In this document: positions 1 to 64,000 of the stretch, one piece after another
Numbering within the stretch: the first letter of the stretch is position 1
Layout of the letters: each line of letters begins with the position of its first letter
Assembly: GCF_000331005.1 (NCBI RefSeq)
Contig: NZ_AEJB01000123.1
Span: 1 to 64,000, forward strand
DNA: 64,000 nt
Direction: 5' to 3'
DNA from: Streptomyces turgidiscabies Car8
GTDB taxonomy: Bacteria; Actinomycetota; Actinomycetes; Streptomycetales; Streptomycetaceae
Translations under genes and position numbers: made by a program
Notes under the pieces: model-generated
Told to the model about the DNA's origin: nothing
Database searches by the model: none
Seen by the model: only the letters and a program-made list of their open reading frames with translations

Positions 1-92
1 ACGCCTTCCACCTCGCAGCGTCCGCAGTCGCGGATGCCCCGAAGGCTGCCGTCCCGATCCTTGTGGCCGCAGTCGACGGCGCTCGAAGCTGA
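1..92 (+). CDS. C-terminal end of an unidentified protein (partial)
   Basis: An open frame enters at the left edge and stops with TGA at 90-92, giving 29 residues that end in VDGARS. Composition is Ala/Val rich and most third positions are G or C, as expected of a coding tail. Too little is visible to name a family. It would converge on the large secreted-protein gene ending at 239. It may also be chance reading in an intergenic region. Confidence 0.3.
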   Translation, partial: AFHLAASAVADAPKAAVPILVAAVDGARS

Positions 93-155
93 CCCTTCCC
101 GGATCGTCCGGCGGACCCCGTAGGGGGAGGGTCGGCGAACTTCCTCGGGGTCCCC

Positions 156-183
156 GTCCCGGCCGAGTTCTCCGCGCCGGGAC
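156..183. terminator. Inverted repeat between convergent gene ends
   Basis: GTCCCGGC (156-163) and GCCGGGAC (176-183) form perfect 8-bp arms around a 12-base loop. It lies between the gene tail ending at 92 and the minus-strand gene ending at 239, where a two-way terminator would be expected. There is no U-run, which is common for actinomycete terminators. Confidence 0.3.
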
Positions 184-238
184 CTTCACTCAGTACCGCT
201 GAAGAGGCTTCGAGGCACCGACAGTGGGTTGTGGTCGG

Positions 239-3200
239 TCAGTTCTTCTTGCGGACGGTCTTGCTGGTGAGGCTCCAGACCCGGGACGTCACCGTGTGGT
301 GCTGCTTGTCCCGGGCCGTGACGGTGATCTTGAACCGCGTGCCGTCGGGCAGCGGGGCGGACAGGTGGACGGACACCTTGTGGGTGGCCCGGTTGTAGGA
401 GAGGACGGCCTTGACCTTGAGCTTCCCGGCGGCCGCGGCCTGCGCGCCCGGCAGGACGGTCACTGTCGCCTTCACCGTGGACAGCTTGGCCGTGCTGGGC
501 AGGGAGGCGACCAGCGCGTTGTCCGCGTCGGCGGTGTGTGCCAGCGAGGAACTGGTCACCTCCGAGAACGAGTTGCCCGACGTCAGCGACGCGGACGGGT
601 CGTCGGCGGTGAAGATCGGACCGACCCAGTAGTTTGCGGATCCGTAGGACCCGTTGGGGAAGGCCACGTCACTGCCGTACCGGTACAGCCCGTTGTGGGC
701 CGTGCTGATGTCGGCGGTGGCGGTCAGCGGGTACGACTTGTGGGCCGACGCGAAGTAGCCGCCGTCCACCGCGTAGTTGCCGTTGGGCGCGTGGTAGGAG
801 ACGACGTACGCCGTGTCGGCGCTGATCGCGACCGGGGTCGCGAACGTCATCGTCTGCCAGCCGGAGGCGGACTCGGTGGTGAAGGTGCCGGAGGCGAGGA
901 GCGTGCCGTCGGCGGACCAGAGGCTGCCGGTGTGGGTGCCGGTGTTCGTGGCGCCCTTGTAGAAGGTGACACCGGTGACCCAGCCGCTCGCCGAGGACTG
1001 GAACCTGGTGCCCAGTTCGAGGGAGTTGGGGTCGTCGGTGACGGCCGTCCTGGCCGGCACGGTGCTGGTGTTCCACAGCGTGCAGGGGCAGGTGACCGCG
1101 GGCGGGGTGGAGCTGGTGGTGAACGACCACGTCACCGGGGCCGTCATGGCGTTGCCCCACAGGTCCTCGGCCTGGACGGACGCGGTGTACGTGGTGTGCA
1201 GTTCCAGCTCGGTCGACGGTGTGAAGGTCGCCTTGTTCGACGCGGGGAGCGTGTTGACGCCCGGCACGGTGTTGCCGTTCGGGTCCTTCAGGGTGAACGT
1301 CAGCGTGTCGGCGTCGATGGCGTGGTCGAAGACGGCCGACACCGGTGCCGTGATCGACGCGCCGGTCGCCCCCGACGTCGGTGAGGTCGAGGTGACCACG
1401 GGCGGGGTCGTACTGGCCGTCGCGGTGTCCAGCACCACGTCCACCCAGTAGTTGCTGCCCGAGGACGCCGAGGACGGGAAGGCGCTGGTCGAGCTGTAGC
1501 GGTAGACGCCGTTGCCGCCGTCGGTGCCGGACTGGAGCGCGGTGAGCGGGGCCAGGCCCGCGGCACTGCCGGAGAAGTAGCCGCCGTCGTAGGAGTATCC
1601 GCCGTTCGGGGCGAAGTACGAGGCGACGTAGGTGGTGTTGGCCTTGACGGTCACCGGGGTGGCGAAGTTCAGCTGCTGCCAGCCGGAGGCCGTCTCGTTG
1701 GTGAAGGTGCCGGTGGCCAGGCGGGTGCCGGAGGCGCTCCACAGGCTGCCGGTGTGGGTGCCGGTGTTGGCGGGTGACTTGTAGAAGCGGACGCCGGTGA
1801 TCGAACCGGCCACCGTGGTACGGACCTTGACGCCTAGCTCCAGCGGACCGGCGTCACCCGCGTTGAGGGTGCCGGGCACCGCCGTGGCGGGCCAGACGGT
1901 GCAGGGGCAGGCCTGGGGGCCGACGGTCACCGAGCGGGTGGTGACGGCACCGATGTTGACGCTGTCGTCGACCGCGCGGACCTTGATGGACGCGGCGCCC
2001 GGGGCCGTCGGCGTCCAGCTGTAGGTCCAGGACGTGAGTCCGGTGGCCGCGTTCCAGGTCGTCCCGCCGTCGGTGGACACCTCGACGCGGGCCACCACAC
2101 CCCCGCCGGAGTCGGTGGCGGTGCCGCTGATGGTGACCGGCTTCAGAGCCGGGACGGTGACCCCGGAGGCCGGGCTGGTCACGGTGATGGCCGGGCCGGT
2201 GGTGTCGGTGGTGGCCGTGGCGCTGACGAGGTTGCTCTGCCGGGTCAGCGGCTGGACGCCCATGTCGGCGAGGATGTTCACCGTCGCCTGCTGCATACGG
2301 GAGTCCTCGGTGACCACCGCGTCATCGGGGTCGTACGTGGGGAGGTTGGTGAGACCCCACGACCACTGCACGGTCCCCGACCCGAACACCAGGGCTCCGG
2401 AGTCCTGGTCGCGGAACTCGACGAGACTGTGCGTCGCGGTTCCGTTGCCGTACATGTTGCCCCAGTCGAGGCGGTACTTGCCGTCGTTGATGTCCACTGT
2501 CGTGGACGACACGTTGATCGCTCCGGCAGGTCTGGTGCTGTTGACGATGTCGCTGTCCCACTCGTACCCGAGGGTGCCGGTCGGGAAGGTGGCCGTCTGG
2601 CTCGCCGTGAGGTTGGCGATGGAGGTGTTGCGCCAGATCCGGTTCTTGCCGTATGAGCCGGGGACCGTGATCGCGTCGTCGCGGGAGCCGTTCACCTGGA
2701 ACATGGAGCCGGTGAGGATGTTCGGCGGCTGGTAGGTCTGACCGTAGGAGGTGCTGGTCGGGTCCATCCAGGTGCCGGTCCAGGTGCCGCTGGGGTCGGC
2801 GATGCCGTTGCCCTGCGCCATCTTGGTCATCTTGTAGCAGACCATGGTCCGGTTCGCCGTGCTCGTGCCGTCGTTGCTCGCGGCGAGCCGGGTCTTCCAG
2901 AAGACCTCGTTGCCGCTGAAGAAGGCCTGCCGGACGCCGGCCTTCCTGGCCGCCAGGACGTTGGAGTACTGGCTCTGCGTCCAGTACTCGTCGTGCCCTG
3001 AGGACAGGTACACCTTGTGCTTCGGCAGCAGGGTGGCGCCGTTGGTCGACACGTCCACGCCCGACAGATAGCTGACGTCGTAGCCGTTGCGCTCCAGCCA
3101 GGACAGCATCATGAACTCGGAGCCGTAGATGCCGTTGTCACCGCCGATGTCCAGCGGCCGGTTGTAGCTGACCTCGTAGGCGCGGCCGTCCGGCGCGGGG

Positions 3201-3850
3201 CCGGCGCCTCCGTAGAGGTCCTGGCCGCCGTAGTCGTTGTAGGCCTGCCAGGTCTCGTCGCTCGTCTGCACGACGATGTCGGAGGTGCTGGAGTCCTTGC
3301 GGACGACGAACGGGTACGGCATCAGGCCGTCGCCGTCGTTCTGTGTCAGGTTCGCGATGTACAGGCCGGACACCGCGTCGCTGGGCACCGTCCAGTTCAC
3401 CGTGACGGGCCAGTTGCCGCAGTCGACCAGGCCTGTGCTGCTCTTGGTGGTGCAACTGGCGGGATTGGCGTTCGAGTTGTAGTTGGCCGGGTAGTTCACG
3501 GCCACCTGGGCCGGGGTCGAGATCAGGCGCGCGCCGTCGCCGCCGTACCAGCCGAGCCGGTAGATCTCCACGTGGTACGTGACCGGCGACTGGATCTTGA
3601 ACTGGACGGTGTCACCGGCCTGGACGCTCTCCTTGGTGGAGAACCCCTTGATGTCACCGTAGGCGTTGGGCGAGTACCAGTCGGACATGGGGCTGCCCGT
3701 CTTGGAGTTCTCGCAGACGACCGGGTTCGAGCCCGTTCCGCACGGATCGGACGCGGCCTGGGCCGGGATGGCCTGCGGAAGCACCGCCCATATCAACGCT
3801 GCTACGACGGCGAGGCGCCCGCCCCGGATCCGTCTGCTCCATCTGTTCAT
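239..3850 (-). CDS. Secreted dimethylformamidase-like protein with Ig-like and two DUF4082 domains
   Basis: This 1203-residue exported protein opens with a signal peptide (basic MNRWSRRIRGGR, hydrophobic stretch, cleavage near AQAAS at about 33). Residues about 50-540 resemble the large subunit domain of N,N-dimethylformamidase, with a motif LSSGHDEYWT near 282. An Ig-like module follows (about 550-640), then a first DUF4082 module starting CPCTVW (about 650-805), an SbsA-type Ig-like domain (about 815-905), a second DUF4082 module starting CPCTLW, and a Lys-rich tail. Substrate and reaction are unknown; members of this architecture are usually only described as cell-surface proteins. It is the last gene of the minus-strand glycan operon, 76 bases after the upstream aminotransferase stop, so a role at the cell surface alongside a glycan is an inference. 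Confidence 0.8.
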   Translation of the reverse strand: MNRWSRRIRGGRLAVVAALIWAVLPQAIPAQAASDPCGTGSNPVVCENSKTGSPMSDWYSPNAYGDIKGFSTKESVQAGDTVQFKIQSPVTYHVEIYRLGWYGGDGARLISTPAQVAVNYPANYNSNANPASCTTKSSTGLVDCGNWPVTVNWTVPSDAVSGLYIANLTQNDGDGLMPYPFVVRKDSSTSDIVVQTSDETWQAYNDYGGQDLYGGAGPAPDGRAYEVSYNRPLDIGGDNGIYGSEFMMLSWLERNGYDVSYLSGVDVSTNGATLLPKHKVYLSSGHDEYWTQSQYSNVLAARKAGVRQAFFSGNEVFWKTRLAASNDGTSTANRTMVCYKMTKMAQGNGIADPSGTWTGTWMDPTSTSYGQTYQPPNILTGSMFQVNGSRDDAITVPGSYGKNRIWRNTSIANLTASQTATFPTGTLGYEWDSDIVNSTRPAGAINVSSTTVDINDGKYRLDWGNMYGNGTATHSLVEFRDQDSGALVFGSGTVQWSWGLTNLPTYDPDDAVVTEDSRMQQATVNILADMGVQPLTRQSNLVSATATTDTTGPAITVTSPASGVTVPALKPVTISGTATDSGGGVVARVEVSTDGGTTWNAATGLTSWTYSWTPTAPGAASIKVRAVDDSVNIGAVTTRSVTVGPQACPCTVWPATAVPGTLNAGDAGPLELGVKVRTTVAGSITGVRFYKSPANTGTHTGSLWSASGTRLATGTFTNETASGWQQLNFATPVTVKANTTYVASYFAPNGGYSYDGGYFSGSAAGLAPLTALQSGTDGGNGVYRYSSTSAFPSSASSGSNYWVDVVLDTATASTTPPVVTSTSPTSGATGASITAPVSAVFDHAIDADTLTFTLKDPNGNTVPGVNTLPASNKATFTPSTELELHTTYTASVQAEDLWGNAMTAPVTWSFTTSSTPPAVTCPCTLWNTSTVPARTAVTDDPNSLELGTRFQSSASGWVTGVTFYKGATNTGTHTGSLWSADGTLLASGTFTTESASGWQTMTFATPVAISADTAYVVSYHAPNGNYAVDGGYFASAHKSYPLTATADISTAHNGLYRYGSDVAFPNGSYGSANYWVGPIFTADDPSASLTSGNSFSEVTSSSLAHTADADNALVASLPSTAKLSTVKATVTVLPGAQAAAAGKLKVKAVLSYNRATHKVSVHLSAPLPDGTRFKITVTARDKQHHTVTSRVWSLTSKTVRKKN

Positions 3851-3926
3851 GTGTACCTCTCAGCGGTGCTGTGCACTGTGCCGGGCCGACCCAGAGGCCG
3901 GGGTGGAGCGGGAGTGTGGGGGCCGA

Positions 3927-5045
3927 TCAGCTTTCGAGCGCCTTGGCGAGCGTGTCCACGACGCGCTGCTGCTGATCGGGGCTTATTTGGGGGAAGAGCG
4001 GCAGCGACAGGATCCGGTCCGCCGCCTTCTCCGCGTGGGGGAAGTCGCCCCGGGCGTGGCCGAGATGCCGGTACGCCTCGGTGAGGTGGACGGGGGCGGG
4101 GTAGTGCACGCCGGCGCCGATGCCCTCCGCGTTGAGCTTGCCCACGAGGTCGTCGCGGTCCGTGCCGGATACCTGGACGACGTAGAGGTGCCAGACGTGC
4201 AGGTTGCCTGCGGCGGTGGCCGGCAGCACGACGCGCCCGGCGGACACCAGGTCGGCGAGGAGCGCGTCGTAGCGGGCCGCAGCCGACCGCCGGGCCGCGT
4301 TGCCGTCCGCGAGCCGCGCCAGTTTCGCCCGCAGGACGACGGCCTGCAGCCCGTCCAGCCGGCTGTTGAACCCGGGGACGTCGTGGCGGTACTTGGCGAC
4401 GCCACCGTGGTTGGCGATCGCGCGCACCAGGTCGGCCGACTCCTCGTCGTCGGTGAGCACCGCGCCCGCGTCGCCGTAGGCGCCCAGGTTCTTGCCCGGG
4501 TAGAAGCTGGTCGCCGCGATCCCGCCGCTGCCCGGTGACCGGCCGTCGCGGGTGGCGCCCTGGCACTGGGCGGCGTCCTCGACGACCCTTACGTGGCTGG
4601 GCAGTTGGCCGGCCAGTTGCGTCACTTCGGCCATCTGGCCGTACAGGTGCACCGGTACCACCGCGCGGGTGGCCGGGCCGACCGCGTCCAGGGCGGCCTG
4701 CGGGTCGAGCAGGTAGGTGTCGGGCAGGCAGTCCGCCAGGACGGGCCGCGCGCCGATCCGGGCCACCGCGCCCGCGGTGGCGATGAAGGTGTTGGCGGGT
4801 ATGACGACCTCGTCGCCGGGCCCGACCCCGCTCGCGCGCAGGGCGAGTTCGACGGCGTCGGTGCCGTTGGCGACGCCCACGCAGTGCGCGACACCGCCGA
4901 AGTCGGCGTACTCGCGCTCGAAGGCGCGCACCTCGTCGCCGCCGATGAACGCGGTGTCGGCCAGGATCCGTTCGAATCCGGCCCGTACCTCGTCGGCGAC
5001 TTCCCGGTGGGCCGCGTTCAGGTCCACAAGCGGTATCTGGTTCAT
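3927..5045 (-). CDS. DegT/DnrJ/EryC1/StrS-family sugar aminotransferase
   Basis: A 372-residue PLP enzyme of the family that transaminates keto-sugar nucleotides. The PLP lysine is in FYPGKNLGAYGD (K185), and D157 in VVEDAAQ should contact the pyridine nitrogen. N-terminal IPLVDLNAAH and C-terminal LSLPLFPQIS are typical, and the length is normal. Its start overlaps the stop of the acetyltransferase gene by 4 bases. The pairing with that enzyme and a Gfo/Idh dehydrogenase resembles routes that make 3-amino-3-deoxy (acetamido) sugars such as WlbA/WlbC/WlbB products. The exact sugar cannot be read from sequence. Confidence 0.9.
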   Translation of the reverse strand: MNQIPLVDLNAAHREVADEVRAGFERILADTAFIGGDEVRAFEREYADFGGVAHCVGVANGTDAVELALRASGVGPGDEVVIPANTFIATAGAVARIGARPVLADCLPDTYLLDPQAALDAVGPATRAVVPVHLYGQMAEVTQLAGQLPSHVRVVEDAAQCQGATRDGRSPGSGGIAATSFYPGKNLGAYGDAGAVLTDDEESADLVRAIANHGGVAKYRHDVPGFNSRLDGLQAVVLRAKLARLADGNAARRSAAARYDALLADLVSAGRVVLPATAAGNLHVWHLYVVQVSGTDRDDLVGKLNAEGIGAGVHYPAPVHLTEAYRHLGHARGDFPHAEKAADRILSLPLFPQISPDQQQRVVDTLAKALES

Positions 5046-5734
5046 CTCAGCGGTCCCCCCACTGTTGTTCCTGTCGTGAGTTCGTCGAGCGCGGGCGTCG
5101 CCGCCTCGCGCAGCCGGCGGGCCGGGCTCCCCACCCAGACCTCGCCCGGCGGCACATCGCCGAGCACGGCGCTTCCCATCCCGATCAGCGACCAGGCGCC
5201 GACCACGGTGCCCTCCCTGACCAGGGCGCCGGAGCCCACATAGGCGCCCCGCTCCAGCCGCGCTCCCCCGCCCAGCCGGACGCCGGAGGCGAGCGTGGCG
5301 AAGTCCTCGACCACGTCGTCATGGGTGAGGACGACCTGTGGCATCACCGCGACATGCGCGCCCACCTCCACGGCCGCGGTCAGGACGCAGTGCGCGAGCA
5401 GCACCGAGCCGTGGCCGACCCGCGAGGTCGCCGACACGGACGCCGTCGGGTGGATCACGGTGGCGTAGCGGTCCGCGGGCAGGCCGAGCCTGCGGACCAG
5501 GCGGGCGCGGGCCGCGTAGTCCCGGGGGTTGCCGACGCAGATCACGACCCGCGCCTCGGGCAGGCCGTGGACCAGGTCGCAGCCGCCGAGTACGGGTACG
5601 CCGTCCACCTCGGTGCCGTGCAGGTGGGCGTTGTCGTCGAGGTGCCCGAGCAACTCGACGTCACCCGCGTCCCGTACGGCCTGGGCGGTCTCCCGGGCGA
5701 AGCCGCCCGCGCCGATGATCAGCAGTCCGCTCAT
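5042..5734 (-). CDS. Sugar N/O-acetyltransferase of the PglD/NeuD type
   Basis: A 230-residue protein with an N-terminal Rossmann-like domain (LLIIGAGGFARETAQAV) that binds a nucleotide-sugar, followed by a left-handed beta-helix of hexapeptide repeats (about 90-205, including a GHGSVLLAHCVL segment). This is the PglD/NeuD layout, which acetylates amino sugars using acetyl-CoA. It overlaps both neighbouring aminotransferase genes by 4 bases, so all three should be translationally coupled. Acting on the amino group made by one of those aminotransferases is the natural reading. Confidence 0.85.
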   Translation of the reverse strand: MSGLLIIGAGGFARETAQAVRDAGDVELLGHLDDNAHLHGTEVDGVPVLGGCDLVHGLPEARVVICVGNPRDYAARARLVRRLGLPADRYATVIHPTASVSATSRVGHGSVLLAHCVLTAAVEVGAHVAVMPQVVLTHDDVVEDFATLASGVRLGGGARLERGAYVGSGALVREGTVVGAWSLIGMGSAVLGDVPPGEVWVGSPARRLREAATPALDELTTGTTVGGPLR

Positions 5735-6870
5735 CTTCGGGCCTGTTCACGCAGGGCCGCCACGACGCGGTCCTGCTGGGCCTCGGTGAGCGTGTGGAAC
5801 AGCGGCAGGATCAGCGAGTCGCGGCTGATCCGCTCGGTGACCGGCAGGGGGGCGCTGGGGTGGCCCTCGTAGGCGGGTTCGAGGTGCGAGGCCATGATCC
5901 CGCGCCGGGCGGAGACGCCGGCCTCGGCGAGCGCGCCGAGCAGGTCGTCCCGGCCGACGGGGAAGTCCTCGTCCAGCAGCACCCAGTAGGACTGGAAGTT
6001 GCTCTGCCCGTGCTCGGGGTCGCGTACCGGCGTGAGTCCGGGGACGTCCCGCAGCAACGCGTCGTAACGGGCCGCCAGTTCGCGGCGGCGGGCGATCATC
6101 GCGTCGAGCTTGCCGAGCTGGACCAGGCCGATCGCGGCCTGGACGTCCGTCATCCGGTAGTTGTAGCCGACCTCTAGGTAGCTCTCCAGGACCGGCTTGC
6201 TGCTCGAATGGCGTTCGGCGGCCGAGGCGTTCATCCCGTGCTCGCGCAGCCGGCGCAGGCGTACCGCCCACTCGGCGTCGTCGGTGGTGATCATGCCGCC
6301 CTCGCCGGTGGTGACGAGCTTGCGGGGGTGGAAGGACCAGGCGGCGATCAGCGCGCCCTGTCCGACGGGCTTTCCGCCGACGGTCGAGCCGATGGCGCAG
6401 GCCGCGTCCTCGACGAGGGGCAGGTCCCAGTCGGCGCAGGCGGCGCGCAGCCCGTGCACGTCGGCCGGTACACCGCCCTGGTGGACGGCGAGGACGGCCT
6501 TGGTGCGGGGGGTGCGGACCGCGTCCACGGTGGCCGTGGTCAGGTTGCCGGTGTCGGGGTCGACGTCGGCGAACACGGGTTCGGCACCGACGTAGCGCAC
6601 GGCGTTGGCGGTGGCGATGAACGACAGCGAGGGCACCACGACCTCGTCGCCGGGTCCGAGTCCGAGCGCGACGAGCGCGAGGTGGAGCGCGGTGGTGCAG
6701 GAGCTGACGGCGATGCCGTGCTCGGCGCCCACCCGCTCGGCGAAGGCCTGCTCGAAGGCGGCGACGCGGGGGCCCTGGGCGACCCACCCGGACAGCACCG
6801 CGTCGGAGGCGGCCTTGGCCTCCTCCTCGCCGAGCCAGGGGATCATCACCGGGATGCGGTCGGTGCTCAC
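5731..6870 (-). CDS. DegT/DnrJ/EryC1/StrS-family aminotransferase
   Basis: A 379-residue PLP-dependent sugar aminotransferase, distinct from the second one downstream. K184 in SFHPRKLVTTGEGG is the Schiff-base lysine, and D155 in LVEDAAC is the PLP-ring aspartate. The GTG at 6868-6870 was chosen because it forms GTGA with the stop of the upstream epimerase gene and gives the usual IPVMIPWLGEEE beginning. A longer reading adds an Arg-rich extension that is only the epimerase tail in another frame. Two different aminotransferases in one operon suggest a diamino sugar or two amino sugars in the product. Confidence 0.9.
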   Translation of the reverse strand: MSTDRIPVMIPWLGEEEAKAASDAVLSGWVAQGPRVAAFEQAFAERVGAEHGIAVSSCTTALHLALVALGLGPGDEVVVPSLSFIATANAVRYVGAEPVFADVDPDTGNLTTATVDAVRTPRTKAVLAVHQGGVPADVHGLRAACADWDLPLVEDAACAIGSTVGGKPVGQGALIAAWSFHPRKLVTTGEGGMITTDDAEWAVRLRRLREHGMNASAAERHSSSKPVLESYLEVGYNYRMTDVQAAIGLVQLGKLDAMIARRRELAARYDALLRDVPGLTPVRDPEHGQSNFQSYWVLLDEDFPVGRDDLLGALAEAGVSARRGIMASHLEPAYEGHPSAPLPVTERISRDSLILPLFHTLTEAQQDRVVAALREQARR

Positions 6871-7859
6871 TTGGCTGCCTCCGCGGCGGCGTCGGCGGCG
6901 CGCTCGGCACGCCACCACTCCACCAGGTCCTTGAGCCCCGTACGCATGTCTATCCGCGCCGTGAAGCCGAGCCGCTCGGCGGCCTGGGTGGTGTCCGCGA
7001 GCCGCCGGACCACCCCGTTCACCGCGCGGGCGGGCCCGTGCTCCGGCTCCAGGCCGGACGCGCCCATGGCCTCCAGCAGGCCGTCGGCGAGCTGACGCAG
7101 CGAGGTCTCCGTGCCGCTGGCGACGTTGAACACCTCGTCCGTCACATCCGACTCGGCGGCCAGCACGTTGGCTCTGGCGATGTCACGGACGTCGACGAAG
7201 TCCATGGTCTGGGTGCCGTCACCGAGGATCAGCGGCGGCTCGCCCGCCTCGATGCGTTCCATCCAGCGGATGAGCACCTCGGTGTAGAGGCCGTGGATGT
7301 CCATCCGGGGGCCGTACACGTTGAAGTAGCGCAGCGCCACGTAGTCCAGTCCGAACATGGCGTGGAAGCTGCGCAGCATGCCCTCGTTGAAGGCCTTCGC
7401 CGCGCCGTAGAACGTGTCGTTGTTGTACGCGTGGTGGCGTTCGGTCGTCGGGAAGGTCTCGGCCATGCCGTAGACGGACGCCGAGGACGAGGCGATCACC
7501 TTGCCGACTCCGGCTTCGGCCGCCGCCTCAAGGACGTTGAAGGTGCCGTCGACCATGACCTCGTTGGCGAGGCGGGGTTCCTGCGCGCACTGGGTGATGC
7601 GGATCGCGGCCAGGTGGAACACCAGGTCGGCGCCCTCGGTGACCTTCCGTACGGTGGCGGCGTCCCGGATGTCACCCTCGACGACCTCGACCACGCCGCT
7701 GGGCATGGCCTTGGCGAGGTTGGCTCTCCGGCCCCGGACGAAGTTGTCCAGCACCACGATCTCGCGGGCGCCGCCCTCGGCCAGGAGGTCGACAAGGTTG
7801 GAGCCGATGGTGCCGGCTCCCCCGGTGACCAGGATCTTCTTGCCTCGTACGCTGCTCAA
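6867..7859 (-). CDS. NAD-dependent epimerase/dehydratase (sugar nucleotide SDR)
   Basis: A 330-residue extended short-chain dehydrogenase. It shows the NAD motif VTGGAGTIGS near the N terminus, a SSSASVYG serine region and the catalytic YGAAK pair. Family members epimerise or dehydrate UDP- or dTDP-sugars; similarity to 4-epimerases of the GalE/WbpP type is general only. The start is assigned to TTG (7857-7859), preceded by GAGAGGGCAGGGCAG as ribosome site; no ATG or GTG gives a sensible N terminus. The gene begins 29 bases after the Gfo/Idh stop and its own stop overlaps the next gene. Confidence 0.85.
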   Translation of the reverse strand: MSSVRGKKILVTGGAGTIGSNLVDLLAEGGAREIVVLDNFVRGRRANLAKAMPSGVVEVVEGDIRDAATVRKVTEGADLVFHLAAIRITQCAQEPRLANEVMVDGTFNVLEAAAEAGVGKVIASSSASVYGMAETFPTTERHHAYNNDTFYGAAKAFNEGMLRSFHAMFGLDYVALRYFNVYGPRMDIHGLYTEVLIRWMERIEAGEPPLILGDGTQTMDFVDVRDIARANVLAAESDVTDEVFNVASGTETSLRQLADGLLEAMGASGLEPEHGPARAVNGVVRRLADTTQAAERLGFTARIDMRTGLKDLVEWWRAERAADAAAEAAK

Positions 7860-7888
7860 CTGCCCTGCCCTCTCAGTGATGGTGACCG

Positions 7889-8968
7889 TCAACGGCCGGC
7901 ACGCAGGCCGACGACCGCGCCCTTGAATTCCAGGCTGCGTGACGCCGCCTCGAGAATGTCCAGCACCCGCAGGCCCGCCCGGCCGTCGGTCAGCGGCGCC
8001 CGGCGCTGTCTGATCGAGTCGCCGAACTCGTCGACCATGCTGCGCAGCGCTTCCTTCTCGCCGATGGCGGGCGCGACCATGTCTCCGGAGCGGTAGGAGA
8101 CGAGCATGTCCCGGCGCTCGTCCGCACCGATCTCCTGGGGCGCGGACAGGTCCACACCCCGGTCGAAGATCGCCACGCGCTGGGCGGGGTTGAGGTCGTC
8201 CCAGATCAGGGTGCGTTTGGCGCCGCCCACCATGGTGGTGCGTACCTTCGTCGGGGACAGCCAGTTGACGTGCACGTGGGCGATGGCCCCCGTGTTGAGC
8301 TGGAGCGTGAGATAGGCCACGCAGGCCTGTCCCGCGCCGATCGGGTCGGCCCCGTGGGCGGCGACGGCGACCGGCTCGACGTTGTCGGGGAGGATGAAGT
8401 CCAGGATCGACAGGTCGTGCGGGGCCAGGTCCCACATGACGTCGATGTCCTTCTGGACGAGCCCCAGGTTGATGCGTACCGAGTCGACGAAGTGGATCTC
8501 GCCGAGTTCGCCGGAGCGGACCAGTTCCCGGATACGGCCCACGGCAGGTGTGTAGCAGTAGGTGTGGTCGCACATCAGGGTGAGACCGCGTTCCTCCGCC
8601 TCGTTGACCAGGCGCACCCCGTCGGCGTAGGTCGCCGCGAGCGGCTTCTCCACGAGGACGTGCTTTCCGGCGCGCAGGGCGGCCAGGGCGATGTCCAGGT
8701 GGGTGCCGGCGGGTGTGGCCACGGCGACGGCGTCGACGGAGGGGTCGGCGAGGACGGCCGCGTAGTCCGCGGTGGCCTGGACGGTCGAGTAACCGCCGAG
8801 GACCCGCTGGGCCCGGTCCACGTCGAGGTCGCACAGCCAGCGCAGCCGGAACTGCTCGCTGGCCTGGAAGTTGCGTACGAGGTTGGGGCCCCAGTAGCCC
8901 GCCCCGACGACCGCGATCCCCAACGGCTCCGTGGTCTGCGTCACTTGGCTCTTCTTCCTTCGGTCCAT
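7889..8968 (-). CDS. Gfo/Idh/MocA-family sugar dehydrogenase
   Basis: A 359-residue NAD(P)-dependent oxidoreductase: IAVVGAGYWGPN is the dinucleotide motif, and VEKPLA carries the family EKP triad lysine. In glycan clusters this type (WlbA/WbpB) oxidises C3 of a UDP-hexosaminuronate, which an adjacent DegT enzyme then aminates. The downstream aminotransferase and acetyltransferase fit that series. The ATG at 8966-8968 overlaps the stop of the sugar-phosphate transferase by one base (TGATG). A longer upstream reading is rejected because it runs through that coding sequence. Confidence 0.88.
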   Translation of the reverse strand: MDRRKKSQVTQTTEPLGIAVVGAGYWGPNLVRNFQASEQFRLRWLCDLDVDRAQRVLGGYSTVQATADYAAVLADPSVDAVAVATPAGTHLDIALAALRAGKHVLVEKPLAATYADGVRLVNEAEERGLTLMCDHTYCYTPAVGRIRELVRSGELGEIHFVDSVRINLGLVQKDIDVMWDLAPHDLSILDFILPDNVEPVAVAAHGADPIGAGQACVAYLTLQLNTGAIAHVHVNWLSPTKVRTTMVGGAKRTLIWDDLNPAQRVAIFDRGVDLSAPQEIGADERRDMLVSYRSGDMVAPAIGEKEALRSMVDEFGDSIRQRRAPLTDGRAGLRVLDILEAASRSLEFKGAVVGLRAGR

Positions 8969-10407
8969 CAGTAGGCCCCCGTTCCGCGCACCACCGCGGA
9001 CCCGGTGCGCGCCAGAATCTCCAGGTCGAGTCCCATCGACCAGTTGTCCACGTATCCGAGATCGAGCCGGACCGCCTCGTCCCAGGGCAGGTCGGAGCGT
9101 CCGCTGACCTGCCACAGCCCGGTGAGTCCTGGCTTGACGAGCAGTCGGCGCTTGACCTCCGGCGTGTACTCCTCGACCTCCTCCGGCAGCGGCGGGCGGG
9201 GGCCGACGAGCGACATGTGACCGCCGAGCACGTTGATCAGCTGCGGCAGTTCGTCGAGCGACGTGCGGCGCAGCACCGAGCCGACCCGGGTGATCCGTGG
9301 GTCTTCCTTCACCTTGAACAGCAGGCCGTCGCTGTTCTCGTTGAGGTGTTCCAGTTCCGCCCGGAGGGACTCCGAGTCGGGCCGCATGGTGCGGAACTTG
9401 AACATGGTGAAGTGGTCGCCGTACCGGCCCACCCGCTGCTGCCTGAACAGCGTCGGCCCGGTGCTGTCCAGCCGCACGATCAGGGCGATCAGCAGCAGGG
9501 GCAGCGCGAGGACCGCCAGGAGTACGGCGGCGAGCAAGCGGTCCAGGAGTTCCTTGGGGAGCCGGGAGATCCGGGTGAGGTTGGGTGCCTGTATCCGTAC
9601 CAGCGGCACCCCGTTGGTGGGGCGTACCGCCAGCCGGGACGCGGCCACGTCGGTCAGTACGGGGGCCAGCAGGAAGTTGACGCCCTGCACGGCCGCGGTC
9701 CAGGACATCCGGCGCAGGACGGAGGCGTCGGCCTCCGGGACCGGCAGCGCGACCACGGTGCTGATGCCCATGACCCGGATGACGTCGTCCATGTCGCCGA
9801 CGCCGCCGAGGACGGGAAGCCCCAGCTCATGGATCTCCGACCGGTTCTTCGGATCGCTCAGGCACACCCCCGCGACGTGCAGTTCCTGCGCGCCACCGCG
9901 ACGCAGTACGGCGACCAGCTCCACGATGCCGCGAGAGGGCCCGACCAGGAGGGTCGCGCTCCGGTCCCGGCCGCGCGCCCATCTTCGGTGCAGTCGGCGG
10001 CGGAGTGCGTATCTGCCCGGCAGGGCGATCACGACAGCCGGCACCGTGGCCATGATCATGTCATGGAGGAGTCCCTCGTCGTGCGCGAACACATAGTGCG
10101 CGACCGCGGCCAGCGCCGGGAGCACGAGGGCCCCACGGAGCACCCGTCGGTACTCCTCGGTTCCCAGCCCCAGGGCGGTGCGGTCGTAGGAACGGTGGGC
10201 GACCATGGCGACGATCCACATCGGGGGCAGCACCAGTGCCACCGCCCAGCGGCCGTACACCGCGTGGATCAGGAAGGCCGCGACGACGGCGGCGAAGCCG
10301 TCAGCGACCAACAGGGCGATCCGGTATTTGCGATCCCAACGTCTTCGGCGAGCTTCCGGAGTCCTGCGTTCCACAACCAGTTGCTCATGCGTGACCTCAA
10401 TGGCCAT
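8968..10407 (-). CDS. Exopolysaccharide polyprenyl-phosphate sugar-phosphate transferase
   Basis: A 479-residue membrane protein that starts glycan assembly by moving a sugar-1-phosphate from a nucleotide sugar to a polyprenyl phosphate. Four or so N-terminal hydrophobic segments precede a CoA-binding-like middle region, then a fifth segment (about 305-330) and the bacterial sugar transferase domain with FKFRTM, SLDELPQL and SLVGPRPPLPEE motifs. Start ATG (10405-10407) follows GGTGGGGGGAGC. It is the promoter-proximal gene of the minus-strand operon and defines that operon as glycan assembly. No flippase, polymerase or chain-length gene is present in the window part of the operon. Confidence 0.9.
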   Translation of the reverse strand: MAIEVTHEQLVVERRTPEARRRRWDRKYRIALLVADGFAAVVAAFLIHAVYGRWAVALVLPPMWIVAMVAHRSYDRTALGLGTEEYRRVLRGALVLPALAAVAHYVFAHDEGLLHDMIMATVPAVVIALPGRYALRRRLHRRWARGRDRSATLLVGPSRGIVELVAVLRRGGAQELHVAGVCLSDPKNRSEIHELGLPVLGGVGDMDDVIRVMGISTVVALPVPEADASVLRRMSWTAAVQGVNFLLAPVLTDVAASRLAVRPTNGVPLVRIQAPNLTRISRLPKELLDRLLAAVLLAVLALPLLLIALIVRLDSTGPTLFRQQRVGRYGDHFTMFKFRTMRPDSESLRAELEHLNENSDGLLFKVKEDPRITRVGSVLRRTSLDELPQLINVLGGHMSLVGPRPPLPEEVEEYTPEVKRRLLVKPGLTGLWQVSGRSDLPWDEAVRLDLGYVDNWSMGLDLEILARTGSAVVRGTGAY

Positions 10408-10693
10408 GCTCCCCCCACCACATGCGCGGCTACCCCCCGATCGAAGTGCCCTCCACACAGCGACACTGGAAAGCGAGGGAGCGTGAGCGGTTCCCCAACC
10501 GCCTCATGCCCCCCAGCATGCTTTTCCTACAAGTTCAAATTCGTGCAAAAAGCCGCACCGTGACATGTAGTCAAGGACAAGTTCCCCACCCAAACCGGTC
10601 CGGCGGCACTCAATCTAGACCACCAAACGCAGTGACGGGAACGGTTGAACGAAACACACATCGCATTAGTGACACTGACGGCATACTGCCCAC
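10408..10693. promoter_or_regulatory. Divergent promoter region of the glycan operon and glycosyltransferase operon
   Basis: A relatively AT-rich 286-base gap separates the divergent genes. Toward the plus strand, CATACT (10682-10687) sits exactly six bases before the GTG start at 10694, the spacing of a -10 box for a leaderless message; no good -35 box was found. Toward the minus strand an AT-rich stretch around 10520-10560 would be the natural promoter site. Confidence 0.35.
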
Positions 10694-11542
10694 GTGACGA
10701 GCATCGTGATACCGGCCCACAACGAGGCACGAGTCATCGGCCGACTCCTCGATTCGCTGGTGGCCGACTCCCCCGAGGACGAGACCGACATCGTGGTCGT
10801 GTGCAACGGCTGCACGGACGACACCGCGGGAATCGCGGCCGCGTACGGACCGCGCGTCCGGGTGGTCGAGATCCCCACCCCCTCGAAGCACGCCGCTCTG
10901 CGGGCGGGCGACGACCACGCGCACGGCTTCCCCCGCCTCTATGTGGACGCCGACGTCGTGATCACGGGCGCGGACGTACGGGCGCTGACCGAGCCCCTGG
11001 ACGACGACACTTCGGACATCCTCGCCACCGCGCCCGACCGGCGGATCCCGCTGGCCGGCTGCGCCTGGCGGGTCCGCGCCTACTACCGGGTGTGGCAGCG
11101 GCTCCCCGCCGTCCGTGAGGGGCTGTTCGGCCGGGGCGTCATCGCGGTCTCCAAGACCGGGCACGCCAGGATCGCCGCGCTGCCGCCGCTGATGGCGGAC
11201 GACCTGGCCGCGTCCCTGGCGTTCACCCCGCAGGAGAGGCTCGTGGTCGACGGGGCCGCTGTCGTGGTCCACCCGCCGCGCACCTGGCCGGACCTGATGA
11301 GACGGCGCGTCCGGGCCGCGGTGTCCACCGCCCAGGTGGAACAGCACCAGGGACCGGAGGAAGCCACGGCGCGCACGAGCGTGGCGGATCTGAAAGCCCT
11401 GGTCCGCAGGGATCCGAAGCTCCTGCCCAGTGTCGTAGTCTTCGTCGCGGCGGCGGTCGCGGCCCGGCGGAAGGCCGGAAAGGCCATCCGAGCACAGGAC
11501 TTCGGCACCTGGCTACGGGACGAGAGCAGCCGGCAGAACTGA
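10694..11542 (+). CDS. Family 2 glycosyltransferase
   Basis: A 282-residue GT-A fold glycosyltransferase. MTSIVIPAHNEARVIG opens the nucleotide-binding domain, VVVCNGCTDDT follows, and YVDADV contains the DxD-like metal site. No clear membrane segment is seen except a weak one near 245-260, so it is probably cytoplasmic or peripheral. Acceptor unknown. It starts a three-gene plus-strand group (24-base gap to the next gene) facing the glycan operon and may help to build the same product. The GTG start appears leaderless. Confidence 0.85.
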   Translation: MTSIVIPAHNEARVIGRLLDSLVADSPEDETDIVVVCNGCTDDTAGIAAAYGPRVRVVEIPTPSKHAALRAGDDHAHGFPRLYVDADVVITGADVRALTEPLDDDTSDILATAPDRRIPLAGCAWRVRAYYRVWQRLPAVREGLFGRGVIAVSKTGHARIAALPPLMADDLAASLAFTPQERLVVDGAAVVVHPPRTWPDLMRRRVRAAVSTAQVEQHQGPEEATARTSVADLKALVRRDPKLLPSVVVFVAAAVAARRKAGKAIRAQDFGTWLRDESSRQN

Positions 11543-11566
11543 GCACCGCACCTGGAGTTCCCGATC

Positions 11567-12838
11567 ATGTATCTCACCGACCGTTCCGCCCCCGCACAGG
11601 CGGACACCGAACAGGGCCGAAGACGTGGCCCGGGGCGCAGGGTCGCCCCGGTGGTGCTCGTGCTCGGCTCGGTCAGCCTGATAACCGACATCTCCTCGGA
11701 GATGGTCACCGCCGTTCTGCCGCTCTACCTCGTCACCACCCTCGGCTTCACCCCGCTGGTGTTCGGCACCCTCGACGGGGTCTACAACGGCGTCAGCGCG
11801 CTGGTCCAGCTCACCGGCGGCCACATCGCCGACCGGGTGCGCAACCACAAGCTGATGGCCGGGCTCGGGTACGGCCTGTCCGCGCTGTGCAAGCCGCTGC
11901 TCCTGCTCGTGAGCAGCATCGGCGCCCTCGGCACAATCCTCGCCCTGGACCGCACCGGCAAGGGTCTGCGTACCGCCCCGCGCGACGCGATGATCTCCCT
12001 GTCCACGCCTCCCGAGCGGCAGGGCCGCGCCTTCGGCGTGCACCGGGCGATGGACACCACGGGCGCGATGCTGGGCCCGCTGGCCGCCTTCTTCATCCTG
12101 CGCGCGGCGACCGACGGCTACGACGCCGTGTTCGGCGTGAGCGCGTGCGTCGCCGTGCTCGGTGTGCTCGTACTGGTGCTGTTCGTACCGGGCAGACGGC
12201 GGGACGAGCAGCCGCCCGAAGCGGACGCGGCCGACGGCAGACCGCCCGTGCGCGTACGGGAAGCGCTGGCCCTGCTGCGGATCCCCCGGCTGCGGGCGCT
12301 CGCCCTCTGCGCGGCGCTCCTCGGCCTGACGACGGTCAGCGACGCCTTCGTCTACCTGCTCCTGCAACGGCGCGCCGGCATCGCCGACGAGTGGTTCCCG
12401 CTGCTGCCGCTGGGCACCGCCGCCGTGTTCCTGCTGCTGGCCGTGCCCTTCGGCGCGCTGGCCGACCGGGTCGGGCGCCGCACCGTCTTCCTCGCCGGGC
12501 ACGTCAGTCTGCTCACCGGCTACGGCCTGCTGCTGTGGGCCCCGGCCACGCCGGCCCTGCCCTTCCTCGTACTCGCCCTGCACGGCGTGTTCTACGCGGC
12601 AACCGACGGCGTGCTGCCGGCCGCTCTCGCCGACGTCGTGCCCGAGCAACTGCGCGCCAGCGGCCTCGCCATCGTCGGGACCAGCCAGGCGCTGGCCCGG
12701 TTCTGCTGCTCACTCGCCTTCGGCGCCGCCTGGACGGTGTGGGGCGACGGTCCCGCGCTCGCCGGCTCGGCGGTCGGTCTGCTGTGCTGCGCGGTCGTCG
12801 CGGGCATGGTCCTGCGGCCGAGCGGTGAGACCCGATGA
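11567..12838 (+). CDS. MFS transporter (12 membrane segments)
   Basis: A 423-residue major facilitator protein with two sets of about six hydrophobic helices. GGHIADRVRNHKLM and, in the second half, GALADRVGRRTVF are the typical loop 2-3 signatures, and LDRTGKGLRTAPRDAM lies in the first half. Such drug-resistance-like MFS proteins export small molecules by proton exchange; the substrate is unknown. It lies between a glycosyltransferase and a TolB-like protein, apparently in one transcript. Confidence 0.85.
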   Translation: MYLTDRSAPAQADTEQGRRRGPGRRVAPVVLVLGSVSLITDISSEMVTAVLPLYLVTTLGFTPLVFGTLDGVYNGVSALVQLTGGHIADRVRNHKLMAGLGYGLSALCKPLLLLVSSIGALGTILALDRTGKGLRTAPRDAMISLSTPPERQGRAFGVHRAMDTTGAMLGPLAAFFILRAATDGYDAVFGVSACVAVLGVLVLVLFVPGRRRDEQPPEADAADGRPPVRVREALALLRIPRLRALALCAALLGLTTVSDAFVYLLLQRRAGIADEWFPLLPLGTAAVFLLLAVPFGALADRVGRRTVFLAGHVSLLTGYGLLLWAPATPALPFLVLALHGVFYAATDGVLPAALADVVPEQLRASGLAIVGTSQALARFCCSLAFGAAWTVWGDGPALAGSAVGLLCCAVVAGMVLRPSGETR

Positions 12839-12869
12839 CCACCACAGCCACGACGCCCCAAGGATCCGG

Positions 12870-13892
12870 ATGACTTCGCTGCGCCGCCGCCTGCTCATAC
12901 TCGTCGCGGGAGTGCTGGTCCTCGCGGGCGTGGGAACCGGTGTGGTCCTGCACGCCGCCGACCGTGCTGACCGGGCGAACCGGTCGCAGCCCGGCGGGCC
13001 CGCCGTCAGTACGGGCAGGCTGACACTCGACCAGAAGAGCCGCCTGACGTTCGTCAACGCCGCCGCCGGCCCGCACCGCACGGCGGTCGCCTCGGTCCCG
13101 TCCACCGACCCCGGCGCCGGCCGGACCGCCTCGGACCTGAAGTGCGCGCGCTTCTACGCGGCGGCCGGCACAGGCGTCTGCCTCCAGTCCGTCCCCGGGG
13201 TCCTGAAGCAGAGCAACCGCGCCCTGCTCCTGGACGCGAACCTCCGCACCGTACGCACCTACCCGCTCGCGGGCGCCCCCAGCCGGGCCCGGGTCTCCCC
13301 CAGTGGCCGCTTCGTCGCCTGGACCGTCTTCGTGTCCGGCGAGTCCTACGCTTCCGCCTTCTTCTCCACCCGGACCTCGGTCCTGGACACCCGCACCATG
13401 AAGCTGACGCCGAGCCTGGAGACGTTCTCCGTCGTCCTGGACGGCAAGCCGTACCGCGCCTCGGACGTCAACTTCTGGGGCGTCACCTTCGCCGCCGACG
13501 ACGACACCTTCTACGCCACCCTCAACACCGGCAACAAGACGTATCTGGTCCGGGGTTCGCTGTCCGAGCGCAAGGTCACCACCCTGATCGAGAACGTGGA
13601 GTGCCCCTCGCTCTCCCCGGACGGGACGCGTGTCGCCTTCAAGAAGCGGGTCCTGTCCCGTACGGCCCTGTGGCACGAGTACGTCCTCGACCTCGGCACG
13701 CTCAAGGAAACAGCGCTCGCCGAACGCCACAGCGTCGACGACCAGGCCACCTGGCTCGACGACGACACGATCGCCTACGCCCTGCCCACCGACGGCAAGG
13801 TCGGCAGCAGCGACCTGTGGACCGTGCCCGCGAACGGCACGGGCAGCCCCCGTCTGCTGATCGCCGGGGCCTCGTCCCCGGCGCCCCTGTAG
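12870..13892 (+). CDS. Membrane-anchored TolB-like beta-propeller protein
   Basis: A 340-residue protein with one N-terminal hydrophobic anchor (LLILVAGVLVLAGVGTGVVL) and an extracytoplasmic region with repeated PD40-like blades (for example ARVSPSGRFVAWTVF and CPSLSPDGTRVAFK). Such propellers bind proteins or glycans; no enzyme motif is seen. ATG 12870 is preceded by AAGGATCCGG as ribosome site. A GTG at 12825 in the same frame would add 15 residues and overlap the MFS gene, but has a poorer ribosome site. Last gene before the strong terminator. Confidence 0.7.
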   Translation: MTSLRRRLLILVAGVLVLAGVGTGVVLHAADRADRANRSQPGGPAVSTGRLTLDQKSRLTFVNAAAGPHRTAVASVPSTDPGAGRTASDLKCARFYAAAGTGVCLQSVPGVLKQSNRALLLDANLRTVRTYPLAGAPSRARVSPSGRFVAWTVFVSGESYASAFFSTRTSVLDTRTMKLTPSLETFSVVLDGKPYRASDVNFWGVTFAADDDTFYATLNTGNKTYLVRGSLSERKVTTLIENVECPSLSPDGTRVAFKKRVLSRTALWHEYVLDLGTLKETALAERHSVDDQATWLDDDTIAYALPTDGKVGSSDLWTVPANGTGSPRLLIAGASSPAPL

Positions 13893-13910
13893 ACGGCGAA
13901 GGGCGGTGAC

Positions 13911-13941
13911 ACGCCCGCGTCCACCTGGTGGACGCGGGCGT
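13911..13941. terminator. Perfect 15-bp hairpin between convergent operons
   Basis: ACGCCCGCGTCCACC (13911-13925) pairs without mismatch with GGTGGACGCGGGCGT (13927-13941) around a single central base. It sits 18 bases after the TolB-like stop and 20 bases from the stop of the convergent SGNH hydrolase gene, so it can serve both directions. Confidence 0.8.
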
Positions 13942-13961
13942 ACGGGCCTGTTCGCCGGGGT

Positions 13962-15245
13962 TCAGGGAGCGTCGCGGTCGCAGGACAGATCCGGCAGCCG
14001 TACCGCGTCGGCCATCGCCTGCATTCCGGTGTCGTTCGGGTGCAGGTGATCGCCGTTGTCGAAGAACGGCAGGATCCGCTCCTGGTCGTAGGGGCTGCGC
14101 AGGACGCGGTCGAAGTCGGCCACGGCGTCGAACTCGCCGCCGCCACGGATGAATTCGTTGACCTCCCGTCGTACGGCCTCGGCCGGCGCGTCCCACTCGG
14201 ACCAGCCCTTGAAGGGACCGACCGTGGCCCCGACGACACAAACGCCGGCCGCATGGGCTCGGTTGATGATCCGGCGGTAGCCGTCGATCAGATCCGCGGC
14301 CGTGACACCGGTGTGGGCCTTGATGTCGTTGACCCCCTCGAAGAGGAGGACCGTGCGGACGCCGGGGTGGGAGAGCACGTCCCGGTGCAGTCTGTTCAGG
14401 GCGCTCTGCCCGGCTCCGTCGGCGAGGACCTTGTTACCGGAGATCCCCTCGTTGGCCACTCCCCCGATGCCGGTGCCGGCGCCCGCGTCGGTCTGGAGAC
14501 GACGGGCCAGGTAGTCGGGCCAGCGCCGGTTCAGGCCGGTGCTGGACTGCCAGCCGTCGGTGATGGAGTCGCCCAGAGCGACGACCGCCCCGACGTCCGA
14601 GCCGGTCCGCACGGTGACGGCGTCCAGGTGGAACCAGGAGCCGGTGGTGCCGGTCCAGTTGTCCGGGCCCTCCTCCGCCACGTGATCGCCCGTGGAGGTG
14701 TAGGACGTCTGCATGGCCATACCGTGCCCCGTCGCCGGGCCGCCCGCCTCCGCCGCGTACAGGCTGACCGCCAGCGAGGTGGCGGCCGGCAGCCGTCCGG
14801 GCAGCGGATCGCTGAGCACGGTCTCACCGGCGGGCACGGTGACGGACCACTTCCCGCCGAACGCCAGAGGCCTGTTGCTGCCCCGGACCAGGGCGGCACC
14901 CTCCTTCTGTACGCCCACGTACGCCCGGCCGAGAGTCAGGGGCCGGTCGCCGAAGGCGTTGGACAGCCTGACACGCAGGTGGGTTCCGCCCGCACTGGTC
15001 CGTACGACGAGCCGGTAACCGCGGTCCGAGGCGGCCTCGCCCATCCGGTCGGCGCTCGCACCCCAGGTGACGATCTCGTGCGTCAGGGCAGTCGCGGAAC
15101 TCGTGGCATTGGCGGAATTCGGGGCACTCGCGGCAGGGGCTGCCGTCGCCGATCCGGTCAACAGCTGCGCGGCGGCGGCATACGCGACCACTGGCACGGC
15201 GAGCCGCCGCAGTACGCCCGCGACGCTGACGGTGTGCCGACGCAC
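13962..15245 (-). CDS. Secreted SGNH/GDSL-family hydrolase
   Basis: A 427-residue exported esterase or lipase-like enzyme. A signal peptide occupies about residues 1-36. An N-terminal beta domain (about 55-210) precedes the SGNH domain: VALGDSITDGW (S227 nucleophile), GISGNK (block II), GVNDIK (block III) and DHLHPND with D399 and H402 (block V). Proteins of this layout deacylate polysaccharides or other esters. It starts 4 bases after the GH95 stop in the same operon, so removing acyl groups from a plant or microbial glycan is plausible. Confidence 0.88.
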   Translation of the reverse strand: MRRHTVSVAGVLRRLAVPVVAYAAAAQLLTGSATAAPAASAPNSANATSSATALTHEIVTWGASADRMGEAASDRGYRLVVRTSAGGTHLRVRLSNAFGDRPLTLGRAYVGVQKEGAALVRGSNRPLAFGGKWSVTVPAGETVLSDPLPGRLPAATSLAVSLYAAEAGGPATGHGMAMQTSYTSTGDHVAEEGPDNWTGTTGSWFHLDAVTVRTGSDVGAVVALGDSITDGWQSSTGLNRRWPDYLARRLQTDAGAGTGIGGVANEGISGNKVLADGAGQSALNRLHRDVLSHPGVRTVLLFEGVNDIKAHTGVTAADLIDGYRRIINRAHAAGVCVVGATVGPFKGWSEWDAPAEAVRREVNEFIRGGGEFDAVADFDRVLRSPYDQERILPFFDNGDHLHPNDTGMQAMADAVRLPDLSCDRDAP

Positions 15246-15249
15246 CGCG

Positions 15250-17667
15250 TCACCGCCCCAGGTCGCGCAGCGTCACGGACCGGCCGGGCGACAGGGTGAC
15301 CTTCCGGGACCTGTCCCCGTACGCCACCGTGGTCGTGCGACCGCCGACACTCGTCACCGTGACCTCGGTCGGTCTGCCGTCCCGCCAGCTCAGGTCCACG
15401 GTGAAGCCACCGCGTACGCCCACGCCCGTGATCGATCCGGAGTCGGACCAGGCCTCGGGCAGCGCCGGCAGCAGTTCGGTGCGGCCGGGACGGGAGTACA
15501 CCAGCATCTCGATCATCGCGGCGGGCGTACCGAAGTTGCCGTCGATCTGGAAGATGCCCCGGCCCCGCTCGACCTCGTAGATGTCGAACAGGTTGGGCGC
15601 GGTGCCGTTGCTGCCGCCGGCGGAGGGCCGCAGGTTGTTCACCACGAGCCGGTAGGCGTTGTCGGCGTTCTTCAGGCGGGCCCAGCACAGGCTGCGCCAG
15701 GCGTTAGCCCAGCCGAAACTCTCCATGCCGCGCGCGGTGAGCAGCGCCGTCGCGCCCTCGACGATCTCCGCGGGCGTCGAGCCGTCCGGGCGGATCCGGT
15801 CGCCGGGGAACAACTGGACAAGGGGGGACAGATGCCGGTGGGTGGTCTCCCCCAGGTTGTCGGGGGACATCCACTCCTCCAACCAGCCTGTTCTCGGGCT
15901 CACTCGGGGCAGGTGGAGCTGCTTCTGCAGACCGGCGACCGTCCGGGCGTACGCAGTGTCCTTGCCCAACACCCCGCACGCTGTGCGGTAGTTGTCGAAC
16001 AGGGCCCAGACGAGTTCCTGGGCGTAGGTGATGCCCTTGGCGTCGAGCGGGCCGTGTTCGGGCGACCAGTCGCTGTCGGCGACGAGGACCTCCCGTGTCT
16101 CGCCGGTGTCGGGGTCCGTGACCGTCGTCGTCAGCAGTCTCGCCTCCCAGAACTGACATGCCCCCTTGAGCATCGGGTGGATACGGGCGAGATGGGCTCG
16201 GTCCTGGGTGAACTCGTAGTGCTCGTAGAGGGAGTTGCACAGCCAGGCGTTGCCGGCGGGGTGCCACCACCAGCCCATGCCGCCGTGGATGTTGGTGGAG
16301 ACGGCGACGGTCCAACCCGCGTTCTTCCCGCTGGAGTTGCGGTAGCGGTTGCGGGGGTCGTCGAAGTGGGTGCGGGTGAGTTCGGTCCAGGAGGGCAGCT
16401 GGGCCAGGCAGTAGTCGGTGAAGGCGTCGAAACAGTCGGACAGGGCGGCCCGGTCGGCCAGCCAGTAGTTCATCTGGAGGTTGATGTCGGTGTGGTAGTC
16501 GCCCATCCAGTCGGGGTCGTTGCCGTCGAGCCACAGTCCCTGGAGGTTCAGCGGCAGACTGCCGCGTGAGCCGGCGATCATCAGATAGCGCCCGAACTGC
16601 AGGTAGGACGCCTCCAGTTCGGGATCGGGCGTGTCATCGGTGTGGCGTGCCCGGATCCGCTCCCAGGTGTCCATGCCGCGTTGCAGCGCGGTGGAGGTAC
16701 CGAGGGACACGTCCATGCGCTCGAACAGCCGCCGGTGGTCGGCGACATGGGTGTGCAGCAGGGTGGCCGCGGAGTGCTCGGCGGCGTCGAGGACCTTGGC
16801 GCGGGCGAGTTTTCGCGGGTCGAGCGACGGATCGCGGTAGCCGGCGGTCGCGTCGGGCGCGTAGTCGGTGCCGCCGGTGACTATCACCGTGAGGCTCACG
16901 CAGTCACGGAAGGAGATCCGTGCCCCGTCGACGGCGACGGTTCCCCCGCTCCCGTACGCGGTGACGGCCGCCCCGTACCGCAGTCCGCCTGGGAACTCGG
17001 CGCCGTAGGAGGCGTATCGGCCCGACCGTACGCCCGTGGTGGTCTCACCGTGGGTGCCGTCCAGGCTGATGGCGCCGGTGTACCGGCCGCCGCCGTCCTG
17101 GGTGAAGTGCAGGACGACGACGTCGTCGGGGAGGCTGGCGAAGACCTGCCGCCGGTACGTCACACCGGAGCGCACGTAGGAGGCGGTGACCAGGCCCTGG
17201 CGGAGGTCGAGGGCGCGTCGGTAGCCGGAGACGGCCGACAGGTCGTGGTCGGGTATGTCGACGGTCAGCTTGCCCAGCAGGGTGAACGACCCGAAGTCCG
17301 CGCGGCCGTACGGGAACTGGCCGTCGTCGTCGAGGGTGCTGTTGGGTCCGCCGGTCCACATGGTGGCGTCGGTGAGGAACAGCCGTTCCCGGCCGGGGTC
17401 GTTGCTCACGAGCGCGCCGAGGCGGCCGTTGCCGACCGGCAGACCCTGGGTGATCATCGAGCCGTCGTCGGCGGGTGCCTGCCACCACAGTTCGGTGCCG
17501 GCGCCCTTGGACAGCATCGGGGAGTGGGTGGGTCTCGTGGGTGCGGCGGAGGCGGCGAACGCGGGTGTCCCGCCGAGCGCGGCGAGGGCTCCGGAGACGG
17601 CGGCGAAGGAGAGCAGGCCGCGCCTGCTGGGAAGAGTCGGTGGCGAATCGGGGCGTGGGGTGTCCAT
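15250..17667 (-). CDS. GH95 alpha-L-fucosidase-like glycoside hydrolase, Tat-exported
   Basis: An 805-residue secreted enzyme with a twin-arginine-like signal (SRRGLLSFAAVSGALAALGG). The N-terminal beta domain is followed by an (alpha/alpha)6 barrel with the GH95 segment DYHTDINLQMNYW and a C-terminal beta domain. GH95 enzymes invert alpha-1,2-fucosyl or alpha-galactosyl linkages, so fucosidase is a likely but not certain activity. The second ATG (17665-17667) is chosen because AAGGGAG lies seven bases upstream; the ATG seven codons earlier has no ribosome site. Same operon as the GH27 gene (33-base gap). Confidence 0.87.
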   Translation of the reverse strand: MDTPRPDSPPTLPSRRGLLSFAAVSGALAALGGTPAFAASAAPTRPTHSPMLSKGAGTELWWQAPADDGSMITQGLPVGNGRLGALVSNDPGRERLFLTDATMWTGGPNSTLDDDGQFPYGRADFGSFTLLGKLTVDIPDHDLSAVSGYRRALDLRQGLVTASYVRSGVTYRRQVFASLPDDVVVLHFTQDGGGRYTGAISLDGTHGETTTGVRSGRYASYGAEFPGGLRYGAAVTAYGSGGTVAVDGARISFRDCVSLTVIVTGGTDYAPDATAGYRDPSLDPRKLARAKVLDAAEHSAATLLHTHVADHRRLFERMDVSLGTSTALQRGMDTWERIRARHTDDTPDPELEASYLQFGRYLMIAGSRGSLPLNLQGLWLDGNDPDWMGDYHTDINLQMNYWLADRAALSDCFDAFTDYCLAQLPSWTELTRTHFDDPRNRYRNSSGKNAGWTVAVSTNIHGGMGWWWHPAGNAWLCNSLYEHYEFTQDRAHLARIHPMLKGACQFWEARLLTTTVTDPDTGETREVLVADSDWSPEHGPLDAKGITYAQELVWALFDNYRTACGVLGKDTAYARTVAGLQKQLHLPRVSPRTGWLEEWMSPDNLGETTHRHLSPLVQLFPGDRIRPDGSTPAEIVEGATALLTARGMESFGWANAWRSLCWARLKNADNAYRLVVNNLRPSAGGSNGTAPNLFDIYEVERGRGIFQIDGNFGTPAAMIEMLVYSRPGRTELLPALPEAWSDSGSITGVGVRGGFTVDLSWRDGRPTEVTVTSVGGRTTTVAYGDRSRKVTLSPGRSVTLRDLGR

Positions 17668-17700
17668 GGATGCGCTCCCTTGTGACATGCGAGTGGGCCG

Positions 17701-19512
17701 TCAGGACAGGTTCGGTACGTCGACCCGGTCGATGTCAGGGGCGTAGCCGTCGCCGCTGTCGAGGGTGATGGTGTTGACGCCGGCCTTCAGGTTGAGTGGC
17801 ACACTCACCGTCTCGACGGTTCCCCAGTCGCCCGTGGAGGGGAACTTGTGGCCGGTGGCGGACCCGCCGTTGGCGGAGATCCGCAGGGAGCGCGCGTCGC
17901 CGCTGACGTAGGCGATGTCCACCACGTACCGCCCCGCCTTCGCGACCTTGACTCCGTTCAGGGTGAGCTTTCCACCGAGGTAGAGGTTGCCGACCTTCTT
18001 GGCTCCGGAGCAGGCGTCGCAGCCGGCCACCGAGGCGTTGCCGCTGAGGGTGTTGGCCTCCGCCTCGTAGGCCGTCTTCGTAAGGGCGGGACCCTGCGGG
18101 GTGACGGTGAACAGGCGCGAGCCGTGCGTGGGCAGTGCCTGGGTGACCTTGTCCTTGTAGGTGCCGAGGTTCTCGTGGTTCCACAGATCGCGGACCCTGG
18201 CCTTGCCGGAGAACCCGAGGGTGGACCAGTCGGCGGTGACGGAGGCGGGCGCGTTCCCGAGGTTGAACAGGGCGACCGTGAAGCTGCCGTCGGAGTTCTT
18301 CGCCGCCCAGACCTGCTGGTCGTCGGAGGGGGTGACCGGCCTGGCGGGCGGGGTGTCGCCCTGGTCGACCGCGATGACCTCCTTGTTGGTGAGGAGGGAG
18401 AGCCCGTACGAGTCGAGGCGTGTCAGGTCGTCGCCGGTGTAGAGAGGTGACTTGGCGATCGCCCACAAGGTGGCGTAACTCTGCCGTTCGGCCTTGGTGA
18501 GTCCGTCCATCTCGCCGTTGCCGACGTTGAGGGAGTCCAGGTCGTTCCAGCCGCCGGGGCCGGCGTGGCGCGTCCAGGCGGGGGTGTCGTCCCAGCGGTC
18601 CTCGACGGAGTTCTCCCAGGTGACCAGCGTGTTGCAGTAGCACTCGACGTCGGTGTCGATGCGCCAGCCGTTGGAGTACCGCTTCCAGTCGGCGGCATGG
18701 CCGATGTCGAGGGACCAGGACAGTTCGAGGTGGATCGGCCGTCCGGTGGCGGCTATCGCCTTCTGCCATGCGGCGACGTCGGCGACGTTGTCGTAGTTGT
18801 CCCCGCTCTTGAACGAGCCCGGGCCGACACCGTCCAGTTTGAGGAAGTCGTAGCCCCAGTCCGCGAACAAACGTGCCTGGGAGTCGATGTACTTCTGGGC
18901 GCAGGGCCGCGAGAAGTCGAGCTTGTACGCGCTGTCCCACCCGTTGGTGGTGCGCAGGTCGCCGTACACCACGTCGGCGGTCGTGCAGTCCCCGGCGTTC
19001 CACAGAGGCACCCTGCCCTCGCCGTACGCCTCCTTCTCCAGTCCGGCCGGCAGGTAGATACCGGCCTTCAGGCCCTTGGCGTGGAGGTCGTCGGCGACGG
19101 CCTTCATCCCCCGGGGGAAGCGCCCGGGATCGGCGGTCTGTCTGCCGAACCCGTCGAAGCGGGGCTTCCAGGCCGTGTCCCGCCACCAGCCGGCGTCGAT
19201 GTTGACGTACTCGTAGCCGTACGGCTTGAGCTTGGCGGCGAGTGCGTCGGCCTGCTTGAGCACGTTCTTCTCGGTCAGATAGCTGTAGTCGCCGTCCGGG
19301 TTGAGTCCCGGGTACCTGGACGACTGCATGCTCCAGCTCGTCCAGCCCATGTACGGCCGGGTCGACGGCGCCGGGAAGGTGTCTGCCGCCGGGGTCGCCG
19401 TGGCGGCGGGGGTGAGCGCCGCGAGGCCCGCTGTCAGGGCGAGGACGAGCAGGGCTCTGCCGGTGCGGCGGACGGGATGGGCGCGGTCGGCGCGGTGGGG
19501 GGACAACGGCAT
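17701..19512 (-). CDS. Secreted GH27 alpha-galactosidase-like enzyme with C-terminal carbohydrate-binding module
   Basis: A 603-residue exported glycosidase. After a signal peptide (about 1-42) the GH27 barrel starts with PYMGWTSW. YVNIDAGWW and FLKLDGVGP follow; D227 should be the nucleophile and the aspartate in RIDTDVE (D286 or D288) the acid/base. A Greek-key domain follows, and residues about 470-603 form a CBM35/CBM6-like module (YEAEANTLSG at its start) for binding glycan chains. Start ATG has GGAGGT upstream. Controlled probably by the ROK gene just upstream. Alpha-galactosidase, beta-L-arabinopyranosidase and isomaltodextranase all occur in GH27, so specificity is open. Confidence 0.88.
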   Translation of the reverse strand: MPLSPHRADRAHPVRRTGRALLVLALTAGLAALTPAATATPAADTFPAPSTRPYMGWTSWSMQSSRYPGLNPDGDYSYLTEKNVLKQADALAAKLKPYGYEYVNIDAGWWRDTAWKPRFDGFGRQTADPGRFPRGMKAVADDLHAKGLKAGIYLPAGLEKEAYGEGRVPLWNAGDCTTADVVYGDLRTTNGWDSAYKLDFSRPCAQKYIDSQARLFADWGYDFLKLDGVGPGSFKSGDNYDNVADVAAWQKAIAATGRPIHLELSWSLDIGHAADWKRYSNGWRIDTDVECYCNTLVTWENSVEDRWDDTPAWTRHAGPGGWNDLDSLNVGNGEMDGLTKAERQSYATLWAIAKSPLYTGDDLTRLDSYGLSLLTNKEVIAVDQGDTPPARPVTPSDDQQVWAAKNSDGSFTVALFNLGNAPASVTADWSTLGFSGKARVRDLWNHENLGTYKDKVTQALPTHGSRLFTVTPQGPALTKTAYEAEANTLSGNASVAGCDACSGAKKVGNLYLGGKLTLNGVKVAKAGRYVVDIAYVSGDARSLRISANGGSATGHKFPSTGDWGTVETVSVPLNLKAGVNTITLDSGDGYAPDIDRVDVPNLS

Positions 19513-19590
19513 GACTGTGACCTCCAGGTCGGTGAAGGACGTACGGGTTGCCGTGCGGGGACGCCCGGTTGCGGGCGCGCGGGATCACAC

Positions 19591-19613
19591 GCCCTGGGCT
19601 GTGCGCCCAGGGC
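19591..19613 (-). terminator. Hairpin between ROK gene pair and GH27 operon
   Basis: GCCCTGGGC (19591-19599) and GCCCAGGGC (19605-19613) form a perfect 9-bp stem with a 5-base loop. It lies after the small ORF ending at 19650 and before the GH27 start at 19512, so it could end or attenuate the regulator transcript. Confidence 0.6.
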
Positions 19614-19649
19614 GGGGAGATGGGGGGTGACGAGACGGAGCGGCGGGCC

Positions 19650-19787
19650 TCAGCGCTCTCCGCGTCCGATGACGGTCTCCGGGTGGGCGGTGGCCCCTGG
19701 CCCGGACATGCCGCCCGGCTCGCCACGGTTGAAGTCGTTACCGGCGGGGGCCGGTTCCTGTGACGTGAAGCGGCTCTGCGACGACAT
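19650..19787 (-). CDS. Small 45-residue protein of unknown function
   Basis: A 45-codon frame starting MSSQSRFTSQEPAPAG and rich in Gly, Pro and charged residues, with no hydrophobic segment. It is supported by a strong ribosome site AAGGAGTA that overlaps the ROK stop codon and lies six bases before the ATG, so it would be translated with the regulator. I do not recognise the family; it may be a remnant of the N terminus of a lost gene such as a transporter subunit, since ROK-hydrolase operons often carry ABC permeases. Confidence 0.4.
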   Translation of the reverse strand: MSSQSRFTSQEPAPAGNDFNRGEPGGMSGPGATAHPETVIGRGER

Positions 19788-19789
19788 CG

Positions 19790-20971
19790 CTACTCCTTGG
19801 GCGGGTCTGATCTGATGAAGGACTGGATGGCGGTGGCCGCCGCTCCACGGGCCCACTCCTCGAAGGGCAGCGGACGCGTCCTGACGTCGCATCGCGCGGC
19901 GGCGCCGAAGGCGGAGGCGGCGAAGGTGTCCCTGATCCGCTCGGCGAACAGGTCGTAGGCGGCGAGCCCTTCGCCGGAGATGATCACTCGTTCGGGTCCG
20001 AGCAGATTGACCACGGAACCGATGGCCCGTCCGATGGCCGCGCCGGCCCGCGCGTACACCTCGCGGGCTCCGGCATCGCCGCGGTGGGCGAGTTCCAGTG
20101 CCTCGGCAGCGTCCGCCACGTCGATCCCGGTCGCGGCCCGTACGTCGCGCACGATCGCCGAGTCGGAGGCGATGGCCTCCACGCAGCCCCGGTTGCCGCA
20201 GTGGCACGGCGGGCCCGCCGGGTCGAGGGAGAGATGCCCGATCTCACCGGCCACCCCGTGGGCGCCGGAGACCACCCGGCCGCCCACGACGAGCCCGCAG
20301 CCGATGCCGGCACCCACCGTCACCAGCGCGAAGTCGGACAGCCCCACGCCGGCGCCGAACCACTGTTCGGCCACCGTGAGCGCACGGACGTCGTTGTCGA
20401 CGGTGACCGGCAGACCGGTGGTCATGGCGGCGAGGTTCGCGAGCGGAACGTCCCGCCAGTCGAGAAACGGGGAGTACCGCACCATGCCTTCCGCACGGTC
20501 CACGTCGCCGGAGACTGCGACCCCCATGCCTTTGACCGGCGCCCCGAACTCCTCGGCGGCGGTGCGCAGTTCGAGGACGAGGTCGCTGAGGGTGGCGAGA
20601 ACACCCCCGGGCTGTCGGTCGCCGAGCGGGATGTGCCGGGCGACCCTGATGCGGCAGCACAGATCCGTCAGTACGGCGATGATCTCGTCGCCGGTCACCT
20701 TGACCCCGAGGAACAGCGCGCGGTCGCCGTCGACCCGCACCGGGTTGGCGGGCCGGCCGAGCACCCGCCTGTGCTCCTCGTCGATGTCCTCCAGCAGGTA
20801 TCCCGTCTCGATCAGCGGCCGCACCGCCTTGGTCACCGCCGCGGGGGACAGTGCGGCCCGCCGTGCGATCTCCGCGCGGGTGAGCGGGCCGTGGGAGAGC
20901 ACGATGGTGAAGATCTGGGCGGCGGCGGGCGTTTGGGCCGGGAACGTCTCGGAGGGGGGCGACGGGCGCAT
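19790..20971 (-). CDS. ROK-family transcriptional regulator
   Basis: A 393-residue repressor of the NagC/XylR type. The N-terminal winged helix (TRAEIARRAALSPAAVTKAV) binds DNA. The ROK sugar-binding domain carries the VTVGAGIGCG phosphate-like loop, the GEIGH motif and the zinc cluster CHCGNRGCVEA. Ligand is probably a sugar released by the adjacent hydrolases. The ATG at 20971 is preferred because a -10 box (TACGTT) ends six bases before it; the TTG at 21007 lies inside the -35 box. It probably regulates the GH27-GH95-SGNH set and perhaps itself. Confidence 0.88.
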   Translation of the reverse strand: MRPSPPSETFPAQTPAAAQIFTIVLSHGPLTRAEIARRAALSPAAVTKAVRPLIETGYLLEDIDEEHRRVLGRPANPVRVDGDRALFLGVKVTGDEIIAVLTDLCCRIRVARHIPLGDRQPGGVLATLSDLVLELRTAAEEFGAPVKGMGVAVSGDVDRAEGMVRYSPFLDWRDVPLANLAAMTTGLPVTVDNDVRALTVAEQWFGAGVGLSDFALVTVGAGIGCGLVVGGRVVSGAHGVAGEIGHLSLDPAGPPCHCGNRGCVEAIASDSAIVRDVRAATGIDVADAAEALELAHRGDAGAREVYARAGAAIGRAIGSVVNLLGPERVIISGEGLAAYDLFAERIRDTFAASAFGAAARCDVRTRPLPFEEWARGAAATAIQSFIRSDPPKE

Positions 20972-20977
20972 GGCCGG

Positions 20978-21007
20978 AACGTACGGTTCATTCTTTTCTG
21001 TTGTCAA
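20978..21007 (-). promoter_or_regulatory. Leaderless promoter of the ROK gene
   Basis: On the minus strand TTGACA (21007-21002) and TACGTT (20983-20978) are separated by 18 bases, a good vegetative-type promoter. The ATG begins seven bases after the -10 box, at the expected transcription start, so the message should lack a leader. The spacer is AT-rich compared with the neighbourhood and could hold an operator. Confidence 0.55.
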
Positions 21008-21068
21008 TAAAAGAAGCAGGATTACTGTGAAGCCGCTGTGGCCGGCCCCTCAGTGGCCGTCCCCACAC

Positions 21069-22100
21069 TCACCGGTCGATCTGCTCCATCACGTTCCACA
21101 CCCGCGCCCCGTCGTCGTACCCCACGGTGACGATCAGCGGTGGCCCCTCGGACGGCTGGACCTGGCACGCGGCGCGTACCCAGCCGTGGCCGCTGAGGAA
21201 ACCCGCCAGGTCCGTGCCGAGGTCGCCGACCCGCTCACCGGTGAACGGATCCCATACGGCGGTGCCCGGGCCGTCCCCGCCGACGACGAGGAGGATGCGG
21301 TCCCCGGCGGTCGCCCGGCACAGGGCGTACACGGGCCCGGAACCCGGTGTGAGCGCCCCGGCCTCCTCCCGCTTCTCCAGATCCCACAGCCGGACGACCC
21401 CGTCCCGGCCACCGGTGGCCAGCAGCCTGCGGTCGCCGTCGGAGACCTCGCACAGAGTCCACACGAACCCGTTGTGCGCGGTCAGCGACAGGTCCGACTC
21501 CGCGGACTCGACGTCCAACAGGTCCACCGTGCCGTTGCCGTGGCCGACCGCGAGCTGCGTCCGGCCGTCCCGGCGCACCTCGCACAGGGCGAAGATGTAT
21601 CCCTTGCCCTTGCCGGTGTCGATCGCGCGGACCAGTCGGCCGTCGCTCGGGTCCCAGATGCACACGATGTGGTCCCGGCCCGCCGATGCCAGCAGTTCCT
21701 GTCCGGAGACCCGCACCGTACACAGCGCGTAGACCCAGCCGCGGTGACCGCTGAGGGTCGCCACCATCGAGCCGTCCTCGACGTTCCAGAGCCGGACGGT
21801 TCCGTCCCGTCCGCCGGATGCCAGCAGGGACGTACCGTCCACGTGGACCTCGCACAGCGCGCGGATCCAGGTGCGCGAAGCCTGGAGGACGGACACGTCC
21901 TCCCGCTCGGCCGGGTCCGCGAGCCGGATCGACCCGCGGTGCCCTGAGTACGCCAGGAGTTTCCGGTCGCCGACGGTGATCTCGCAGACCGCTTCGAACG
22001 ACGGCCGGAACCGCCACCTGCCCGGGTACTTCCGGATCTGCCATACGACGATCACGGCGATCACCACGACGATCCCCACCACTGTGCCGGCGATCAGCAT
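21069..22100 (-). CDS. Membrane-anchored WD40-repeat protein
   Basis: A 343-residue protein with an N-terminal membrane segment (GTVVGIVVVIAVIVVW) followed by about six or seven WD40 blades, for example LLASGGRDGTVRLWNV and LLATGGRDGVVRLWDL. The propeller is the whole soluble part; no kinase or other domain is attached. WD40 propellers act as protein-binding platforms. Start ATG follows GGGGAGGGCAG. Each blade contains a conserved ALCEV-type phrase, so the repeats are close copies. It is divergent from the giant LuxR regulator, sharing a control region. Function unknown. Confidence 0.75.
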   Translation of the reverse strand: MLIAGTVVGIVVVIAVIVVWQIRKYPGRWRFRPSFEAVCEITVGDRKLLAYSGHRGSIRLADPAEREDVSVLQASRTWIRALCEVHVDGTSLLASGGRDGTVRLWNVEDGSMVATLSGHRGWVYALCTVRVSGQELLASAGRDHIVCIWDPSDGRLVRAIDTGKGKGYIFALCEVRRDGRTQLAVGHGNGTVDLLDVESAESDLSLTAHNGFVWTLCEVSDGDRRLLATGGRDGVVRLWDLEKREEAGALTPGSGPVYALCRATAGDRILLVVGGDGPGTAVWDPFTGERVGDLGTDLAGFLSGHGWVRAACQVQPSEGPPLIVTVGYDDGARVWNVMEQIDR

Positions 22101-22201
22101 CTGCCCTCCCCGAAGTGCCCGGAACTTCCCCGATGGGGCAACAACCGTGCTCCGCCCGCCAGTTGATCGTTTCGCGTTCGCCGGGTCCTGCCGACCGTGG
22201 T

Positions 22202-22221
22202 GTTACGTAGGCAGTTACGTA
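22202..22221. repeat. Direct repeat GTTACGTA in a divergent promoter region
   Basis: GTTACGTA occurs at 22202-22209 and 22214-22221, a 12-base period close to one helical turn. Each copy includes the palindrome TACGTA. It lies in the 242-base gap between the divergent WD40 and LuxR genes and is markedly more AT-rich than its surroundings, as expected of an operator or promoter element. Confidence 0.4.
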
Positions 22222-22342
22222 CTTCTTCGCACTCAGCTGTGACCCACGAGGTGTGAGACCCCGGGCACCAACTCCGCAGGTTGTCGGTGGCGTACGACAG
22301 GATGAGCAGGGGGAACCACCTGACGTGGAGAGATACGAGGTC

Positions 22343-25207
22343 ATGACGACGGAACGGACACCACTGGCCGGCCGGGAACCGGAACTCGGACGACTCGACC
22401 GGCTGTTGGCGGACCTGACGGGTGACCAGGCGGGGGACGCGCACGGCCGCCCGGCGGTGCTCGACGTCAGCGGTGAGCCGGGCATCGGCAAGAGCCGTCT
22501 GGTCCACGAGCTGTGCTCGCGCGCGACGCGGCGCGGGGCGACGGTGCTGCGCGGCCGGGCGACGGAGTACGAACACCACATCCCCTTCCAGCCGTTCATC
22601 GACGCCTTCGCCGACCTCGACCCCGAGGCTGTCGCGTCCTTCCCGGCAGCCGCCGAGGTCGCCCCGGTACTCAGCGGCGCCCCGCGCCACGCGGACCGTT
22701 TCGGCCTGCACCGGGCCACCGCCGCCCTGCTGACCCACGCCGCGGCCTCCCCGCTGGTCGTGGTGCTGGACGACATGCACTGGGCGGACGACGCTTCCCT
22801 GGAACTCCTCGACCACCTCGTACGGCATCCCGTGCGCGCCCGCGTCCTGCTGGTCCTCGGCCGCCGCGACCGGCAGAGTCCCGCCCCGCTCGCCGCGACC
22901 CTCACCCGCGGCGCGGACACCGGCGCGGTACACCGGACGGTCCTCGGGCCGCTCGGCGAGCGGGAGTGCGTGGAGCTGCTCACCCCGGACCTGGCCCACG
23001 ACGAGGCCGTACGGCTCTACAGGGCGAGCGAGGGCAACCCGCTGTACCTGCTGTCGCTGCTCCAGGCCCGCCGTGAGGGAGCGCCGGTCAGCAGACTGTC
23101 CACGACCGGGCTCGACGCGCTGCTGCTCGACGAGCTGACTCCGCTGACGCCCGCGCAGCGCCGGCTCGTCGAAGCGGTGGCCGTGCTGGGCGACCACGCC
23201 ACGCCCGCTCTGCTCGGTCCGGTCACCGGCCGTGAGCAGGCCGAACTGGCCGCGGACCTCGCGGTGCTGACCCGCCGGGATCTGCTGCGCACCGGCCGGC
23301 ACGGGCGGCTCACGCTCCGGCACCCCGTGCTGCGCGGCCTGGTCCACGACGGGACCGACCCATGGCGGCGCACGGAGACCCATCGGCTGGCCGCCGCCGA
23401 ACTCGCCCTGGCCGGGGCCCCGCCGGCCGAGCGGGCGCATCACGCCGAGCGATCCATGACCGGCTGGGACCCGCAGTCGGCGGCCATGCTGACCGAGGCC
23501 GCCGAGCAGGCCTCCCACACGGCGCCCGCGAGCTGCGCACACTGGCTGGAGGTGGTGCTCAGACACCTTCCGCACACGCCGGAACACCTGCGCAGGCGGG
23601 GCGAGTTGATGCTTCTCCGCGCCCGGTCACTGGGTGCCTGCGGGCGACTCCGGGAGAGCCGCGACCTGTTGCACGAGGTGATGGCGCTGCCCGACCCGGG
23701 CGACGGCAGCGGATCGCGGACGTCCGCCGTCGTCCTGTGCGCCGTCATGGAACGCCACCTGGGGCGCTACACGGAGGCGGTGGCCCTGCTCCGCCGTGAA
23801 CTGAGCCGCACCGACCCCGCGCCGTCACCCGCCGACCAGGTCGCGCTCGGGCTGGAGTTGGGCCACTCGGCACCGCACCACACGTCGTACCCGGCGGTGC
23901 GTTCCACCGTGGCACGCACGCTGGAGGTGGCCCGCTCCCTCGGGGACGAGGCCGGCGTGGCGGGCGCACTGGCCGTCGGCGCGCTCGGGGAGGCGTACGA
24001 GGGTGCCACAGCCACGGCAGCCGACTTCGCCCGCCGGGCCGCGGCCCTCGTGGACTCACTGCCGGACGACGACCTCACCGGCCTGTGCGAACCGCTGGCC
24101 CGGCTCGGCTGGGCCGAGGCGTTCCTGGAGCGCTTCGCCGACGCCGAGCGGCACGCCGACCGCGGCCTCGTCGTGGCCCGCCGCACCGGCCAGCTCCACC
24201 TCCTGCCGCACCTGCTGCTGTGCAAGGCACACGTGCGCATCCAGAGCTGCCGGCTCGCGTCGGCGGTGGAACTGGCCGACGAGGCGGAGGACATAGCCCG
24301 CGGCATCGGCAGCGACGAACTGCTCGCCTTCGTCCTCGGCACCAAGGCCCACGCCCTGGTGGACGCCTGCCCACCCGGCGATCCCCGGCCGCTCACGGTC
24401 GCGGAGGAAGCGGTGGCCGCGGCGGGGCTGGGCCTCAACTGGTGGGCCTCCATCGCCTGGTGCGCGCTCGGCTACGCGGCGCTCACCGCCGGCGATCCGG
24501 TCCGTGCCCGGGAGGCGATGCTGCGCGCCGGCGGACCCGGTCTGCACCGGCTGCAGCCGTCGATGCGCCCGCTGTTCATGGAGATCCTGGTCACCGCCAC
24601 CGTCGTCACAGGTGACCTGGACGAGGCGAAGGAATGGGCCGAGCGCGCCCAGGAGGAGGCCGAGAGCCTCGACCTGCCCGTGCAGCGGGCCTCGGCCATG
24701 CGCAGCGCGGCGCACATCCACCTCGGCCTCGGTGACGGCAGAGCGGCGGCGGAACTGTTCGTGTCGGCGGCCGACGAGAGTGCCCGCAGCGGAGCGGCGT
24801 TCTGGCAGGCGTTCTCCCTGCTGCTCAGCGCGCCTGCACTGGCGGCGGACCCCTCCCCGAACGGAGCGCGGCGCGGGGAGGCCGCCTGGCGGCGCGGGCA
24901 GCGGATCGCCGCCGCCGGGGGCTGCGGGATGCTGTCCGGCCTCGCCGAGGCGGTCCGCCCCGCGGTGGCCGACGCCGCCGACGGCCCGGAGCGGCGTCTC
25001 GCCGAACTCACCGCCCGCGAAAGGGAGATCGCCGGCCTCGTCACCGAGGGCCTCACCAGCCCGGTGATAGCCGCCCGTCTCTGCCTGAGCCGCCGCACGG
25101 TGGAGACCCACATCTCCAAGATCTACCGCAAGACCGGTGTCTCGTCACGAGCAGCGCTGGCGGGCCTGATGACGGGGCGACCACCTGGGCACTCGTTCAG
25201 CGGTTGA
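22343..25207 (+). CDS. LAL-type (large ATP-binding) LuxR-family transcriptional regulator
   Basis: A protein of about 954 residues. An N-terminal AAA/NACHT-like ATPase has the Walker A loop SGEPGIGKS (near 43-51) and Walker B VVVLDDMHWAD. A long alpha-helical TPR-like middle follows, and the C terminus is a LuxR helix-turn-helix (LTAREREIAGLVTEG, then LCLSRRTVETHISKIYRKTG). LAL proteins activate metabolic or antibiotic genes after binding a ligand. ATG 22343 was chosen because residues from MTTERTPLAGRE match the family start; GTG at 22325 is the alternative. Target genes are not evident; the divergent WD40 gene is the nearest candidate. Confidence 0.9.
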   Translation: MTTERTPLAGREPELGRLDRLLADLTGDQAGDAHGRPAVLDVSGEPGIGKSRLVHELCSRATRRGATVLRGRATEYEHHIPFQPFIDAFADLDPEAVASFPAAAEVAPVLSGAPRHADRFGLHRATAALLTHAAASPLVVVLDDMHWADDASLELLDHLVRHPVRARVLLVLGRRDRQSPAPLAATLTRGADTGAVHRTVLGPLGERECVELLTPDLAHDEAVRLYRASEGNPLYLLSLLQARREGAPVSRLSTTGLDALLLDELTPLTPAQRRLVEAVAVLGDHATPALLGPVTGREQAELAADLAVLTRRDLLRTGRHGRLTLRHPVLRGLVHDGTDPWRRTETHRLAAAELALAGAPPAERAHHAERSMTGWDPQSAAMLTEAAEQASHTAPASCAHWLEVVLRHLPHTPEHLRRRGELMLLRARSLGACGRLRESRDLLHEVMALPDPGDGSGSRTSAVVLCAVMERHLGRYTEAVALLRRELSRTDPAPSPADQVALGLELGHSAPHHTSYPAVRSTVARTLEVARSLGDEAGVAGALAVGALGEAYEGATATAADFARRAAALVDSLPDDDLTGLCEPLARLGWAEAFLERFADAERHADRGLVVARRTGQLHLLPHLLLCKAHVRIQSCRLASAVELADEAEDIARGIGSDELLAFVLGTKAHALVDACPPGDPRPLTVAEEAVAAAGLGLNWWASIAWCALGYAALTAGDPVRAREAMLRAGGPGLHRLQPSMRPLFMEILVTATVVTGDLDEAKEWAERAQEEAESLDLPVQRASAMRSAAHIHLGLGDGRAAAELFVSAADESARSGAAFWQAFSLLLSAPALAADPSPNGARRGEAAWRRGQRIAAAGGCGMLSGLAEAVRPAVADAADGPERRLAELTAREREIAGLVTEGLTSPVIAARLCLSRRTVETHISKIYRKTGVSSRAALAGLMTGRPPGHSFSG

Positions 25208-25306
25208 GCAGGCAGTGACAGTCGCTCAGCACCACTTGCCCTCATGGCACCCACCGTCGCCGAGTGACGGAACCGGCGGTAGGGGCGGCCGGTACGGACC
25301 GGTCTC

Positions 25307-26761
25307 CTACGAGGGGCTGCTCACCTTCTGCCGGGTTTTCCGTGACGGCCGCTGGCGGACCAGCGCGAGGGCCACCACGCCCAGGGCCACCAAAGTGGAC
25401 AGGACGACCTGGTCCCGGCCGCCGCCTGAGGCGGTGTCGGTGAGCATGTAGCCGAGGACGAACACGATCAGGGCGATGGTGGCCCAGGTCAGATACGGGA
25501 AGAGCCACATGCGCACGACGAGCTTCTCCGGCGACTCCGCCTGGATGATCCGGCGCATGCGCAGCTGCGAGAAGCAGATGACCAGCCAGACGAACAGGGC
25601 GATGGCACCCGAGGAGTTGAGCAGGAAGAGGAAGACGGTGTCGGGCCAGGCGTAGTTGAAGAACACCGCGACGAAGCCGAAGACGACCGAGGCGAGGATC
25701 GCGGTCTGCGGCACGCCCCGGCGCTTGGTGCGGCCGAAGGCGGCGGGTGCGTCGCCCCGGCGGCCGAGGGAGAAGGCCATGCGGGAGGCGGTGTACAGGC
25801 CGGAGTTCAGGCAGGACAGCACGGAGGTGAGAACGATGAAGTTCATGACCTGGCCGGCGTGCGCGATGCCGAGGGAGTTCAGAGCGGCGACGTACGAACC
25901 GTCCTTGGTGATGGCCGGCGAGTTCCAGGGCAGCAGGGTCAGCACGATGAAGATCGACCCGAGGTAGAACACACCGATCCGCCAGATGACGCTGTTGGTG
26001 GCCTTGGTGACCGCGCGCTGGGGGTCCTCGGACTCCCCGGCCGCCAGGGTGACGATCTCGCTGCCCATGAAGGAGAAGACGACCATCAGCACGCCGGTGA
26101 GGATCGTGCCGGGTCCGTTGGGCAGGAAGCCGCCGTGCGCGGTGAGGTTGGACAGCCCGGTGGTGTCGCTGTGCGTGCCCGGCAGGATCCCGAAGACCGC
26201 CAGGAGGCCGACCCCGATGAACGCGACGATCGCGACGACCTTGATCCCGGCGAACCAGAACTCGAACTCGCCGTAGGAGGCGACCGAGGCGAGGTTGGAG
26301 ACGGTCAGCACGATCATCACGATCAGGGCCCAGGCCCACTGCGGCACACCCGGGATCCAGCCTTCCAGGATCTTCGCGCCGGCCGTCGCCTCCACGGCGA
26401 GCACCACGACCCAGAAGAACCAGTACAGCCAGCCGATGGAGAACCCGGCCCAGCGCCCGAGCGCCCGGTCGGCGTAGGCGGAGAAGGAGCCGGAGGTCGG
26501 GTTCGCGGCGGCCATCTCACCCAGCATGCGCATCACGAGCACGACCATGGCGCCCACGAGTGCGTACGACACGAGGATGCCGGGCCCCGCGGCGGCGATG
26601 CCCGAGCCGGAGCCGACGAACAGGCCCGCGCCGATCACACCGCCGATCGCGATCATCGACAGGTGACGGTTCTTCAGCCCGGCCTGCAGGCCGGGTCCTG
26701 CTGGGGCGTTTTCGGTGGTGGTCACCGTTTCGGGAGCGGTGTCCGGGGGACGTGTTGTCAT
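25307..26761 (-). CDS. APC-superfamily amino acid permease (GabP/CycA-like)
   Basis: A 484-residue transporter with 12 hydrophobic helices. The N-terminal signature LKNRHLSMIAIGGVIGAGLFVGSG is characteristic of the amino acid transporter family of GABA, proline and aromatic amino acid permeases. GEMAAANPTSGSFS follows in helix 2-3. Proton-driven uptake of an amino acid such as GABA is likely, but substrate cannot be fixed. It is monocistronic, convergent with the LuxR gene, and has a good promoter about 210 bases upstream. Confidence 0.87.
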   Translation of the reverse strand: MTTRPPDTAPETVTTTENAPAGPGLQAGLKNRHLSMIAIGGVIGAGLFVGSGSGIAAAGPGILVSYALVGAMVVLVMRMLGEMAAANPTSGSFSAYADRALGRWAGFSIGWLYWFFWVVVLAVEATAGAKILEGWIPGVPQWAWALIVMIVLTVSNLASVASYGEFEFWFAGIKVVAIVAFIGVGLLAVFGILPGTHSDTTGLSNLTAHGGFLPNGPGTILTGVLMVVFSFMGSEIVTLAAGESEDPQRAVTKATNSVIWRIGVFYLGSIFIVLTLLPWNSPAITKDGSYVAALNSLGIAHAGQVMNFIVLTSVLSCLNSGLYTASRMAFSLGRRGDAPAAFGRTKRRGVPQTAILASVVFGFVAVFFNYAWPDTVFLFLLNSSGAIALFVWLVICFSQLRMRRIIQAESPEKLVVRMWLFPYLTWATIALIVFVLGYMLTDTASGGGRDQVVLSTLVALGVVALALVRQRPSRKTRQKVSSPS

Positions 26762-26972
26762 CTCGACATCCAGGGGTCTGGCGGGGACGGGGGACGGAAC
26801 CGGCGACAGCGGACGGAGGTGGCCGTTCGGATTCCGCCGGGCGGGGCGTGCGGGGGTGCCGGGTCATCGGCGGAGCCGGGTCGGGGGTGGCGATCACGGT
26901 CGCGAGGAGGGCATGGTGGGGCACGGCCGCCGGCCGGTGTTCCGCTGTTTCGGCCGCCCGGTGACGCTCAGG

Positions 26973-27002
26973 AAAATAGTTCACCACGATCAGAAAAAAC
27001 AA
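26973..27002 (-). promoter_or_regulatory. Promoter of the amino acid permease gene
   Basis: On the minus strand TTGTTT (27002-26997) and TATTTT (26978-26973) are 18 bases apart, in the middle of otherwise very GC-rich DNA. GGTGAAC directly precedes the -10 box. It points to the permease starting at 26761, leaving a leader of about 200 bases. Confidence 0.5.
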
Positions 27003-27189
27003 GGGCGCGGGCGCCCGGCCGACGGCATCCCCCTGCCGCCTTCGGGGGCACCCACACCTCCCGGACGCCCCCTCGCACCCCCGTCGCCGTACCGCGCACA
27101 CGCCTCCACCGAGACGCGAATCCCCTGCTCAGGGCCATGCCCGCCCGGCCGACGGCCCGGGCCTCTCCCCCGCTTGCGAACCGGCCGCA

Positions 27190-27226
27190 GCAAGGTCTTG
27201 TTTAACTGTTCACCTTGCTCTAATTT
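27190..27226 (+). promoter_or_regulatory. Promoter-like site with inverted repeat, toward the GntR gene
   Basis: TTGTTT (27198-27203) and TAATTT (27221-27226) are 17 bases apart on the plus strand. GCAAGGT (27190-27196) and ACCTTGC (27212-27218) form an inverted repeat around and inside the promoter, and the spacer holds GTTCACC. It would give a leader of about 350 bases for the GntR gene. Confidence 0.45.
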
Positions 27227-27575
27227 TTCCTGCATCGCGGCCCGCCACTCCCGGCACGACACCCGCGCCATGCCGTGGCCCGGTTTTTCAGGGCTGCGCC
27301 GGAACCTTTTCCGACGATCCCCACACCACCCCGGGAGCCCCCTTGCACCACACCGTGGCGTCGTCGCGGGAACCACCGGCGGCCCTTCCCACTGCCCCGG
27401 TTCCCGCGCGAGCCCGTCCCCGTTGGAGCGGCCGCCGACAAGCCGACGCGGGACACGCAGGAGACACAGGACACGCAGGACACCGACCGGAGTGAGCGCG
27501 CCCCCGCGACACGGGGTCCGACCCGGCGCGTCGGACCGCGGCCGACGCGTGCCGCGCCCGCGTTCAGCAGGCCGT

Positions 27576-27587
27576 TAGGGTGGCGTC
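27576..27587 (+). promoter_or_regulatory. Possible leaderless -10 box of the GntR gene
   Basis: TAGGGT (27576-27581) ends six bases before the GTG start at 27588. This spacing is that of a -10 box whose transcript begins at the start codon. No convincing -35 box is present 16-19 bases upstream, so support is modest. Confidence 0.35.
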
Positions 27588-28322
27588 GTGGTGAACGCAG
27601 CGGGCAAGTTCGGGCCTTACAACCAGCCGGGCCCGGCTCGGACGACGCCGGTCACCGGCGTGGGACACGCCCGCGCCCTGCCCGGCGGGGGCCAGAACGG
27701 ATCCGATCTCGTCCGGTCGAGGATCGCACTGCGGGTACGGCTGCGCTCCGTGCAGCCGGGGGACCGTCTCCCCGATGCCGGGGTTCTCGCCGAGGAGCTG
27801 GGGATCAGCGAGATCACCGTGCGTCGCGCGCTGGAAGGCATGTGCCAGGACGGCCTGCTCGACCGGCGACGCGGACGGGCGGGCGGAACCTTCGTCGCAC
27901 AGGACTGGGACACCGTCGTGGCCGTGATGCACGACGCCGAGGAGGCCGCTTCACTGGACGCCTTCCACCTGCTGCTCGAATGCGGTCTCGTGGCGCACAG
28001 CTCGGGAGAGGTCCCGGCCGAGCAGCTGGAGGGCCTGCGGGCCCTGGTCGAGGAGACGGAACTGACCGACGACCCGGCCCGCCTGGCCGAGTTGGAGGCC
28101 CGATTCCATCTGGACCTCGCGGAGACGCTCGGCGGCGGCGGAATGCGCGAGTTCGCCGCCGATCTGCTGGGCCGGCTCTGCCTGCTGCTCCCCGCACCGG
28201 ACTCCGCGGCGGTGCGGGCGCAGAACCACTGCCACGCCGAACTGCTCGCCGAACTGGGCCGGGGCGCGACCGATGCGGCCGTGCAGGCGGTGAAGGCACA
28301 CCAGCGTTCCCGGCATCGCTGA
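27588..28322 (+). CDS. GntR-family transcriptional regulator with FCD domain
   Basis: A 244-residue regulator. Residues about 38-103 are the GntR winged helix (SDLVRSRIALRV, then PDAGVLAEELGISEITVRRALEGM). The rest is an all-helical FCD-type ligand domain with ARFHLDLAETLG and NHCHAELLAEL, histidines typical of metal or carboxylate binding. FadR-like members sense acyl-CoAs, amino acids or carboxylates. It lies between two amino acid permease genes, one divergent and one 115 bases downstream, so it is the likely regulator of amino acid uptake here. Confidence 0.85.
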   Translation: MVNAAGKFGPYNQPGPARTTPVTGVGHARALPGGGQNGSDLVRSRIALRVRLRSVQPGDRLPDAGVLAEELGISEITVRRALEGMCQDGLLDRRRGRAGGTFVAQDWDTVVAVMHDAEEAASLDAFHLLLECGLVAHSSGEVPAEQLEGLRALVEETELTDDPARLAELEARFHLDLAETLGGGGMREFAADLLGRLCLLLPAPDSAAVRAQNHCHAELLAELGRGATDAAVQAVKAHQRSRHR

Positions 28323-28437
28323 CATCCGCTCGTGCCGACCGACCGTAGAGCACCCGCACCCGCACCGGCGGCCGGAGCGACACCCATCAGGCCATCATCA
28401 CCGCACAAGGGCCGTCACCGCACAAGGAGTTGCCGCC

Positions 28438-29907
28438 ATGCCCGACCCCGGAACAGGCCCGCTGTCCCCACCGGGTCCCGCCGGTGACGCGCCCCAGCGG
28501 CTGCGTGGCGGCGTCCTCGGCATGGCGGACATCGCCGCCGCCACGATGGCCAACGTCGGCCCGGCCATGAGCTTCTTCTTCGGTTTCGCCTTCCTGGCGA
28601 CCACCGCGGGCGTGGCGTCACCGCTGACCATCGTCGCCGCGGGCATCGCGGTCGCGCTGCTCGGCAACACCCTGGCGGAGTTCTCCCGGGCACACCCCTC
28701 GGCGGGCAGCTTCACCACCTTCGTGGGCAAGACCTTCGGACCGGTCAGCGCGGTGACCACCGCCCTGCTGGCGGGGCTCGGCTACATCATCGCGATGGCC
28801 TCCGTCATCGCCATCTCCGGCGGGTTCGTGCAGATCACCCTGCACCACTACACCGGCGTGGACCTGCCGTGGATCATCTGGACACTGCTGCTCACCGGGC
28901 TGGCCGTAGGGCTGATGCTGCGCGGGATCGTGGTCTCCACCAAGTGGGCCGGCTATTTCTTCGGCGTGGAAATGCTGGTCCTGGCCGTCGTCTCGGTCGC
29001 TGCGCTCGTGGAACACCGGGGCTCCCTCTCCCTCGACCCGTTCCTGCCCAGCCACATCAGCCACGGATTCAGTGGGCTGGCGGCGGGTTTCCCGCTGGCG
29101 GTGTACCTGTTCGTCGGCTGGGAGAACTCGGCCGCGCTCGCCGAGGAGACGGAGAATCCGCGGCGCAACGTCGGCCGCGCGGTGTTCTCCTCCATCGCGA
29201 TCATGACGGTGAGCTACGTCCTCTTCTCGTACGCCACCGTGACCGGCTTCGGCTACGACGTGCACCGACTCGGGGCCTCCCCGATCCCGTTCATCGAGGT
29301 GGCCCACCACACCCTCGGCGCGCTGGCGTTCCTCACCTATCTGGGCGGTCTGACCTCCACGCTCGGCGTGCTGATCGCCGGTATCAACTCCCAGGCCCGC
29401 CTGGTGTTCAACGCCGGACGCGAGGGACTGCTCCCGTCCTTCTTCGGCTACGTACACCCCACCCGCCGCACCCCGAACAACGCGATCATCACCTTCGCCG
29501 CCACCGCTCTGCTGATCATCGGAGGGTGGGGGCTGGGCCACCTGCTGGGATCCGGCGACGGCTCGATGAACCCGGTGGTCTTCTTCACCGAGTCCTCGAC
29601 CCTCGGGACCATCCTGATCCTGCTGGTCTACCTCGCCTCCAACATCGCCCTGCCGCTGTACTACCGCAGATACCGGCCGCAGGAGTTCAGGGTGGTCAGG
29701 CACCTGTTGCTGCCCGCGCTCGGCACCCTGGCCATCCTGGTCCCGCTCTACTACCTCGCCAAGCCCGGCCAGCCCGCCCCGTACAACTGGTTCCCCTACG
29801 CGGCCCTGGCCGCCATGCTCGCCGCCGTCGGCTACGCGGCCCTCCTTGTCCGCCGCGATCCGACGCTGGCCGAACGCGTCGGTTCCGTGGTCGCCGACGC
29901 GGACTGA
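28438..29907 (+). CDS. APC-family amino acid permease
   Basis: A 489-residue integral membrane transporter with about 12 helices and the short-loop APC pattern (LRGGVLGMADIAAATMANVG at the start of helix 1, YLFVGWENSAALAEETENP in the centre, where the acidic ETENP motif is typical). Substrate unknown; amino acid or polyamine. Start ATG is preceded by AAGGAG eight bases upstream. It follows the GntR gene and is followed by the nucleoside regulon promoter. Confidence 0.87.
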   Translation: MPDPGTGPLSPPGPAGDAPQRLRGGVLGMADIAAATMANVGPAMSFFFGFAFLATTAGVASPLTIVAAGIAVALLGNTLAEFSRAHPSAGSFTTFVGKTFGPVSAVTTALLAGLGYIIAMASVIAISGGFVQITLHHYTGVDLPWIIWTLLLTGLAVGLMLRGIVVSTKWAGYFFGVEMLVLAVVSVAALVEHRGSLSLDPFLPSHISHGFSGLAAGFPLAVYLFVGWENSAALAEETENPRRNVGRAVFSSIAIMTVSYVLFSYATVTGFGYDVHRLGASPIPFIEVAHHTLGALAFLTYLGGLTSTLGVLIAGINSQARLVFNAGREGLLPSFFGYVHPTRRTPNNAIITFAATALLIIGGWGLGHLLGSGDGSMNPVVFFTESSTLGTILILLVYLASNIALPLYYRRYRPQEFRVVRHLLLPALGTLAILVPLYYLAKPGQPAPYNWFPYAALAAMLAAVGYAALLVRRDPTLAERVGSVVADAD

Positions 29908-30022
29908 CGCCGGCTGACGCGGCGGTTTCCTCCCCCCGGGACAGCGCGCCGGGCCGCCTCGCGCCGTTCCCGGGCACCGCCCGAAGGCTGAGGGACGCCG
30001 AGGGACCCGGTTCGAGCGGGGC

Positions 30023-30051
30023 TTGTGCAAAACGTTTTGGATCCTTAACGT
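30023..30051 (+). promoter_or_regulatory. Promoter with LacI-type operator CAAAACGTTTTG
   Basis: TTGTGC (30023-30028) and TAACGT (30046-30051) are 17 bases apart. The perfect 12-bp palindrome CAAAACGTTTTG (30028-30039) fills the spacer, the classic place for a LacI-family repressor to block polymerase. The deaminase gene starts 24 bases further and is followed by the LacI gene itself, so autoregulation is expected. The same palindrome recurs at 34057-34068. Confidence 0.8.
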
Positions 30052-30074
30052 CCGTTTCGAACGGAAGGATCCAC

Positions 30075-31418
30075 ATGACGCGCCGACTGATCGTGACCTC
30101 CTGCTCGGTGCTCGTGACGCCCGAGCAGGGCCCCTGCCGAGTGGACACGGACCAGGACATCCTGGTCGAGGACGGGATGATCGCCTGGCTGGGCCCGGCG
30201 GGCTCCGGGCCGGAGACAACCGGGGCGGAGACCGTGGACGGCACGGGACTGGTCGCCGTACCCGGGCTGGTGAACGCCCACACGCACGGCCCGATGACGC
30301 TGATGCGCGGCGCCGCCGAGGACGTGAGTGTCGAGGCCTGGTTCAACGAGCGGGTGTGGCCCATGGAGGTCAACCTCACTCCCGCCGACGTCGGCCTCGG
30401 CGCGGAGCTGGCCTGTGCGGAGATGCTGCTCAGCGGGGTGACCACGTTCGCCGACCACTACTTCCACGCCGAGCGGATCGCCGACGCCGTCGTGCGGACC
30501 GGGATCCGGGCCGACATCGCGCCTACCTGCTTCAGCAGCCGGGGCCGCGCGGCCCTGGAGGAGAGCGCCGCGACCGCCACCGCCCTGCACGGCACGGGCG
30601 ACGGACGTGTCACGGCGTCGCTGGGCCCGCACGCGCCGTACACCGTCGACGACGCCGACCTGGTCCGCCTCGCGGAACTGGCCCGGGAGACGGGCCTGCG
30701 CGTCCACATCCACGCCGCCGAGCATCTGGAGCAGACCGAGTCGAGCCTCGCCCGGCGCGGCATCACCCCCATCGGGGTGTTGGAGCGGACCGGGGTGCTG
30801 GACGCGGGCGCGCTGATCGCGCACGGGTGCGGCATCGTCCCCGAGGACCTGCCGACGCTGGCGGCGCACCGGGACCGTACGGGCGTGGCCTGCTGCCCCA
30901 AGGTCTACCTGAAGCACGCGCTGCATCCGCTCACTCCGGTACGGAGCCTGCTGGACGCCGGTGTCGCCGTCGGCGCGGGCACGGACGGGGCGGCCGGGCA
31001 CAACACGCTGGACGTGTGGGAGGCGATGCGGCTGATCGCCCTGACCCAGAAGCAGGCCGAGCGGGACGCCACCTGGATGACGGTCTCCGACACCATCCGG
31101 CTGGCCACGCGCGGCGGGGCCCGGGCGCTCGGCCTCGGGGACCGGATCGGCGCGCTGGAGCCGGGCCGGGCCGCGGACATCGTGCTGGTCGACCTGGGCG
31201 GAGCGCACTGCCGGCCGGTGCACGACCCGGTGGCGGCCCTGGTCTACAGCGCGCGGGCGAGCGATGTGCGCACGGTCGTCGTGGACGGGCGGGTCGTGGT
31301 GCGGGACGGCCGGCTGCTGACCGTGGACCTGCCCGGGCTGCTGGCCGAGATCGAGGCACGCGTGCCCGCGCTGCTGGACACCTCGCACGGCAGGGCGGTG
31401 CAGCACTATGACCCGTGA
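30075..31418 (+). CDS. Amidohydrolase of the MTA/SAH deaminase family
   Basis: A 447-residue metal-dependent hydrolase of the subtype III amidohydrolases. Metal ligands are visible: NAHTHGPM (H69, H71), HIHAAEH, IAHGCG and GAGTDGAAGHN (metal aspartate). Relatives deaminate adenosine-type nucleosides, S-adenosylhomocysteine, 8-oxoguanine or triazines. With a purine nucleoside phosphorylase and a nucleoside-type ABC transporter in the same regulon, deamination of a purine or nucleoside is the best guess. ATG follows GGAAGGATCCAC. Its 3' end overlaps the LacI gene by 11 bases. Confidence 0.82.
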   Translation: MTRRLIVTSCSVLVTPEQGPCRVDTDQDILVEDGMIAWLGPAGSGPETTGAETVDGTGLVAVPGLVNAHTHGPMTLMRGAAEDVSVEAWFNERVWPMEVNLTPADVGLGAELACAEMLLSGVTTFADHYFHAERIADAVVRTGIRADIAPTCFSSRGRAALEESAATATALHGTGDGRVTASLGPHAPYTVDDADLVRLAELARETGLRVHIHAAEHLEQTESSLARRGITPIGVLERTGVLDAGALIAHGCGIVPEDLPTLAAHRDRTGVACCPKVYLKHALHPLTPVRSLLDAGVAVGAGTDGAAGHNTLDVWEAMRLIALTQKQAERDATWMTVSDTIRLATRGGARALGLGDRIGALEPGRAADIVLVDLGGAHCRPVHDPVAALVYSARASDVRTVVVDGRVVVRDGRLLTVDLPGLLAEIEARVPALLDTSHGRAVQHYDP

Positions 31419-32466
31419 ACGGGACGAGGATCCGGCCCGCCGCCGGGTGCGGCGGCCCGCGTCGATCAAGGACGTGGCAGCCGCCGCCCGGGTCAGCCCG
31501 ACCACGGTGTCCCACGTACTGACCGGCAACCGGCCGGTCGCGGAGGAGACCGCCGAGCGGGTCCGCACGGTCGTCAGCCGGCTCGGCTACGTCCCGGCCT
31601 CGACGGCCCGCAACCTCCAGGCCGGCTCCACCAACGTCATCGGGCTGCTCGTGCCCGACATCACCAACCAGTTCTTCGCCGAACTCGCCAAGGGCGTCGA
31701 CGACGCCGCCCACGACCTGGGCTACGGGGTCATCCTGTGCAACACCGAGTTCGACCCGGACCGCGAGGACCGCTATCTGGAGATGCTCCGGGGCCGGTTC
31801 ATCGACGGCATGGTGTACGCCTCGGGCTCACCGCCCTCCCGTAGCCGGCTGGCGTCACTGCTGGGACGGTTCCCCATCGCCCTGGCCGACGAGGTCGTCC
31901 CCGGGCTGCTGGAGCAGACCATCCTGGTCACCGCCGACCACCGTGCGGGCGGCCGGCTGATCGGGCAGCACCTGCGGGAGCTGGGTCACCGTCAGGTGCT
32001 GGCGATCAGCGGGCCGGTGGACCTGGTCAGCAGCCTGGAGCGGATCGCCGGTTTCCGCGAGGCGTTCGGCGACGCGGGTGTCACCGAGGTCGAGGGCGCG
32101 TTCGTCGAGCGGTCCGGCTACGACCTGGTCGCCGCGGCCCTGGACGGCGGCGGCCCGCGCCGCTTCACCGCCGTGTTCGCCGCCAACGACCTGATGGCGC
32201 TCGGTGCGGTCGCCGCCCTGGAGGACGCGGGCCTGCGTGTCCCGGACGACGTCTCGGTGGCGGGCTTCGACGACATCATGCTCGCCTCGCGGGTGCACCC
32301 CCGCCTCACCACCGTCCACCAGCCCGCCTACGACGTCGGCCGCACGGCCGGCGCCCAGCTCCTGAGCTACGTCCACCGGGACGAGGTGCCCCCCGCCTCC
32401 CGGCACATCCTGCCGGTCCGGCTGAAGGTCCGCGCCAGTACGGCGCCCGTGCGCCCGCCTTCCTGA
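31408..32466 (+). CDS. LacI-family transcriptional repressor
   Basis: A 352-residue regulator. The HTH is [26 protein letters not shown], including the hinge [18 protein letters not shown], then a periplasmic-binding-type ligand domain ending with [17 protein letters not shown] and [21 protein letters not shown]. Its ligand is probably a purine or nucleoside. It is co-transcribed with the deaminase, and its likely operator CAAAACGTTTTG occurs in front of that gene and in front of the transporter operon. Confidence 0.92.
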
Positions 32467-32540
32467 CCGGGACACCGCCGCTCCAACCACCGCACGTCAC
32501 ACCTCACCACCCCACACCGCATATGAAAGGCCGTGCAGCG

Positions 32541-33302
32541 ATGCCCCATGTCCTCGTCGTGGGTGAGTCATGGTTCACCCACTCCGTCCACCAGAAGGGG
32601 TTCGACTCCTTCTTCACCTCCGAGTACGTCGAAGGCGCCCAGGTCTTCCTCGACGCGCTGCGCGACCGCGGTCACACGGTGACGTACGTCCCCGCGCACG
32701 AGATAGCGAGCGGAGTCCCCGCCACCGCCGAGGGGCTGGAGCCGTACGACGTCGTCGTGATCAGCGACGTCGGGGCCAACAGCTTCCAGCTCACCGCGCA
32801 GACCTTCGCCCACTCGGTCCCCGTGCCGGACCGCACGGAACTGCTCCGGGGCTACGTCGAGCGCGGTGGCGGCCTGCTGATGGTCGGGGGCTACCTCACC
32901 TTCACCGGCATCGACGCCAAGGCCCGCTGGGGCCGCACCCCGCTGGCCGCCGCGCTGCCGGTCGCTCTGCACGACCGGGACGACCGGGTGGAACTGCCCG
33001 CCGGGGCCGCACCCCGGGTTCTCGCCCGGCACCCGGTGGTCGACGGACTGGACGCGACCTGGCCGGACCTGCTCGGCCTCAACGAGGTGGCGGTGCGGGA
33101 CGGCGCGGACCTGCTCGTCGAGTGCGCGGGCCATCCGCTGCTGGCGGTGGGCGGCTACGGCGCGGGCAGGTCCGCGGCCTTCACGTCCGACCTGGCTCCG
33201 CACTGGGCCCCGCCCGCCTTTCTGGAGTGGGAGGGCTACCCAGAGTTGTGGGACCGGCTGGTCCGCTGGCTGGCCGGCGCTCCGACAGTGGAGGAGGCCT
33301 GA
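32541..33302 (+). CDS. Glutamine-amidotransferase-like protein (DUF1355 / GATase1-like)
   Basis: A 253-residue protein with class I glutamine amidotransferase fold: HVLVVGESWFTHSVHQKGFDSF at the N terminus, VVISDVGANSF and a GGGLLMVGGYLTF strand-turn. The nucleophile elbow usually holding cysteine reads GGYLTF here, so classical glutaminase activity is unlikely. Family members occur beside nucleoside or sugar genes without a defined role. ATG 32541 was chosen over the ATG at 32523 because AAAGG precedes it. Its stop overlaps the next gene by one base (TGATG). Confidence 0.75.
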   Translation: MPHVLVVGESWFTHSVHQKGFDSFFTSEYVEGAQVFLDALRDRGHTVTYVPAHEIASGVPATAEGLEPYDVVVISDVGANSFQLTAQTFAHSVPVPDRTELLRGYVERGGGLLMVGGYLTFTGIDAKARWGRTPLAAALPVALHDRDDRVELPAGAAPRVLARHPVVDGLDATWPDLLGLNEVAVRDGADLLVECAGHPLLAVGGYGAGRSAAFTSDLAPHWAPPAFLEWEGYPELWDRLVRWLAGAPTVEEA

Positions 33303-34030
33303 TGGTCACCGCCCACATCTCGGCCGCTCCCGGCGACTTCGCGCCGGACGTGCTGATGCCCGGAGACCCGCGCCGGGCACGCCGTATCGCGGAAACGATC
33401 CTTCAGGATGCCCGCCTGGTCACCGACGTGCGCGGCATCGAGGGATACACCGGCACGTACCGAGGGGCGCCGCTGTCCGTGATGGCCTCCGGTATGGGCA
33501 TGCCGTCCGTCACGATCTACGCGACCGAGCTCTTCCGCTTCTACGGCGTGCGCCGCATCGTGCGGGTGGGCACGGCGGGCGGCATCCCCGCCTCGGTGGG
33601 GTTGCGGGACGTCGTCGTGGCCACCGCCGCCCACACCGACTCGGCGATGGGCAGCCGCCGTATCGACGGGGTGCACCTCAGTCACGCCGCCTCCTTCGGC
33701 CTGGCCGCGGCAGCCGCAGGGGCCGTCGGGGCCGGTGGCGGGGTCGGGCCGCGCGTACACACCGGGCCGGTCTTCACCACCGACCACTTCTACCTGGAAC
33801 GTCCGGCGCTGTTCGAACGGCTGGAGACGCACGGGACCCTGGCCGTCGAGATGGAGGCCGCGGGCCTGTACGCGACCGCCGCCGCCGAGGGCGGCCACGC
33901 GCTCGCCGTCCTGACGGTCAGCGACCACATACGCCACACGGAGTCGCTCACCCCGGCCGAGCGGGAGACCGACTTCGACAGGGCCGTCACCATCGCGGCC
34001 ACCGCGCTGCTCCCGGAAACAATCTCCTAA
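33302..34030 (+). CDS. deoD: DeoD-type purine nucleoside phosphorylase
   Basis: A 242-residue phosphorylase of the trimer-of-dimers (E. coli DeoD) type, which splits purine ribo- or deoxyribonucleosides with phosphate. Key motifs: MPGDPRRARRIAE (phosphate loop), VMASGMGMPSV, GTAGGI, VEMEAAGLYATA (ribose site) and TVSDHI (catalytic Asp). The family more often reads TGTYKG with GMGIPS early on; here GTYRGAPLSV and GMGMPS match closely. Length is normal. Coupled to the preceding gene by TGATG. It links the nucleoside transporter and deaminase into a salvage or catabolic route. Confidence 0.9.
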   Translation: MVTAHISAAPGDFAPDVLMPGDPRRARRIAETILQDARLVTDVRGIEGYTGTYRGAPLSVMASGMGMPSVTIYATELFRFYGVRRIVRVGTAGGIPASVGLRDVVVATAAHTDSAMGSRRIDGVHLSHAASFGLAAAAAGAVGAGGGVGPRVHTGPVFTTDHFYLERPALFERLETHGTLAVEMEAAGLYATAAAEGGHALAVLTVSDHIRHTESLTPAERETDFDRAVTIAATALLPETIS

Positions 34031-34056
34031 CGCGAGAGCGCACAAACACCCATAGC

Positions 34057-34068
34057 CAAAACGTTTTG
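34057..34068. promoter_or_regulatory. LacI-type operator CAAAACGTTTTG before the nucleoside transporter operon
   Basis: A perfect 12-bp palindrome identical to the one at 30028-30039. It lies in the AT-rich 99-base gap between the phosphorylase stop and the BMP lipoprotein start, 61 bases before that ATG. Exact recurrence at two transcription-unit heads in a GC-rich genome, both beside the LacI gene, makes it a strong operator candidate. Promoter boxes around it are unclear. Confidence 0.8.
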
Positions 34069-34129
34069 CATTGCATAGCTTTCGGCCAATGAGTAGGAAC
34101 TACCACCGTAGAGAAAGAGAATTCCGGCG

Positions 34130-35224
34130 ATGAGCAAGATCAGAATTCTGGGAGGCGTCGCGGCGCTCTCCCTCACCCTCGCCGCATGCGGCGCCTCGAC
34201 GGACGCCGACTCCACCCAGGCCGGGAATTCCGGAAAGCCGAGAATCAAGTTCGTCATCAATGGCAACCTCGGCGACCGTTCCTTCTTCGACTCGGCGTAC
34301 GCGGGTCTGCAGAAGACGGAGAAGGATCTCGGTTACAGCCTGAAGGTCGTCGAGCTGGGCAGCGACCGCACCAAGTGGGCCTCGGGCTTCGAGGACGCCG
34401 CCGCCGGGGACGACTACGACGTGCTCGCGGCGGGCACCGTCGACACGGTCGACTTCGTCTCCGAACTGGCCCCGGAATACCCGGACAAGAAGTTCTGGCT
34501 CTTCGACGGTTCCGTCGACTACACGGGCAAGAGTGGTTGCTCCAACAAGTGCGCGAACGTCTACTCGGTCACCTTCAAGCAGAACGAGGCCGCCTATCTC
34601 GCCGGATTCCTCGCCGACAAACTCGTCGCCGGCAAGTCCCTTCCCGGCAGTGCCGGAAACGGCAAGGTGGGTGTGATCGGCGGAGTGAAGATTCCGGTCA
34701 TCGAGGACTTCGTCGTCGGTTTCAAGGCAGGCTTCGAGGCGGCGGGCGGAAATGCGTCCTCCGGTGTTCTCGTGCAGTACGTCGGCGGCGACAACCCGTT
34801 CGGCGACCCCGCCAAGGGCAAGCAGATCGCCTCGGCGATGTACGGGCAGGGCGCCGAAGTGGTGTGGCCCGTCGCCGGATCCTCCGGGCTCGGGGTGTTC
34901 GAGTCGGCCGTCGCCGCCAAGCGGTACGCCTTCGGGGTCGACTCCGACCAGTACAAGACGCTCACCGACGCCGATCAGCGGCAGACGGTCGTCACCTCGA
35001 TCCTCAAGAACGCGGGCAACGCCCTCTATCTGGCGGCCAAGGCGAACAAGGCCGGCACGCTCGCCTACGGGAAGCCCGCCGCCGTGGGCCTGGCCGAGGA
35101 CGGCGTGGGTTACGTGGACAACGCGAACTTCGACAAGCTCGTCCCCGCCGCCGTACGCGCCGAGCTCGAGGCGCAGGCCGCGAAGGTCAAGTCCGGTGCT
35201 GTCAAGGTCCCTTCGGCCTTCTGA
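34130..35224 (+). CDS. BMP-family nucleoside-binding lipoprotein
   Basis: A 364-residue secreted binding protein with lipoprotein signal (LTLAAC, lipid-modified C20) and the BMP/PnrA fold: KFVINGNLGDRSFFDSAYAGL, DGSVDY and VVGFKAGFEA. BMP proteins deliver purine nucleosides to ABC permeases. First gene of the transport operon, 16 bases before the ATPase gene. The cognate parts (two-domain ATPase, two permeases) follow directly. Confidence 0.9.
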   Translation: MSKIRILGGVAALSLTLAACGASTDADSTQAGNSGKPRIKFVINGNLGDRSFFDSAYAGLQKTEKDLGYSLKVVELGSDRTKWASGFEDAAAGDDYDVLAAGTVDTVDFVSELAPEYPDKKFWLFDGSVDYTGKSGCSNKCANVYSVTFKQNEAAYLAGFLADKLVAGKSLPGSAGNGKVGVIGGVKIPVIEDFVVGFKAGFEAAGGNASSGVLVQYVGGDNPFGDPAKGKQIASAMYGQGAEVVWPVAGSSGLGVFESAVAAKRYAFGVDSDQYKTLTDADQRQTVVTSILKNAGNALYLAAKANKAGTLAYGKPAAVGLAEDGVGYVDNANFDKLVPAAVRAELEAQAAKVKSGAVKVPSAF

Positions 35225-35240
35225 CCTCCGAGGAACACTG

Positions 35241-36821
35241 GTGGAACCCATCGAGGAAACCGACGCGGCCGTGCACAACGCCGCGCAAGAGGCCCCGCCC
35301 GCCCTGGCGGCCGCGGGGCTGGGCAAGACCTACCCCAACGGCACCCGCGCCGTGATCGACGTCGACCTGTCGGTGCCCGCCGGCGAGATCAGGGCGATCG
35401 TCGGGCAGAACGGCGCCGGCAAGTCCACCCTGATGAAGCTGCTGTACGGACTCGAGCAGCCGTCCGCCGGGCAACTCAGCGTGCACGGCAGGCCGGTCAG
35501 GTTCTCCCGGCCGCAGGACGCCATCACCCTCGGGGTGGGAATGGTCCACCAGAACCTCATGCTGGTGCCGTCGTTCACCATCGCCGAGAACGTCGTCCTC
35601 GGCGTCGAACCGGGCCGGCCCGGCCGTGTCGACCGCGTGGCCGCCGCCGAACGTACGGCCGCGCTGGCCGAGGAGGCGGGGCTCGCCGTCGACCCGGAGG
35701 CCAGGGTCGACGCCGTGTCGGTGGGGATGCGTCAGCGCGCCGAGATCCTCAAGGCCCTGCACCGCGGCGCCCGCATCCTGATCCTCGACGAGCCCACCGC
35801 CGTGCTCACCCCCCAGGAGACCACCGACCTGTTCAGCGCGATCCGCAGGCTGCGCGACTCGGGCATGACCGTGCTGTTCATCTCGCACAAGCTCAAGGAG
35901 GTACGGGAGATCAGCGACCGCGTCACCGTCATGCGCGCCGGGTCGGTGATCGGCACCGTACGCACGGAGGAGGCGACGCCCGCTCAGCTCGCGTCCATGA
36001 TGGTCGGCCGGGAGATGTCCCTCGACGTGAGCAAGCCGCCCGCCCGCCCCGGAGCTGGAGTGCTACGGGTACGGGGGCTATGCGGCCCCTCGGTGCACGA
36101 CGTGTCCCTCGACATCGCGGCCGGTGAGATCGTCGGCCTCGCGGGCGTCGAGGGCAACGGCCAGACCGAACTCGTGGAACTGCTCGCCGGACTCCGCCGC
36201 CCCACCGCCGGATCGGTCAGCGTGGACGACGCCGACGTCACCCACCTCGACGCGGCGGGTCACCGCCGGGCGGGCGTCGCCCACGTGCCCGAGGACCGGC
36301 TGTCCAACGGGGCGGCCCTGGACCGCTCCATCGCCGACAACCTGATCGTCGACCGCCACGACCAACCCCCCGTAGCCCGCCACGGCATCCTGCGCACCCG
36401 CCGCATCCGTGAACTGGCCGAGGACCTGATCGGCCGGTACGCGATCCGCGCTCCGCATCCCGACGCGACGGCCGGTTCACTGTCCGGCGGCAACCTGCAG
36501 AAGGTCGTCGTCGCCCGCGAACTGTCCGCCCGGCCCCGCCTGTTGCTCGCCGCACAGCTGACCCGGGGCGTCGACATCGGTGCCATGCACTTCATGTACG
36601 AGCGGCTCGTCGAGGCCCGGGACGCGGGCGCGGCGGTGCTGCTGGTCTCCGCCGACCTCGGTGAACTGCTCGCGCTCTCGGACCGGTTGCTGGTCATCAA
36701 GGACGGGCGTCTCGTCGCCCGCTTCGACGACCCCGCCGGGCTCACCGAGGAGGCCACCGGCCTGTACATGCTCGGCGTGGAACGGCATTCCGACGAGCGG
36801 ATCACGGCAGGTGTCCGATGA
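35241..36821 (+). CDS. Two-domain ABC transporter ATPase (nucleoside type)
   Basis: A 526-residue fused ATPase like YufO/NupO. The first cassette has Walker A GQNGAGKST, VSVGMRQR signature region and ILDEPTAVLTPQE. The second has a degenerate Walker A (GVEGNGQTEL), signature LSGGNLQK and the family phrase AAQLTRGVDIGA in place of a normal Walker B, as is usual in this type. GTG 35241 is preceded by GAGGAACACTG. The stop overlaps the permease start (ATGA). Confidence 0.9.
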   Translation: MEPIEETDAAVHNAAQEAPPALAAAGLGKTYPNGTRAVIDVDLSVPAGEIRAIVGQNGAGKSTLMKLLYGLEQPSAGQLSVHGRPVRFSRPQDAITLGVGMVHQNLMLVPSFTIAENVVLGVEPGRPGRVDRVAAAERTAALAEEAGLAVDPEARVDAVSVGMRQRAEILKALHRGARILILDEPTAVLTPQETTDLFSAIRRLRDSGMTVLFISHKLKEVREISDRVTVMRAGSVIGTVRTEEATPAQLASMMVGREMSLDVSKPPARPGAGVLRVRGLCGPSVHDVSLDIAAGEIVGLAGVEGNGQTELVELLAGLRRPTAGSVSVDDADVTHLDAAGHRRAGVAHVPEDRLSNGAALDRSIADNLIVDRHDQPPVARHGILRTRRIRELAEDLIGRYAIRAPHPDATAGSLSGGNLQKVVVARELSARPRLLLAAQLTRGVDIGAMHFMYERLVEARDAGAAVLLVSADLGELLALSDRLLVIKDGRLVARFDDPAGLTEEATGLYMLGVERHSDERITAGVR

Positions 36822-37957
36822 CCTCGACACTGAAGCCCGGCGCGCAAGCGGAACGGCAGGGGCGGCCCGAGTCGCAGGGACGGCGGGAGTTCCTCGCCAC
36901 CCGGCGCCGTACCGCGGTCGTCGAGCTGACGATGACGGTGCTGACCGTGGCCGTCGCCGTCCTCATCGCCTTCCTGGTCGTCCTGGCCACCGGCAAGGAC
37001 GCCACCGGCGCGCTGAACGCCCTGCTCACCGGCCCGCTGGAGCGCACCCCCCGGATCGGGCGCTGGCTCGCCGACGCCACCACCCTGGCGCTGCTCGGCC
37101 TGTCGGTTTCGATCCCCTTCCGGGCCCGGCAGATCAGCCTCGGCGCGGAGGGCCAGGTATACGCCGGCGCCCTGGCCAGCGCCCTGGTGGCGATCCACCT
37201 GCACCTGCCGCCCGTCGCCGCCGTCCTGGTGCCGCTCGCCGTCGCCGCCCTCGCCGGGGGCGCGCTGGGCGCGGTCCCGGGGGTGATGAAGGCCCGCCTC
37301 GGCGCCAACGAGATCGTCGCCACTCTGATGCTGAACGCCGTCGTCGTACGCGTCTTCGACTATCTCCTCACCGACCACATCAAGGCGCCCGACAGCAGCG
37401 CCGTGCAGTCCGCCCCGGTACGGCCCGACTCGGCGCTGCCGCTGCTCTCGGACTTCTTCGGCGTGCCCCTGGACCAGGCGAACATCGGCCTGTTCGGGAT
37501 GCTCGCGGTCGCGGCGGCCGTGTGGTTCCTGCTGGCCAGGACACCGCTCGGCTACCGCATCCGGATCACCGGCTCCAACCCGGACTTCGCCCGGTACGGC
37601 GGCCTCGACGTACCCCGCACCATCGAGTGGACCTTCGTCATCGGCGGCGCGCTGGCCGGTCTCGCCGGGGCCCACCTCGCGCTCGGGATCTACGGCGGGC
37701 TCCAGCCCGACATGGCCGGCGGTCTGGCCTTCGAGGGCATCGTCGTCGCCCTGCTGGGCCGCAACAACCCGGTCGGCGTGGTCGCCGCCGCGCTCCTCTA
37801 CTCGTATCTGCGCGTCGGCGGCGATGTGATGGAGCAGCAGACCGACGTCGGCTCCGAGGCCGTGACCATCATCCAGGCGGTCATCGTGCTTCTCGTGACC
37901 GCGCGGGCGCTGCCCGAACTCGTCAAGCGGTACCTCGCCCGAAGGGAGGCCCACTGA
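36818..37957 (+). CDS. Nucleoside ABC transporter permease 1
   Basis: A 379-residue permease of the BPD_transp_2 (branched-chain/nucleoside) family with about nine or ten helices. Characteristic motifs are ISLGAEGQVYAGAL, LGANEIVATLMLNAVVVR and RITGSNPDFARYGGLDV (EAA-like coupling loop). Overlaps the ATPase gene by 4 bases and the second permease by one base, so stoichiometric expression is expected. Confidence 0.9.
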   Translation: MTSTLKPGAQAERQGRPESQGRREFLATRRRTAVVELTMTVLTVAVAVLIAFLVVLATGKDATGALNALLTGPLERTPRIGRWLADATTLALLGLSVSIPFRARQISLGAEGQVYAGALASALVAIHLHLPPVAAVLVPLAVAALAGGALGAVPGVMKARLGANEIVATLMLNAVVVRVFDYLLTDHIKAPDSSAVQSAPVRPDSALPLLSDFFGVPLDQANIGLFGMLAVAAAVWFLLARTPLGYRIRITGSNPDFARYGGLDVPRTIEWTFVIGGALAGLAGAHLALGIYGGLQPDMAGGLAFEGIVVALLGRNNPVGVVAAALLYSYLRVGGDVMEQQTDVGSEAVTIIQAVIVLLVTARALPELVKRYLARREAH

Positions 37958-38922
37958 TGGGCCCCGTCCTCGACGTCGTGCTCAGCACCGGATTCCTCGC
38001 GGCGATCCTCGGGGTGTCCACGCCGTACGTCCTCGCCGCCCTCGGCGGTCTGCTGGCCGAGCGGGCCGGTGTGCCCAACATCGCCCTGGAGGGCTCGATG
38101 CTGACCGCCGCCTGCACGGGCGCGCTGGTCGCCGGGTACAGCGGCTCGGTGTGGGCCGGGGCCGTCTGCGGGATCGCCGGGGGCGCGCTGCTCGCGCTGC
38201 TGCTCGGCGTGCTGCACCTGTACCTGGGCGCGGACGCCATCATCGCGGGCATCGGCCTCAACCTCCTGGCGGCGGGCGCGACCGCGTACACGGTGTACGC
38301 GCTCCTCGGTGACAAGGGCGGGACCAGCCGGCTGCACAGCGGGGCGCTGCCCTCGGTCCGGCTGCCCCTGGTCGAGGACGTTCCCGGTCTGGGCGCGGTG
38401 CTCAGCGGGCAGAACGTGCTGACCTGGGCCGCCCTCGCCGCCGCCCCGGCGGTCGCCTGGCTGCTGTACCGGGCCCGGTTCGGCTTCCATCTGCGCGCCG
38501 TCGGCGAGCATCCCGAGGCGGCCCGCTCGGTCGGTATCCACGTCCACCGGGTCCGGTTCCGGGCACTCGCGCTCAGCGGGGCGCTGGCCGGGGCGGCCGG
38601 AGTGTTCCTGAGCATGGGCGCCGTGTCCTTCTTCGTCACCGGCATGACCGCCGGCCGCGGCTACATCGCCCTGGCCGCCGTCTTCCTCGGCGCCCTGCGT
38701 CCCTGGGGCGTCTTCCTCGCCGCCCTGGGCTTCGGCACCGCCGAGGCCCTCGCAGTCCAGCTCGGCAACCTGGACATCCCGTCGCAGCTGGTCTCAGCGA
38801 TCCCGTACGCCTTCACCCTGCTCGCCCTCGCGTTCTTCGCATGGCGACGCCGGCGCGCGTCCCGTACCGCGCCCGCGTCACCGCCCGGCCTGCCCACCCC
38901 ACAACTCACGGAGACCACATGA
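37957..38922 (+). CDS. Nucleoside ABC transporter permease 2
   Basis: A 321-residue permease, partner of the preceding one. VPNIALEGSMLTAACTGAL and LGADAIIAGIGLNLLAAGAT are the signature segments, and RAVGEHPEAARSVGIHV the coupling loop. The start overlaps the previous stop as TGATG, and the stop overlaps the esterase-like gene as ATGA. About eight hydrophobic helices. Confidence 0.9.
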   Translation: MGPVLDVVLSTGFLAAILGVSTPYVLAALGGLLAERAGVPNIALEGSMLTAACTGALVAGYSGSVWAGAVCGIAGGALLALLLGVLHLYLGADAIIAGIGLNLLAAGATAYTVYALLGDKGGTSRLHSGALPSVRLPLVEDVPGLGAVLSGQNVLTWAALAAAPAVAWLLYRARFGFHLRAVGEHPEAARSVGIHVHRVRFRALALSGALAGAAGVFLSMGAVSFFVTGMTAGRGYIALAAVFLGALRPWGVFLAALGFGTAEALAVQLGNLDIPSQLVSAIPYAFTLLALAFFAWRRRRASRTAPASPPGLPTPQLTETT

Positions 38923-40091
38923 GCATCCGCGCCACCCGCGCCCGGATCATCGCCACCGCCGTCGTCCTTGCCGCGCTTCCCGCCCTCTCCGGCGCCCCGG
39001 CCGCCGCCGCCCACGACAGCGGCGTACGGCTGGACTTCCTCGGCGAACGGGAGCTGCCGGACGCGACGACCTTCGAGGGCACCACCGTCGGCGGGCTGTC
39101 CGCCATCAGTTATGACGCGAAGTCCGGCGCGTACTACGTGATCAGCGACGACCGGTCACAGACCGGCCCCGCCCGCTTCTACACCGCTCACGTCGACCTC
39201 GCCGACGGCACCCTCAAGAGCGTCGAACTCACCGGCACGCACCCCTGGCTGCGCCCGGACGGCACGACCTTCCCGCCCACCTCGACCGCCTCCGGCACCG
39301 TCGCCCCCGACCCGGAGGGCATCTCCGTCGACCCGCGCGACGGCAGCCTGGTCTGGACGAGCGAGGGCGAACGCATCGTCCCGTCCGACGGCCCGGTTCT
39401 CCTCGGCGACCCCTGGATCCGCCGCGCCACCCCGACCGGCGCCTACACCGGCCGGCTCCAGCTGCCCCCTCAACTGCACATGAACTCGCAGGAGTTCGGG
39501 CCCCGCAAGAACCAGACCCTCGAAGGAGTCACCTTCACCCCGGACGGACGGCGGATCGTCACCGCCATGGAGGACCCCCTCTACCAGGACGGTGACGACC
39601 CCACCCCCGAGGACGGCGCGCTCACCCGCGTCACCGTCCACGACGCCCGCACCGGACAGCCGCTGGCCCAGTACGCCTACCCGCTGGAACCGTTGTTCGC
39701 CACTCCCCCGGCGGGCGGCACCGACACCAACGGCGTCAGCGACATCGTGTCTCTCGGCCGCGACCGCTTCCTGGTCCTGGAGCGCGCCTCGATCTACGCT
39801 GACAACAACTGGAAGGCCCGGATCTACCTGGCCGACCTCCACGGCGCCACCGACGTCCTTGGCCGCGACTCCCTCACCGACCCGGCCGCACGGCCGCTCC
39901 GGCCGGTCCGCAAGACGCTGGTGACCGACCTGTCCGACGTACCCGGCCTGCCCCGGGTCGACAACGTCGAGGGCATCACCCTCGGCCCCCGCCTCCCCGA
40001 CGGCCGCCGCACGGTCGTCCTCGTCTCCGACGACAACTTCGCCGCCCGCCAGGTGACCCAGTTCATCGCCTTCGCAGCCCACGGGGTCTGA
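38919..40091 (+). CDS. Secreted esterase-like/phytase-like protein
   Basis: A 390-residue exported protein of the esterase-like-activity-of-phytase family (PF13449 type). A signal peptide runs to about residue 31 (APAAAAHD). Signature phrases include GGLSAISYDAKSGAYYVISDD, DPEGISVDPRDGSLVWTSEG, NQTLEGVTFTPDGRR and VDNVEGITLG, giving a beta-propeller with acidic metal-binding loops. Its ATG overlaps the permease stop by 4 bases and has GGAG upstream, so it belongs to the nucleoside operon. Releasing phosphate from extracellular nucleotides for uptake as nucleosides is an attractive inference, not shown. Confidence 0.82.
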   Translation: MSIRATRARIIATAVVLAALPALSGAPAAAAHDSGVRLDFLGERELPDATTFEGTTVGGLSAISYDAKSGAYYVISDDRSQTGPARFYTAHVDLADGTLKSVELTGTHPWLRPDGTTFPPTSTASGTVAPDPEGISVDPRDGSLVWTSEGERIVPSDGPVLLGDPWIRRATPTGAYTGRLQLPPQLHMNSQEFGPRKNQTLEGVTFTPDGRRIVTAMEDPLYQDGDDPTPEDGALTRVTVHDARTGQPLAQYAYPLEPLFATPPAGGTDTNGVSDIVSLGRDRFLVLERASIYADNNWKARIYLADLHGATDVLGRDSLTDPAARPLRPVRKTLVTDLSDVPGLPRVDNVEGITLGPRLPDGRRTVVLVSDDNFAARQVTQFIAFAAHGV

Positions 40092-40204
40092 GGTGCCGGT
40101 GTCAGTGTCTGGACCGTGGGAACGGTTCCGCGAACGCCCCTCCGGCCGGCCCGAGGAGACCGGATACAGTGCGCGGGACGGCAGCCTGGTCAGGAAGGCG
40201 AAGC

Positions 40205-41425
40205 GTGACCGACACCAGCGACACCCGGCCCGCCGAGGGCGAAGCGCAAGCGCCACGGCAGAGCCGACTGCACCGCGTGATGCGCTACCTCCCCCTGATC
40301 GCCCCCGTACTTCTGTGGACCGTGCCCTGCTGGGTGCTCCTGTACACCGGCCAGCACTGGCCGCTGCCCGTCACGCTGGTCGGCACCGCCCTGTTCGTCC
40401 TCGGCCTCGTCGGTATGCCGCTCGCGATGGGGCGCGGCCATGGCCGGCGTCAGCAGGACCGGGCGGCGATCGTCGGTGACACCCTGCTGGGCACCAGCTG
40501 GGTTCTGTTCACCTGGTCTGTTCTGCTCGGCGTCCTGTTGCGGCTCGCGCTGACCGTGTCCGGCGTCGGCGAGGGTCAGGACCGGGCCCGGATCGTCACG
40601 TGGGCCGTCCTCGGCGTAGCCGCCGTACTGCTCGCCTGGGGGTACGCCGAGGCCCGCCGCGTGCCACGCGTGCGCCGACTCGACGTTCAACTCCCGCGCC
40701 TGGGTGCCGGGTTGGACGGCACGCGCGTCGTCCTCATCACTGACACCCACTACGGCCCGCTCGATCGCGCCCGCTGGTCGGCGCGGGTGTGCGAGACGGT
40801 GAACACCCTGGAAGCCGACCTCGTCTGCCACACCGGCGACATCGCGGACGGCACCGCCGAACGCCGTCGCGCCCAGGCCGCCCCGCTCGCCACCGTGCGG
40901 GCCACCCGGGCCCGGGTGTACGTCACCGGCAACCACGAGTACTACAGCGAGGCCCAGGGCTGGGTCGACCTGATGGACGAGCTGGGCTGGGAGCCGCTGC
41001 GCAACCGCCATCTGCTGCTCGAACGCGGCGGCGACACCCTCGTGGTCGCCGGCGTCGACGACGTCACCGCCGAGTCCTCCGGCCTGCCAGGTCACCGCGC
41101 CCACCTCGCCGGAGCCCTGCACGGCGCCGACCCCGACCTCCCCGTCCTGCTCCTCGCCCACCAGCCCAAGTTCGTCGACAGGGCGGCAGCCGCCGGCATC
41201 GACCTCCAGCTCTCCGGCCACACCCACGGCGGCCAGATCTGGCCCTTCCACCACCTGGTCCGCCTCGACCAGCCCGCCCTCGCCGGCCTCAGCCACCACG
41301 GCCCCCGCACCCTCCTCTACATCAGCCGCGGCACCGGCTTCTGGGGCCCGCCCTTCCGCGTCTTCGCCCCCAGCGAGATCACCCTGCTGGTACTCCGCTC
41401 CCCGCACCTGCCCGCCTCGCCGTAA
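40205..41425 (+). CDS. Membrane metallophosphoesterase (YkuE/YaeI-like)
   Basis: A 406-residue protein with four N-terminal membrane helices (about 25-150) and a C-terminal calcineurin-like phosphoesterase. Metal motifs are complete: LITDTHYG (DxH), CHTGDIADG (GD), VTGNHEYY (GNHE), LLAHQPK and LSGHTHGGQ (GHTH). Substrate is unknown; relatives act on UDP-diacylglucosamine or other membrane-linked phosphates. GTG 40205 is preceded by AGGAAGG, which favours it over the GTG 12 codons upstream. Separate from the nucleoside operon by 113 bases that contain the palindrome GGAACGGTTCC (40119-40129). Confidence 0.85.
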   Translation: MTDTSDTRPAEGEAQAPRQSRLHRVMRYLPLIAPVLLWTVPCWVLLYTGQHWPLPVTLVGTALFVLGLVGMPLAMGRGHGRRQQDRAAIVGDTLLGTSWVLFTWSVLLGVLLRLALTVSGVGEGQDRARIVTWAVLGVAAVLLAWGYAEARRVPRVRRLDVQLPRLGAGLDGTRVVLITDTHYGPLDRARWSARVCETVNTLEADLVCHTGDIADGTAERRRAQAAPLATVRATRARVYVTGNHEYYSEAQGWVDLMDELGWEPLRNRHLLLERGGDTLVVAGVDDVTAESSGLPGHRAHLAGALHGADPDLPVLLLAHQPKFVDRAAAAGIDLQLSGHTHGGQIWPFHHLVRLDQPALAGLSHHGPRTLLYISRGTGFWGPPFRVFAPSEITLLVLRSPHLPASP

Positions 41426-41556
41426 CACCGCGCGGCCCGACACATGCGCGAATGCCGCTGCGGTGCGCGTCGCTGTCGTGCACCGCGCACCGCGCACCGT
41501 GCCTGGAGCGCGACGGAGCGGTGACAACCACTGGTGCCGGGCACGAAGGTGTTCGC

Positions 41557-42324
41557 ATGGTGCTGCGCTATCGGACCAACGGTCCGGAGTTCGACTTCCC
41601 GCCCTTCGCAGGTCTGCCGCCGGTCCGTTACGTGCTCGCGTCGACCCCCCGGTGCGGCAGCAACATGCTTGCCCGCGCCCTGTGGCACACCGGGCTGGCC
41701 GGTTTCGCCGAGGACTACTTCGCCGACGCCTTCGTGCTGGACTACTTCGAGCGGTGGGGATTCGACTCCAGCGATCCGCAGGAGTTGGCTGCGGCCTACG
41801 TGCAGCGGCTCATGACGTGCCGGACCAGCCCCAACGGCGTGTTCGGGCTGCGGATCCACGCGGGGCACCTCGGGAGCCTGGAGGTCGACCCGTACGACAT
41901 CCTCCAGGCACCCCGGTACATCTGGATCCGACGCGGGGACCGGTTGCGGCAGGCCGTGTCGTACACCATGGCCGAGCAGACCGGTGTCTGGATCCTGGAC
42001 GGGACCCTTCTGCCGGAGGGGCGTGTGCGCGCCGCTCCCCGGTACAGCTATGAGGAGATCGGCCGGCATCTGCGACTGCTCGACCGCGACGCGTCCGTCT
42101 GGGAGGACTACTTCGGCAGGCACGGTGTCGTCCCGCATGTCGTCGTCTACGAGGACTTGGTCGCGGACTACGAGGCGGGCCTGCTGGGCTGCCTCGACTT
42201 CCTCGGCGTCGGCGCGCCCGAGTCGGTGCCGGCTCCGGGGATCAGGCGTCAGGCCGACGAGTTGACGGAACGGTGGGTCGAGAGGTTCCTACGGGATCGT
42301 CGTGCTGAGCGGCCAGCGTCGTAG
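41557..42324 (+). CDS. Stf0-type sulfotransferase
   Basis: A 255-residue PAPS-dependent sulfotransferase. STPRCGSNMLARAL is the 5'-phosphosulfate loop; FGLRIHAGHL, YIWIRRGDRLRQAVSY (3'-phosphate binding) and YEDLVADYE follow the Stf0 pattern. The best-studied member sulfates trehalose. Here it ends convergently inside the DUF5825 gene of the RiPP cluster, sharing 36 bases. A tailoring role on the tyrosine-rich peptide is possible but only by position. ATG is preceded by GAAGG. Confidence 0.85.
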   Translation: MVLRYRTNGPEFDFPPFAGLPPVRYVLASTPRCGSNMLARALWHTGLAGFAEDYFADAFVLDYFERWGFDSSDPQELAAAYVQRLMTCRTSPNGVFGLRIHAGHLGSLEVDPYDILQAPRYIWIRRGDRLRQAVSYTMAEQTGVWILDGTLLPEGRVRAAPRYSYEEIGRHLRLLDRDASVWEDYFGRHGVVPHVVVYEDLVADYEAGLLGCLDFLGVGAPESVPAPGIRRQADELTERWVERFLRDRRAERPAS

Positions 42325-42936
42325 GCGGTACGGCGTCCACCACAGGTAGCGCCCGGCGCGGTGGAGCAGGTTTTCACGCAGGTGACGTTCCAGCGCACGC
42401 TCCGTCGACGCCGACGCGACCGCCGGGACGCCGTCCAGCAGCCCCTGGAACGCCGTGCTCCGGGGGGCGTGGACGACCAGGCGTCGGAACGAGCCCCAGC
42501 GGTGGTCGCGGATCTCCAGGAAACCGGGGCCGCGGCGGTAGCCGCACTTCGCGACATGGAACGAGCCGCGCCATGCGGTGACCACGCGTTCGTCGTTCTC
42601 CTCTCCCGTGGAGCCGCGGAAGACGCCTGCCGGGGGATGCAGATGACTCAGCGCCCGCCACTGGGCCGGGTCGGCCATGCGCAGTGTCCAGTCCACCGCG
42701 ATGCCGTGGCTGGTGAGTTCCCGGACGACGAGGAGGACTGCGACCGCGGACGCGCCGTCCGGATCGGTGAGGTCCACGGGTTCGTGCACCTGGACGAACT
42801 GGACGCCGTCGGCGGCGACTCGTCCGACGGCGGCCACCGGGTCGTCGGGCAGCCCTTCGAGGGTGCCGCAGCGGATGCCCGGCAGGCGCATGGCCGCCGG
42901 ATCGCGGTCCTTCCACAGCGTCAGCGCCGGTTTCAT
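42289..42936 (-). CDS. DUF5825-type protein of RiPP radical SAM clusters
   Basis: A 215-residue soluble protein without catalytic motif that I can see. Features are SLTLWKDRDPAAMRLPG-like start (here LTLWKDRDPAAMRLPG), a VQFVQVHEPVDLTDPDG core and the aromatic, Arg-rich end YLWWTPYRLRRW. I assign it to DUF5825 from memory of the pattern; this family accompanies RiPP-maturation radical SAM C-methyltransferases. Its ATG overlaps the stop of that enzyme here (ATGA), so it is probably an accessory or partner protein. Last gene of the RiPP operon. Confidence 0.65.
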   Translation of the reverse strand: MKPALTLWKDRDPAAMRLPGIRCGTLEGLPDDPVAAVGRVAADGVQFVQVHEPVDLTDPDGASAVAVLLVVRELTSHGIAVDWTLRMADPAQWRALSHLHPPAGVFRGSTGEENDERVVTAWRGSFHVAKCGYRRGPGFLEIRDHRWGSFRRLVVHAPRSTAFQGLLDGVPAVASASTERALERHLRENLLHRAGRYLWWTPYRLRRWPLSTTIP

Positions 42937-44885
42937 CGGGTGTCTCCCCCTCCCGGGGTCGCCAGGGCGGGGACGAGCGACGTGTCGTCCCCGTGCAGTC
43001 CGTCGCCGTCGAGCCGCAGCAGGTCCTGGTTGGCCACGGCGGGCGCGACCTGGACGTACTGGCCGCCCTCGGCGAAGACCAGGCCGAGGGCGCGCCAGCG
43101 CGCCAGCAGCCCGGTGAGGCGCTCCTCCGTCACCTCTCCGGCAGGTTCCCCCGCGTTCGCGCCCCGGGCAGCGGCTTTGCGCAGCAGCGCCGCCGGGCTG
43201 TGCGGTGTGTCGAGCAGCCGGAACACCGTCACTTCGAGCGGGTCGGTGAGGTCGAGGAGCCGCCAGGAGAAGCCCGGCCGGGTGTCGACCAGGACGATGT
43301 GTCCGCCGAGGTCGCAGTGGGTCAGGCGGCTGCGCGAGTACGCCCGCGTCCAACTGGCGACGGCCGTGCGCAGCCGGTTCAGGCAGCCGTCGGCGATGCC
43401 CTGGTGCGGTGAGTCGAAGATGTAGACCAGGTCGGCGAGCTCGTTCTCCGGCAGGTCGTAGATGTGGTGGTAGTGCGAGGCGGGGCGCAGTTCGCCGAAG
43501 CCCAGTTCCGGCCGGTCGAAGTAGGGGCTGAACCGCTCGACCTTCAGCCGGGTGGAGTTGGCCGGTGGTCCGAGGTGGTGCAGCGCGGGCAGCTGGTCGA
43601 TTATCTCGTCGTAGTCCTGCTCGGTCTCCCCGGGGAAGCCGTAGAGGTAGTTCCAGCTGAGGTTGACGCCGATGGTCTCCGCGTCCCGCAGCAGCCGTAC
43701 GTTCTGGCAGCCGGTCACCCCCTTGTCCATCAGTTTCAGCACCCGGCTGCTGAGGCTCTCCACGCCGGGCTGCACGTAGCTGATACCGGCCGCGTACAGC
43801 GTCGCCAGCTGCTCGCGCCGCAGGTTCGACTTGATCTCGTAGCACAGCCGCAGGTCGTACCCGGACTCCTGGAGAAGGGGGGCCATGGAGTTGAGGTAGG
43901 CCATGTCGAGGATGTTGTCGGTGACCCACACGTCGAGTACGCGGTGGCGCTCGACCAGGCCGAGGATCTCCTCCACGAACCGCCGTGGGTCCTTGCTGCG
44001 GAACTCCATGAACGAGCCGTTGAGGCCGCAGAAGGTGCAGTGGTGCTTCTCGCCCCACCAGCAGCCTCGCGAGCCCTCCACCACCAGCCGCGGCTCCACC
44101 CAGCCGCCCGCGGTGGACCGCGCGTGCCGCTCGAAGTAGTCGCCGTAGTCCGGGGTGACCAGTGCTCCCGGGGGCAGCGGGGCGGCGTCCATGAGATGGG
44201 CCACGGACCGGCCGTGCGGATCACGGCGGCACAGGCCGGGGATGGCGGCCAGGTCGTCGGTGTCACCGTCGCGGAGCGCGGCGAGCAGTCGCGGGAAGGC
44301 GATCTCGCCCTCGCCGCGCACCACGAAGTCGACCTGGGGGAAGTTTCGGTGCAGCGCGGCGCCCTGCGGGCCGTCGCAGTTCGCGCCGCCGAAGACGGTG
44401 GTGGTGCCGGGTGCCAGTTCCTTGACCACGCGGGCTGCGGCGAGGGTGGCCGCGTTCTGCGCGAACGTGGTGGTGAAGCCGACCACGTCCGGTGCCGTGG
44501 CGGCGATCTTGGCAGCTGTCTCCCGGACGAACAGTGGCGCGAGTTCGTGCAGTTCCCGCGCTTTGGCCAGCATGCGCTCCGGTATCCTCCCGCCGAAGTG
44601 TTCCGTGAACTCCGCCACCCGCCAACGGGGTTGACCGTTGAGGGCGGCGGAGAAGATCCACTCACTGTGTCCGGAGAAGTACGAGGACGCGCAGAAGTCG
44701 TACTCCTCGAAGCCGTACTCGGTACGAGCGGCCACCCAGTCGGCGAAGTCGAGGTTGGCGTGCACCACCTCGACGTCCGCGGCTCCGTCGGGAAAGACGT
44801 CGAGGATCCGGCGTCTGAGAATGCCGAGTGCGAGGGACGGCGCGTCGAGCGACGACCACGGCATGTCCACCAACACGATGTGCAA
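42933..44885 (-). CDS. RiPP-maturation radical SAM C-methyltransferase (rSAM_ocin type)
   Basis: A 650-residue B12-dependent radical SAM enzyme. N-terminal HIVLVDMPWSSLDAPSLALG and FGGANCDG belong to the cobalamin-binding half. The cluster motif GCWWGEKHHCTFCG supplies C275, C283 and C286 (C-x7-C-x2-C), the uncommon spacing characteristic of this family. GVESLS, GFPGET and a C-terminal winged-helix-like tail follow. It should methylate unactivated carbons of the precursor. Start TTG 44885 has GGGGAGAGG eight bases upstream and gives the usual N terminus; a GTG at 44906 forming GTGA with the upstream stop is the alternative. Confidence 0.88.
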   Translation of the reverse strand: MHIVLVDMPWSSLDAPSLALGILRRRILDVFPDGAADVEVVHANLDFADWVAARTEYGFEEYDFCASSYFSGHSEWIFSAALNGQPRWRVAEFTEHFGGRIPERMLAKARELHELAPLFVRETAAKIAATAPDVVGFTTTFAQNAATLAAARVVKELAPGTTTVFGGANCDGPQGAALHRNFPQVDFVVRGEGEIAFPRLLAALRDGDTDDLAAIPGLCRRDPHGRSVAHLMDAAPLPPGALVTPDYGDYFERHARSTAGGWVEPRLVVEGSRGCWWGEKHHCTFCGLNGSFMEFRSKDPRRFVEEILGLVERHRVLDVWVTDNILDMAYLNSMAPLLQESGYDLRLCYEIKSNLRREQLATLYAAGISYVQPGVESLSSRVLKLMDKGVTGCQNVRLLRDAETIGVNLSWNYLYGFPGETEQDYDEIIDQLPALHHLGPPANSTRLKVERFSPYFDRPELGFGELRPASHYHHIYDLPENELADLVYIFDSPHQGIADGCLNRLRTAVASWTRAYSRSRLTHCDLGGHIVLVDTRPGFSWRLLDLTDPLEVTVFRLLDTPHSPAALLRKAAARGANAGEPAGEVTEERLTGLLARWRALGLVFAEGGQYVQVAPAVANQDLLRLDGDGLHGDDTSLVPALATPGGGDTR

Positions 44886-44902
44886 GGCGGTTCCTCTCCC
44901 CG

Positions 44903-45694
44903 TCACCACAGTCCGCGGCGTGCCAGCGCCCGCCGCGCGGTCTCCCGCCGGGCCGTCGGTTCGGCCTCGAAGGCCGCCGCCACCCGCCCGGACACCACGC
45001 CGTGAGCCAGTCCCTGGGACGTGGTGAAGTACGCGTATTCCACTGCTTCCGTGTTCGCGGCAAGCTCGGTGGCCTCGGTGCCTCCTGTGCCGGCACGCTC
45101 CCCCGGGGTCGTCCCCCACGTGGCCACGGACGCCGCCGCGTAGGCACGCAGGGCGGCGTGGCCTCGGTCGGTGGGGACGATTCCCTCCGCCTCGATCACG
45201 AACGACAGCGGCTGCTCGCATGTCAGCGCGGTGAACAGGGCGATCATCAGCTCGTGGGTCACCGTGTCGCGCAGCGCCCCCGCACCGGCGTCGTCCAGCA
45301 GGTAGGACGCGAACGCCTCCTCCGCCGACAACCCGGGAGCGGTGTACGGGATCAGCCGGAACCGGGAGAAGTGCTGCGAGCCGAGGAATCCGGTGAGCAG
45401 GCAGGACTCCGTGGCACCGGCGTCCTGGAGCAGCTTCAGACTGCGCGGGAACGTGGTCGCGAGACTGCCTCCGCTGCCGGGCCGCCACACCTGGGAGCGC
45501 AGCCGGCGCGCGGTGATGTCCAGTTCGGCCAGGTCGACGGAGGCCAGGCACTCCAGCTCGCCGGGATCCGCCGCCACGCCCCCGGCGCCCTCCTCGGCGA
45601 GCCGGGCCCTCAGGTCCGTGTCCAGCAGAAGCCGTAGGAGCAGGTCGGTCAGCCGCTCGCCGTCCAGCGACGCGCCCGGCTCCACCGTGCTCAC
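44903..45694 (-). CDS. Unassigned RiPP protein, probable partner of the DUF692/MNIO enzyme
   Basis: A 263-residue soluble protein I do not recognise. A helical N terminus (LTDLLLRLLLDTDLRARLAEEG) is followed by ITARRLRSQVWRPGSGG and a helical body; there is one Cys in ECLASVD and others near TESCLL and TCEQPL. MNIO enzymes normally need a small partner protein encoded next door (MbnC, ApyI and similar), and this gene overlaps the MNIO stop as GTGA with ribosome site GGAGG. A role in binding the precursor leader is inferred from position only. Confidence 0.7.
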   Translation of the reverse strand: MSTVEPGASLDGERLTDLLLRLLLDTDLRARLAEEGAGGVAADPGELECLASVDLAELDITARRLRSQVWRPGSGGSLATTFPRSLKLLQDAGATESCLLTGFLGSQHFSRFRLIPYTAPGLSAEEAFASYLLDDAGAGALRDTVTHELMIALFTALTCEQPLSFVIEAEGIVPTDRGHAALRAYAAASVATWGTTPGERAGTGGTEATELAANTEAVEYAYFTTSQGLAHGVVSGRVAAAFEAEPTARRETARRALARRGLW

Positions 45695-46707
45695 GCCACC
45701 TCCCCGCGCTGCCAGGCGGCGACAATGTCCCGCAGCCGCGCGTAGTTGCGCCGGGACTTCTCGACCAGTTGTCCGTCCTCGCGGTACATCGGGTCCTCGT
45801 AGGTCACCCCGAGGAGGTTCGGGCAACGCGGCAGCAGATACTCGGTGAGATCCACCTGCTCGTCCAACAGGACGCCGTGGTGCAGGTCGCGGAATCTGCC
45901 TCCCACGATCTGGCAGCCCGAAAGGTGCAGCTCCCGGCAACGGGCCAGGGGCAGCGCCTCGATCCCGTCGTACATGCTGCTTCCGGTACGTCCTCTCAGC
46001 CACTGGTAGCTGAGCAGATGGCCGACATCGAGCGTCACCCACACGTCGGCGTCCTGAGCCAGCCGGGCGAAGTACCCGAAGGCGTCCATGTGTCCGAGGA
46101 CGAACGAGCCGCCTTCGGTGAAGCCGGGGAACTCGACATGCAGCGGCGGATCGAGCAGCCGGGCCGCCTCCGCCACGTTCCGGGTGGCGATCTCCAGCCC
46201 CGGCTCGGTCAGCGGCGGCGGGAGCGGATAGGGCATCGGTATGCCGCGCAGGCTCCAGATGCCCAGGTCCTCGACCACCCAGGAGAAGCCGTAGCGGGCG
46301 GCCAGTTCGTTGGTGAACTCGGCGGCCGGGCGGCGGTCGTAGCGCTCGGGCGTGCCCATGTTCAGCTCGGTCTGGTGGAAAGCGCGGGCCGACCCGGCAG
46401 GCAGCGCCTCGAAGAAGCGGTCGTACGCGCGCACGTAGTCGGCCGTCCGTACGCGGGCGCGCGAGCGCGGCTGGAACGCGAGGGCCGAGTAGGCGAAGTC
46501 GCCGCCGTGGCGGCTCAGGAAGGCGCGGACCCGGTCGGTGATGTCTCCGCCGCCGTCGTCGCTCTCCACGAATCCGACACCGCGCCTGCCGAGGCGTCCG
46601 CCGCCCCACGGCATGTCCATCAGTACCCCCAGGCCCATTCGACGCGGGGATTCGGTGACGGTGACGGTTCGGGCGCCGCCGGGTGCGGAGCGCGGCGGTT
46701 GTGTCAT
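45691..46707 (-). CDS. DUF692-family multinuclear iron oxidative enzyme (MNIO)
   Basis: A 338-residue TIM-barrel protein. Segments that align by eye with DUF692 enzymes: FHQTELNMG (H111), VVEDLGIW (E146, D147), LHVEFPGF (E192), VTLDVGHLL (D227, H230), ELHLSGCQ (H261), FRDLHHGVL (H277) and VTYEDPMY (E304), the expected His/Asp/Glu metal ligands in order. The N-terminal ligand region is divergent from textbook members. MNIOs oxidise Cys, Asp or Asn in RiPP precursors; with no Cys in this precursor, Asp is the natural target. ATG follows AGGAG and overlaps the upstream stop. Confidence 0.8.
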   Translation of the reverse strand: MTQPPRSAPGGARTVTVTESPRRMGLGVLMDMPWGGGRLGRRGVGFVESDDGGGDITDRVRAFLSRHGGDFAYSALAFQPRSRARVRTADYVRAYDRFFEALPAGSARAFHQTELNMGTPERYDRRPAAEFTNELAARYGFSWVVEDLGIWSLRGIPMPYPLPPPLTEPGLEIATRNVAEAARLLDPPLHVEFPGFTEGGSFVLGHMDAFGYFARLAQDADVWVTLDVGHLLSYQWLRGRTGSSMYDGIEALPLARCRELHLSGCQIVGGRFRDLHHGVLLDEQVDLTEYLLPRCPNLLGVTYEDPMYREDGQLVEKSRRNYARLRDIVAAWQRGEVA

Positions 46708-48713
46708 GACGAGCTCCTGGCTGAGGGGGCCGGGTCGGCCGAACGGGCCGGGTCGGGGGTGCCCGCTGCCGCGTCGGCCAGGCGGGCCAGCAGTCGGCTG
46801 CCACGGTCGGTGCGGGCCGTGAGCAGGCCGTCGGCGCCCTGTTCCACGTCGGTGCGGGGAAGCGCGTAGAACCGCTCGCGGACGACGTCGGCGAGGGTGA
46901 CGCGGTCTGCCGTACGGTCGTCGGCGTGCGCGGGCACGGTGCGTACCCACGGGTGCGGGCGCAGGGCCGCGACGGCTGGCGCGCGACGGTCGTCCGGGGC
47001 GGGGCTGGAGGGTGCCGAGGCGTTCGTACGGCCCGGCCTGACGGTGCGGAAGGTCCGTATCAGCCGGTCCAGTGCCTCGGTGCGTGTCGGGCCGCCGCGG
47101 ACCGCGAGCGGGCGGCCGACCCGGCCGGCCAGGTAGCTGAGCTCGGGGTTGCCCGCGAGGCGGTCCGAGGTGTCGAGGGCGAGGCCGTAGTCCTGCGGGC
47201 CGGTCACGAGTCTGCTGCCGGGCTCCGCCACCATCAGTTCCAGCGCGTCGATGTCGATCCGCCGCTCGTTGTCGACGAGGAAGCGCAGGGATGCCTCGAA
47301 CTCGTCCGGCGTCTCGTCCAGGACCTGGCCCATCACGGTGAACCGGACGGCGATGCCCGCTGCGGCGAGGTTGTCGAGGATCCGCTGGTAGTCGGCCGCG
47401 CGCACGCCCCGCTCCAGCCGGTCCAGCAGGCGCTGCGAGGTGCCCTCGTAGCCGACCGCGATCATCGCGCAGCCGGCGGTGGAGAGGTCGTGGCAGAACG
47501 CCGGGTCGGTCAGGACGGCCTCCAGCCGGCTGCGTACGCCGAACCGGACCCGGATGCCACGGTCGCGTGTCGCACGCATGGCCTTCAGGATCAGCCGCAG
47601 GTTGGTGTTCTCGTCCGCGACCGACACGTACCGGGTGCCCGTGGCACGCACCACGGCCTCCACGGCGTCGGCGATCTGGGCCGCGGTGCCCTGCTGGTAC
47701 CCGCCTTGCGGAAGCGACCGGTTGCCGTACGAGCAGAACGCGCAGCGTCCCCAGTAGCAGCCGACGCAGGAGACGATCGCGAGTTCCAGGGCGTCGTTGA
47801 GATAGGAGCGGAACGGCAGTCCGGTGAAGTCCGGAGGTCCGAGATCACGGAAGCGCAGGGTCACCGGGGGACCCGTGCGCGGCCCGGCATCGGAACGTGG
47901 CAGCCAGGTCATGCCGGGCACGGCGGCGAGCGGAAACGTCCCGTCCAGCGCGTCCAGCCAGCGTTCGAGCGGCTCCTCCCCGGCGGTTGTGCAGAGGGCG
48001 TCGACCGTTGCCCGGACGCCGGGCAGCCGGACGAGGCTGTCGTGACGGAGCATCACCTGCTGACCGCCCAGACAGATCCGGGTGTCCGGCGCCAACTGCC
48101 GGACCCAGGCGGCGATCAGCAGCGCGGGCGCGAGCTGGCTGAAGAAGGCCACAGACAGACCGACCACGCGGGGGCGATGCCGGCCGAGCAGCCCGGTCAC
48201 CAGGCGGTGCAGCACTGCGACCGGTACGCCCGACGCGACGGGCGGCTCGTCCGCGGCCCGGCGTACGGCATCGTCGAGTCGGCCGAGGTCCTGCCAGGTC
48301 CGGGCCAGGAAGGTGTCGCGGACCAGTAGTTCGAGGGCCAGGGTGGCGAGCCGAACCGCGCGGTGGGGGCCCAGCTCGCCGACCGACTCCTTGTGCAGGA
48401 CGTGGGCACGCAGCTCGCCGATGTGCGCGGCGAACACGTCGGCCACCGCTCGGTGATACCAGTGGCTCGCGGCCGTACCGTCGTCGCCCGCGTCCTGGGC
48501 CCGGACCGCGTCGTCCAGCAGCGTGGGACATCGCAGCAGCTCGTGGAGCACGGCGATGTTCAGGTCGGCCTGGTGAACCTGCCGAGCCCGGCGCCGCAGG
48601 TGGCCGGTCAGGTAGGGCAGGCTCAGATACGGGAAGAACCTGGCCTCGGTCTGCGGCGGAAAGATCAACAGGACGTCGGTGCGGGTACGGTCCACCGACC
48701 GGCTGGACGGCAC
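46704..48713 (-). CDS. B12-binding-type radical SAM protein of the RiPP cluster
   Basis: A 669-residue protein. TDVLLIFPPQ and VVGLSVAFFSQLAPALLIAA with CLGGQQV form a cobalamin-binding-like N-terminal half. The iron-sulfur motif is SCVGCYWGRCAFCSYGN: C316, C319, C324, C327, that is C-x4-C-x2-C plus one extra upstream Cys, differing from the second enzyme. YVSVADENTNL and VGYEGTSQRLL follow in the barrel, and a long C-terminal extension with a PxHPWVRT segment ends it. Reaction unknown; peptide C-methylation or another radical step. GTG start follows GAGGAGGCAGGTC, 61 bases after the precursor gene. Confidence 0.83.
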   Translation of the reverse strand: MPSSRSVDRTRTDVLLIFPPQTEARFFPYLSLPYLTGHLRRRARQVHQADLNIAVLHELLRCPTLLDDAVRAQDAGDDGTAASHWYHRAVADVFAAHIGELRAHVLHKESVGELGPHRAVRLATLALELLVRDTFLARTWQDLGRLDDAVRRAADEPPVASGVPVAVLHRLVTGLLGRHRPRVVGLSVAFFSQLAPALLIAAWVRQLAPDTRICLGGQQVMLRHDSLVRLPGVRATVDALCTTAGEEPLERWLDALDGTFPLAAVPGMTWLPRSDAGPRTGPPVTLRFRDLGPPDFTGLPFRSYLNDALELAIVSCVGCYWGRCAFCSYGNRSLPQGGYQQGTAAQIADAVEAVVRATGTRYVSVADENTNLRLILKAMRATRDRGIRVRFGVRSRLEAVLTDPAFCHDLSTAGCAMIAVGYEGTSQRLLDRLERGVRAADYQRILDNLAAAGIAVRFTVMGQVLDETPDEFEASLRFLVDNERRIDIDALELMVAEPGSRLVTGPQDYGLALDTSDRLAGNPELSYLAGRVGRPLAVRGGPTRTEALDRLIRTFRTVRPGRTNASAPSSPAPDDRRAPAVAALRPHPWVRTVPAHADDRTADRVTLADVVRERFYALPRTDVEQGADGLLTARTDRGSRLLARLADAAAGTPDPARSADPAPSARSSS

Positions 48714-48774
48714 GACCTGCCTCCTCGTCTCAACCGGTCTCGTCCGTCGGAGAGTTGCCGTGCTCCCGGGATTC

Positions 48775-48927
48775 CTAGTCGGGGATGTCGTCCGTGCTCT
48801 CCGCCGCGATGTAGGTGTACGTGTGGTACGCCGCGCCGAGCTTCAACTCGCTGGAATCGATCACCTGGAGTTCTTCGAGTTCACCGAATTCCTCATCGGC
48901 GAGTTTCTCAGGAGATGCAGCGGTCAT
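48775..48927 (-). CDS. RiPP precursor peptide (50 residues, no Cys, C-terminal Asp)
   Basis: A 50-codon gene with ribosome site GGGGAG nine bases before ATG. Residues 1-30 form an acidic, helix-prone leader (EKLADEEFGELEELQVID) typical of RiPP leaders recognised by LanB and partner proteins. From about residue 31 the likely core is GAAYHTYTYIAAESTDDIPD: tyrosines 34, 37, 39; Thr 36, 38, 45 and Ser 44 for LanB; Asp 46, 47 and the terminal D50 for the MNIO. There is no cysteine, so no lanthionine, thioether or thiooxazole can form. First gene of the minus-strand operon. Confidence 0.85.
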   Translation of the reverse strand: MTAASPEKLADEEFGELEELQVIDSSELKLGAAYHTYTYIAAESTDDIPD

Positions 48928-48985
48928 GATTTTCTCCCCTTCGCAAATGTGCCGGGAATGTGCCGCGTGCCGTGTGCGGCGCCCC

Positions 48986-49036
48986 ATGCTAGCCAGACGG
49001 CACGCGCGACAACAGCCCAAACGTCGTCGTTCGGGC
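48986..49036 (-). promoter_or_regulatory. Promoter and inverted repeat upstream of the precursor gene
   Basis: On the minus strand TGTTGT (49014-49009) and TAGCAT (48991-48986) are 17 bases apart, giving a leader of about 50 bases. Directly upstream, GCCCAAACG (49015-49023) and CGTTCGGGC (49028-49036) form a 9-bp inverted repeat with one mismatch and a 4-base centre, placed like an activator or operator site. Confidence 0.4.
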
Positions 49037-49113
49037 TGAAGGGTGTTCGCCCAGGTCAGCGACTCATGGGGACACCGCACCACCGGATTGCGCAGCAACG
49101 ACGCCAAATGACC

Positions 49114-49125
49114 ATGACTCATAAT
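49114..49125 (+). promoter_or_regulatory. -10 box of the LanB gene with overlapping palindrome
   Basis: CATAAT (49120-49125) is the only good -10 match upstream of the dehydratase gene, and the palindrome ATGACTCAT (49114-49122) overlaps it. No clear -35 box. The implied start near 49132 leaves about 47 bases before the GTG at 49179. Confidence 0.35.
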
Positions 49126-49178
49126 CACCCCCGCCGCCGCGCACCTTGGGAAGATCAAAGGTCGAGGACAACGCCGTC

Positions 49179-52100
49179 GTGCTGCTGGAGGGCTGTTTGT
49201 ACCGCCATGTCGATGCGGCCGTGGTCCGGGCGGCAGTCTGGCGTCCCGACCACCCGGTGGTCTGGCCGGACCTGACCGGCCCGTACGCGCACACGGAATC
49301 GTGGCGAGCATGGCTTCAACAGACGTGGCAGGCAACCGACTTCGCCACCGCGGTCGAGTTCTCCAGTCCGGACCTGGCGAGACGGGTGCGTCAGATATGC
49401 GTCGGCGAGCCGGTGCCGGACCTCGCCGTGCGGCGCGCGGTGCTCTCGGTGGTGCGCTACCTGCTGCGCGCCCGCTCACGTGCCACTCCGTTCGGTCTGT
49501 TCGCCGGTGTCGCCGCCGCCCGCACAGGGGCCGCTCCAGTGCTGCGCGCGGGCACCGGACACCGGGCGGTCACCAGACCGGAGGCGGCTTGGACCGCGGC
49601 TCTTGTCGACGGGTTGGAGGAACACCCTGCGCTCCGGCCCCGGTTGACGCTGCTCGCTTCCGGCCTCGCGTTCGAGCGCGACGGACGCCTGACGGTCGAG
49701 CACCGCGCAAGCAGTACGAACGACAATGGCCCGCTGCACGTGGGGATACGCGCGACGGGACCGGTCCGCATGGCCATGGACATCGCACGTGCGCCGGTCG
49801 CGTGGACAGTTCTTGCCGAAGCGCTCTCCGGCGGTTTCCCGGCCGCGTCGCCCACCGCGATCGAGACTCTGCTCGCGAACCTGGTACGACAGCGCTTCCT
49901 GATCACCAGTCTGCGCCCTGCGGTCACGGCCTCCGATCCGATCGCCGCCCTGCTCGGACAGATACAGCACCTGCCCGCGGCCGAAGCCGAAGTCGGCGAG
50001 TTGTGCGAGGTCGCGGCGGAACTGGCACGGCACGACGACGCCACCGTCGCCCCCGCGGGCGCCCGCGCCAAACGCGCACAGGTGACGGCCGCGATGACAC
50101 GGCTCTGTCCCACCGCGAAACCCACGCTCGCCCTCGACCTGCGGCTGGACTGGGACCTGGTGATCCCGGAGGCGGTGGCCGAGGAGGCGGCGTCGGCCGC
50201 CGCCGTGCTCACGCGCCTGGCGCCACGGGCCGCGCTGAGCCCCGGATGGACTGCCTGGCACAGCCGCTTCCTCGAGCACTACGGCCCTGGAGCGGTGGTA
50301 CCCGTCCTGAACGCCATCGACCTCCTCGGCTACCCGTCCGGCTACCTCGGGTCCACAGCCGCGTCGACGGGCCCGACGCTGACCGCACGCGACGGCCGGC
50401 TGCTGAGGCTCGCGTACACCGCCGCGACGCGTCGCCGCCACCACGTCCTACTCGATGACACCGCGATCGACGAACTGGCGGTGGTGGATCCCGGCAGGCC
50501 CGTGCAGCCGAGCACCGAGGTGACCGTGCGGATCCACGCCGCGAGCGTATCCGCCCTCGAACAAGGGGAGTTCGCGCTGCACGTCGTCGGGGTGGCCCGC
50601 GCGGCCGGAACGGCCACCGGGCGCTTTCTCCCCCTGTTCGACGCCGAGGACCGCCGCCGGATGACCGACTCGTACGCCGGTCTGCCCGGCGTACAACAGG
50701 ACGCGCTGATCGCGCAGATCAGTACCACCCCGCTGTACATACGCTCGGTGAACGTCGCGCACGCCCCACAGGCGGCGGGGACGGTGATCCCCCTCGGCGA
50801 CTACCACGGCCCGGACACGGACCAGGTACCCGTGACGGACCTGGCGGTGACCGCCGATACCGAGCGGCTGCACCTGGTCTCGGTCTCCCGCCGCCGCCCC
50901 GTGCACACGATGCTGCTGAACGCCGTGGATCTGACCCACCACACTCATCCGCTGGCACGGTTCCTGATCGAGGCACCGGTGGCACTGTCCGTCCCGTGCA
51001 CCGGGTTCTCGTGGGGAGCGGCCGTGTCCAGCCTGCCCTTCCTCCCCGCACTGCGCTACGGACGCACCGTACTGTCGCCGGCCCGCTGGACACTCGGCGT
51101 CGACGACCTGCCCGACGTACGGACGCCGTGGCCGCAGTGGGACGAGGCCCTGGCCGAATGGCGCCGTGAGGTCCTCCTGCCCCAGCACGTGTACCTGGGC
51201 GACGGAGACCGGCGCATGAACCTGGATCTGGCGGAGTCCTCGCACCGGGTCCTGCTCCGTACGCACGTGGAGCGCGACGGCAGGGCACTGCTACGTGCCG
51301 CGCCGAAGCCCGGGGACCTGGGCTGGACCGGCGGGCGCGCCCACGAGATCGTCATACCCCTGGCCGCTGTGGGCCGGACCCGCGCACCCGTCAGCGCACC
51401 GGGCGACGTCGTCGGCCGGGAGTACGGCCGCCTGCCTGGCTGCGGCGACCTGCTCTCCCTCAGGCTGCACGGACACCGCGACCGTCATAACCCGCTCCTG
51501 ACCCGGCATCTGCCGTCCCTGCTCGAGGAGTTGGGAGAACCCCGCTGGTGGTTCGTTCGTCACCGTGATCCCGAGGACCACCTACGTCTGCATCTGACCT
51601 GCGCGCCCGGTTCAGTCGGCACCGCTGTCGGGCAGATCGGCGAGTGGACCCGGCGGCTTCGGCACGCGGGCCTGATCACCCACACGAGCCTGGAGACCTA
51701 CTACCCGCAGACCACGCGCTTCGGCGGCCCCGCGGTCATGGAAGCCGCCGAGGAGTATTTCGCCGCCGACTCCGCCGCCGTCCTCGCCCAACTGACCGCG
51801 CAGGCGGGGCGTGGAGCTCCCGACGTCCGTGCGGTGACTGCCGCGAGCATGGTGGACATCGCCGTCGGCCTGCTCGGGGACGACAGAAAGGCGATGCGCT
51901 GGCTGGTCGGGCACACCCACACGGACAGGAGCGCCCCACCCCGAGCGGTCTACGACGAGACCATCGCCCTGGCGACCGCCCCCCTCACGCCCCAGACCCC
52001 CGGAACTCCGGTGCTGGACGCGCGCGTCACCGCGAGCTGGTCCGCACGCCGCACAGCACTGGCCGCCTACCGCAGCGCGCTCGAGGGTGCGGGGACGCTG

Positions 52101-52232
52101 CCCCCTCAGGACCTGCTCCCGGACCTGCTGCATCTCCACCACGTCCGCATGTGCGGGCCAGGACTACCCGAGGAACGCGCACACCTGCACCTGGCCAGAG
52201 CCGCCGCACTGAGCTGGACGGCACGCGGCTGA
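49179..52232 (+). CDS. Full-length LanB-type lantibiotic dehydratase
   Basis: A protein of about 1017 residues that dehydrates Ser and Thr through glutamyl-tRNA-dependent glutamylation then elimination. The N-terminal glutamylation domain starts CLYRHVDAAVVRAAVWRP and includes RARSRATPFGLFAG. The C-terminal SpaB/thiopeptide-type elimination domain (from about 770) has WWFVRHRDPEDHLRLHL, TYYPQTTRFGG and HLHHVRM. Both halves are present, so it should be self-sufficient. GTG 49179 is chosen because GAGGA precedes it and the -10 box ends at 49125; TTG 49146 would add 11 residues without a ribosome site. Divergent from the precursor operon. No LanC is encoded nearby. Confidence 0.87.
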   Translation: MLLEGCLYRHVDAAVVRAAVWRPDHPVVWPDLTGPYAHTESWRAWLQQTWQATDFATAVEFSSPDLARRVRQICVGEPVPDLAVRRAVLSVVRYLLRARSRATPFGLFAGVAAARTGAAPVLRAGTGHRAVTRPEAAWTAALVDGLEEHPALRPRLTLLASGLAFERDGRLTVEHRASSTNDNGPLHVGIRATGPVRMAMDIARAPVAWTVLAEALSGGFPAASPTAIETLLANLVRQRFLITSLRPAVTASDPIAALLGQIQHLPAAEAEVGELCEVAAELARHDDATVAPAGARAKRAQVTAAMTRLCPTAKPTLALDLRLDWDLVIPEAVAEEAASAAAVLTRLAPRAALSPGWTAWHSRFLEHYGPGAVVPVLNAIDLLGYPSGYLGSTAASTGPTLTARDGRLLRLAYTAATRRRHHVLLDDTAIDELAVVDPGRPVQPSTEVTVRIHAASVSALEQGEFALHVVGVARAAGTATGRFLPLFDAEDRRRMTDSYAGLPGVQQDALIAQISTTPLYIRSVNVAHAPQAAGTVIPLGDYHGPDTDQVPVTDLAVTADTERLHLVSVSRRRPVHTMLLNAVDLTHHTHPLARFLIEAPVALSVPCTGFSWGAAVSSLPFLPALRYGRTVLSPARWTLGVDDLPDVRTPWPQWDEALAEWRREVLLPQHVYLGDGDRRMNLDLAESSHRVLLRTHVERDGRALLRAAPKPGDLGWTGGRAHEIVIPLAAVGRTRAPVSAPGDVVGREYGRLPGCGDLLSLRLHGHRDRHNPLLTRHLPSLLEELGEPRWWFVRHRDPEDHLRLHLTCAPGSVGTAVGQIGEWTRRLRHAGLITHTSLETYYPQTTRFGGPAVMEAAEEYFAADSAAVLAQLTAQAGRGAPDVRAVTAASMVDIAVGLLGDDRKAMRWLVGHTHTDRSAPPRAVYDETIALATAPLTPQTPGTPVLDARVTASWSARRTALAAYRSALEGAGTLPPQDLLPDLLHLHHVRMCGPGLPEERAHLHLARAAALSWTARG

Positions 52233-52769
52233 CTGGCCAGGGCCGCGCTTCCGCATCATCGGCAAGGCCTCACCGAGGGAATTCAGCGGCGCCGCACTCC
52301 GCGTACCTGCTGTGCGCGGTCGTCGCCAGAAAGCCGGAGGTCTGGACCGCCGCCCCGCAACTCGCCCGCGAACACAAGGAAACCGTCGCCGTCCTGGCCG
52401 ACATCTCGCGCTACGTCCGCAGGACATCGACGCGTTCCTCGCAGCGCCGCCCGGGGACGACGCATCGCTTACATCACACCGCGTGCACCCGTCGCGGAAA
52501 AAGCCTGACTCGTCAGATACAGTCTTGTCAGATGAACTGCTCGCGTCCGGCGTGTCCCATTCTCGACCGAAGAGCCAGATGAAAATGCTCGATTCATCGT
52601 CCTCGACCCCGACCTCGACCTTCCGGTCGGCACCATGACCAAGACCTCCGACCCTCGTCACCGGCGAGCCGGAGTCGATGCTGATCGACGCCGGACTCAC
52701 CCACGCGAACGCCACCGGCCCGCCGTCAGAATCCTCGATTCGGGCAGGCAGCCAACCACCGTGGACCGG
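52233..52769 (+). pseudogene. Intergenic region holding a frameshifted gene remnant
   Basis: Between 52308 and about 52422 one frame reads with coding character (LLCAVVARKPEVWTAAP, then KETVAVLADISRYVR). At about 52420 sense continues in another frame as QDIDAFLAAPPGDD to about 52465, as if one base were lost. No start or family could be assigned. The following stretch to 52769, including GTCAGAT repeats near 52518-52545, shows nothing recognisable. This looks like a decayed gene fragment at the edge of the RiPP cluster. Confidence 0.3.
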
Positions 52770-52892
52770 ATGAGCACGCCGCACCAGGACACCGGCTTCG
52801 CCGTTCCCGCTCCCGCCGTCCCGGCCGAGGCGGTCCGCCGCCCGTACGCCGGGAACATCCCTGCCCCCACGCAGAATGGATTACCCAAATGA
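52770..52892 (+). CDS. Small 40-residue ORF coupled to the solute-binding protein
   Basis: A 40-codon frame (MSTPHQDTGFAVPAPA at its start), Pro/Ala rich, no membrane segment. Its stop overlaps the ATG of the binding-protein gene (ATGA), and that gene has a poor ribosome site of its own, so translation coupling through this frame is plausible. Its own ribosome site is weak. Family not recognised. Confidence 0.35.
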   Translation: MSTPHQDTGFAVPAPAVPAEAVRRPYAGNIPAPTQNGLPK

Positions 52893-54028
52893 CCGACTTC
52901 ACCAGTCGACGGCGACTCCTCGCCACCGGAGCGGGCGCCGCGCTCGGCCTCGGCACGCTCGGCTCCACCGCACCCCCCGCTGCGGCCGCCCCCGCCCCCG
53001 CCTCGTGGGGCTCCCACGCCGAGGAGACCAGGACTCTCGACGAACTGTATGAGGACGCCGTCGCCGAGGGCGGCAAGCTCGTGATCTACGCGGGCGGCGA
53101 CCTCGCCAACTCGGGCAGCGGCGCCGGCGCCCGGACCGCCTTCCGCCAGCGGTTCCCGCAGATCGACCTCGACCTCATCGTGGACTACAGCAAGTACCAC
53201 GACGTCCGCGTGGACAACCAGCTCGCGACCGAGACCCTGGTCGCCGACCTGGTTCAGTTGCAGACGCTGCAGGACTTCACCCGCTGGAAGCGCCAGGATC
53301 GGCTGCTGCGCTACAAGCCCGCCGGCTTCAGCAAGCTGCACAAGAAGTTCAGGGACCCGGACGGCGCCTGGGTGGCCGGTATGGTCATCGCCTTCAGCTA
53401 CCTGTACGACGTGGCGGCGGCCGGAACCGACGCGCCGCAGACGCCGCTGGACCTGGTCGACCCGCGCTGGAAGGGCGCCATCGCCTCCTCCTACCCGCAC
53501 GACGACGACGCGGTGCTCTACCTCTTCGCCCTCTACGCCAGGACCTACGGCTGGGACTGGGTGGCCGGCTTCGCCGCCCAGCAGCCGCAGTTCGCCCGCG
53601 GCTCCTTCTCCCCCGGCACCGCGGTCACCAACAAGGAGAAGGTCATAGGCGTCGGCACGGGCGGCAACCCGCTCGCCACCAGCCCGAACCGCTGGATGAT
53701 GACCGACGGGCACCCCTTCATGGCGTGGGGACAGCGGCTCGCCATCATGAAGCAGGCCGCCAACCCCACGGCGGCCAAGCTCTACCTCAACTGGCAGCTG
53801 TCCACCGAGCGTCAGACCTCCAACAACTGGTCGGTGCGCACGGACATCGCGCCGCCCACCGGCCTCAAGCCGATCTGGGAGTATCCGAACGCCAACGTGG
53901 ACGGGTTTCCCCGCTTCATGGAGGACCGGGCCCAGGTCGAGCAGCTGAAGCAGACCTTCGCCCTCTACTTCGGCGAGGTCAAGGGCGACCCGACACCCGG
54001 CTGGCCCGGTCTGCACCCGGGCGCCTGA
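52889..54028 (+). CDS. Tat-exported extracellular solute-binding protein (Fe(III)/class 2 type)
   Basis: A 379-residue binding protein with a twin-arginine signal (TSRRRLLATGAGAALGLGTLG). The mature part follows the class 2 periplasmic fold seen in iron(III), thiamine and polyamine binders: GGKLVIYAGGD, then FRQRFPQIDLDLIVDYSKYHD, AIASSYPHDDDAVLYLF and GHPFMAWGQRLAIMKQA. Ligand unknown. No permease or ATPase gene is next to it, so it is an orphan or a remnant of a transporter. It sits in a rearranged zone between the RiPP cluster and the catabolic island. Confidence 0.78.
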   Translation: MTDFTSRRRLLATGAGAALGLGTLGSTAPPAAAAPAPASWGSHAEETRTLDELYEDAVAEGGKLVIYAGGDLANSGSGAGARTAFRQRFPQIDLDLIVDYSKYHDVRVDNQLATETLVADLVQLQTLQDFTRWKRQDRLLRYKPAGFSKLHKKFRDPDGAWVAGMVIAFSYLYDVAAAGTDAPQTPLDLVDPRWKGAIASSYPHDDDAVLYLFALYARTYGWDWVAGFAAQQPQFARGSFSPGTAVTNKEKVIGVGTGGNPLATSPNRWMMTDGHPFMAWGQRLAIMKQAANPTAAKLYLNWQLSTERQTSNNWSVRTDIAPPTGLKPIWEYPNANVDGFPRFMEDRAQVEQLKQTFALYFGEVKGDPTPGWPGLHPGA

Positions 54029-54348
54029 CCCCCAACAGAATGCGAGACCGTCCCACGGCCGCTGCCCTCGACACGGACACGTGGGTATGACCCGCTGCTC
54101 TTCTTCACCTGGAGAGTGCTTCTTTCCTTGCAGCTGACAGGACCCTCGACAAGTCCCACCGTTGCAGGTCAGCAGCACTCTCCAGTTATTTGATCAAGGC
54201 CCGGACAGGCCCGCTCACTAAAGCGCGAGGCCAGGAGCCGCCCCGGCGATCATGCAGCTCCGTGACACCTGATGGTGAGTCCTGCGATTCCCGTCGGTTG
54301 CTGCTGTCACGTAGGCGCGCGTGCCGGTGCGGACCCGGTCAGTCGGCG
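54029..54348. other. Gene-free gap with inverted-repeat element
   Basis: Between the binding-protein stop and the truncated oxidoreductase no coding frame is convincing. The only structure is the 77-bp element at 54109-54185 and the palindrome TTGATCAA just after it (54188-54195). Confidence 0.5.
54109..54185. repeat. 77-bp element with perfect 12-bp terminal inverted repeats
   Basis: CTGGAGAGTGCT (54109-54120) and AGCACTCTCCAG (54174-54185) match perfectly as inverted repeats 53 bases apart. A nested pair GCTGAC (54133-54138) and GTCAGC (54168-54173) abuts the right arm, and GGAC/GTCC lies inside. It could fold into a long branched RNA hairpin as terminator for the binding-protein gene, or be the ends of a miniature mobile element. 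Confidence 0.5.
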
Positions 54349-54920
54349 TCGGGCCTCTGCTCTGCCGGTCGCCGGGGTGGCGGCGCTGCGTTCGCTGCGG
54401 GCCGCCGGGCTCGGACCGGACAAGCGGGTGTTGGTCACCGGCGCCTCCGGCGGGGTCGGCCGGTTCGCCGTCCAGCTGGCGGCGCGGGCCGGTGCCCATG
54501 TGATCGCGTCCGTAGGCTCGACCGCCCGCGGGGAGGGGCTGGCCGAGGCCGGCGCCGACGAGGTTCTGATCGGACTGGAGGGACTTGAGCGACCGGTCGA
54601 CGTAGTGATCGACAACGTCGGCGGCCCCCAACTCGTCCTGGCATGGAACCTGCTCACTCCGGGAGGCAGCGTGCAGAGCGTCGGCTGGACATCCGGAGAA
54701 CCGGCGGCCTTTCCGCCCTATGCGACCGTCGGCCCGGCCAAGTCGCTGACCTCCTTCGTCATCGAAGGAGATGCCGGCGCGGACCTGGCCGTTCTCACCG
54801 AACTGGCCGCAGAGGGGGCCCTCAGCGTCGAGATCGGCCGGCAAGGATCCTGGGACCGCTTCGAGGAAGCGGCCGAGGCGCTTGGCGGACGTCGGATCTC
54901 CGGAAAGGCAGTCCCGGAGG
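54349..54920 (+). pseudogene. N-terminally truncated quinone-oxidoreductase/zinc-type dehydrogenase remnant
   Basis: The frame encodes the back two-thirds of a medium-chain reductase: ALPVAGVAALRSLRAAG, the NADP motif VTGASGGVGRFAVQLAARAG, VDVVIDNVGG and LGGRRISGKAV, which is normally only a few residues from the end. The N-terminal catalytic GroES-like part is missing, and the frame runs on into unrelated sequence after 54912 instead of stopping. Upstream, no ribosome site or start fits. A broken gene is the best reading. Confidence 0.7.
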
Positions 54921-55125
54921 TAGCGTCCGGTCAGATGCAGGACCGCGTTGTTGCCGGCCAGGACTCCGGAATCGGTGGTTCCCGGCCCATTGGTCATGCA
55001 CACGTGCAGACCACCGACTGGGCCGGGTCCGCCGCGAGCCGGCGCCGTCGCGCCGGCGGAGGACGGCTGCCGTGCAGGGCACTCGGTTCGAGAGGCCCTG
55101 TCCGGGTCAAGGACCCCGGTGCGGA

Positions 55126-56511
55126 TCAGGTCGGCTCCGGCAAGGAGCGCGCTGTCCCCTCTGTGCTCATGCGTCCGACCGGTGCCGCATCGCCGGACGC
55201 TCGGGGGATCAGTCCGATCAGTGCCGCACCGATGAGGCCGGGTACCGCGAGGGCGTAGAAGTTCCACTGGTACGCCAGCCCCGCCCCGATGATGAGTCCG
55301 AGCAGAGGTGGCGCGAGCATCGAGCCGAGGCGGCCGAAGCCCAGCGCCCACCCGAGTGCCGTGGCGCTCATCCGTACCGGATAGTGCTTGGAGACATAGG
55401 CGAGGACGAACGTCTGGGTTCCCATCGCGCCGACACCCCCCAGCGCGACGGCCGCGTACAGCACCGCCGTGGGCAGTCGCAGACTGAGGAGCACCACGGC
55501 CGCGCCGGCCAGGAGGGACGTGGCGACGATGACCGGCTTCGAGCCGAGCCGGTCGGCGGCCAGGGAGATGAGGAGTTGGCCGACGACGGCCCCGATGTTG
55601 AACATGAGGAGGAAGCCGAGTGCCGACCCGGAGGAGTACCCGGCCCGGCGCATGATCTCCGGGAGCCAGGTGTTGTACCCGTAGATCATGAACAGGCACA
55701 GGCACGACATGACCAGGAAGCAGAGCGTCGCCACGACGTAGTTCCGCGAGAACAGGGCCTTCACCGGCGACATGCTGTCCGGGCAGGCCGCGGTCGGCGA
55801 CTGGGTCGGCGCCGTCGCGTCCTGCGGTGCGCTCTCGAGGCTGATGTCCCAGCGGTGAGCCGTCTTCTCCGCCTCGGTGTACCGGCCCTTCGCCTGGAGG
55901 AAGACGATCGACTCGGGCAGGTACTTCAGGGCCACGGGCACGATGAGGACCAGCGGGAGAAGCCCGAGCAGGAACATCGCCTGCCAGCCGAACCCTGGGA
56001 TCACCGATATGCCCACGAGTGCGGCGATGATGCCGCCCACGGGAAAGCCGCTGAAGATGATCGCGAAGACCAGGTTGCGTGTTTTCGGGTGCGAGTATTC
56101 ACCGCTGAGGGCACTGGCGGTCGGCAGTACGCCACCGAAGCCGAGGCCCGCGAGGAACCGGAAGAGCGCGAACAGTTCCGGGGACGTCGCGGTCGCGCAC
56201 AGGCCTGTCATCACTGAGCACCAGGTCAGACAGGCGATCAGCGCCTTGCGTCGGCCCAGTACGTCGGTGAGCGTGCCGACGGTCGTGGCTCCGATGAGCA
56301 TGCCGATCAGTGCGATCGAACCGATCAGCCCGGCACCGGCGGGGGTCAGTCCCCACCCGCCTTCGTGCAGCAGGGACGGGATGACAGCGCCGTAGATCAC
56401 GACGTCGTATCCGTCGGCGGCGATGGCGAGCCCGCAGATTGCGAGGACCAGCAGGGTCACCGGAGGCCAGGCGGCCTGGCCGTGACTTCCTCCGCGACTG
56501 TCTTCGAGCAT
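55126..56511 (-). CDS. MFS transporter, aromatic acid:H+ symporter (AAHS) type
   Basis: A 461-residue 12-helix transporter. DGYDVVIYGAVIPSLL in helix 1 and GTLTDVLGRRKALIACLTW in loop 2-3 are AAHS signatures (PcaK, BenK, GenK relatives), with a hydrophilic central loop (about 205-245) and SLAADRLGSKPVIV in the second half. It should import an aromatic acid such as gentisate or hydroxybenzoate, fitting the dioxygenases nearby. ATG 56509-56511 has GAGAGGA upstream; longer readings run into a tandem repeat. Ends close to a remnant zone. Confidence 0.87.
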   Translation of the reverse strand: MLEDSRGGSHGQAAWPPVTLLVLAICGLAIAADGYDVVIYGAVIPSLLHEGGWGLTPAGAGLIGSIALIGMLIGATTVGTLTDVLGRRKALIACLTWCSVMTGLCATATSPELFALFRFLAGLGFGGVLPTASALSGEYSHPKTRNLVFAIIFSGFPVGGIIAALVGISVIPGFGWQAMFLLGLLPLVLIVPVALKYLPESIVFLQAKGRYTEAEKTAHRWDISLESAPQDATAPTQSPTAACPDSMSPVKALFSRNYVVATLCFLVMSCLCLFMIYGYNTWLPEIMRRAGYSSGSALGFLLMFNIGAVVGQLLISLAADRLGSKPVIVATSLLAGAAVVLLSLRLPTAVLYAAVALGGVGAMGTQTFVLAYVSKHYPVRMSATALGWALGFGRLGSMLAPPLLGLIIGAGLAYQWNFYALAVPGLIGAALIGLIPRASGDAAPVGRMSTEGTARSLPEPT

Positions 56512-56584
56512 GGCAATTCCTCTCACGTGGCTTGCGGGTACGGGTTGCTTTCGCCCTTGGAGGTGGCGTGCGTACGTTCGTCGG

Positions 56585-56642
56585 TGCCAGCCGCCGCCCG
56601 ATCGGAGCGGTGCCAGCCGCCGCCCGATCGGAGCGGTGCCAG
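56585..56642. repeat. 26-bp tandem repeat, 2.2 copies
   Basis: The unit starting TGCCAGCCGCCGCCCGATCG and ending GAGCGG occurs at 56585-56610 and again, identical, at 56611-56636, followed by the first six bases at 56637-56642. It lies in the 5' leader of the transporter gene, 74 bases before its start codon. Confidence 0.85.
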
Positions 56643-56732
56643 GGCACGCATGCGGAGGCTCTGGGCACACGCAGCCCATCAGCGAGCGTCGTTGGCGATG
56701 GCCCCAACTGCATCGACTGCGGCTTGTCGCTA

Positions 56733-56744
56733 AGTGTGCACACT
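56733..56744. promoter_or_regulatory. Palindromic operator candidate AGTGTGCACACT
   Basis: A perfect 12-bp palindrome upstream of the AAHS transporter. On the minus strand TTTACA (56759-56754) precedes it by a distance that would place a -10 box at its downstream edge. The core TGTGCACA recurs before the gentisate dioxygenase (63486-63493), and TGTACACA before the extradiol dioxygenase (59692-59699). Confidence 0.5.
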
Positions 56745-56830
56745 ATTAAGCGGCTGTAAAGGCGTTGCGTACGGATGGCGACGCGAAATAGGAGTAAAGG
56801 GTGTGCAGGCTCTGGCACCGCGCGTTAATG

Positions 56831-56838
56831 TGTATGCA
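56831..56838. promoter_or_regulatory. TGTATGCA operator candidate
   Basis: One of a set of TGTATSCA words found in intergenic DNA of the catabolic island (others at 59515, 61702, 61788 and, with one change, 63425). It lies about 320 bases upstream of the transporter start, in a small AT-rich patch. Confidence 0.4.
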
Positions 56839-57380
56839 CAGTGGGCATCCATGGATGTCTTGAGGCATGGTGCCGGAACCGGTGCGGGCCAGCGGTGCCC
56901 GGCCGACGGCTCGGCGAGGCCGGTTCCGATGGCGTCCCGGATCCGAAGCCGGGCACGCCGAACCCGCGCGGACTGTCTCTGCGGGTCCCTGAGGCCACAC
57001 GCCGCGGCACGTGTGACTGGCCGTCCTCGGCGGTAGGCCGCCGCCCTCGTCGTCGCACGGATCTCGTTCCCATGCGACTGCGGTCACCACGGTGGCCGTT
57101 GCGGTTCATCTCGTCGCGATGGCGAGCAGTCGCCGCATGGGAGTCCGGGCATACGCACGACCGGGACGCCGCGACCTGGCGGCGGTCATGGCGCCGACTC
57201 GCTCGACGGAGCGACACCGTCGCCTCCGGTGAACGGCGGCGCGGTTACGGGCGGATGGGGAGCGGCTCGTTGCTTCGTGGCAGCCGCCGAGGCGAGTCGC
57301 GGGCGGTCACCGCCGAATTGCCGGGAGTACCCGGCGGGCACGCCCACTCCCGACGTTCACGATCTGCGCAGGGTGCGAAA

Positions 57381-57436
57381 GGGCTGGTCGGGTCAGCCCT
57401 GATGGCGCCTGCCGGGTGTAAGTCCGGTCAGGCGCC
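57381..57436 (-). terminator. Tandem hairpins after the dehydrogenase gene
   Basis: GGCGCCTG (57404-57411) plus CCGG (57412-57415) pair with CCGG (57424-57427) and CAGGCGCC (57429-57436), a 12-bp stem with one bulged T and an 8-base loop. GGGCTG (57381-57386) and CAGCCC (57394-57399) form a second stem. They lie 26 bases after the dehydrogenase stop on the minus strand. Confidence 0.7.
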
Positions 57437-57461
57437 CTTCACACCATGCGAGCGGGCGCTG

Positions 57462-58577
57462 TTACGCGTCCCAGTCCTCCGGGCGTACGGTGAGCGCCAC
57501 ACGCCCGAGGCTGTTGTCGTCCTCCATGTAACGGTGGGCGTCGGCAGCGCGGGAGATGGGGAACGTCCGGTCGACCACCGCCCGGAAGCCGTTCTCCACC
57601 TGCGTCCACAGTTCCGCCACTGCTGCCGGGTTGCCCGTGCGCACCCCGATGATGCGGTGGCAGTCGGAGTACACACGCCGCAGATCGATCCCCACCTTGC
57701 CGCCGAGGAAGGCGCCCGAGGTGACCACCGCGCCACCTCGGGCCAGGGAGTCGATGGTGGCGTCCCAGACGTCCGGGTCACCGAGGTTGTCGACTGCGAT
57801 GTCGACACCGCGACCTCCGGTGGCCTCGCGTACGCGCTTCACGAAGTCCGGTGCGTTGGTGTCCAGTACGAGGTCGGCTCCCGCCGCGGCCATGGCCGCG
57901 CGCTTGTCCGCCGAGCGGGAGGTCGAGATGACCTTCGCCCCCAGATGCCGGGCGTAGGCGGCCGTGGTGGAGCCGAGTGCGGAGGACGCGCCCTGGACGA
58001 GCACCCAGTGTCCCGGGCGGAGTCCGGCCTGGGTCATCTGGTTGGCGGCGACGGCTCCGAGGAGTGCGAGCGAAGCGGCCATGGCGGCCGGGATACCGTC
58101 CGGAACCCTGTGGACGTTGCGGGCCGGGACCGCGCAGTACTGCGCGTAGGCGCCGGGGCGATGGTTGCCTATGAGTGTCAGTTCGTCACAGACTTCCTCG
58201 CGGCCCTCGGCGCAGTAGGAACACCTGCCGCAGGCGACCGGAGGTATCACCGCCACGCGGTCGCCCACCCGCACCGAGTCCACGCCGGCCCCCAGAGCGG
58301 CGACGGTGCCGGCGTGGTCCGCACCCAGGATGTGGGGTGGATCGATCCTGACGTAGGGATGGTTGCCGGCGCGTGCCGTCAGGTCGAGCAGCCGTCCGAT
58401 ACCGACCGCGGCGACCTGGACGAGGACCTCTCCGGGGCCGGGGTGCGGTGTCTCCACCGTGGCCTGCTCCAGGACCTCGGGCGGTCCGAACCGGCGGAAC
58501 AGCATGGCTCGCATGGTCGCGGTAACCGGCAGGGCCCGCGACCAGCCGAGCTCGGAAAGTGTCAACGTGTCGCTCAT
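57462..58577 (-). CDS. Zinc-type alcohol dehydrogenase (medium-chain reductase)
   Basis: A 371-residue MDR enzyme. The structural zinc site CGRCSYCAEGREEVC is complete, and the nucleotide loop reads QGASSALGSTTAAYARHLGA. The usual catalytic Cys after VAAVGI is replaced (GIGRLLDL), so it may be a reductase rather than a classical alcohol dehydrogenase; ADHAGTV supplies the normal glutamate position as Asp. It overlaps the FAH-family gene by 4 bases (ATGA) and so belongs to the aromatic catabolic operon. Specific substrate unknown. Confidence 0.85.
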   Translation of the reverse strand: MSDTLTLSELGWSRALPVTATMRAMLFRRFGPPEVLEQATVETPHPGPGEVLVQVAAVGIGRLLDLTARAGNHPYVRIDPPHILGADHAGTVAALGAGVDSVRVGDRVAVIPPVACGRCSYCAEGREEVCDELTLIGNHRPGAYAQYCAVPARNVHRVPDGIPAAMAASLALLGAVAANQMTQAGLRPGHWVLVQGASSALGSTTAAYARHLGAKVISTSRSADKRAAMAAAGADLVLDTNAPDFVKRVREATGGRGVDIAVDNLGDPDVWDATIDSLARGGAVVTSGAFLGGKVGIDLRRVYSDCHRIIGVRTGNPAAVAELWTQVENGFRAVVDRTFPISRAADAHRYMEDDNSLGRVALTVRPEDWDA

Positions 58578-59470
58578 GACGCCACCACCCTGTTCTCCAG
58601 GCGGCCGATCCGCTCGATCTCGATGACTATGTCATCCCCGGGAGCCAGGAACTCCCCGCGCGGTACACCGCAGCCGGCCGGGGTACCGGTGAGGATGACG
58701 TCTCCGGGTTCCAGCCGGGTGATGCGGCTGGCCGCCGCTATCACCTCGGGGATCTTCACCATCATCTGGGCGGTGGAGGAGTCCTGCTTGAGCACCCCGT
58801 TGATGCTGAGCTGGATCCGCAGATCCTGCGGGTCGGCGATCTGCCAGGCGGGCACCAGTCCGGGGCCGAGCGGGCAGAAGCCGTCCTGCCCCTTGTGGCC
58901 GACCCAGTCGAACGTGAACGGCTCGGCGACCGGCTTCTCGGACCTGAGCCTGTCCCGGGCGGAGACGTCGTTCGCCACCAGGTAGCCGGCCACGTGGTCC
59001 ATGGCCCGCTCGGGCGCGAGGTCACGGCCGCCGCGGCCGACGACCACACCGAGTTCGGCCTCCCAGTCGACGCGTGCACCCGGGTAGCCGGGCAGCGGCA
59101 CCGGGTCCCCAGGTCCAGTCACGGTGGTCGTCGGCGGCTTGAGGAAGAAGAACGGGTCGCCCAGCTCGTCGGGGCGTTCGCAGCCCATCTCCGCGATGTG
59201 GTCCCAGTAGTTGGCGCCCGCACAGAGCACCTTTCCGGGATACGTCAGCGGCGGAGCCAGCCGCGCGTCCACGACGGTGGCGGACGCTGTCGGCGTCCAG
59301 TCACGGAACTGCGGTGCGAGCGACTCCCATCGGGCCAGCACCTCCATCAGCGTGAGGCCCTCGGTCCCGGGTGGACCCTGGACCACGACTCCGTCGGTGT
59401 ACGCACCGACGGTGACCTTCTCCGAGTCGTCGACCCGGTACTGCACCAGCGACCATTCAGACGGTTTCAT
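58574..59470 (-). CDS. Fumarylacetoacetate hydrolase-family protein
   Basis: A 298-residue enzyme of the FAH family, which hydrolyses C-C bonds of ring-cleavage products or acts as hydratase/decarboxylase. Core motifs: KVLCAGANYWDHIAEMG, FFFLKPPTT, VDWEAELGVVVGRGGRDL (metal Glu pair), GYLVANDVSARD and GDVILTGTPAGCG. It could hydrolyse maleyl- or fumarylpyruvate from gentisate, or process a meta-cleavage product. ATG 59468-59470 has GGAGGG close upstream. First gene of the minus-strand pair, under a promoter with TGGATACA. Confidence 0.88.
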   Translation of the reverse strand: MKPSEWSLVQYRVDDSEKVTVGAYTDGVVVQGPPGTEGLTLMEVLARWESLAPQFRDWTPTASATVVDARLAPPLTYPGKVLCAGANYWDHIAEMGCERPDELGDPFFFLKPPTTTVTGPGDPVPLPGYPGARVDWEAELGVVVGRGGRDLAPERAMDHVAGYLVANDVSARDRLRSEKPVAEPFTFDWVGHKGQDGFCPLGPGLVPAWQIADPQDLRIQLSINGVLKQDSSTAQMMVKIPEVIAAASRITRLEPGDVILTGTPAGCGVPRGEFLAPGDDIVIEIERIGRLENRVVAS

Positions 59471-59514
59471 GTTCCCTCCGGCATGCGGCTCTCGTAGAAG
59501 CTCTCGAACCATAG

Positions 59515-59522
59515 TGGATACA
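59515..59522. promoter_or_regulatory. TGGATACA operator candidate in the FAH promoter
   Basis: Read on the minus strand it is TGTATCCA followed directly by CTATGGT, a likely -10 region, 45 bases before the FAH start. It matches the TGTATSCA set of the island. Confidence 0.5.
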
Positions 59523-59690
59523 CATTGAGAGAGGAAGGGTCGCCTTCTGGGTATATGGCAACCTGCGGCGAGTGCGGTTCGTTGTACTGGTTCCAGCGAG
59601 GGTTCCGAGGTCTGCCGAGTTCAACGCTCGTGGTCCCGACCTCGGGATGGAAAAGCTTTCGTTGGATCCCTGGACGCCCAGCTGGCTCAG

Positions 59691-59699
59691 GTGTACACA
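59691..59699. promoter_or_regulatory. GTGTACACA operator candidate before the extradiol dioxygenase
   Basis: The palindrome GTGTACAC (59691-59698) lies 55 bases upstream of the extradiol dioxygenase ATG in the divergent control region. It differs by one base from the TGTGCACA core found upstream of the transporter and gentisate dioxygenase genes. Confidence 0.45.
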
Positions 59700-59752
59700 C
59701 TTACTGGGTGCCTGTGCGGGATGCGGGGTCACCAGAACAATGAGGAGTGCAC

Positions 59753-60670
59753 ATGTTGCGTGTCAAAGGTCTCTTGCACTACGGACTCCAGGTGCCGTCG
59801 CTCGAAACGGGCGCCGACTTCTACAGCGCGTTCGGACTGGAGGCGGCGGAGCGGGGCAACGCGGTGGTGGTCCGCTGCGACGGCCGGGAGCAGGACCAGA
59901 CGGTGCTGACGGAGGGGCCGGTCAAGCGGCTGCACCACGTGGCGTTCGCGGTGGAGCCGGGTTCGCTCCCCGAGTGGCAGCGCCACCTGGAAGGCGTGGG
60001 TCTGAAGCTGCTGGACGCTCCTGCCGAGGTGCCCGGCGGGCTGTGGTTCCGCGACCATGAGGGGAACCTGGTCAACCTCCGGGACGAGGGGGTCGCCCCC
60101 TGGCGCGAGTTCGGAACCACGGACGTCCGGGACGCCAATGTCGGTGACCGGGTCCGCCGGATCGACCAGGCCCGCTGGGTGAACGCGGGCGAGAAGCCCA
60201 GTCCCCAGCGACTCGGGCACATGCTGATCTTCAGCTCCGATGTGAACGCGTCCGAGGCCTTCTACACCCGCACGCTCGGGCTGCGCCTGTCGGACCGCAT
60301 CATCAACGGCGGGCCCGTCTTCATGAACTCGGGGCCCGGTGACCACCATGTCTTCGGATTCGTCCCGGGAACGCACCCCGGCCTGCATCACTCCAGCTGG
60401 ATGGTCGCCGACATCGACCAGATCGCCATGGGCGCGCGGAACATGGCCTCCGTGGGCTACGCGAAGGGCTGGGGCCTGGGCCGGCACACCCTCGGCTCGA
60501 ACCTCTTCCACTACATCCAGGACCCCTGGGGCAGCTGGATCGAGTACTCCGGGGACATGGACTGCATCACCGAGGACTGGCAGCCGAACGACTGGGACTG
60601 CCCGGCCGCGGTCTGGAGTCCCGAGATGCCGGCCGACTTCATCACCAACCAGGAAGACAAGCCCGTCTGA
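59753..60670 (+). CDS. Extradiol (catechol 2,3-type) dioxygenase, VOC superfamily
   Basis: A 305-residue two-domain type I extradiol dioxygenase that opens catecholic rings beside the hydroxyls. The Fe(II) triad is visible: H156 in LGHMLIFSSD, a His of the pair 212-213 in LHHSSWMVAD and E264 in SWIEYSGDMD. HTLGSN and the Tyr of HYIQDP are the usual second-shell residues. ATG 59753 has GAGGAG five bases upstream; a GTG six bases earlier is less likely. Substrate is probably a substituted catechol such as 2,3-dihydroxybenzoate or a related acid. Faces the FAH operon divergently. Confidence 0.88.
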   Translation: MLRVKGLLHYGLQVPSLETGADFYSAFGLEAAERGNAVVVRCDGREQDQTVLTEGPVKRLHHVAFAVEPGSLPEWQRHLEGVGLKLLDAPAEVPGGLWFRDHEGNLVNLRDEGVAPWREFGTTDVRDANVGDRVRRIDQARWVNAGEKPSPQRLGHMLIFSSDVNASEAFYTRTLGLRLSDRIINGGPVFMNSGPGDHHVFGFVPGTHPGLHHSSWMVADIDQIAMGARNMASVGYAKGWGLGRHTLGSNLFHYIQDPWGSWIEYSGDMDCITEDWQPNDWDCPAAVWSPEMPADFITNQEDKPV

Positions 60671-60773
60671 CCCTGGTCGTGTGACCGCCGGAACCTCACC
60701 GTGCCTGCCGGCTCCATGTCCCTGCCACCCAGACCCGAAGGAACCAGCCCATGCCGAGTCCGGAGAGTTCTTC

Positions 60774-61670
60774 ATGTTTCCCGCGCTGAGCGCGCCGAAC
60801 CCGCCCGGCCGCCCCTCCCGGCAGCTCACCGTGGGCGTCTTCCCTGGAGCCGGCGTCGTACATCTTCACCACGCCCTCGACTCCGGGTTCTTCCAGCAGG
60901 CCGGGCTGGAGGTGAACCTCGTGCAGGTGGTCTCCTCCGACCAGCAGCTGACGGGCTGGAACGACGGCGACTACGACATCATGCACACTTCCCCCGACCA
61001 CCTGCTGCGCGGGCTGCTGCAACGGGACCCGGTGGCCGTCCGGGCCGAGGGCATCGGCGAGCTCGCTGTGCACCGGCGTCGCGGAGCCCCTCCTGCGACA
61101 GGCCGGTGGGCCGTCGACAACGCGCACAGCGCCTTCGCGTTCGTGCTGCGAGCCGTACTCACCGACATCGCCGCCTCGCCGGTGACCGACGACCGACTCG
61201 TCCCCGTGGGCGGTACGTCGCAGAGGTTCAAGGCCCTGCTGTCGGACGCCGTGGACGGCACCACACTCCATCCGCCGTTCGACGTCCTCGCGGCCGAGCA
61301 GGGCTTTCCTCGCGTCGGCGGCCACCTTCAGGTCGTACCCGACCTCATCACCAACGTGGTGGTGGCCTCACGTGACATGGCGACGACGTGGCACACCCGT
61401 GCCTATGTCGAGGTCTGCCGCAGGAGCACCGAGGAACTGCTGGCCTCCGGTGCGCCGGGCGTCGAGGCGGCCCTGCTGCGGCACGGTATGCCCGCGCCAG
61501 CCGCCCGGGCCGCGCTCCCCGGACTCCTCGGGCCCGCCGGCCTCTCGACCTCGCCCGAGGTGACACTGCGCGGTATGGAGGCGGTGGCCGACCTGCGCCG
61601 TCGCTTCATACCTGACTGGCAACCCGTCTTCCCACTCACCTCCCTGATCGGCCCCGGTCAGGAACGCTGA
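60774..61670 (+). CDS. NMT1/THI5-like solute-binding-fold protein without signal peptide
   Basis: A 298-residue protein with the periplasmic-binding fold of the SsuA/THI5/NMT1 group: LTVGVFPGAGVVHLHHALDSGFF, then GLEVNLVQVVSSDQQL, GDYDIMHTSPDHLL and ISRDMATTW-like VASRDMATTWHTRAYVE. Unusually there is no signal peptide, lipobox or twin-arginine motif; ATG 60774 with CGGAGAG upstream is the best start and no in-frame extension adds one. It may be a cytoplasmic sensor or an enzyme such as a decarboxylase of the dihydroxyphthalate type. Follows the dioxygenase gene by 103 bases. Confidence 0.7.
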   Translation: MFPALSAPNPPGRPSRQLTVGVFPGAGVVHLHHALDSGFFQQAGLEVNLVQVVSSDQQLTGWNDGDYDIMHTSPDHLLRGLLQRDPVAVRAEGIGELAVHRRRGAPPATGRWAVDNAHSAFAFVLRAVLTDIAASPVTDDRLVPVGGTSQRFKALLSDAVDGTTLHPPFDVLAAEQGFPRVGGHLQVVPDLITNVVVASRDMATTWHTRAYVEVCRRSTEELLASGAPGVEAALLRHGMPAPAARAALPGLLGPAGLSTSPEVTLRGMEAVADLRRRFIPDWQPVFPLTSLIGPGQER

Positions 61671-61701
61671 CGCGGGCCGTCCGGCCCGTAACCCCATCAG
61701 G

Positions 61702-61807
61702 TGGATACAGTCGTGCACCTTCCGAGGCCGGCCGGGGACGGGTGTGGCGTTTCTCCAGGTGGAGTTGGGCGGGGGCTCGGTATCGGCTGCATACACCTGG
61801 GTAGAAT
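61702..61807 (+). promoter_or_regulatory. Leaderless promoter of the GntR gene with two TGTATSCA-type sites
   Basis: TGGATACA (61702-61709) and TGCATACA (61788-61795) are both present. TAGAAT (61802-61807) is a good -10 box ending seven bases before the GTG start at 61815, so the message should be leaderless. The second site lies just upstream of this box, in the spacer, where binding would block transcription; self-repression is the likely outcome. Confidence 0.6.
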
Positions 61808-61814
61808 CCCCGGC

Positions 61815-62618
61815 GTGAGTAGGAGCAGAAGCGAGTCCCGCCAGGAACAGCGGTCGGCTGACGACGAGGGAGAGGTGCGGGCCGAGTCCGTGCCGCCGGG
61901 CGAGAGTCCCACGGCCCCCGCGGGCGGCCGCCGACTTGCTCTCGACGTCCACGGGCGCTTGCGCGCCATGATCCTGAACGGGGAACTGCCACCGGGATCG
62001 GCCCTGCTCCAGGCCGAGATGGCCCGGAAGCTGGGCGTCAGCCGCACACCCATGCGCGAGGCGTTCCGGCTGCTCCAGGAGGAGGGGCTCATCGACGCGC
62101 GGCCCGACCAGCGAGCGCGGGTGCGGTCGGTGGATCCCGAGGACCTGGACGCCGTCTACGGGGCCCGCATCATGCTGGAAACGCTCGCTGTCAGTATGAC
62201 CGCCAAGTCGTTCACGGCTGCCGACACGAAGCGCATGGGTGAGGCCCTGGAACGGATGAAGACGTTGACGGTCGACGACCATCCGGACGAGTGGCACGCG
62301 GCGCACCACGAGTTCCACAGCATCGCCACCCAGGCGGTGGGACCACAGCTGCAGCGGATGATCGCCTCGCTCGGAGAACACAGCGAGCGCTACATCCGCC
62401 TGGCACAGCTGGGCGCGCCCGCCTCGTGGGGGAAGGCGTACGCGGAGCACGAAGCGCTTCTTGAGGCGTTGCGGTTGGGCGACCCGGCCGAAGCCGCGCG
62501 CGTGGTCGCCCGCCATCTGGCACGTACCGCTCTGAGCGTGCTGGCGGACATCGCCCCCGAGTACGAACCCGCGACCACTCGCGCGGCCCTGGGGCTCGCG
62601 GGCAACGGTCAGTCCTGA
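61815..62618 (+). CDS. GntR-family regulator, FCD type
   Basis: A 267-residue regulator. A polar N-terminal tail precedes the winged helix (LALDVHGRLRAMILNGELPPG, then LGVSRTPMREAFRLLQEEGLI), then the helical FCD domain with metal-type residues HHEFHSIA and YAEHEALLEALRLGD. FCD regulators of this kind (VanR, GntR of aromatic clusters) bind a pathway acid and release DNA. Several TGTATSCA sites in its own promoter and elsewhere in the island are the candidate operators. It converges with the IclR gene, 21 bases apart. Confidence 0.88.
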   Translation: MSRSRSESRQEQRSADDEGEVRAESVPPGESPTAPAGGRRLALDVHGRLRAMILNGELPPGSALLQAEMARKLGVSRTPMREAFRLLQEEGLIDARPDQRARVRSVDPEDLDAVYGARIMLETLAVSMTAKSFTAADTKRMGEALERMKTLTVDDHPDEWHAAHHEFHSIATQAVGPQLQRMIASLGEHSERYIRLAQLGAPASWGKAYAEHEALLEALRLGDPAEAARVVARHLARTALSVLADIAPEYEPATTRAALGLAGNGQS

Positions 62619-62639
62619 CGCTCCCGCACTCTTCGAAGG

Positions 62640-63416
62640 TCACAGTTCCTCGCTGATGGCCCGCGCCACCAACCGCAGCGGTTGGGCCAGTTCCGTCAGC
62701 CTGCCCCTTGGGCAGCGGGCGGACGGCGCCGCCACGGCGACGGCGGCCAGGGCCGTACCCGTGCGGTCGCGGACACACACACCGACCGCGTTCACACCCT
62801 GCTCGCTCTCCTGGAGGTTGAGGGCCCAGCCGGTGCGGCGGATCGTCGTCAGCTCGGCCACCAGGCGTTCGACGTCCTCCGGCGTCCTGGCTCCTTGTCC
62901 GGGCAGTCCGTTGAGGTAGAGCGCCCGGAGTCGCTCCGGCGGAAGCTCGGCGAGCAGTGCCTTGCCGCCCGAGGTCACGTGGGCGGGCAGGAGCGCGCCC
63001 GTGCGGTAGCCGACCCGCAGCGCCTGCGGACCTTCCACTCCGTCCAGGAACCGGGCTCCGTTGCCCTCCAGCACCATCAGGTGGGTGGTCTCGCGGACCG
63101 TGTCCGACAGGCGCTGCAAGTGGGGACGGGCAAGGGTGATCAGGTCGGGAGGCGGCACGGCCTGGCTCCCTCTGATCGCCCGTAGGGCGGGCCCCGGTCG
63201 GTAGGCCTTGTGGCGGCCCTGTTCCGCGAACCCCTCGAACACGAGCATCGCCAGGATCCGGTGGGCCGTCGACCGGGCGACGCCGAGCCGGTCGGCGACG
63301 TCCATGACGCGCAACTCACCGTGCTCGTGCAGGAGTCGGACGGCACGCAGGGCGTTGCCTGCGGCGCTCACTGGATACGAGGGGGGTGGACCCGCCAGAC
63401 CCGCAAGATTCTGCAT
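62640..63416 (-). CDS. IclR-family transcriptional regulator
   Basis: A 258-residue regulator. The N-terminal winged helix reads NALRAVRLLHEHGELRVMDVADRLGVARSTAHRIL. The C-terminal effector domain has RVGYRTGALLPAHVTSGGKALLAELP and GVNAVGVCVRDRTG. IclR proteins control gentisate, protocatechuate and homogentisate pathways, usually from beside the target gene; the gentisate dioxygenase is divergent here. ATG 63416 is chosen because a TACAAT -10 box ends six bases before it; longer readings cross the dioxygenase control region. Confidence 0.9.
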   Translation of the reverse strand: MQNLAGLAGPPPSYPVSAAGNALRAVRLLHEHGELRVMDVADRLGVARSTAHRILAMLVFEGFAEQGRHKAYRPGPALRAIRGSQAVPPPDLITLARPHLQRLSDTVRETTHLMVLEGNGARFLDGVEGPQALRVGYRTGALLPAHVTSGGKALLAELPPERLRALYLNGLPGQGARTPEDVERLVAELTTIRRTGWALNLQESEQGVNAVGVCVRDRTGTALAAVAVAAPSARCPRGRLTELAQPLRLVARAISEEL

Positions 63417-63422
63417 AGAGGA

Positions 63423-63432
63423 ATTGTATCCG
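63423..63432 (-). promoter_or_regulatory. Leaderless -10 box of the IclR gene overlapping a TGTATCCG site
   Basis: On the minus strand TACAAT (63428-63423) is six bases from the IclR ATG. It overlaps CGGATACA (63432-63425), one base off the TGTATSCA set, so a repressor bound here would cover the -10 box. Confidence 0.5.
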
Positions 63433-63483
63433 CAAGATATTCCAGCCAGGGGAATGCGTGAGTACTGTCGGCGACATAGGCAA

Positions 63484-63495
63484 ACTGTGCACACT
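63484..63495. promoter_or_regulatory. ACTGTGCACACT operator candidate before the gentisate dioxygenase
   Basis: A near-perfect 12-bp palindrome (core TGTGCACA) in the 117-base divergent gap between the IclR gene and the dioxygenase, about 40 bases from the dioxygenase start. Identical core to the one before the AAHS transporter. TGTATGCC (63514-63521) lies further downstream by the ribosome site. Confidence 0.5.
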
Positions 63496-63533
63496 TTGAG
63501 CGGGCTGCCTTCGTGTATGCCCTGGAGGTTGCG

Positions 63534-64000
63534 GTGACCGACACAGCAGACAAGCTGATCCAGCGTAATCAACTTGATGAACTGTATGCAGATTTCGAGG
63601 ATGCGGGACTGATACCCCTGTGGAACCAGCGCGACGACCTCATGCCGACGTCGCCACAGCCGGCCGCGGTCCCGCACCTGTGGCCGTGGGCGCGGCTACT
63701 GCCGATCGCGGAGCGTTCCGGGCAGTTGGTGCCGGTGGGGCGGGGTGGTGAGCGCCGGGCGATGGCGCTGTCCAACCCGGGACTGCCCGGACTGCCGTAC
63801 GCCACCCCCACACTGTGGGCCGCGATCCAGTACCTGGGGCCGCGTGAGGTCGCTCCCTCCCACCGGCACAGCCAGGGCGCCTTCCGATTCGTCGTCGACG
63901 GCGAGGGCGTGTGGACGAACGTCGACGGCGACGCGGTGGCGATGCGTCGCGGCGACCTGTTGCTGACCCCGAGCTGGGCCTTCCACGAACACCAGAACGT
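63534..64000 (+). CDS. Gentisate 1,2-dioxygenase (N-terminal part, runs off the window)
   Basis: The first 155 residues of a bicupin ring-cleavage enzyme. The N-terminal LDELYADFEDAGLIPLW and PHLWPWARLL are characteristic of gentisate 1,2-dioxygenases, and the first cupin is present with its metal motif SHRHSQGAFRFVVDGEG and the later RRGDLLLTPSWAFHEHQN. The enzyme opens gentisate to maleylpyruvate using Fe(II) and O2, which the FAH-family enzyme could then process. GTG 63534 has GGAGG five bases upstream. The gene is intact as far as visible and open at the right edge. Confidence 0.88.
   Translation, partial: MTDTADKLIQRNQLDELYADFEDAGLIPLWNQRDDLMPTSPQPAAVPHLWPWARLLPIAERSGQLVPVGRGGERRAMALSNPGLPGLPYATPTLWAAIQYLGPREVAPSHRHSQGAFRFVVDGEGVWTNVDGDAVAMRRGDLLLTPSWAFHEHQN

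Follow-up and report, generated by a model that had tools for sequence, protein, structure and literature searches.

The window that we analyzed, the whole 64,000-nucleotide stretch of DNA from Streptomyces turgidiscabies Car8, carries what we regard, with a probability of roughly 0.7, as an eight-gene RiPP cassette that belongs to the YHxYxY branch of biphenomycin-like clusters, with two additions to that branch, namely an Stf0-family sulfotransferase and a LanB dehydratase. Its predicted product is a Cys-free Tyr-Tyr biaryl peptide that would be ring-hydroxylated and C-methylated, and probably also dehydrated and sulfated. The core gene set is not unprecedented. Indeed, in the accessible text of Padhi et al. 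2025 (PMC12257519), YHxYxY clusters such as the stg BGC (YHTYTY) have the same precursor motif, B12-type radical SAM enzyme (rSAM), and MNIO as the window, together with the partner protein, a second B12-rSAM, and a DUF5825 protein. What is new here is the Stf0 gene as an eighth member and the evidence that LanB belongs to the cluster. The available main text of PMC12257519 makes no mention of either enzyme (its supplementary figures may draw them), and neither is reported with YHxYxY clusters in the portions of the literature searched, including PMC12257519, PMC12707348, PMC12452194, and PMC13174530; a search combining Stf0 with RiPPs gave, judging from its listing, other subjects only. The original statement that no characterized pathway unites these enzymes thus goes too far where the core set is concerned.

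The cassette, defined by the longest blastn alignment with six Streptomyces relatives (41436-52225, no strand given), is filled by eight genes. The minus strand carries the precursor gene (48775-48927); rSAM1, a PbsB/BipD-like B12-type enzyme and candidate Tyr-Tyr C-C cross-linker (46704-48713); the PbsC-like MNIO of the DUF692 family, a candidate Tyr ring hydroxylase (45691-46707); its PbsD/TglI-like partner (44903-45694); rSAM2, a B12-type enzyme of the rSAM_ocin family and candidate C-methyltransferase (42933-44885, with a TTG start assumed); and the DUF5825 protein, a candidate partner of rSAM2 (42289-42936). On the plus strand, the full-length LanB gene (49146-52232) diverges from the precursor gene, and the Stf0 gene (41557-42324) converges on the DUF5825 gene, which it overlaps by 36 bases. 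Four-base overlaps, described earlier for most junctions, occur at three of the five operon junctions (rSAM1/MNIO, MNIO/partner, and rSAM2/DUF5825); gaps of 17 and 61 bases separate partner from rSAM2 and precursor from rSAM1. Profile matches and sequence bear out the seven genes originally listed and their reading as a single RiPP cluster; the eighth, Stf0, had been overlooked. None of the eight is an arginase gene, and no protease or transporter gene lies within the conserved block.

The precursor, as first described, has 50 residues and no Cys; its core, YHTYTY, spans residues 34-39, and its tail reads IAAESTDDIPD. This core fits YHx1Yx2Y (x1 = S/T/A, x2 = T/V/A), which the available text of a JACS 2025 paper (PMC12257519) gives as the motif of biphenomycin-like MNIO clusters. 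The gene is real beyond chance, because six other Streptomyces carry it at 90-98% identity and it is still recognizable in Nonomuraea, in Embleya (YHSYTY), and in Streptomyces sp. CB02923 (YHAYVY). The C-terminal residue is D, E, G, A, or V over 14 clusters. The Embleya precursor lacks a Thr at the position of Thr45, and both it and the CB02923 precursor have a Ser or Thr at another place in the tail.

Homology points to the MNIO (PF05114, 46.3 bits; cutoff 25) as most likely a hydroxylase of Tyr rings. It is 43-96% identical to its counterparts over the 25 loci compared, including 48-73% to those of clusters with an FHAFRF core. The nine iron-ligand positions predicted for PbsC in the accessible part of PMC12257519 are all invariant in nine aligned MNIOs at a constant offset of 14, and here correspond to H111, D147, E192, D227, H230, H261, D274, H276, and E304. 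Originally, the MNIO was expected to oxidize an Asp and both rSAMs to act as methyltransferases. The precursor does end in Asp, and weak similarity exists to ApyH (31.8 bits) and, for the two rSAMs, to ApyD (48.2 and 78.8 bits). The aminopyruvatide system (ApyHI) also combines an MNIO with a B12-type rSAM-like enzyme in a RiPP cluster, as the window does. However, these scores do not reach the cutoffs of 400 for ApyH and 750 for ApyD, the C-terminal Asp is not conserved, the precursor carries the YHxYxY motif, rSAM1 matches the rSAM of FHAFRF clusters in position and sequence, and the published network, as far as its accessible description goes, places the MNIOs of YHxYxY clusters with PbsC, an aromatic-ring hydroxylase (PMC12257519). 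Asp oxidation with two methyltransferases is thus very improbable.

The protein encoded after the ring-hydroxylating MNIO candidate had no match in Pfam or NCBIfam. Its AlphaFold model (pLDDT 82) resembles the TglHI complex, of the PbsD/TglI type: its top structural matches are TglHI chains, with Z scores of 9.7 and 9.5 over 216 and 214 residues that do not tell the TglI chain apart from the other, and the next unrelated row scores 3.1. Foldseek E-values for the model are only 0.25 or worse. In several FHAFRF loci, the gene that follows the MNIO gene encodes a homolog of the protein, with 38-43% identity in two of them (L032 and L033) and 21-26% in Bacillota.

The two rSAMs differ in their profile matches. 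rSAM1 matches PF04055 (44.7 bits) and, weakly, the B12-domain Pfam model (15.6 bits, under the cutoff of 32.1), and scores 63.6 bits against TIGR03975, under the cutoff of 281.85. It is 30-55% identical to the rSAM at the same position in FHAFRF loci, and 34-36% in two Bacillota FHAFRF loci. Judged by homology, rSAM1 is more likely a biaryl cross-linker than a methyltransferase, and most likely joins Tyr37 to Tyr39; a role as second methyltransferase was rejected because of this match in position and sequence. Aromatic hydroxylation and biaryl coupling are described for FHAFRF precursors in the accessible text of PMC12257519 and PMC12707348, and a YTY variant of PbsA3 was likewise hydroxylated and cross-linked (PMC12257519). 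rSAM2 exceeds the TIGR03975 cutoff with 596.9 bits, contains the C-x7-C-x2-C motif, and is accompanied by a DUF5825 protein that matches PF19142 at 194 bits (its AlphaFold model, at pLDDT 51, is too poor for use). Both genes occur in all 14 YHxYxY clusters. The pair is homologous to the rSAM and DUF5825 proteins said, in the available part of PMC12257519, to C-methylate the clavusporins, so the C-methylation first proposed is likely.

It is useful to contrast the cassette with better known systems. According to the available text of PMC12257519 and PMC12707348, the pbs/bip biphenomycin clusters share its MNIO, partner, and B12-rSAM core, a related leader, and an aromatic core motif, but have an FHAFRF core, an arginase, an Orn hydroxylase, a TldD-type protease, and an MFS transporter. 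The 12 FHAFRF loci that we examined, flanks included, lack DUF5825, LanB, Stf0, and a true second rSAM match. Class I lanthipeptide clusters share the LanB with both dehydratase domains (PF04738, 654.7 bits; PF14028, 136.2 bits), but the window's precursor has no Cys and a Pfam scan found no LanC, either within the block or among 10 ORFs next to it.

LanB and Stf0 are members of the cassette. In all six Streptomyces relatives, a single blastn alignment of 88-95% identity starts at 41436-41523 and ends at 52225, 7 bases short of the LanB end; no other alignment between the window and the 4- to 6-kb flanks of these relatives was found at E 1e-10. LanB adjoins 11 of the 14 YHxYxY clusters, and in a twelfth genome, N. 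solani, the LanB-Stf0 pair lies on another contig; Stf0 is present in 13 of the 14. These counts are not independent, as the 14 clusters represent four lineages and the five Nonomuraea clusters one clade. Among 54 Nonomuraea genomes, the cluster LanB clade and a close Stf0 occur in exactly the five that carry the cluster, with LanB beside Stf0 at the opposite cluster end in four. Of 150 genomes from the genus of the window, exactly four gave a LanB of at least 85% identity among the best five candidates per genome, and each of these four also has the cluster MNIO. Across 396 genomes of the phylum, only the genome itself matched at 1e-60, and tblastn against plasmids gave no match at 1e-15. The clusters compared include Streptomyces sp. 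P3 (L024), which enters both the 14 and the 11 and was left out of both trees, its genes being mostly broken. L013, L015, L016, L017, L018, and L020 were counted once with L023, L031, L033, L032, L043, and L042; L019 completes the set of 12 FHAFRF loci; L044-L046, without a precursor-type YH/FH motif, belong to neither group; and L021 (MNIO 31%) was left out.

Could LanB, and perhaps Stf0, instead be passengers inherited with the cluster and acting on another substrate? LanB is divergent and outside the operon, and two of the 14 clusters lack such a LanB: that of Embleya, with none within 10 kb and only a LanB from a different clade at a distance of 37 kb, and that of CB02923, where a genome search at E 1e-15 gave no LanB match and the cluster has no adjacent Stf0. 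LanB is therefore not essential to the YHxYxY class. In addition, the closest LanBs outside, 58-64% identical over most of their length, sit in lanthipeptide-type clusters, and a Cys-rich precursor was seen in two (L116 and L119) of the four such loci listed gene by gene. Yet the block stops at the same base near the LanB end in every relative, a different LanB clade stands beside Stf0 in four of five Nonomuraea clusters while the fifth genome keeps the pair elsewhere, and neither a LanC nor a precursor-like small ORF was seen by eye near the LanBs of L108 and L112, just as Pfam found no LanC near that of the window. A rough calculation, assuming one LanB per 9-Mb genome, puts at 3e-5 the probability that two of four lineages would have a LanB within 10 kb. 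A chance neighbor was rejected on the block boundary, the LanB tree, and the Nonomuraea co-occurrence, and we consider inherited passengers unlikely. The original proposal was to be abandoned if homologous clusters never retained LanB or the MNIO with this precursor, which is not what the clusters show.

The LanB tree bears on the origin of the cluster LanBs. The sister clade of the window LanB (support 100) consists of LanBs of lanthipeptide-type clusters, which we take to be FxLD-type class I clusters. Loci L114, L115, L116, and L119 contain, by eye, a methyltransferase-like gene, and the sister-clade loci gave no match to MNIO, rSAM, DUF5825, or Stf0. A LanC gene was named by eye in L153. 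The Streptomyces and Nonomuraea cluster LanBs belong to different clades, and LanB was therefore probably recruited twice. This view rests on a tree whose background consists of the best matches of the window LanB and a few LanBs from cluster genomes, built without L089 and L090 (duplicates of L123 and L124) and L118 (cut by a contig end); the core tree, with 7 of the 12 FHAFRF loci, resolves neither how the four YHxYxY lineages branched nor one versus two LanB gains. The LanB dN/dS of 0.34-0.41 and the Stf0 dN/dS of 0.25-0.49 are similar to those of other cluster genes, and the LanB dS is slightly higher than that of every other gene in two of four comparisons.

Active-site residues raise a further question. 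Of the positions equivalent to R786 and E823 of NisB, which we take to be elimination residues, the first is H in the window LanB and L023 only, and the second is Q in all six aligned Streptomyces cluster LanBs and E in the sister clade and Nonomuraea. These changes would be consistent with a Streptomyces-branch LanB that does not complete dehydration, leaving a glutamyl ester or acting very slowly. Nevertheless, the R826 and R784 equivalents are retained, R786 is kept in four of the six, Q occupies the same site in two background LanBs (L105 and L067), and LanB is under purifying selection. Incomplete dehydration seems improbable, a shade more so than inherited passengers.

The Stf0 enzyme scores 113.2 bits against PF09037 (cutoff 22) and matches the solved Stf0 structure 1tex at E 5.7e-11. 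The predicted pathway is as follows. The leader (ELxxLxVI) would be bound by the partner protein, and MNIO and partner would hydroxylate the rings of Tyr37 and Tyr39. rSAM1 would then form a C-C bond between these rings, giving a Tyr-Thr-Tyr macrocycle, and rSAM2 with DUF5825 would add one or more C-methyl groups. LanB, acting without LanC and Cys, may dehydrate Thr45 of the tail as our best guess, or else Thr36 or Thr38; co-occurrence of Thr45 with LanB rests on four lineages and has a chance of about 1 in 6. Stf0 may sulfate a phenol or Ser/Thr, and leader removal and export would fall to genes outside the cassette. The step order, the LanB and Stf0 targets, and all chemistry of the cluster are predictions. 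We give an even chance to the full picture, in which five enzyme systems (the MNIO, the cross-linking rSAM1, rSAM2 with DUF5825, LanB without LanC, and Stf0) converge on one short, Cys-free core, and the resulting Tyr-Tyr biaryl macrocycle carries both sulfate and dehydrobutyrine. In this picture, lanthipeptide-type LanBs also entered the biaryl pathway in two or more independent events, and LanB and Stf0 of Nonomuraea form a movable module that may lie apart from the cluster. A bolder variant, in which Stf0 sulfates Thr/Ser and the LanB elimination domain uses this sulfate as its leaving group, is weakened because the Embleya cluster has Stf0 without a LanB of the cluster clades; obligatory Stf0-LanB coupling was rejected for the same reason.

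Finally, biphenomycins are antibiotics whose biosynthesis was first reported in 2025, and the cassette points to a naturally occurring branch of this family with additional decorations, in which LanB and Stf0 would modify the same core as the MNIO and both B12-rSAMs. The function of a LanB without Cys or LanC, the substrate of Stf0, and the site of rSAM2/DUF5825 methylation can all be tested in a single system that is small and conserved, for which Embleya, lacking LanB, and CB02923, lacking both LanB and Stf0, provide natural variants for comparison.

The seven genes of the original prediction were all recovered in place. The precursor (48775–48927, minus strand; 50 residues, no Cys) is followed by rSAM1, the MNIO, an unassigned protein, rSAM2 and DUF5825, and the four-base overlaps described at most operon junctions were confirmed at three of five. 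The divergent LanB (49146–52232) has both dehydratase domains. An eighth gene, absent from that prediction, encodes an Stf0 sulfotransferase (41557–42324, plus strand) and shares 36 bases with the DUF5825 gene.

The core motif of the precursor is YHTYTY. A 2025 study (PMC12257519) describes biphenomycin-like precursors of FHAFRF, FHTFMF and YHx1Yx2Y types, each with an MNIO, a partner protein and a B12-rSAM, and additionally a second B12-rSAM and DUF5825 in YHxYxY clusters. There, the Pbs MNIO–partner pair hydroxylates Phe or Tyr rings, which the B12-rSAM joins; both steps also occur in a YTY variant designed after a YHTYTY precursor. For PbsC, the pbs MNIO, it predicts nine iron ligands; when nine MNIOs were aligned here, each of these fell on an invariant residue, always shifted by 14 positions. 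The AlphaFold model of the unassigned protein is fair (pLDDT 82). Structurally it most resembles TglHI complex chains (Z 9.7 and 9.5), followed by 3dee (Z 9.2), with the next unrelated match down at Z 3.1, on a scale where, by the tool's own warning, values near 8 may be common; Foldseek alone gave weak E-values of 0.25 or worse. Given the motif, the MNIO iron ligands and the TglHI match of the partner, it is close to certain that the cassette belongs to the YHxYxY biphenomycin-like class. The proposal that the MNIO oxidizes Asp found no support: the model for ApyH, the aminopyruvatide MNIO, scored far under its cutoff, and the C-terminal precursor residue is variable.

Scanning 84,980 species genomes with a profile yielded 25 MNIO loci, and an own-genus scan found MNIO matches in 11 of 392 genomes, the window's own counted. 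Merging duplicates gave 14 YHxYxY clusters: seven from Streptomyces with YHTYTY, the window among them; five from Nonomuraea and one from Embleya with YHSYTY; and Streptomyces sp. CB02923 with YHAYVY. Since these make up only four lineages, cluster counts are not independent. FHAFRF marks 12 further loci (11 from the species-genome scan, plus L019), and three more MNIO loci have neither motif. All 14 YHxYxY clusters contain rSAM2 and DUF5825; DUF5825 was found in none of the 12 FHAFRF loci, where rSAM2 matches reach at most 26% identity and lie mostly at the rSAM1 site. Two Nonomuraea loci (L045 and L046, about 10000–11450 in local coordinates) hold an MNIO 53–54% identical and a partner, with no rSAM1 match, YH/FH motif or DUF5825 within the available DNA, which in L046 stops at the contig end; they are perhaps another MNIO pathway.

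Alignment of the full 64-kb window with each of the six YHTYTY relatives from Streptomyces gave a single block, starting at 41436–41523, just before Stf0, and ending at 52225, 7 bases short of the LanB end. Because this block reaches the LanB end while the compared flanks of 4–6 kb differ, LanB travels with the cassette. The DNA surrounding 41436–52225 differs in all six relatives, which suggests that the cassette moves as a unit. With the best five candidates per genome scored, LanBs of at least 85% identity occur in 4 of 150 own-genus genomes, all four carrying the cluster MNIO. dN/dS is 0.34–0.41 for LanB and 0.25–0.49 for Stf0; dS falls inside the range of the other cassette genes for Stf0, and for LanB in two comparisons, with two slightly above. 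In Streptomyces sp. P3 (4500–15140 of its locus), LanB, rSAM1, rSAM2, DUF5825, Stf0 and the partner align in fragments or with stops, and the MNIO and precursor read through; this reflects either poor assembly quality or decay of the cluster.

Four of the five Nonomuraea clusters have a LanB (38–39% identical) at the opposite end, adjoining Stf0 on the same strand. The fifth, in N. solani, has Stf0 but no LanB; a LanB–Stf0 pair lies on a separate contig (L108 of genome G399, 7865–12392), and no other cluster gene matched in the 19.9 kb fetched around it. That Stf0 is a second copy, the YHSYTY cluster retaining its own, so the pair was duplicated or moved. Among 54 Nonomuraea genomes, five carry the cluster MNIO (at least 80%) and three more a version at 54–55%; only those five hold the Nonomuraea LanB clade (at least 64%) and a close Stf0 (61–64%; next, 38%). 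The next LanB (54%) lies in a cluster that also has a small ORF with Cys and a gene that, judged by eye, resembles LanC. Two clusters speak against LanB as a member: in Embleya no LanB lies within 10 kb, and one 37 kb away on the same contig (L106 of G400, 8946–12092) falls in neither cluster LanB clade; CB02923 lacks a LanB match genome-wide at E 1e-15, and its cluster has no adjacent Stf0. We put the probability that LanB is part of the cluster at about 0.85; Stf0 very likely is too.

A quick-method tree of 46 LanBs places seven LanBs from lanthipeptide-type clusters as the sister group of the Streptomyces cluster LanBs (support 100). The Nonomuraea LanBs, N. solani copy included, form a separate clade in it (support 100). 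Gene-by-gene listings of four sister loci show a Cys-rich precursor in two. The simplest reading is that LanB was recruited twice; the core-gene tree did not settle the branching order of the four YHxYxY lineages. In L116 and L119, whose LanBs are closest to the window's, a gene resembling a precursor and Cys-rich at one end (7933–8115 and 8659–8844; e.g. CNSTCATACVSCP) adjoins LanB, with a methyltransferase-like gene also beside it; we take such clusters to be FxLD-type. The positions of R83, R87, T89 and R464, the NisB glutamylation-site residues, are conserved in the LanB alignment. Among the NisB elimination-site residues R784, R786, E823 and R826, R784 and R826 are conserved, E823 is Q in all six aligned Streptomyces cluster LanBs, and the window LanB and its Streptomyces relative L023 carry H in place of R786.

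All 12 clusters whose genomes hold a LanB of the two clades have a Thr at the same tail position of the precursor (Thr45 in the window); the Embleya and CB02923 precursors lack Thr there and have Ser or Thr elsewhere in the tail. Over four lineages, this is a hint that LanB may act on the tail Thr. Because Stf0 is missing only from the cluster with a Ser/Thr-free motif (YHAYVY), Stf0 may, by this one case, sulfate Ser/Thr rather than a phenol. The literature searched, the PMC12257519 supplement excepted, yielded no report of LanB or Stf0 in YHxYxY clusters. The cassette is a YHxYxY biphenomycin-like cluster with an added LanB and Stf0.
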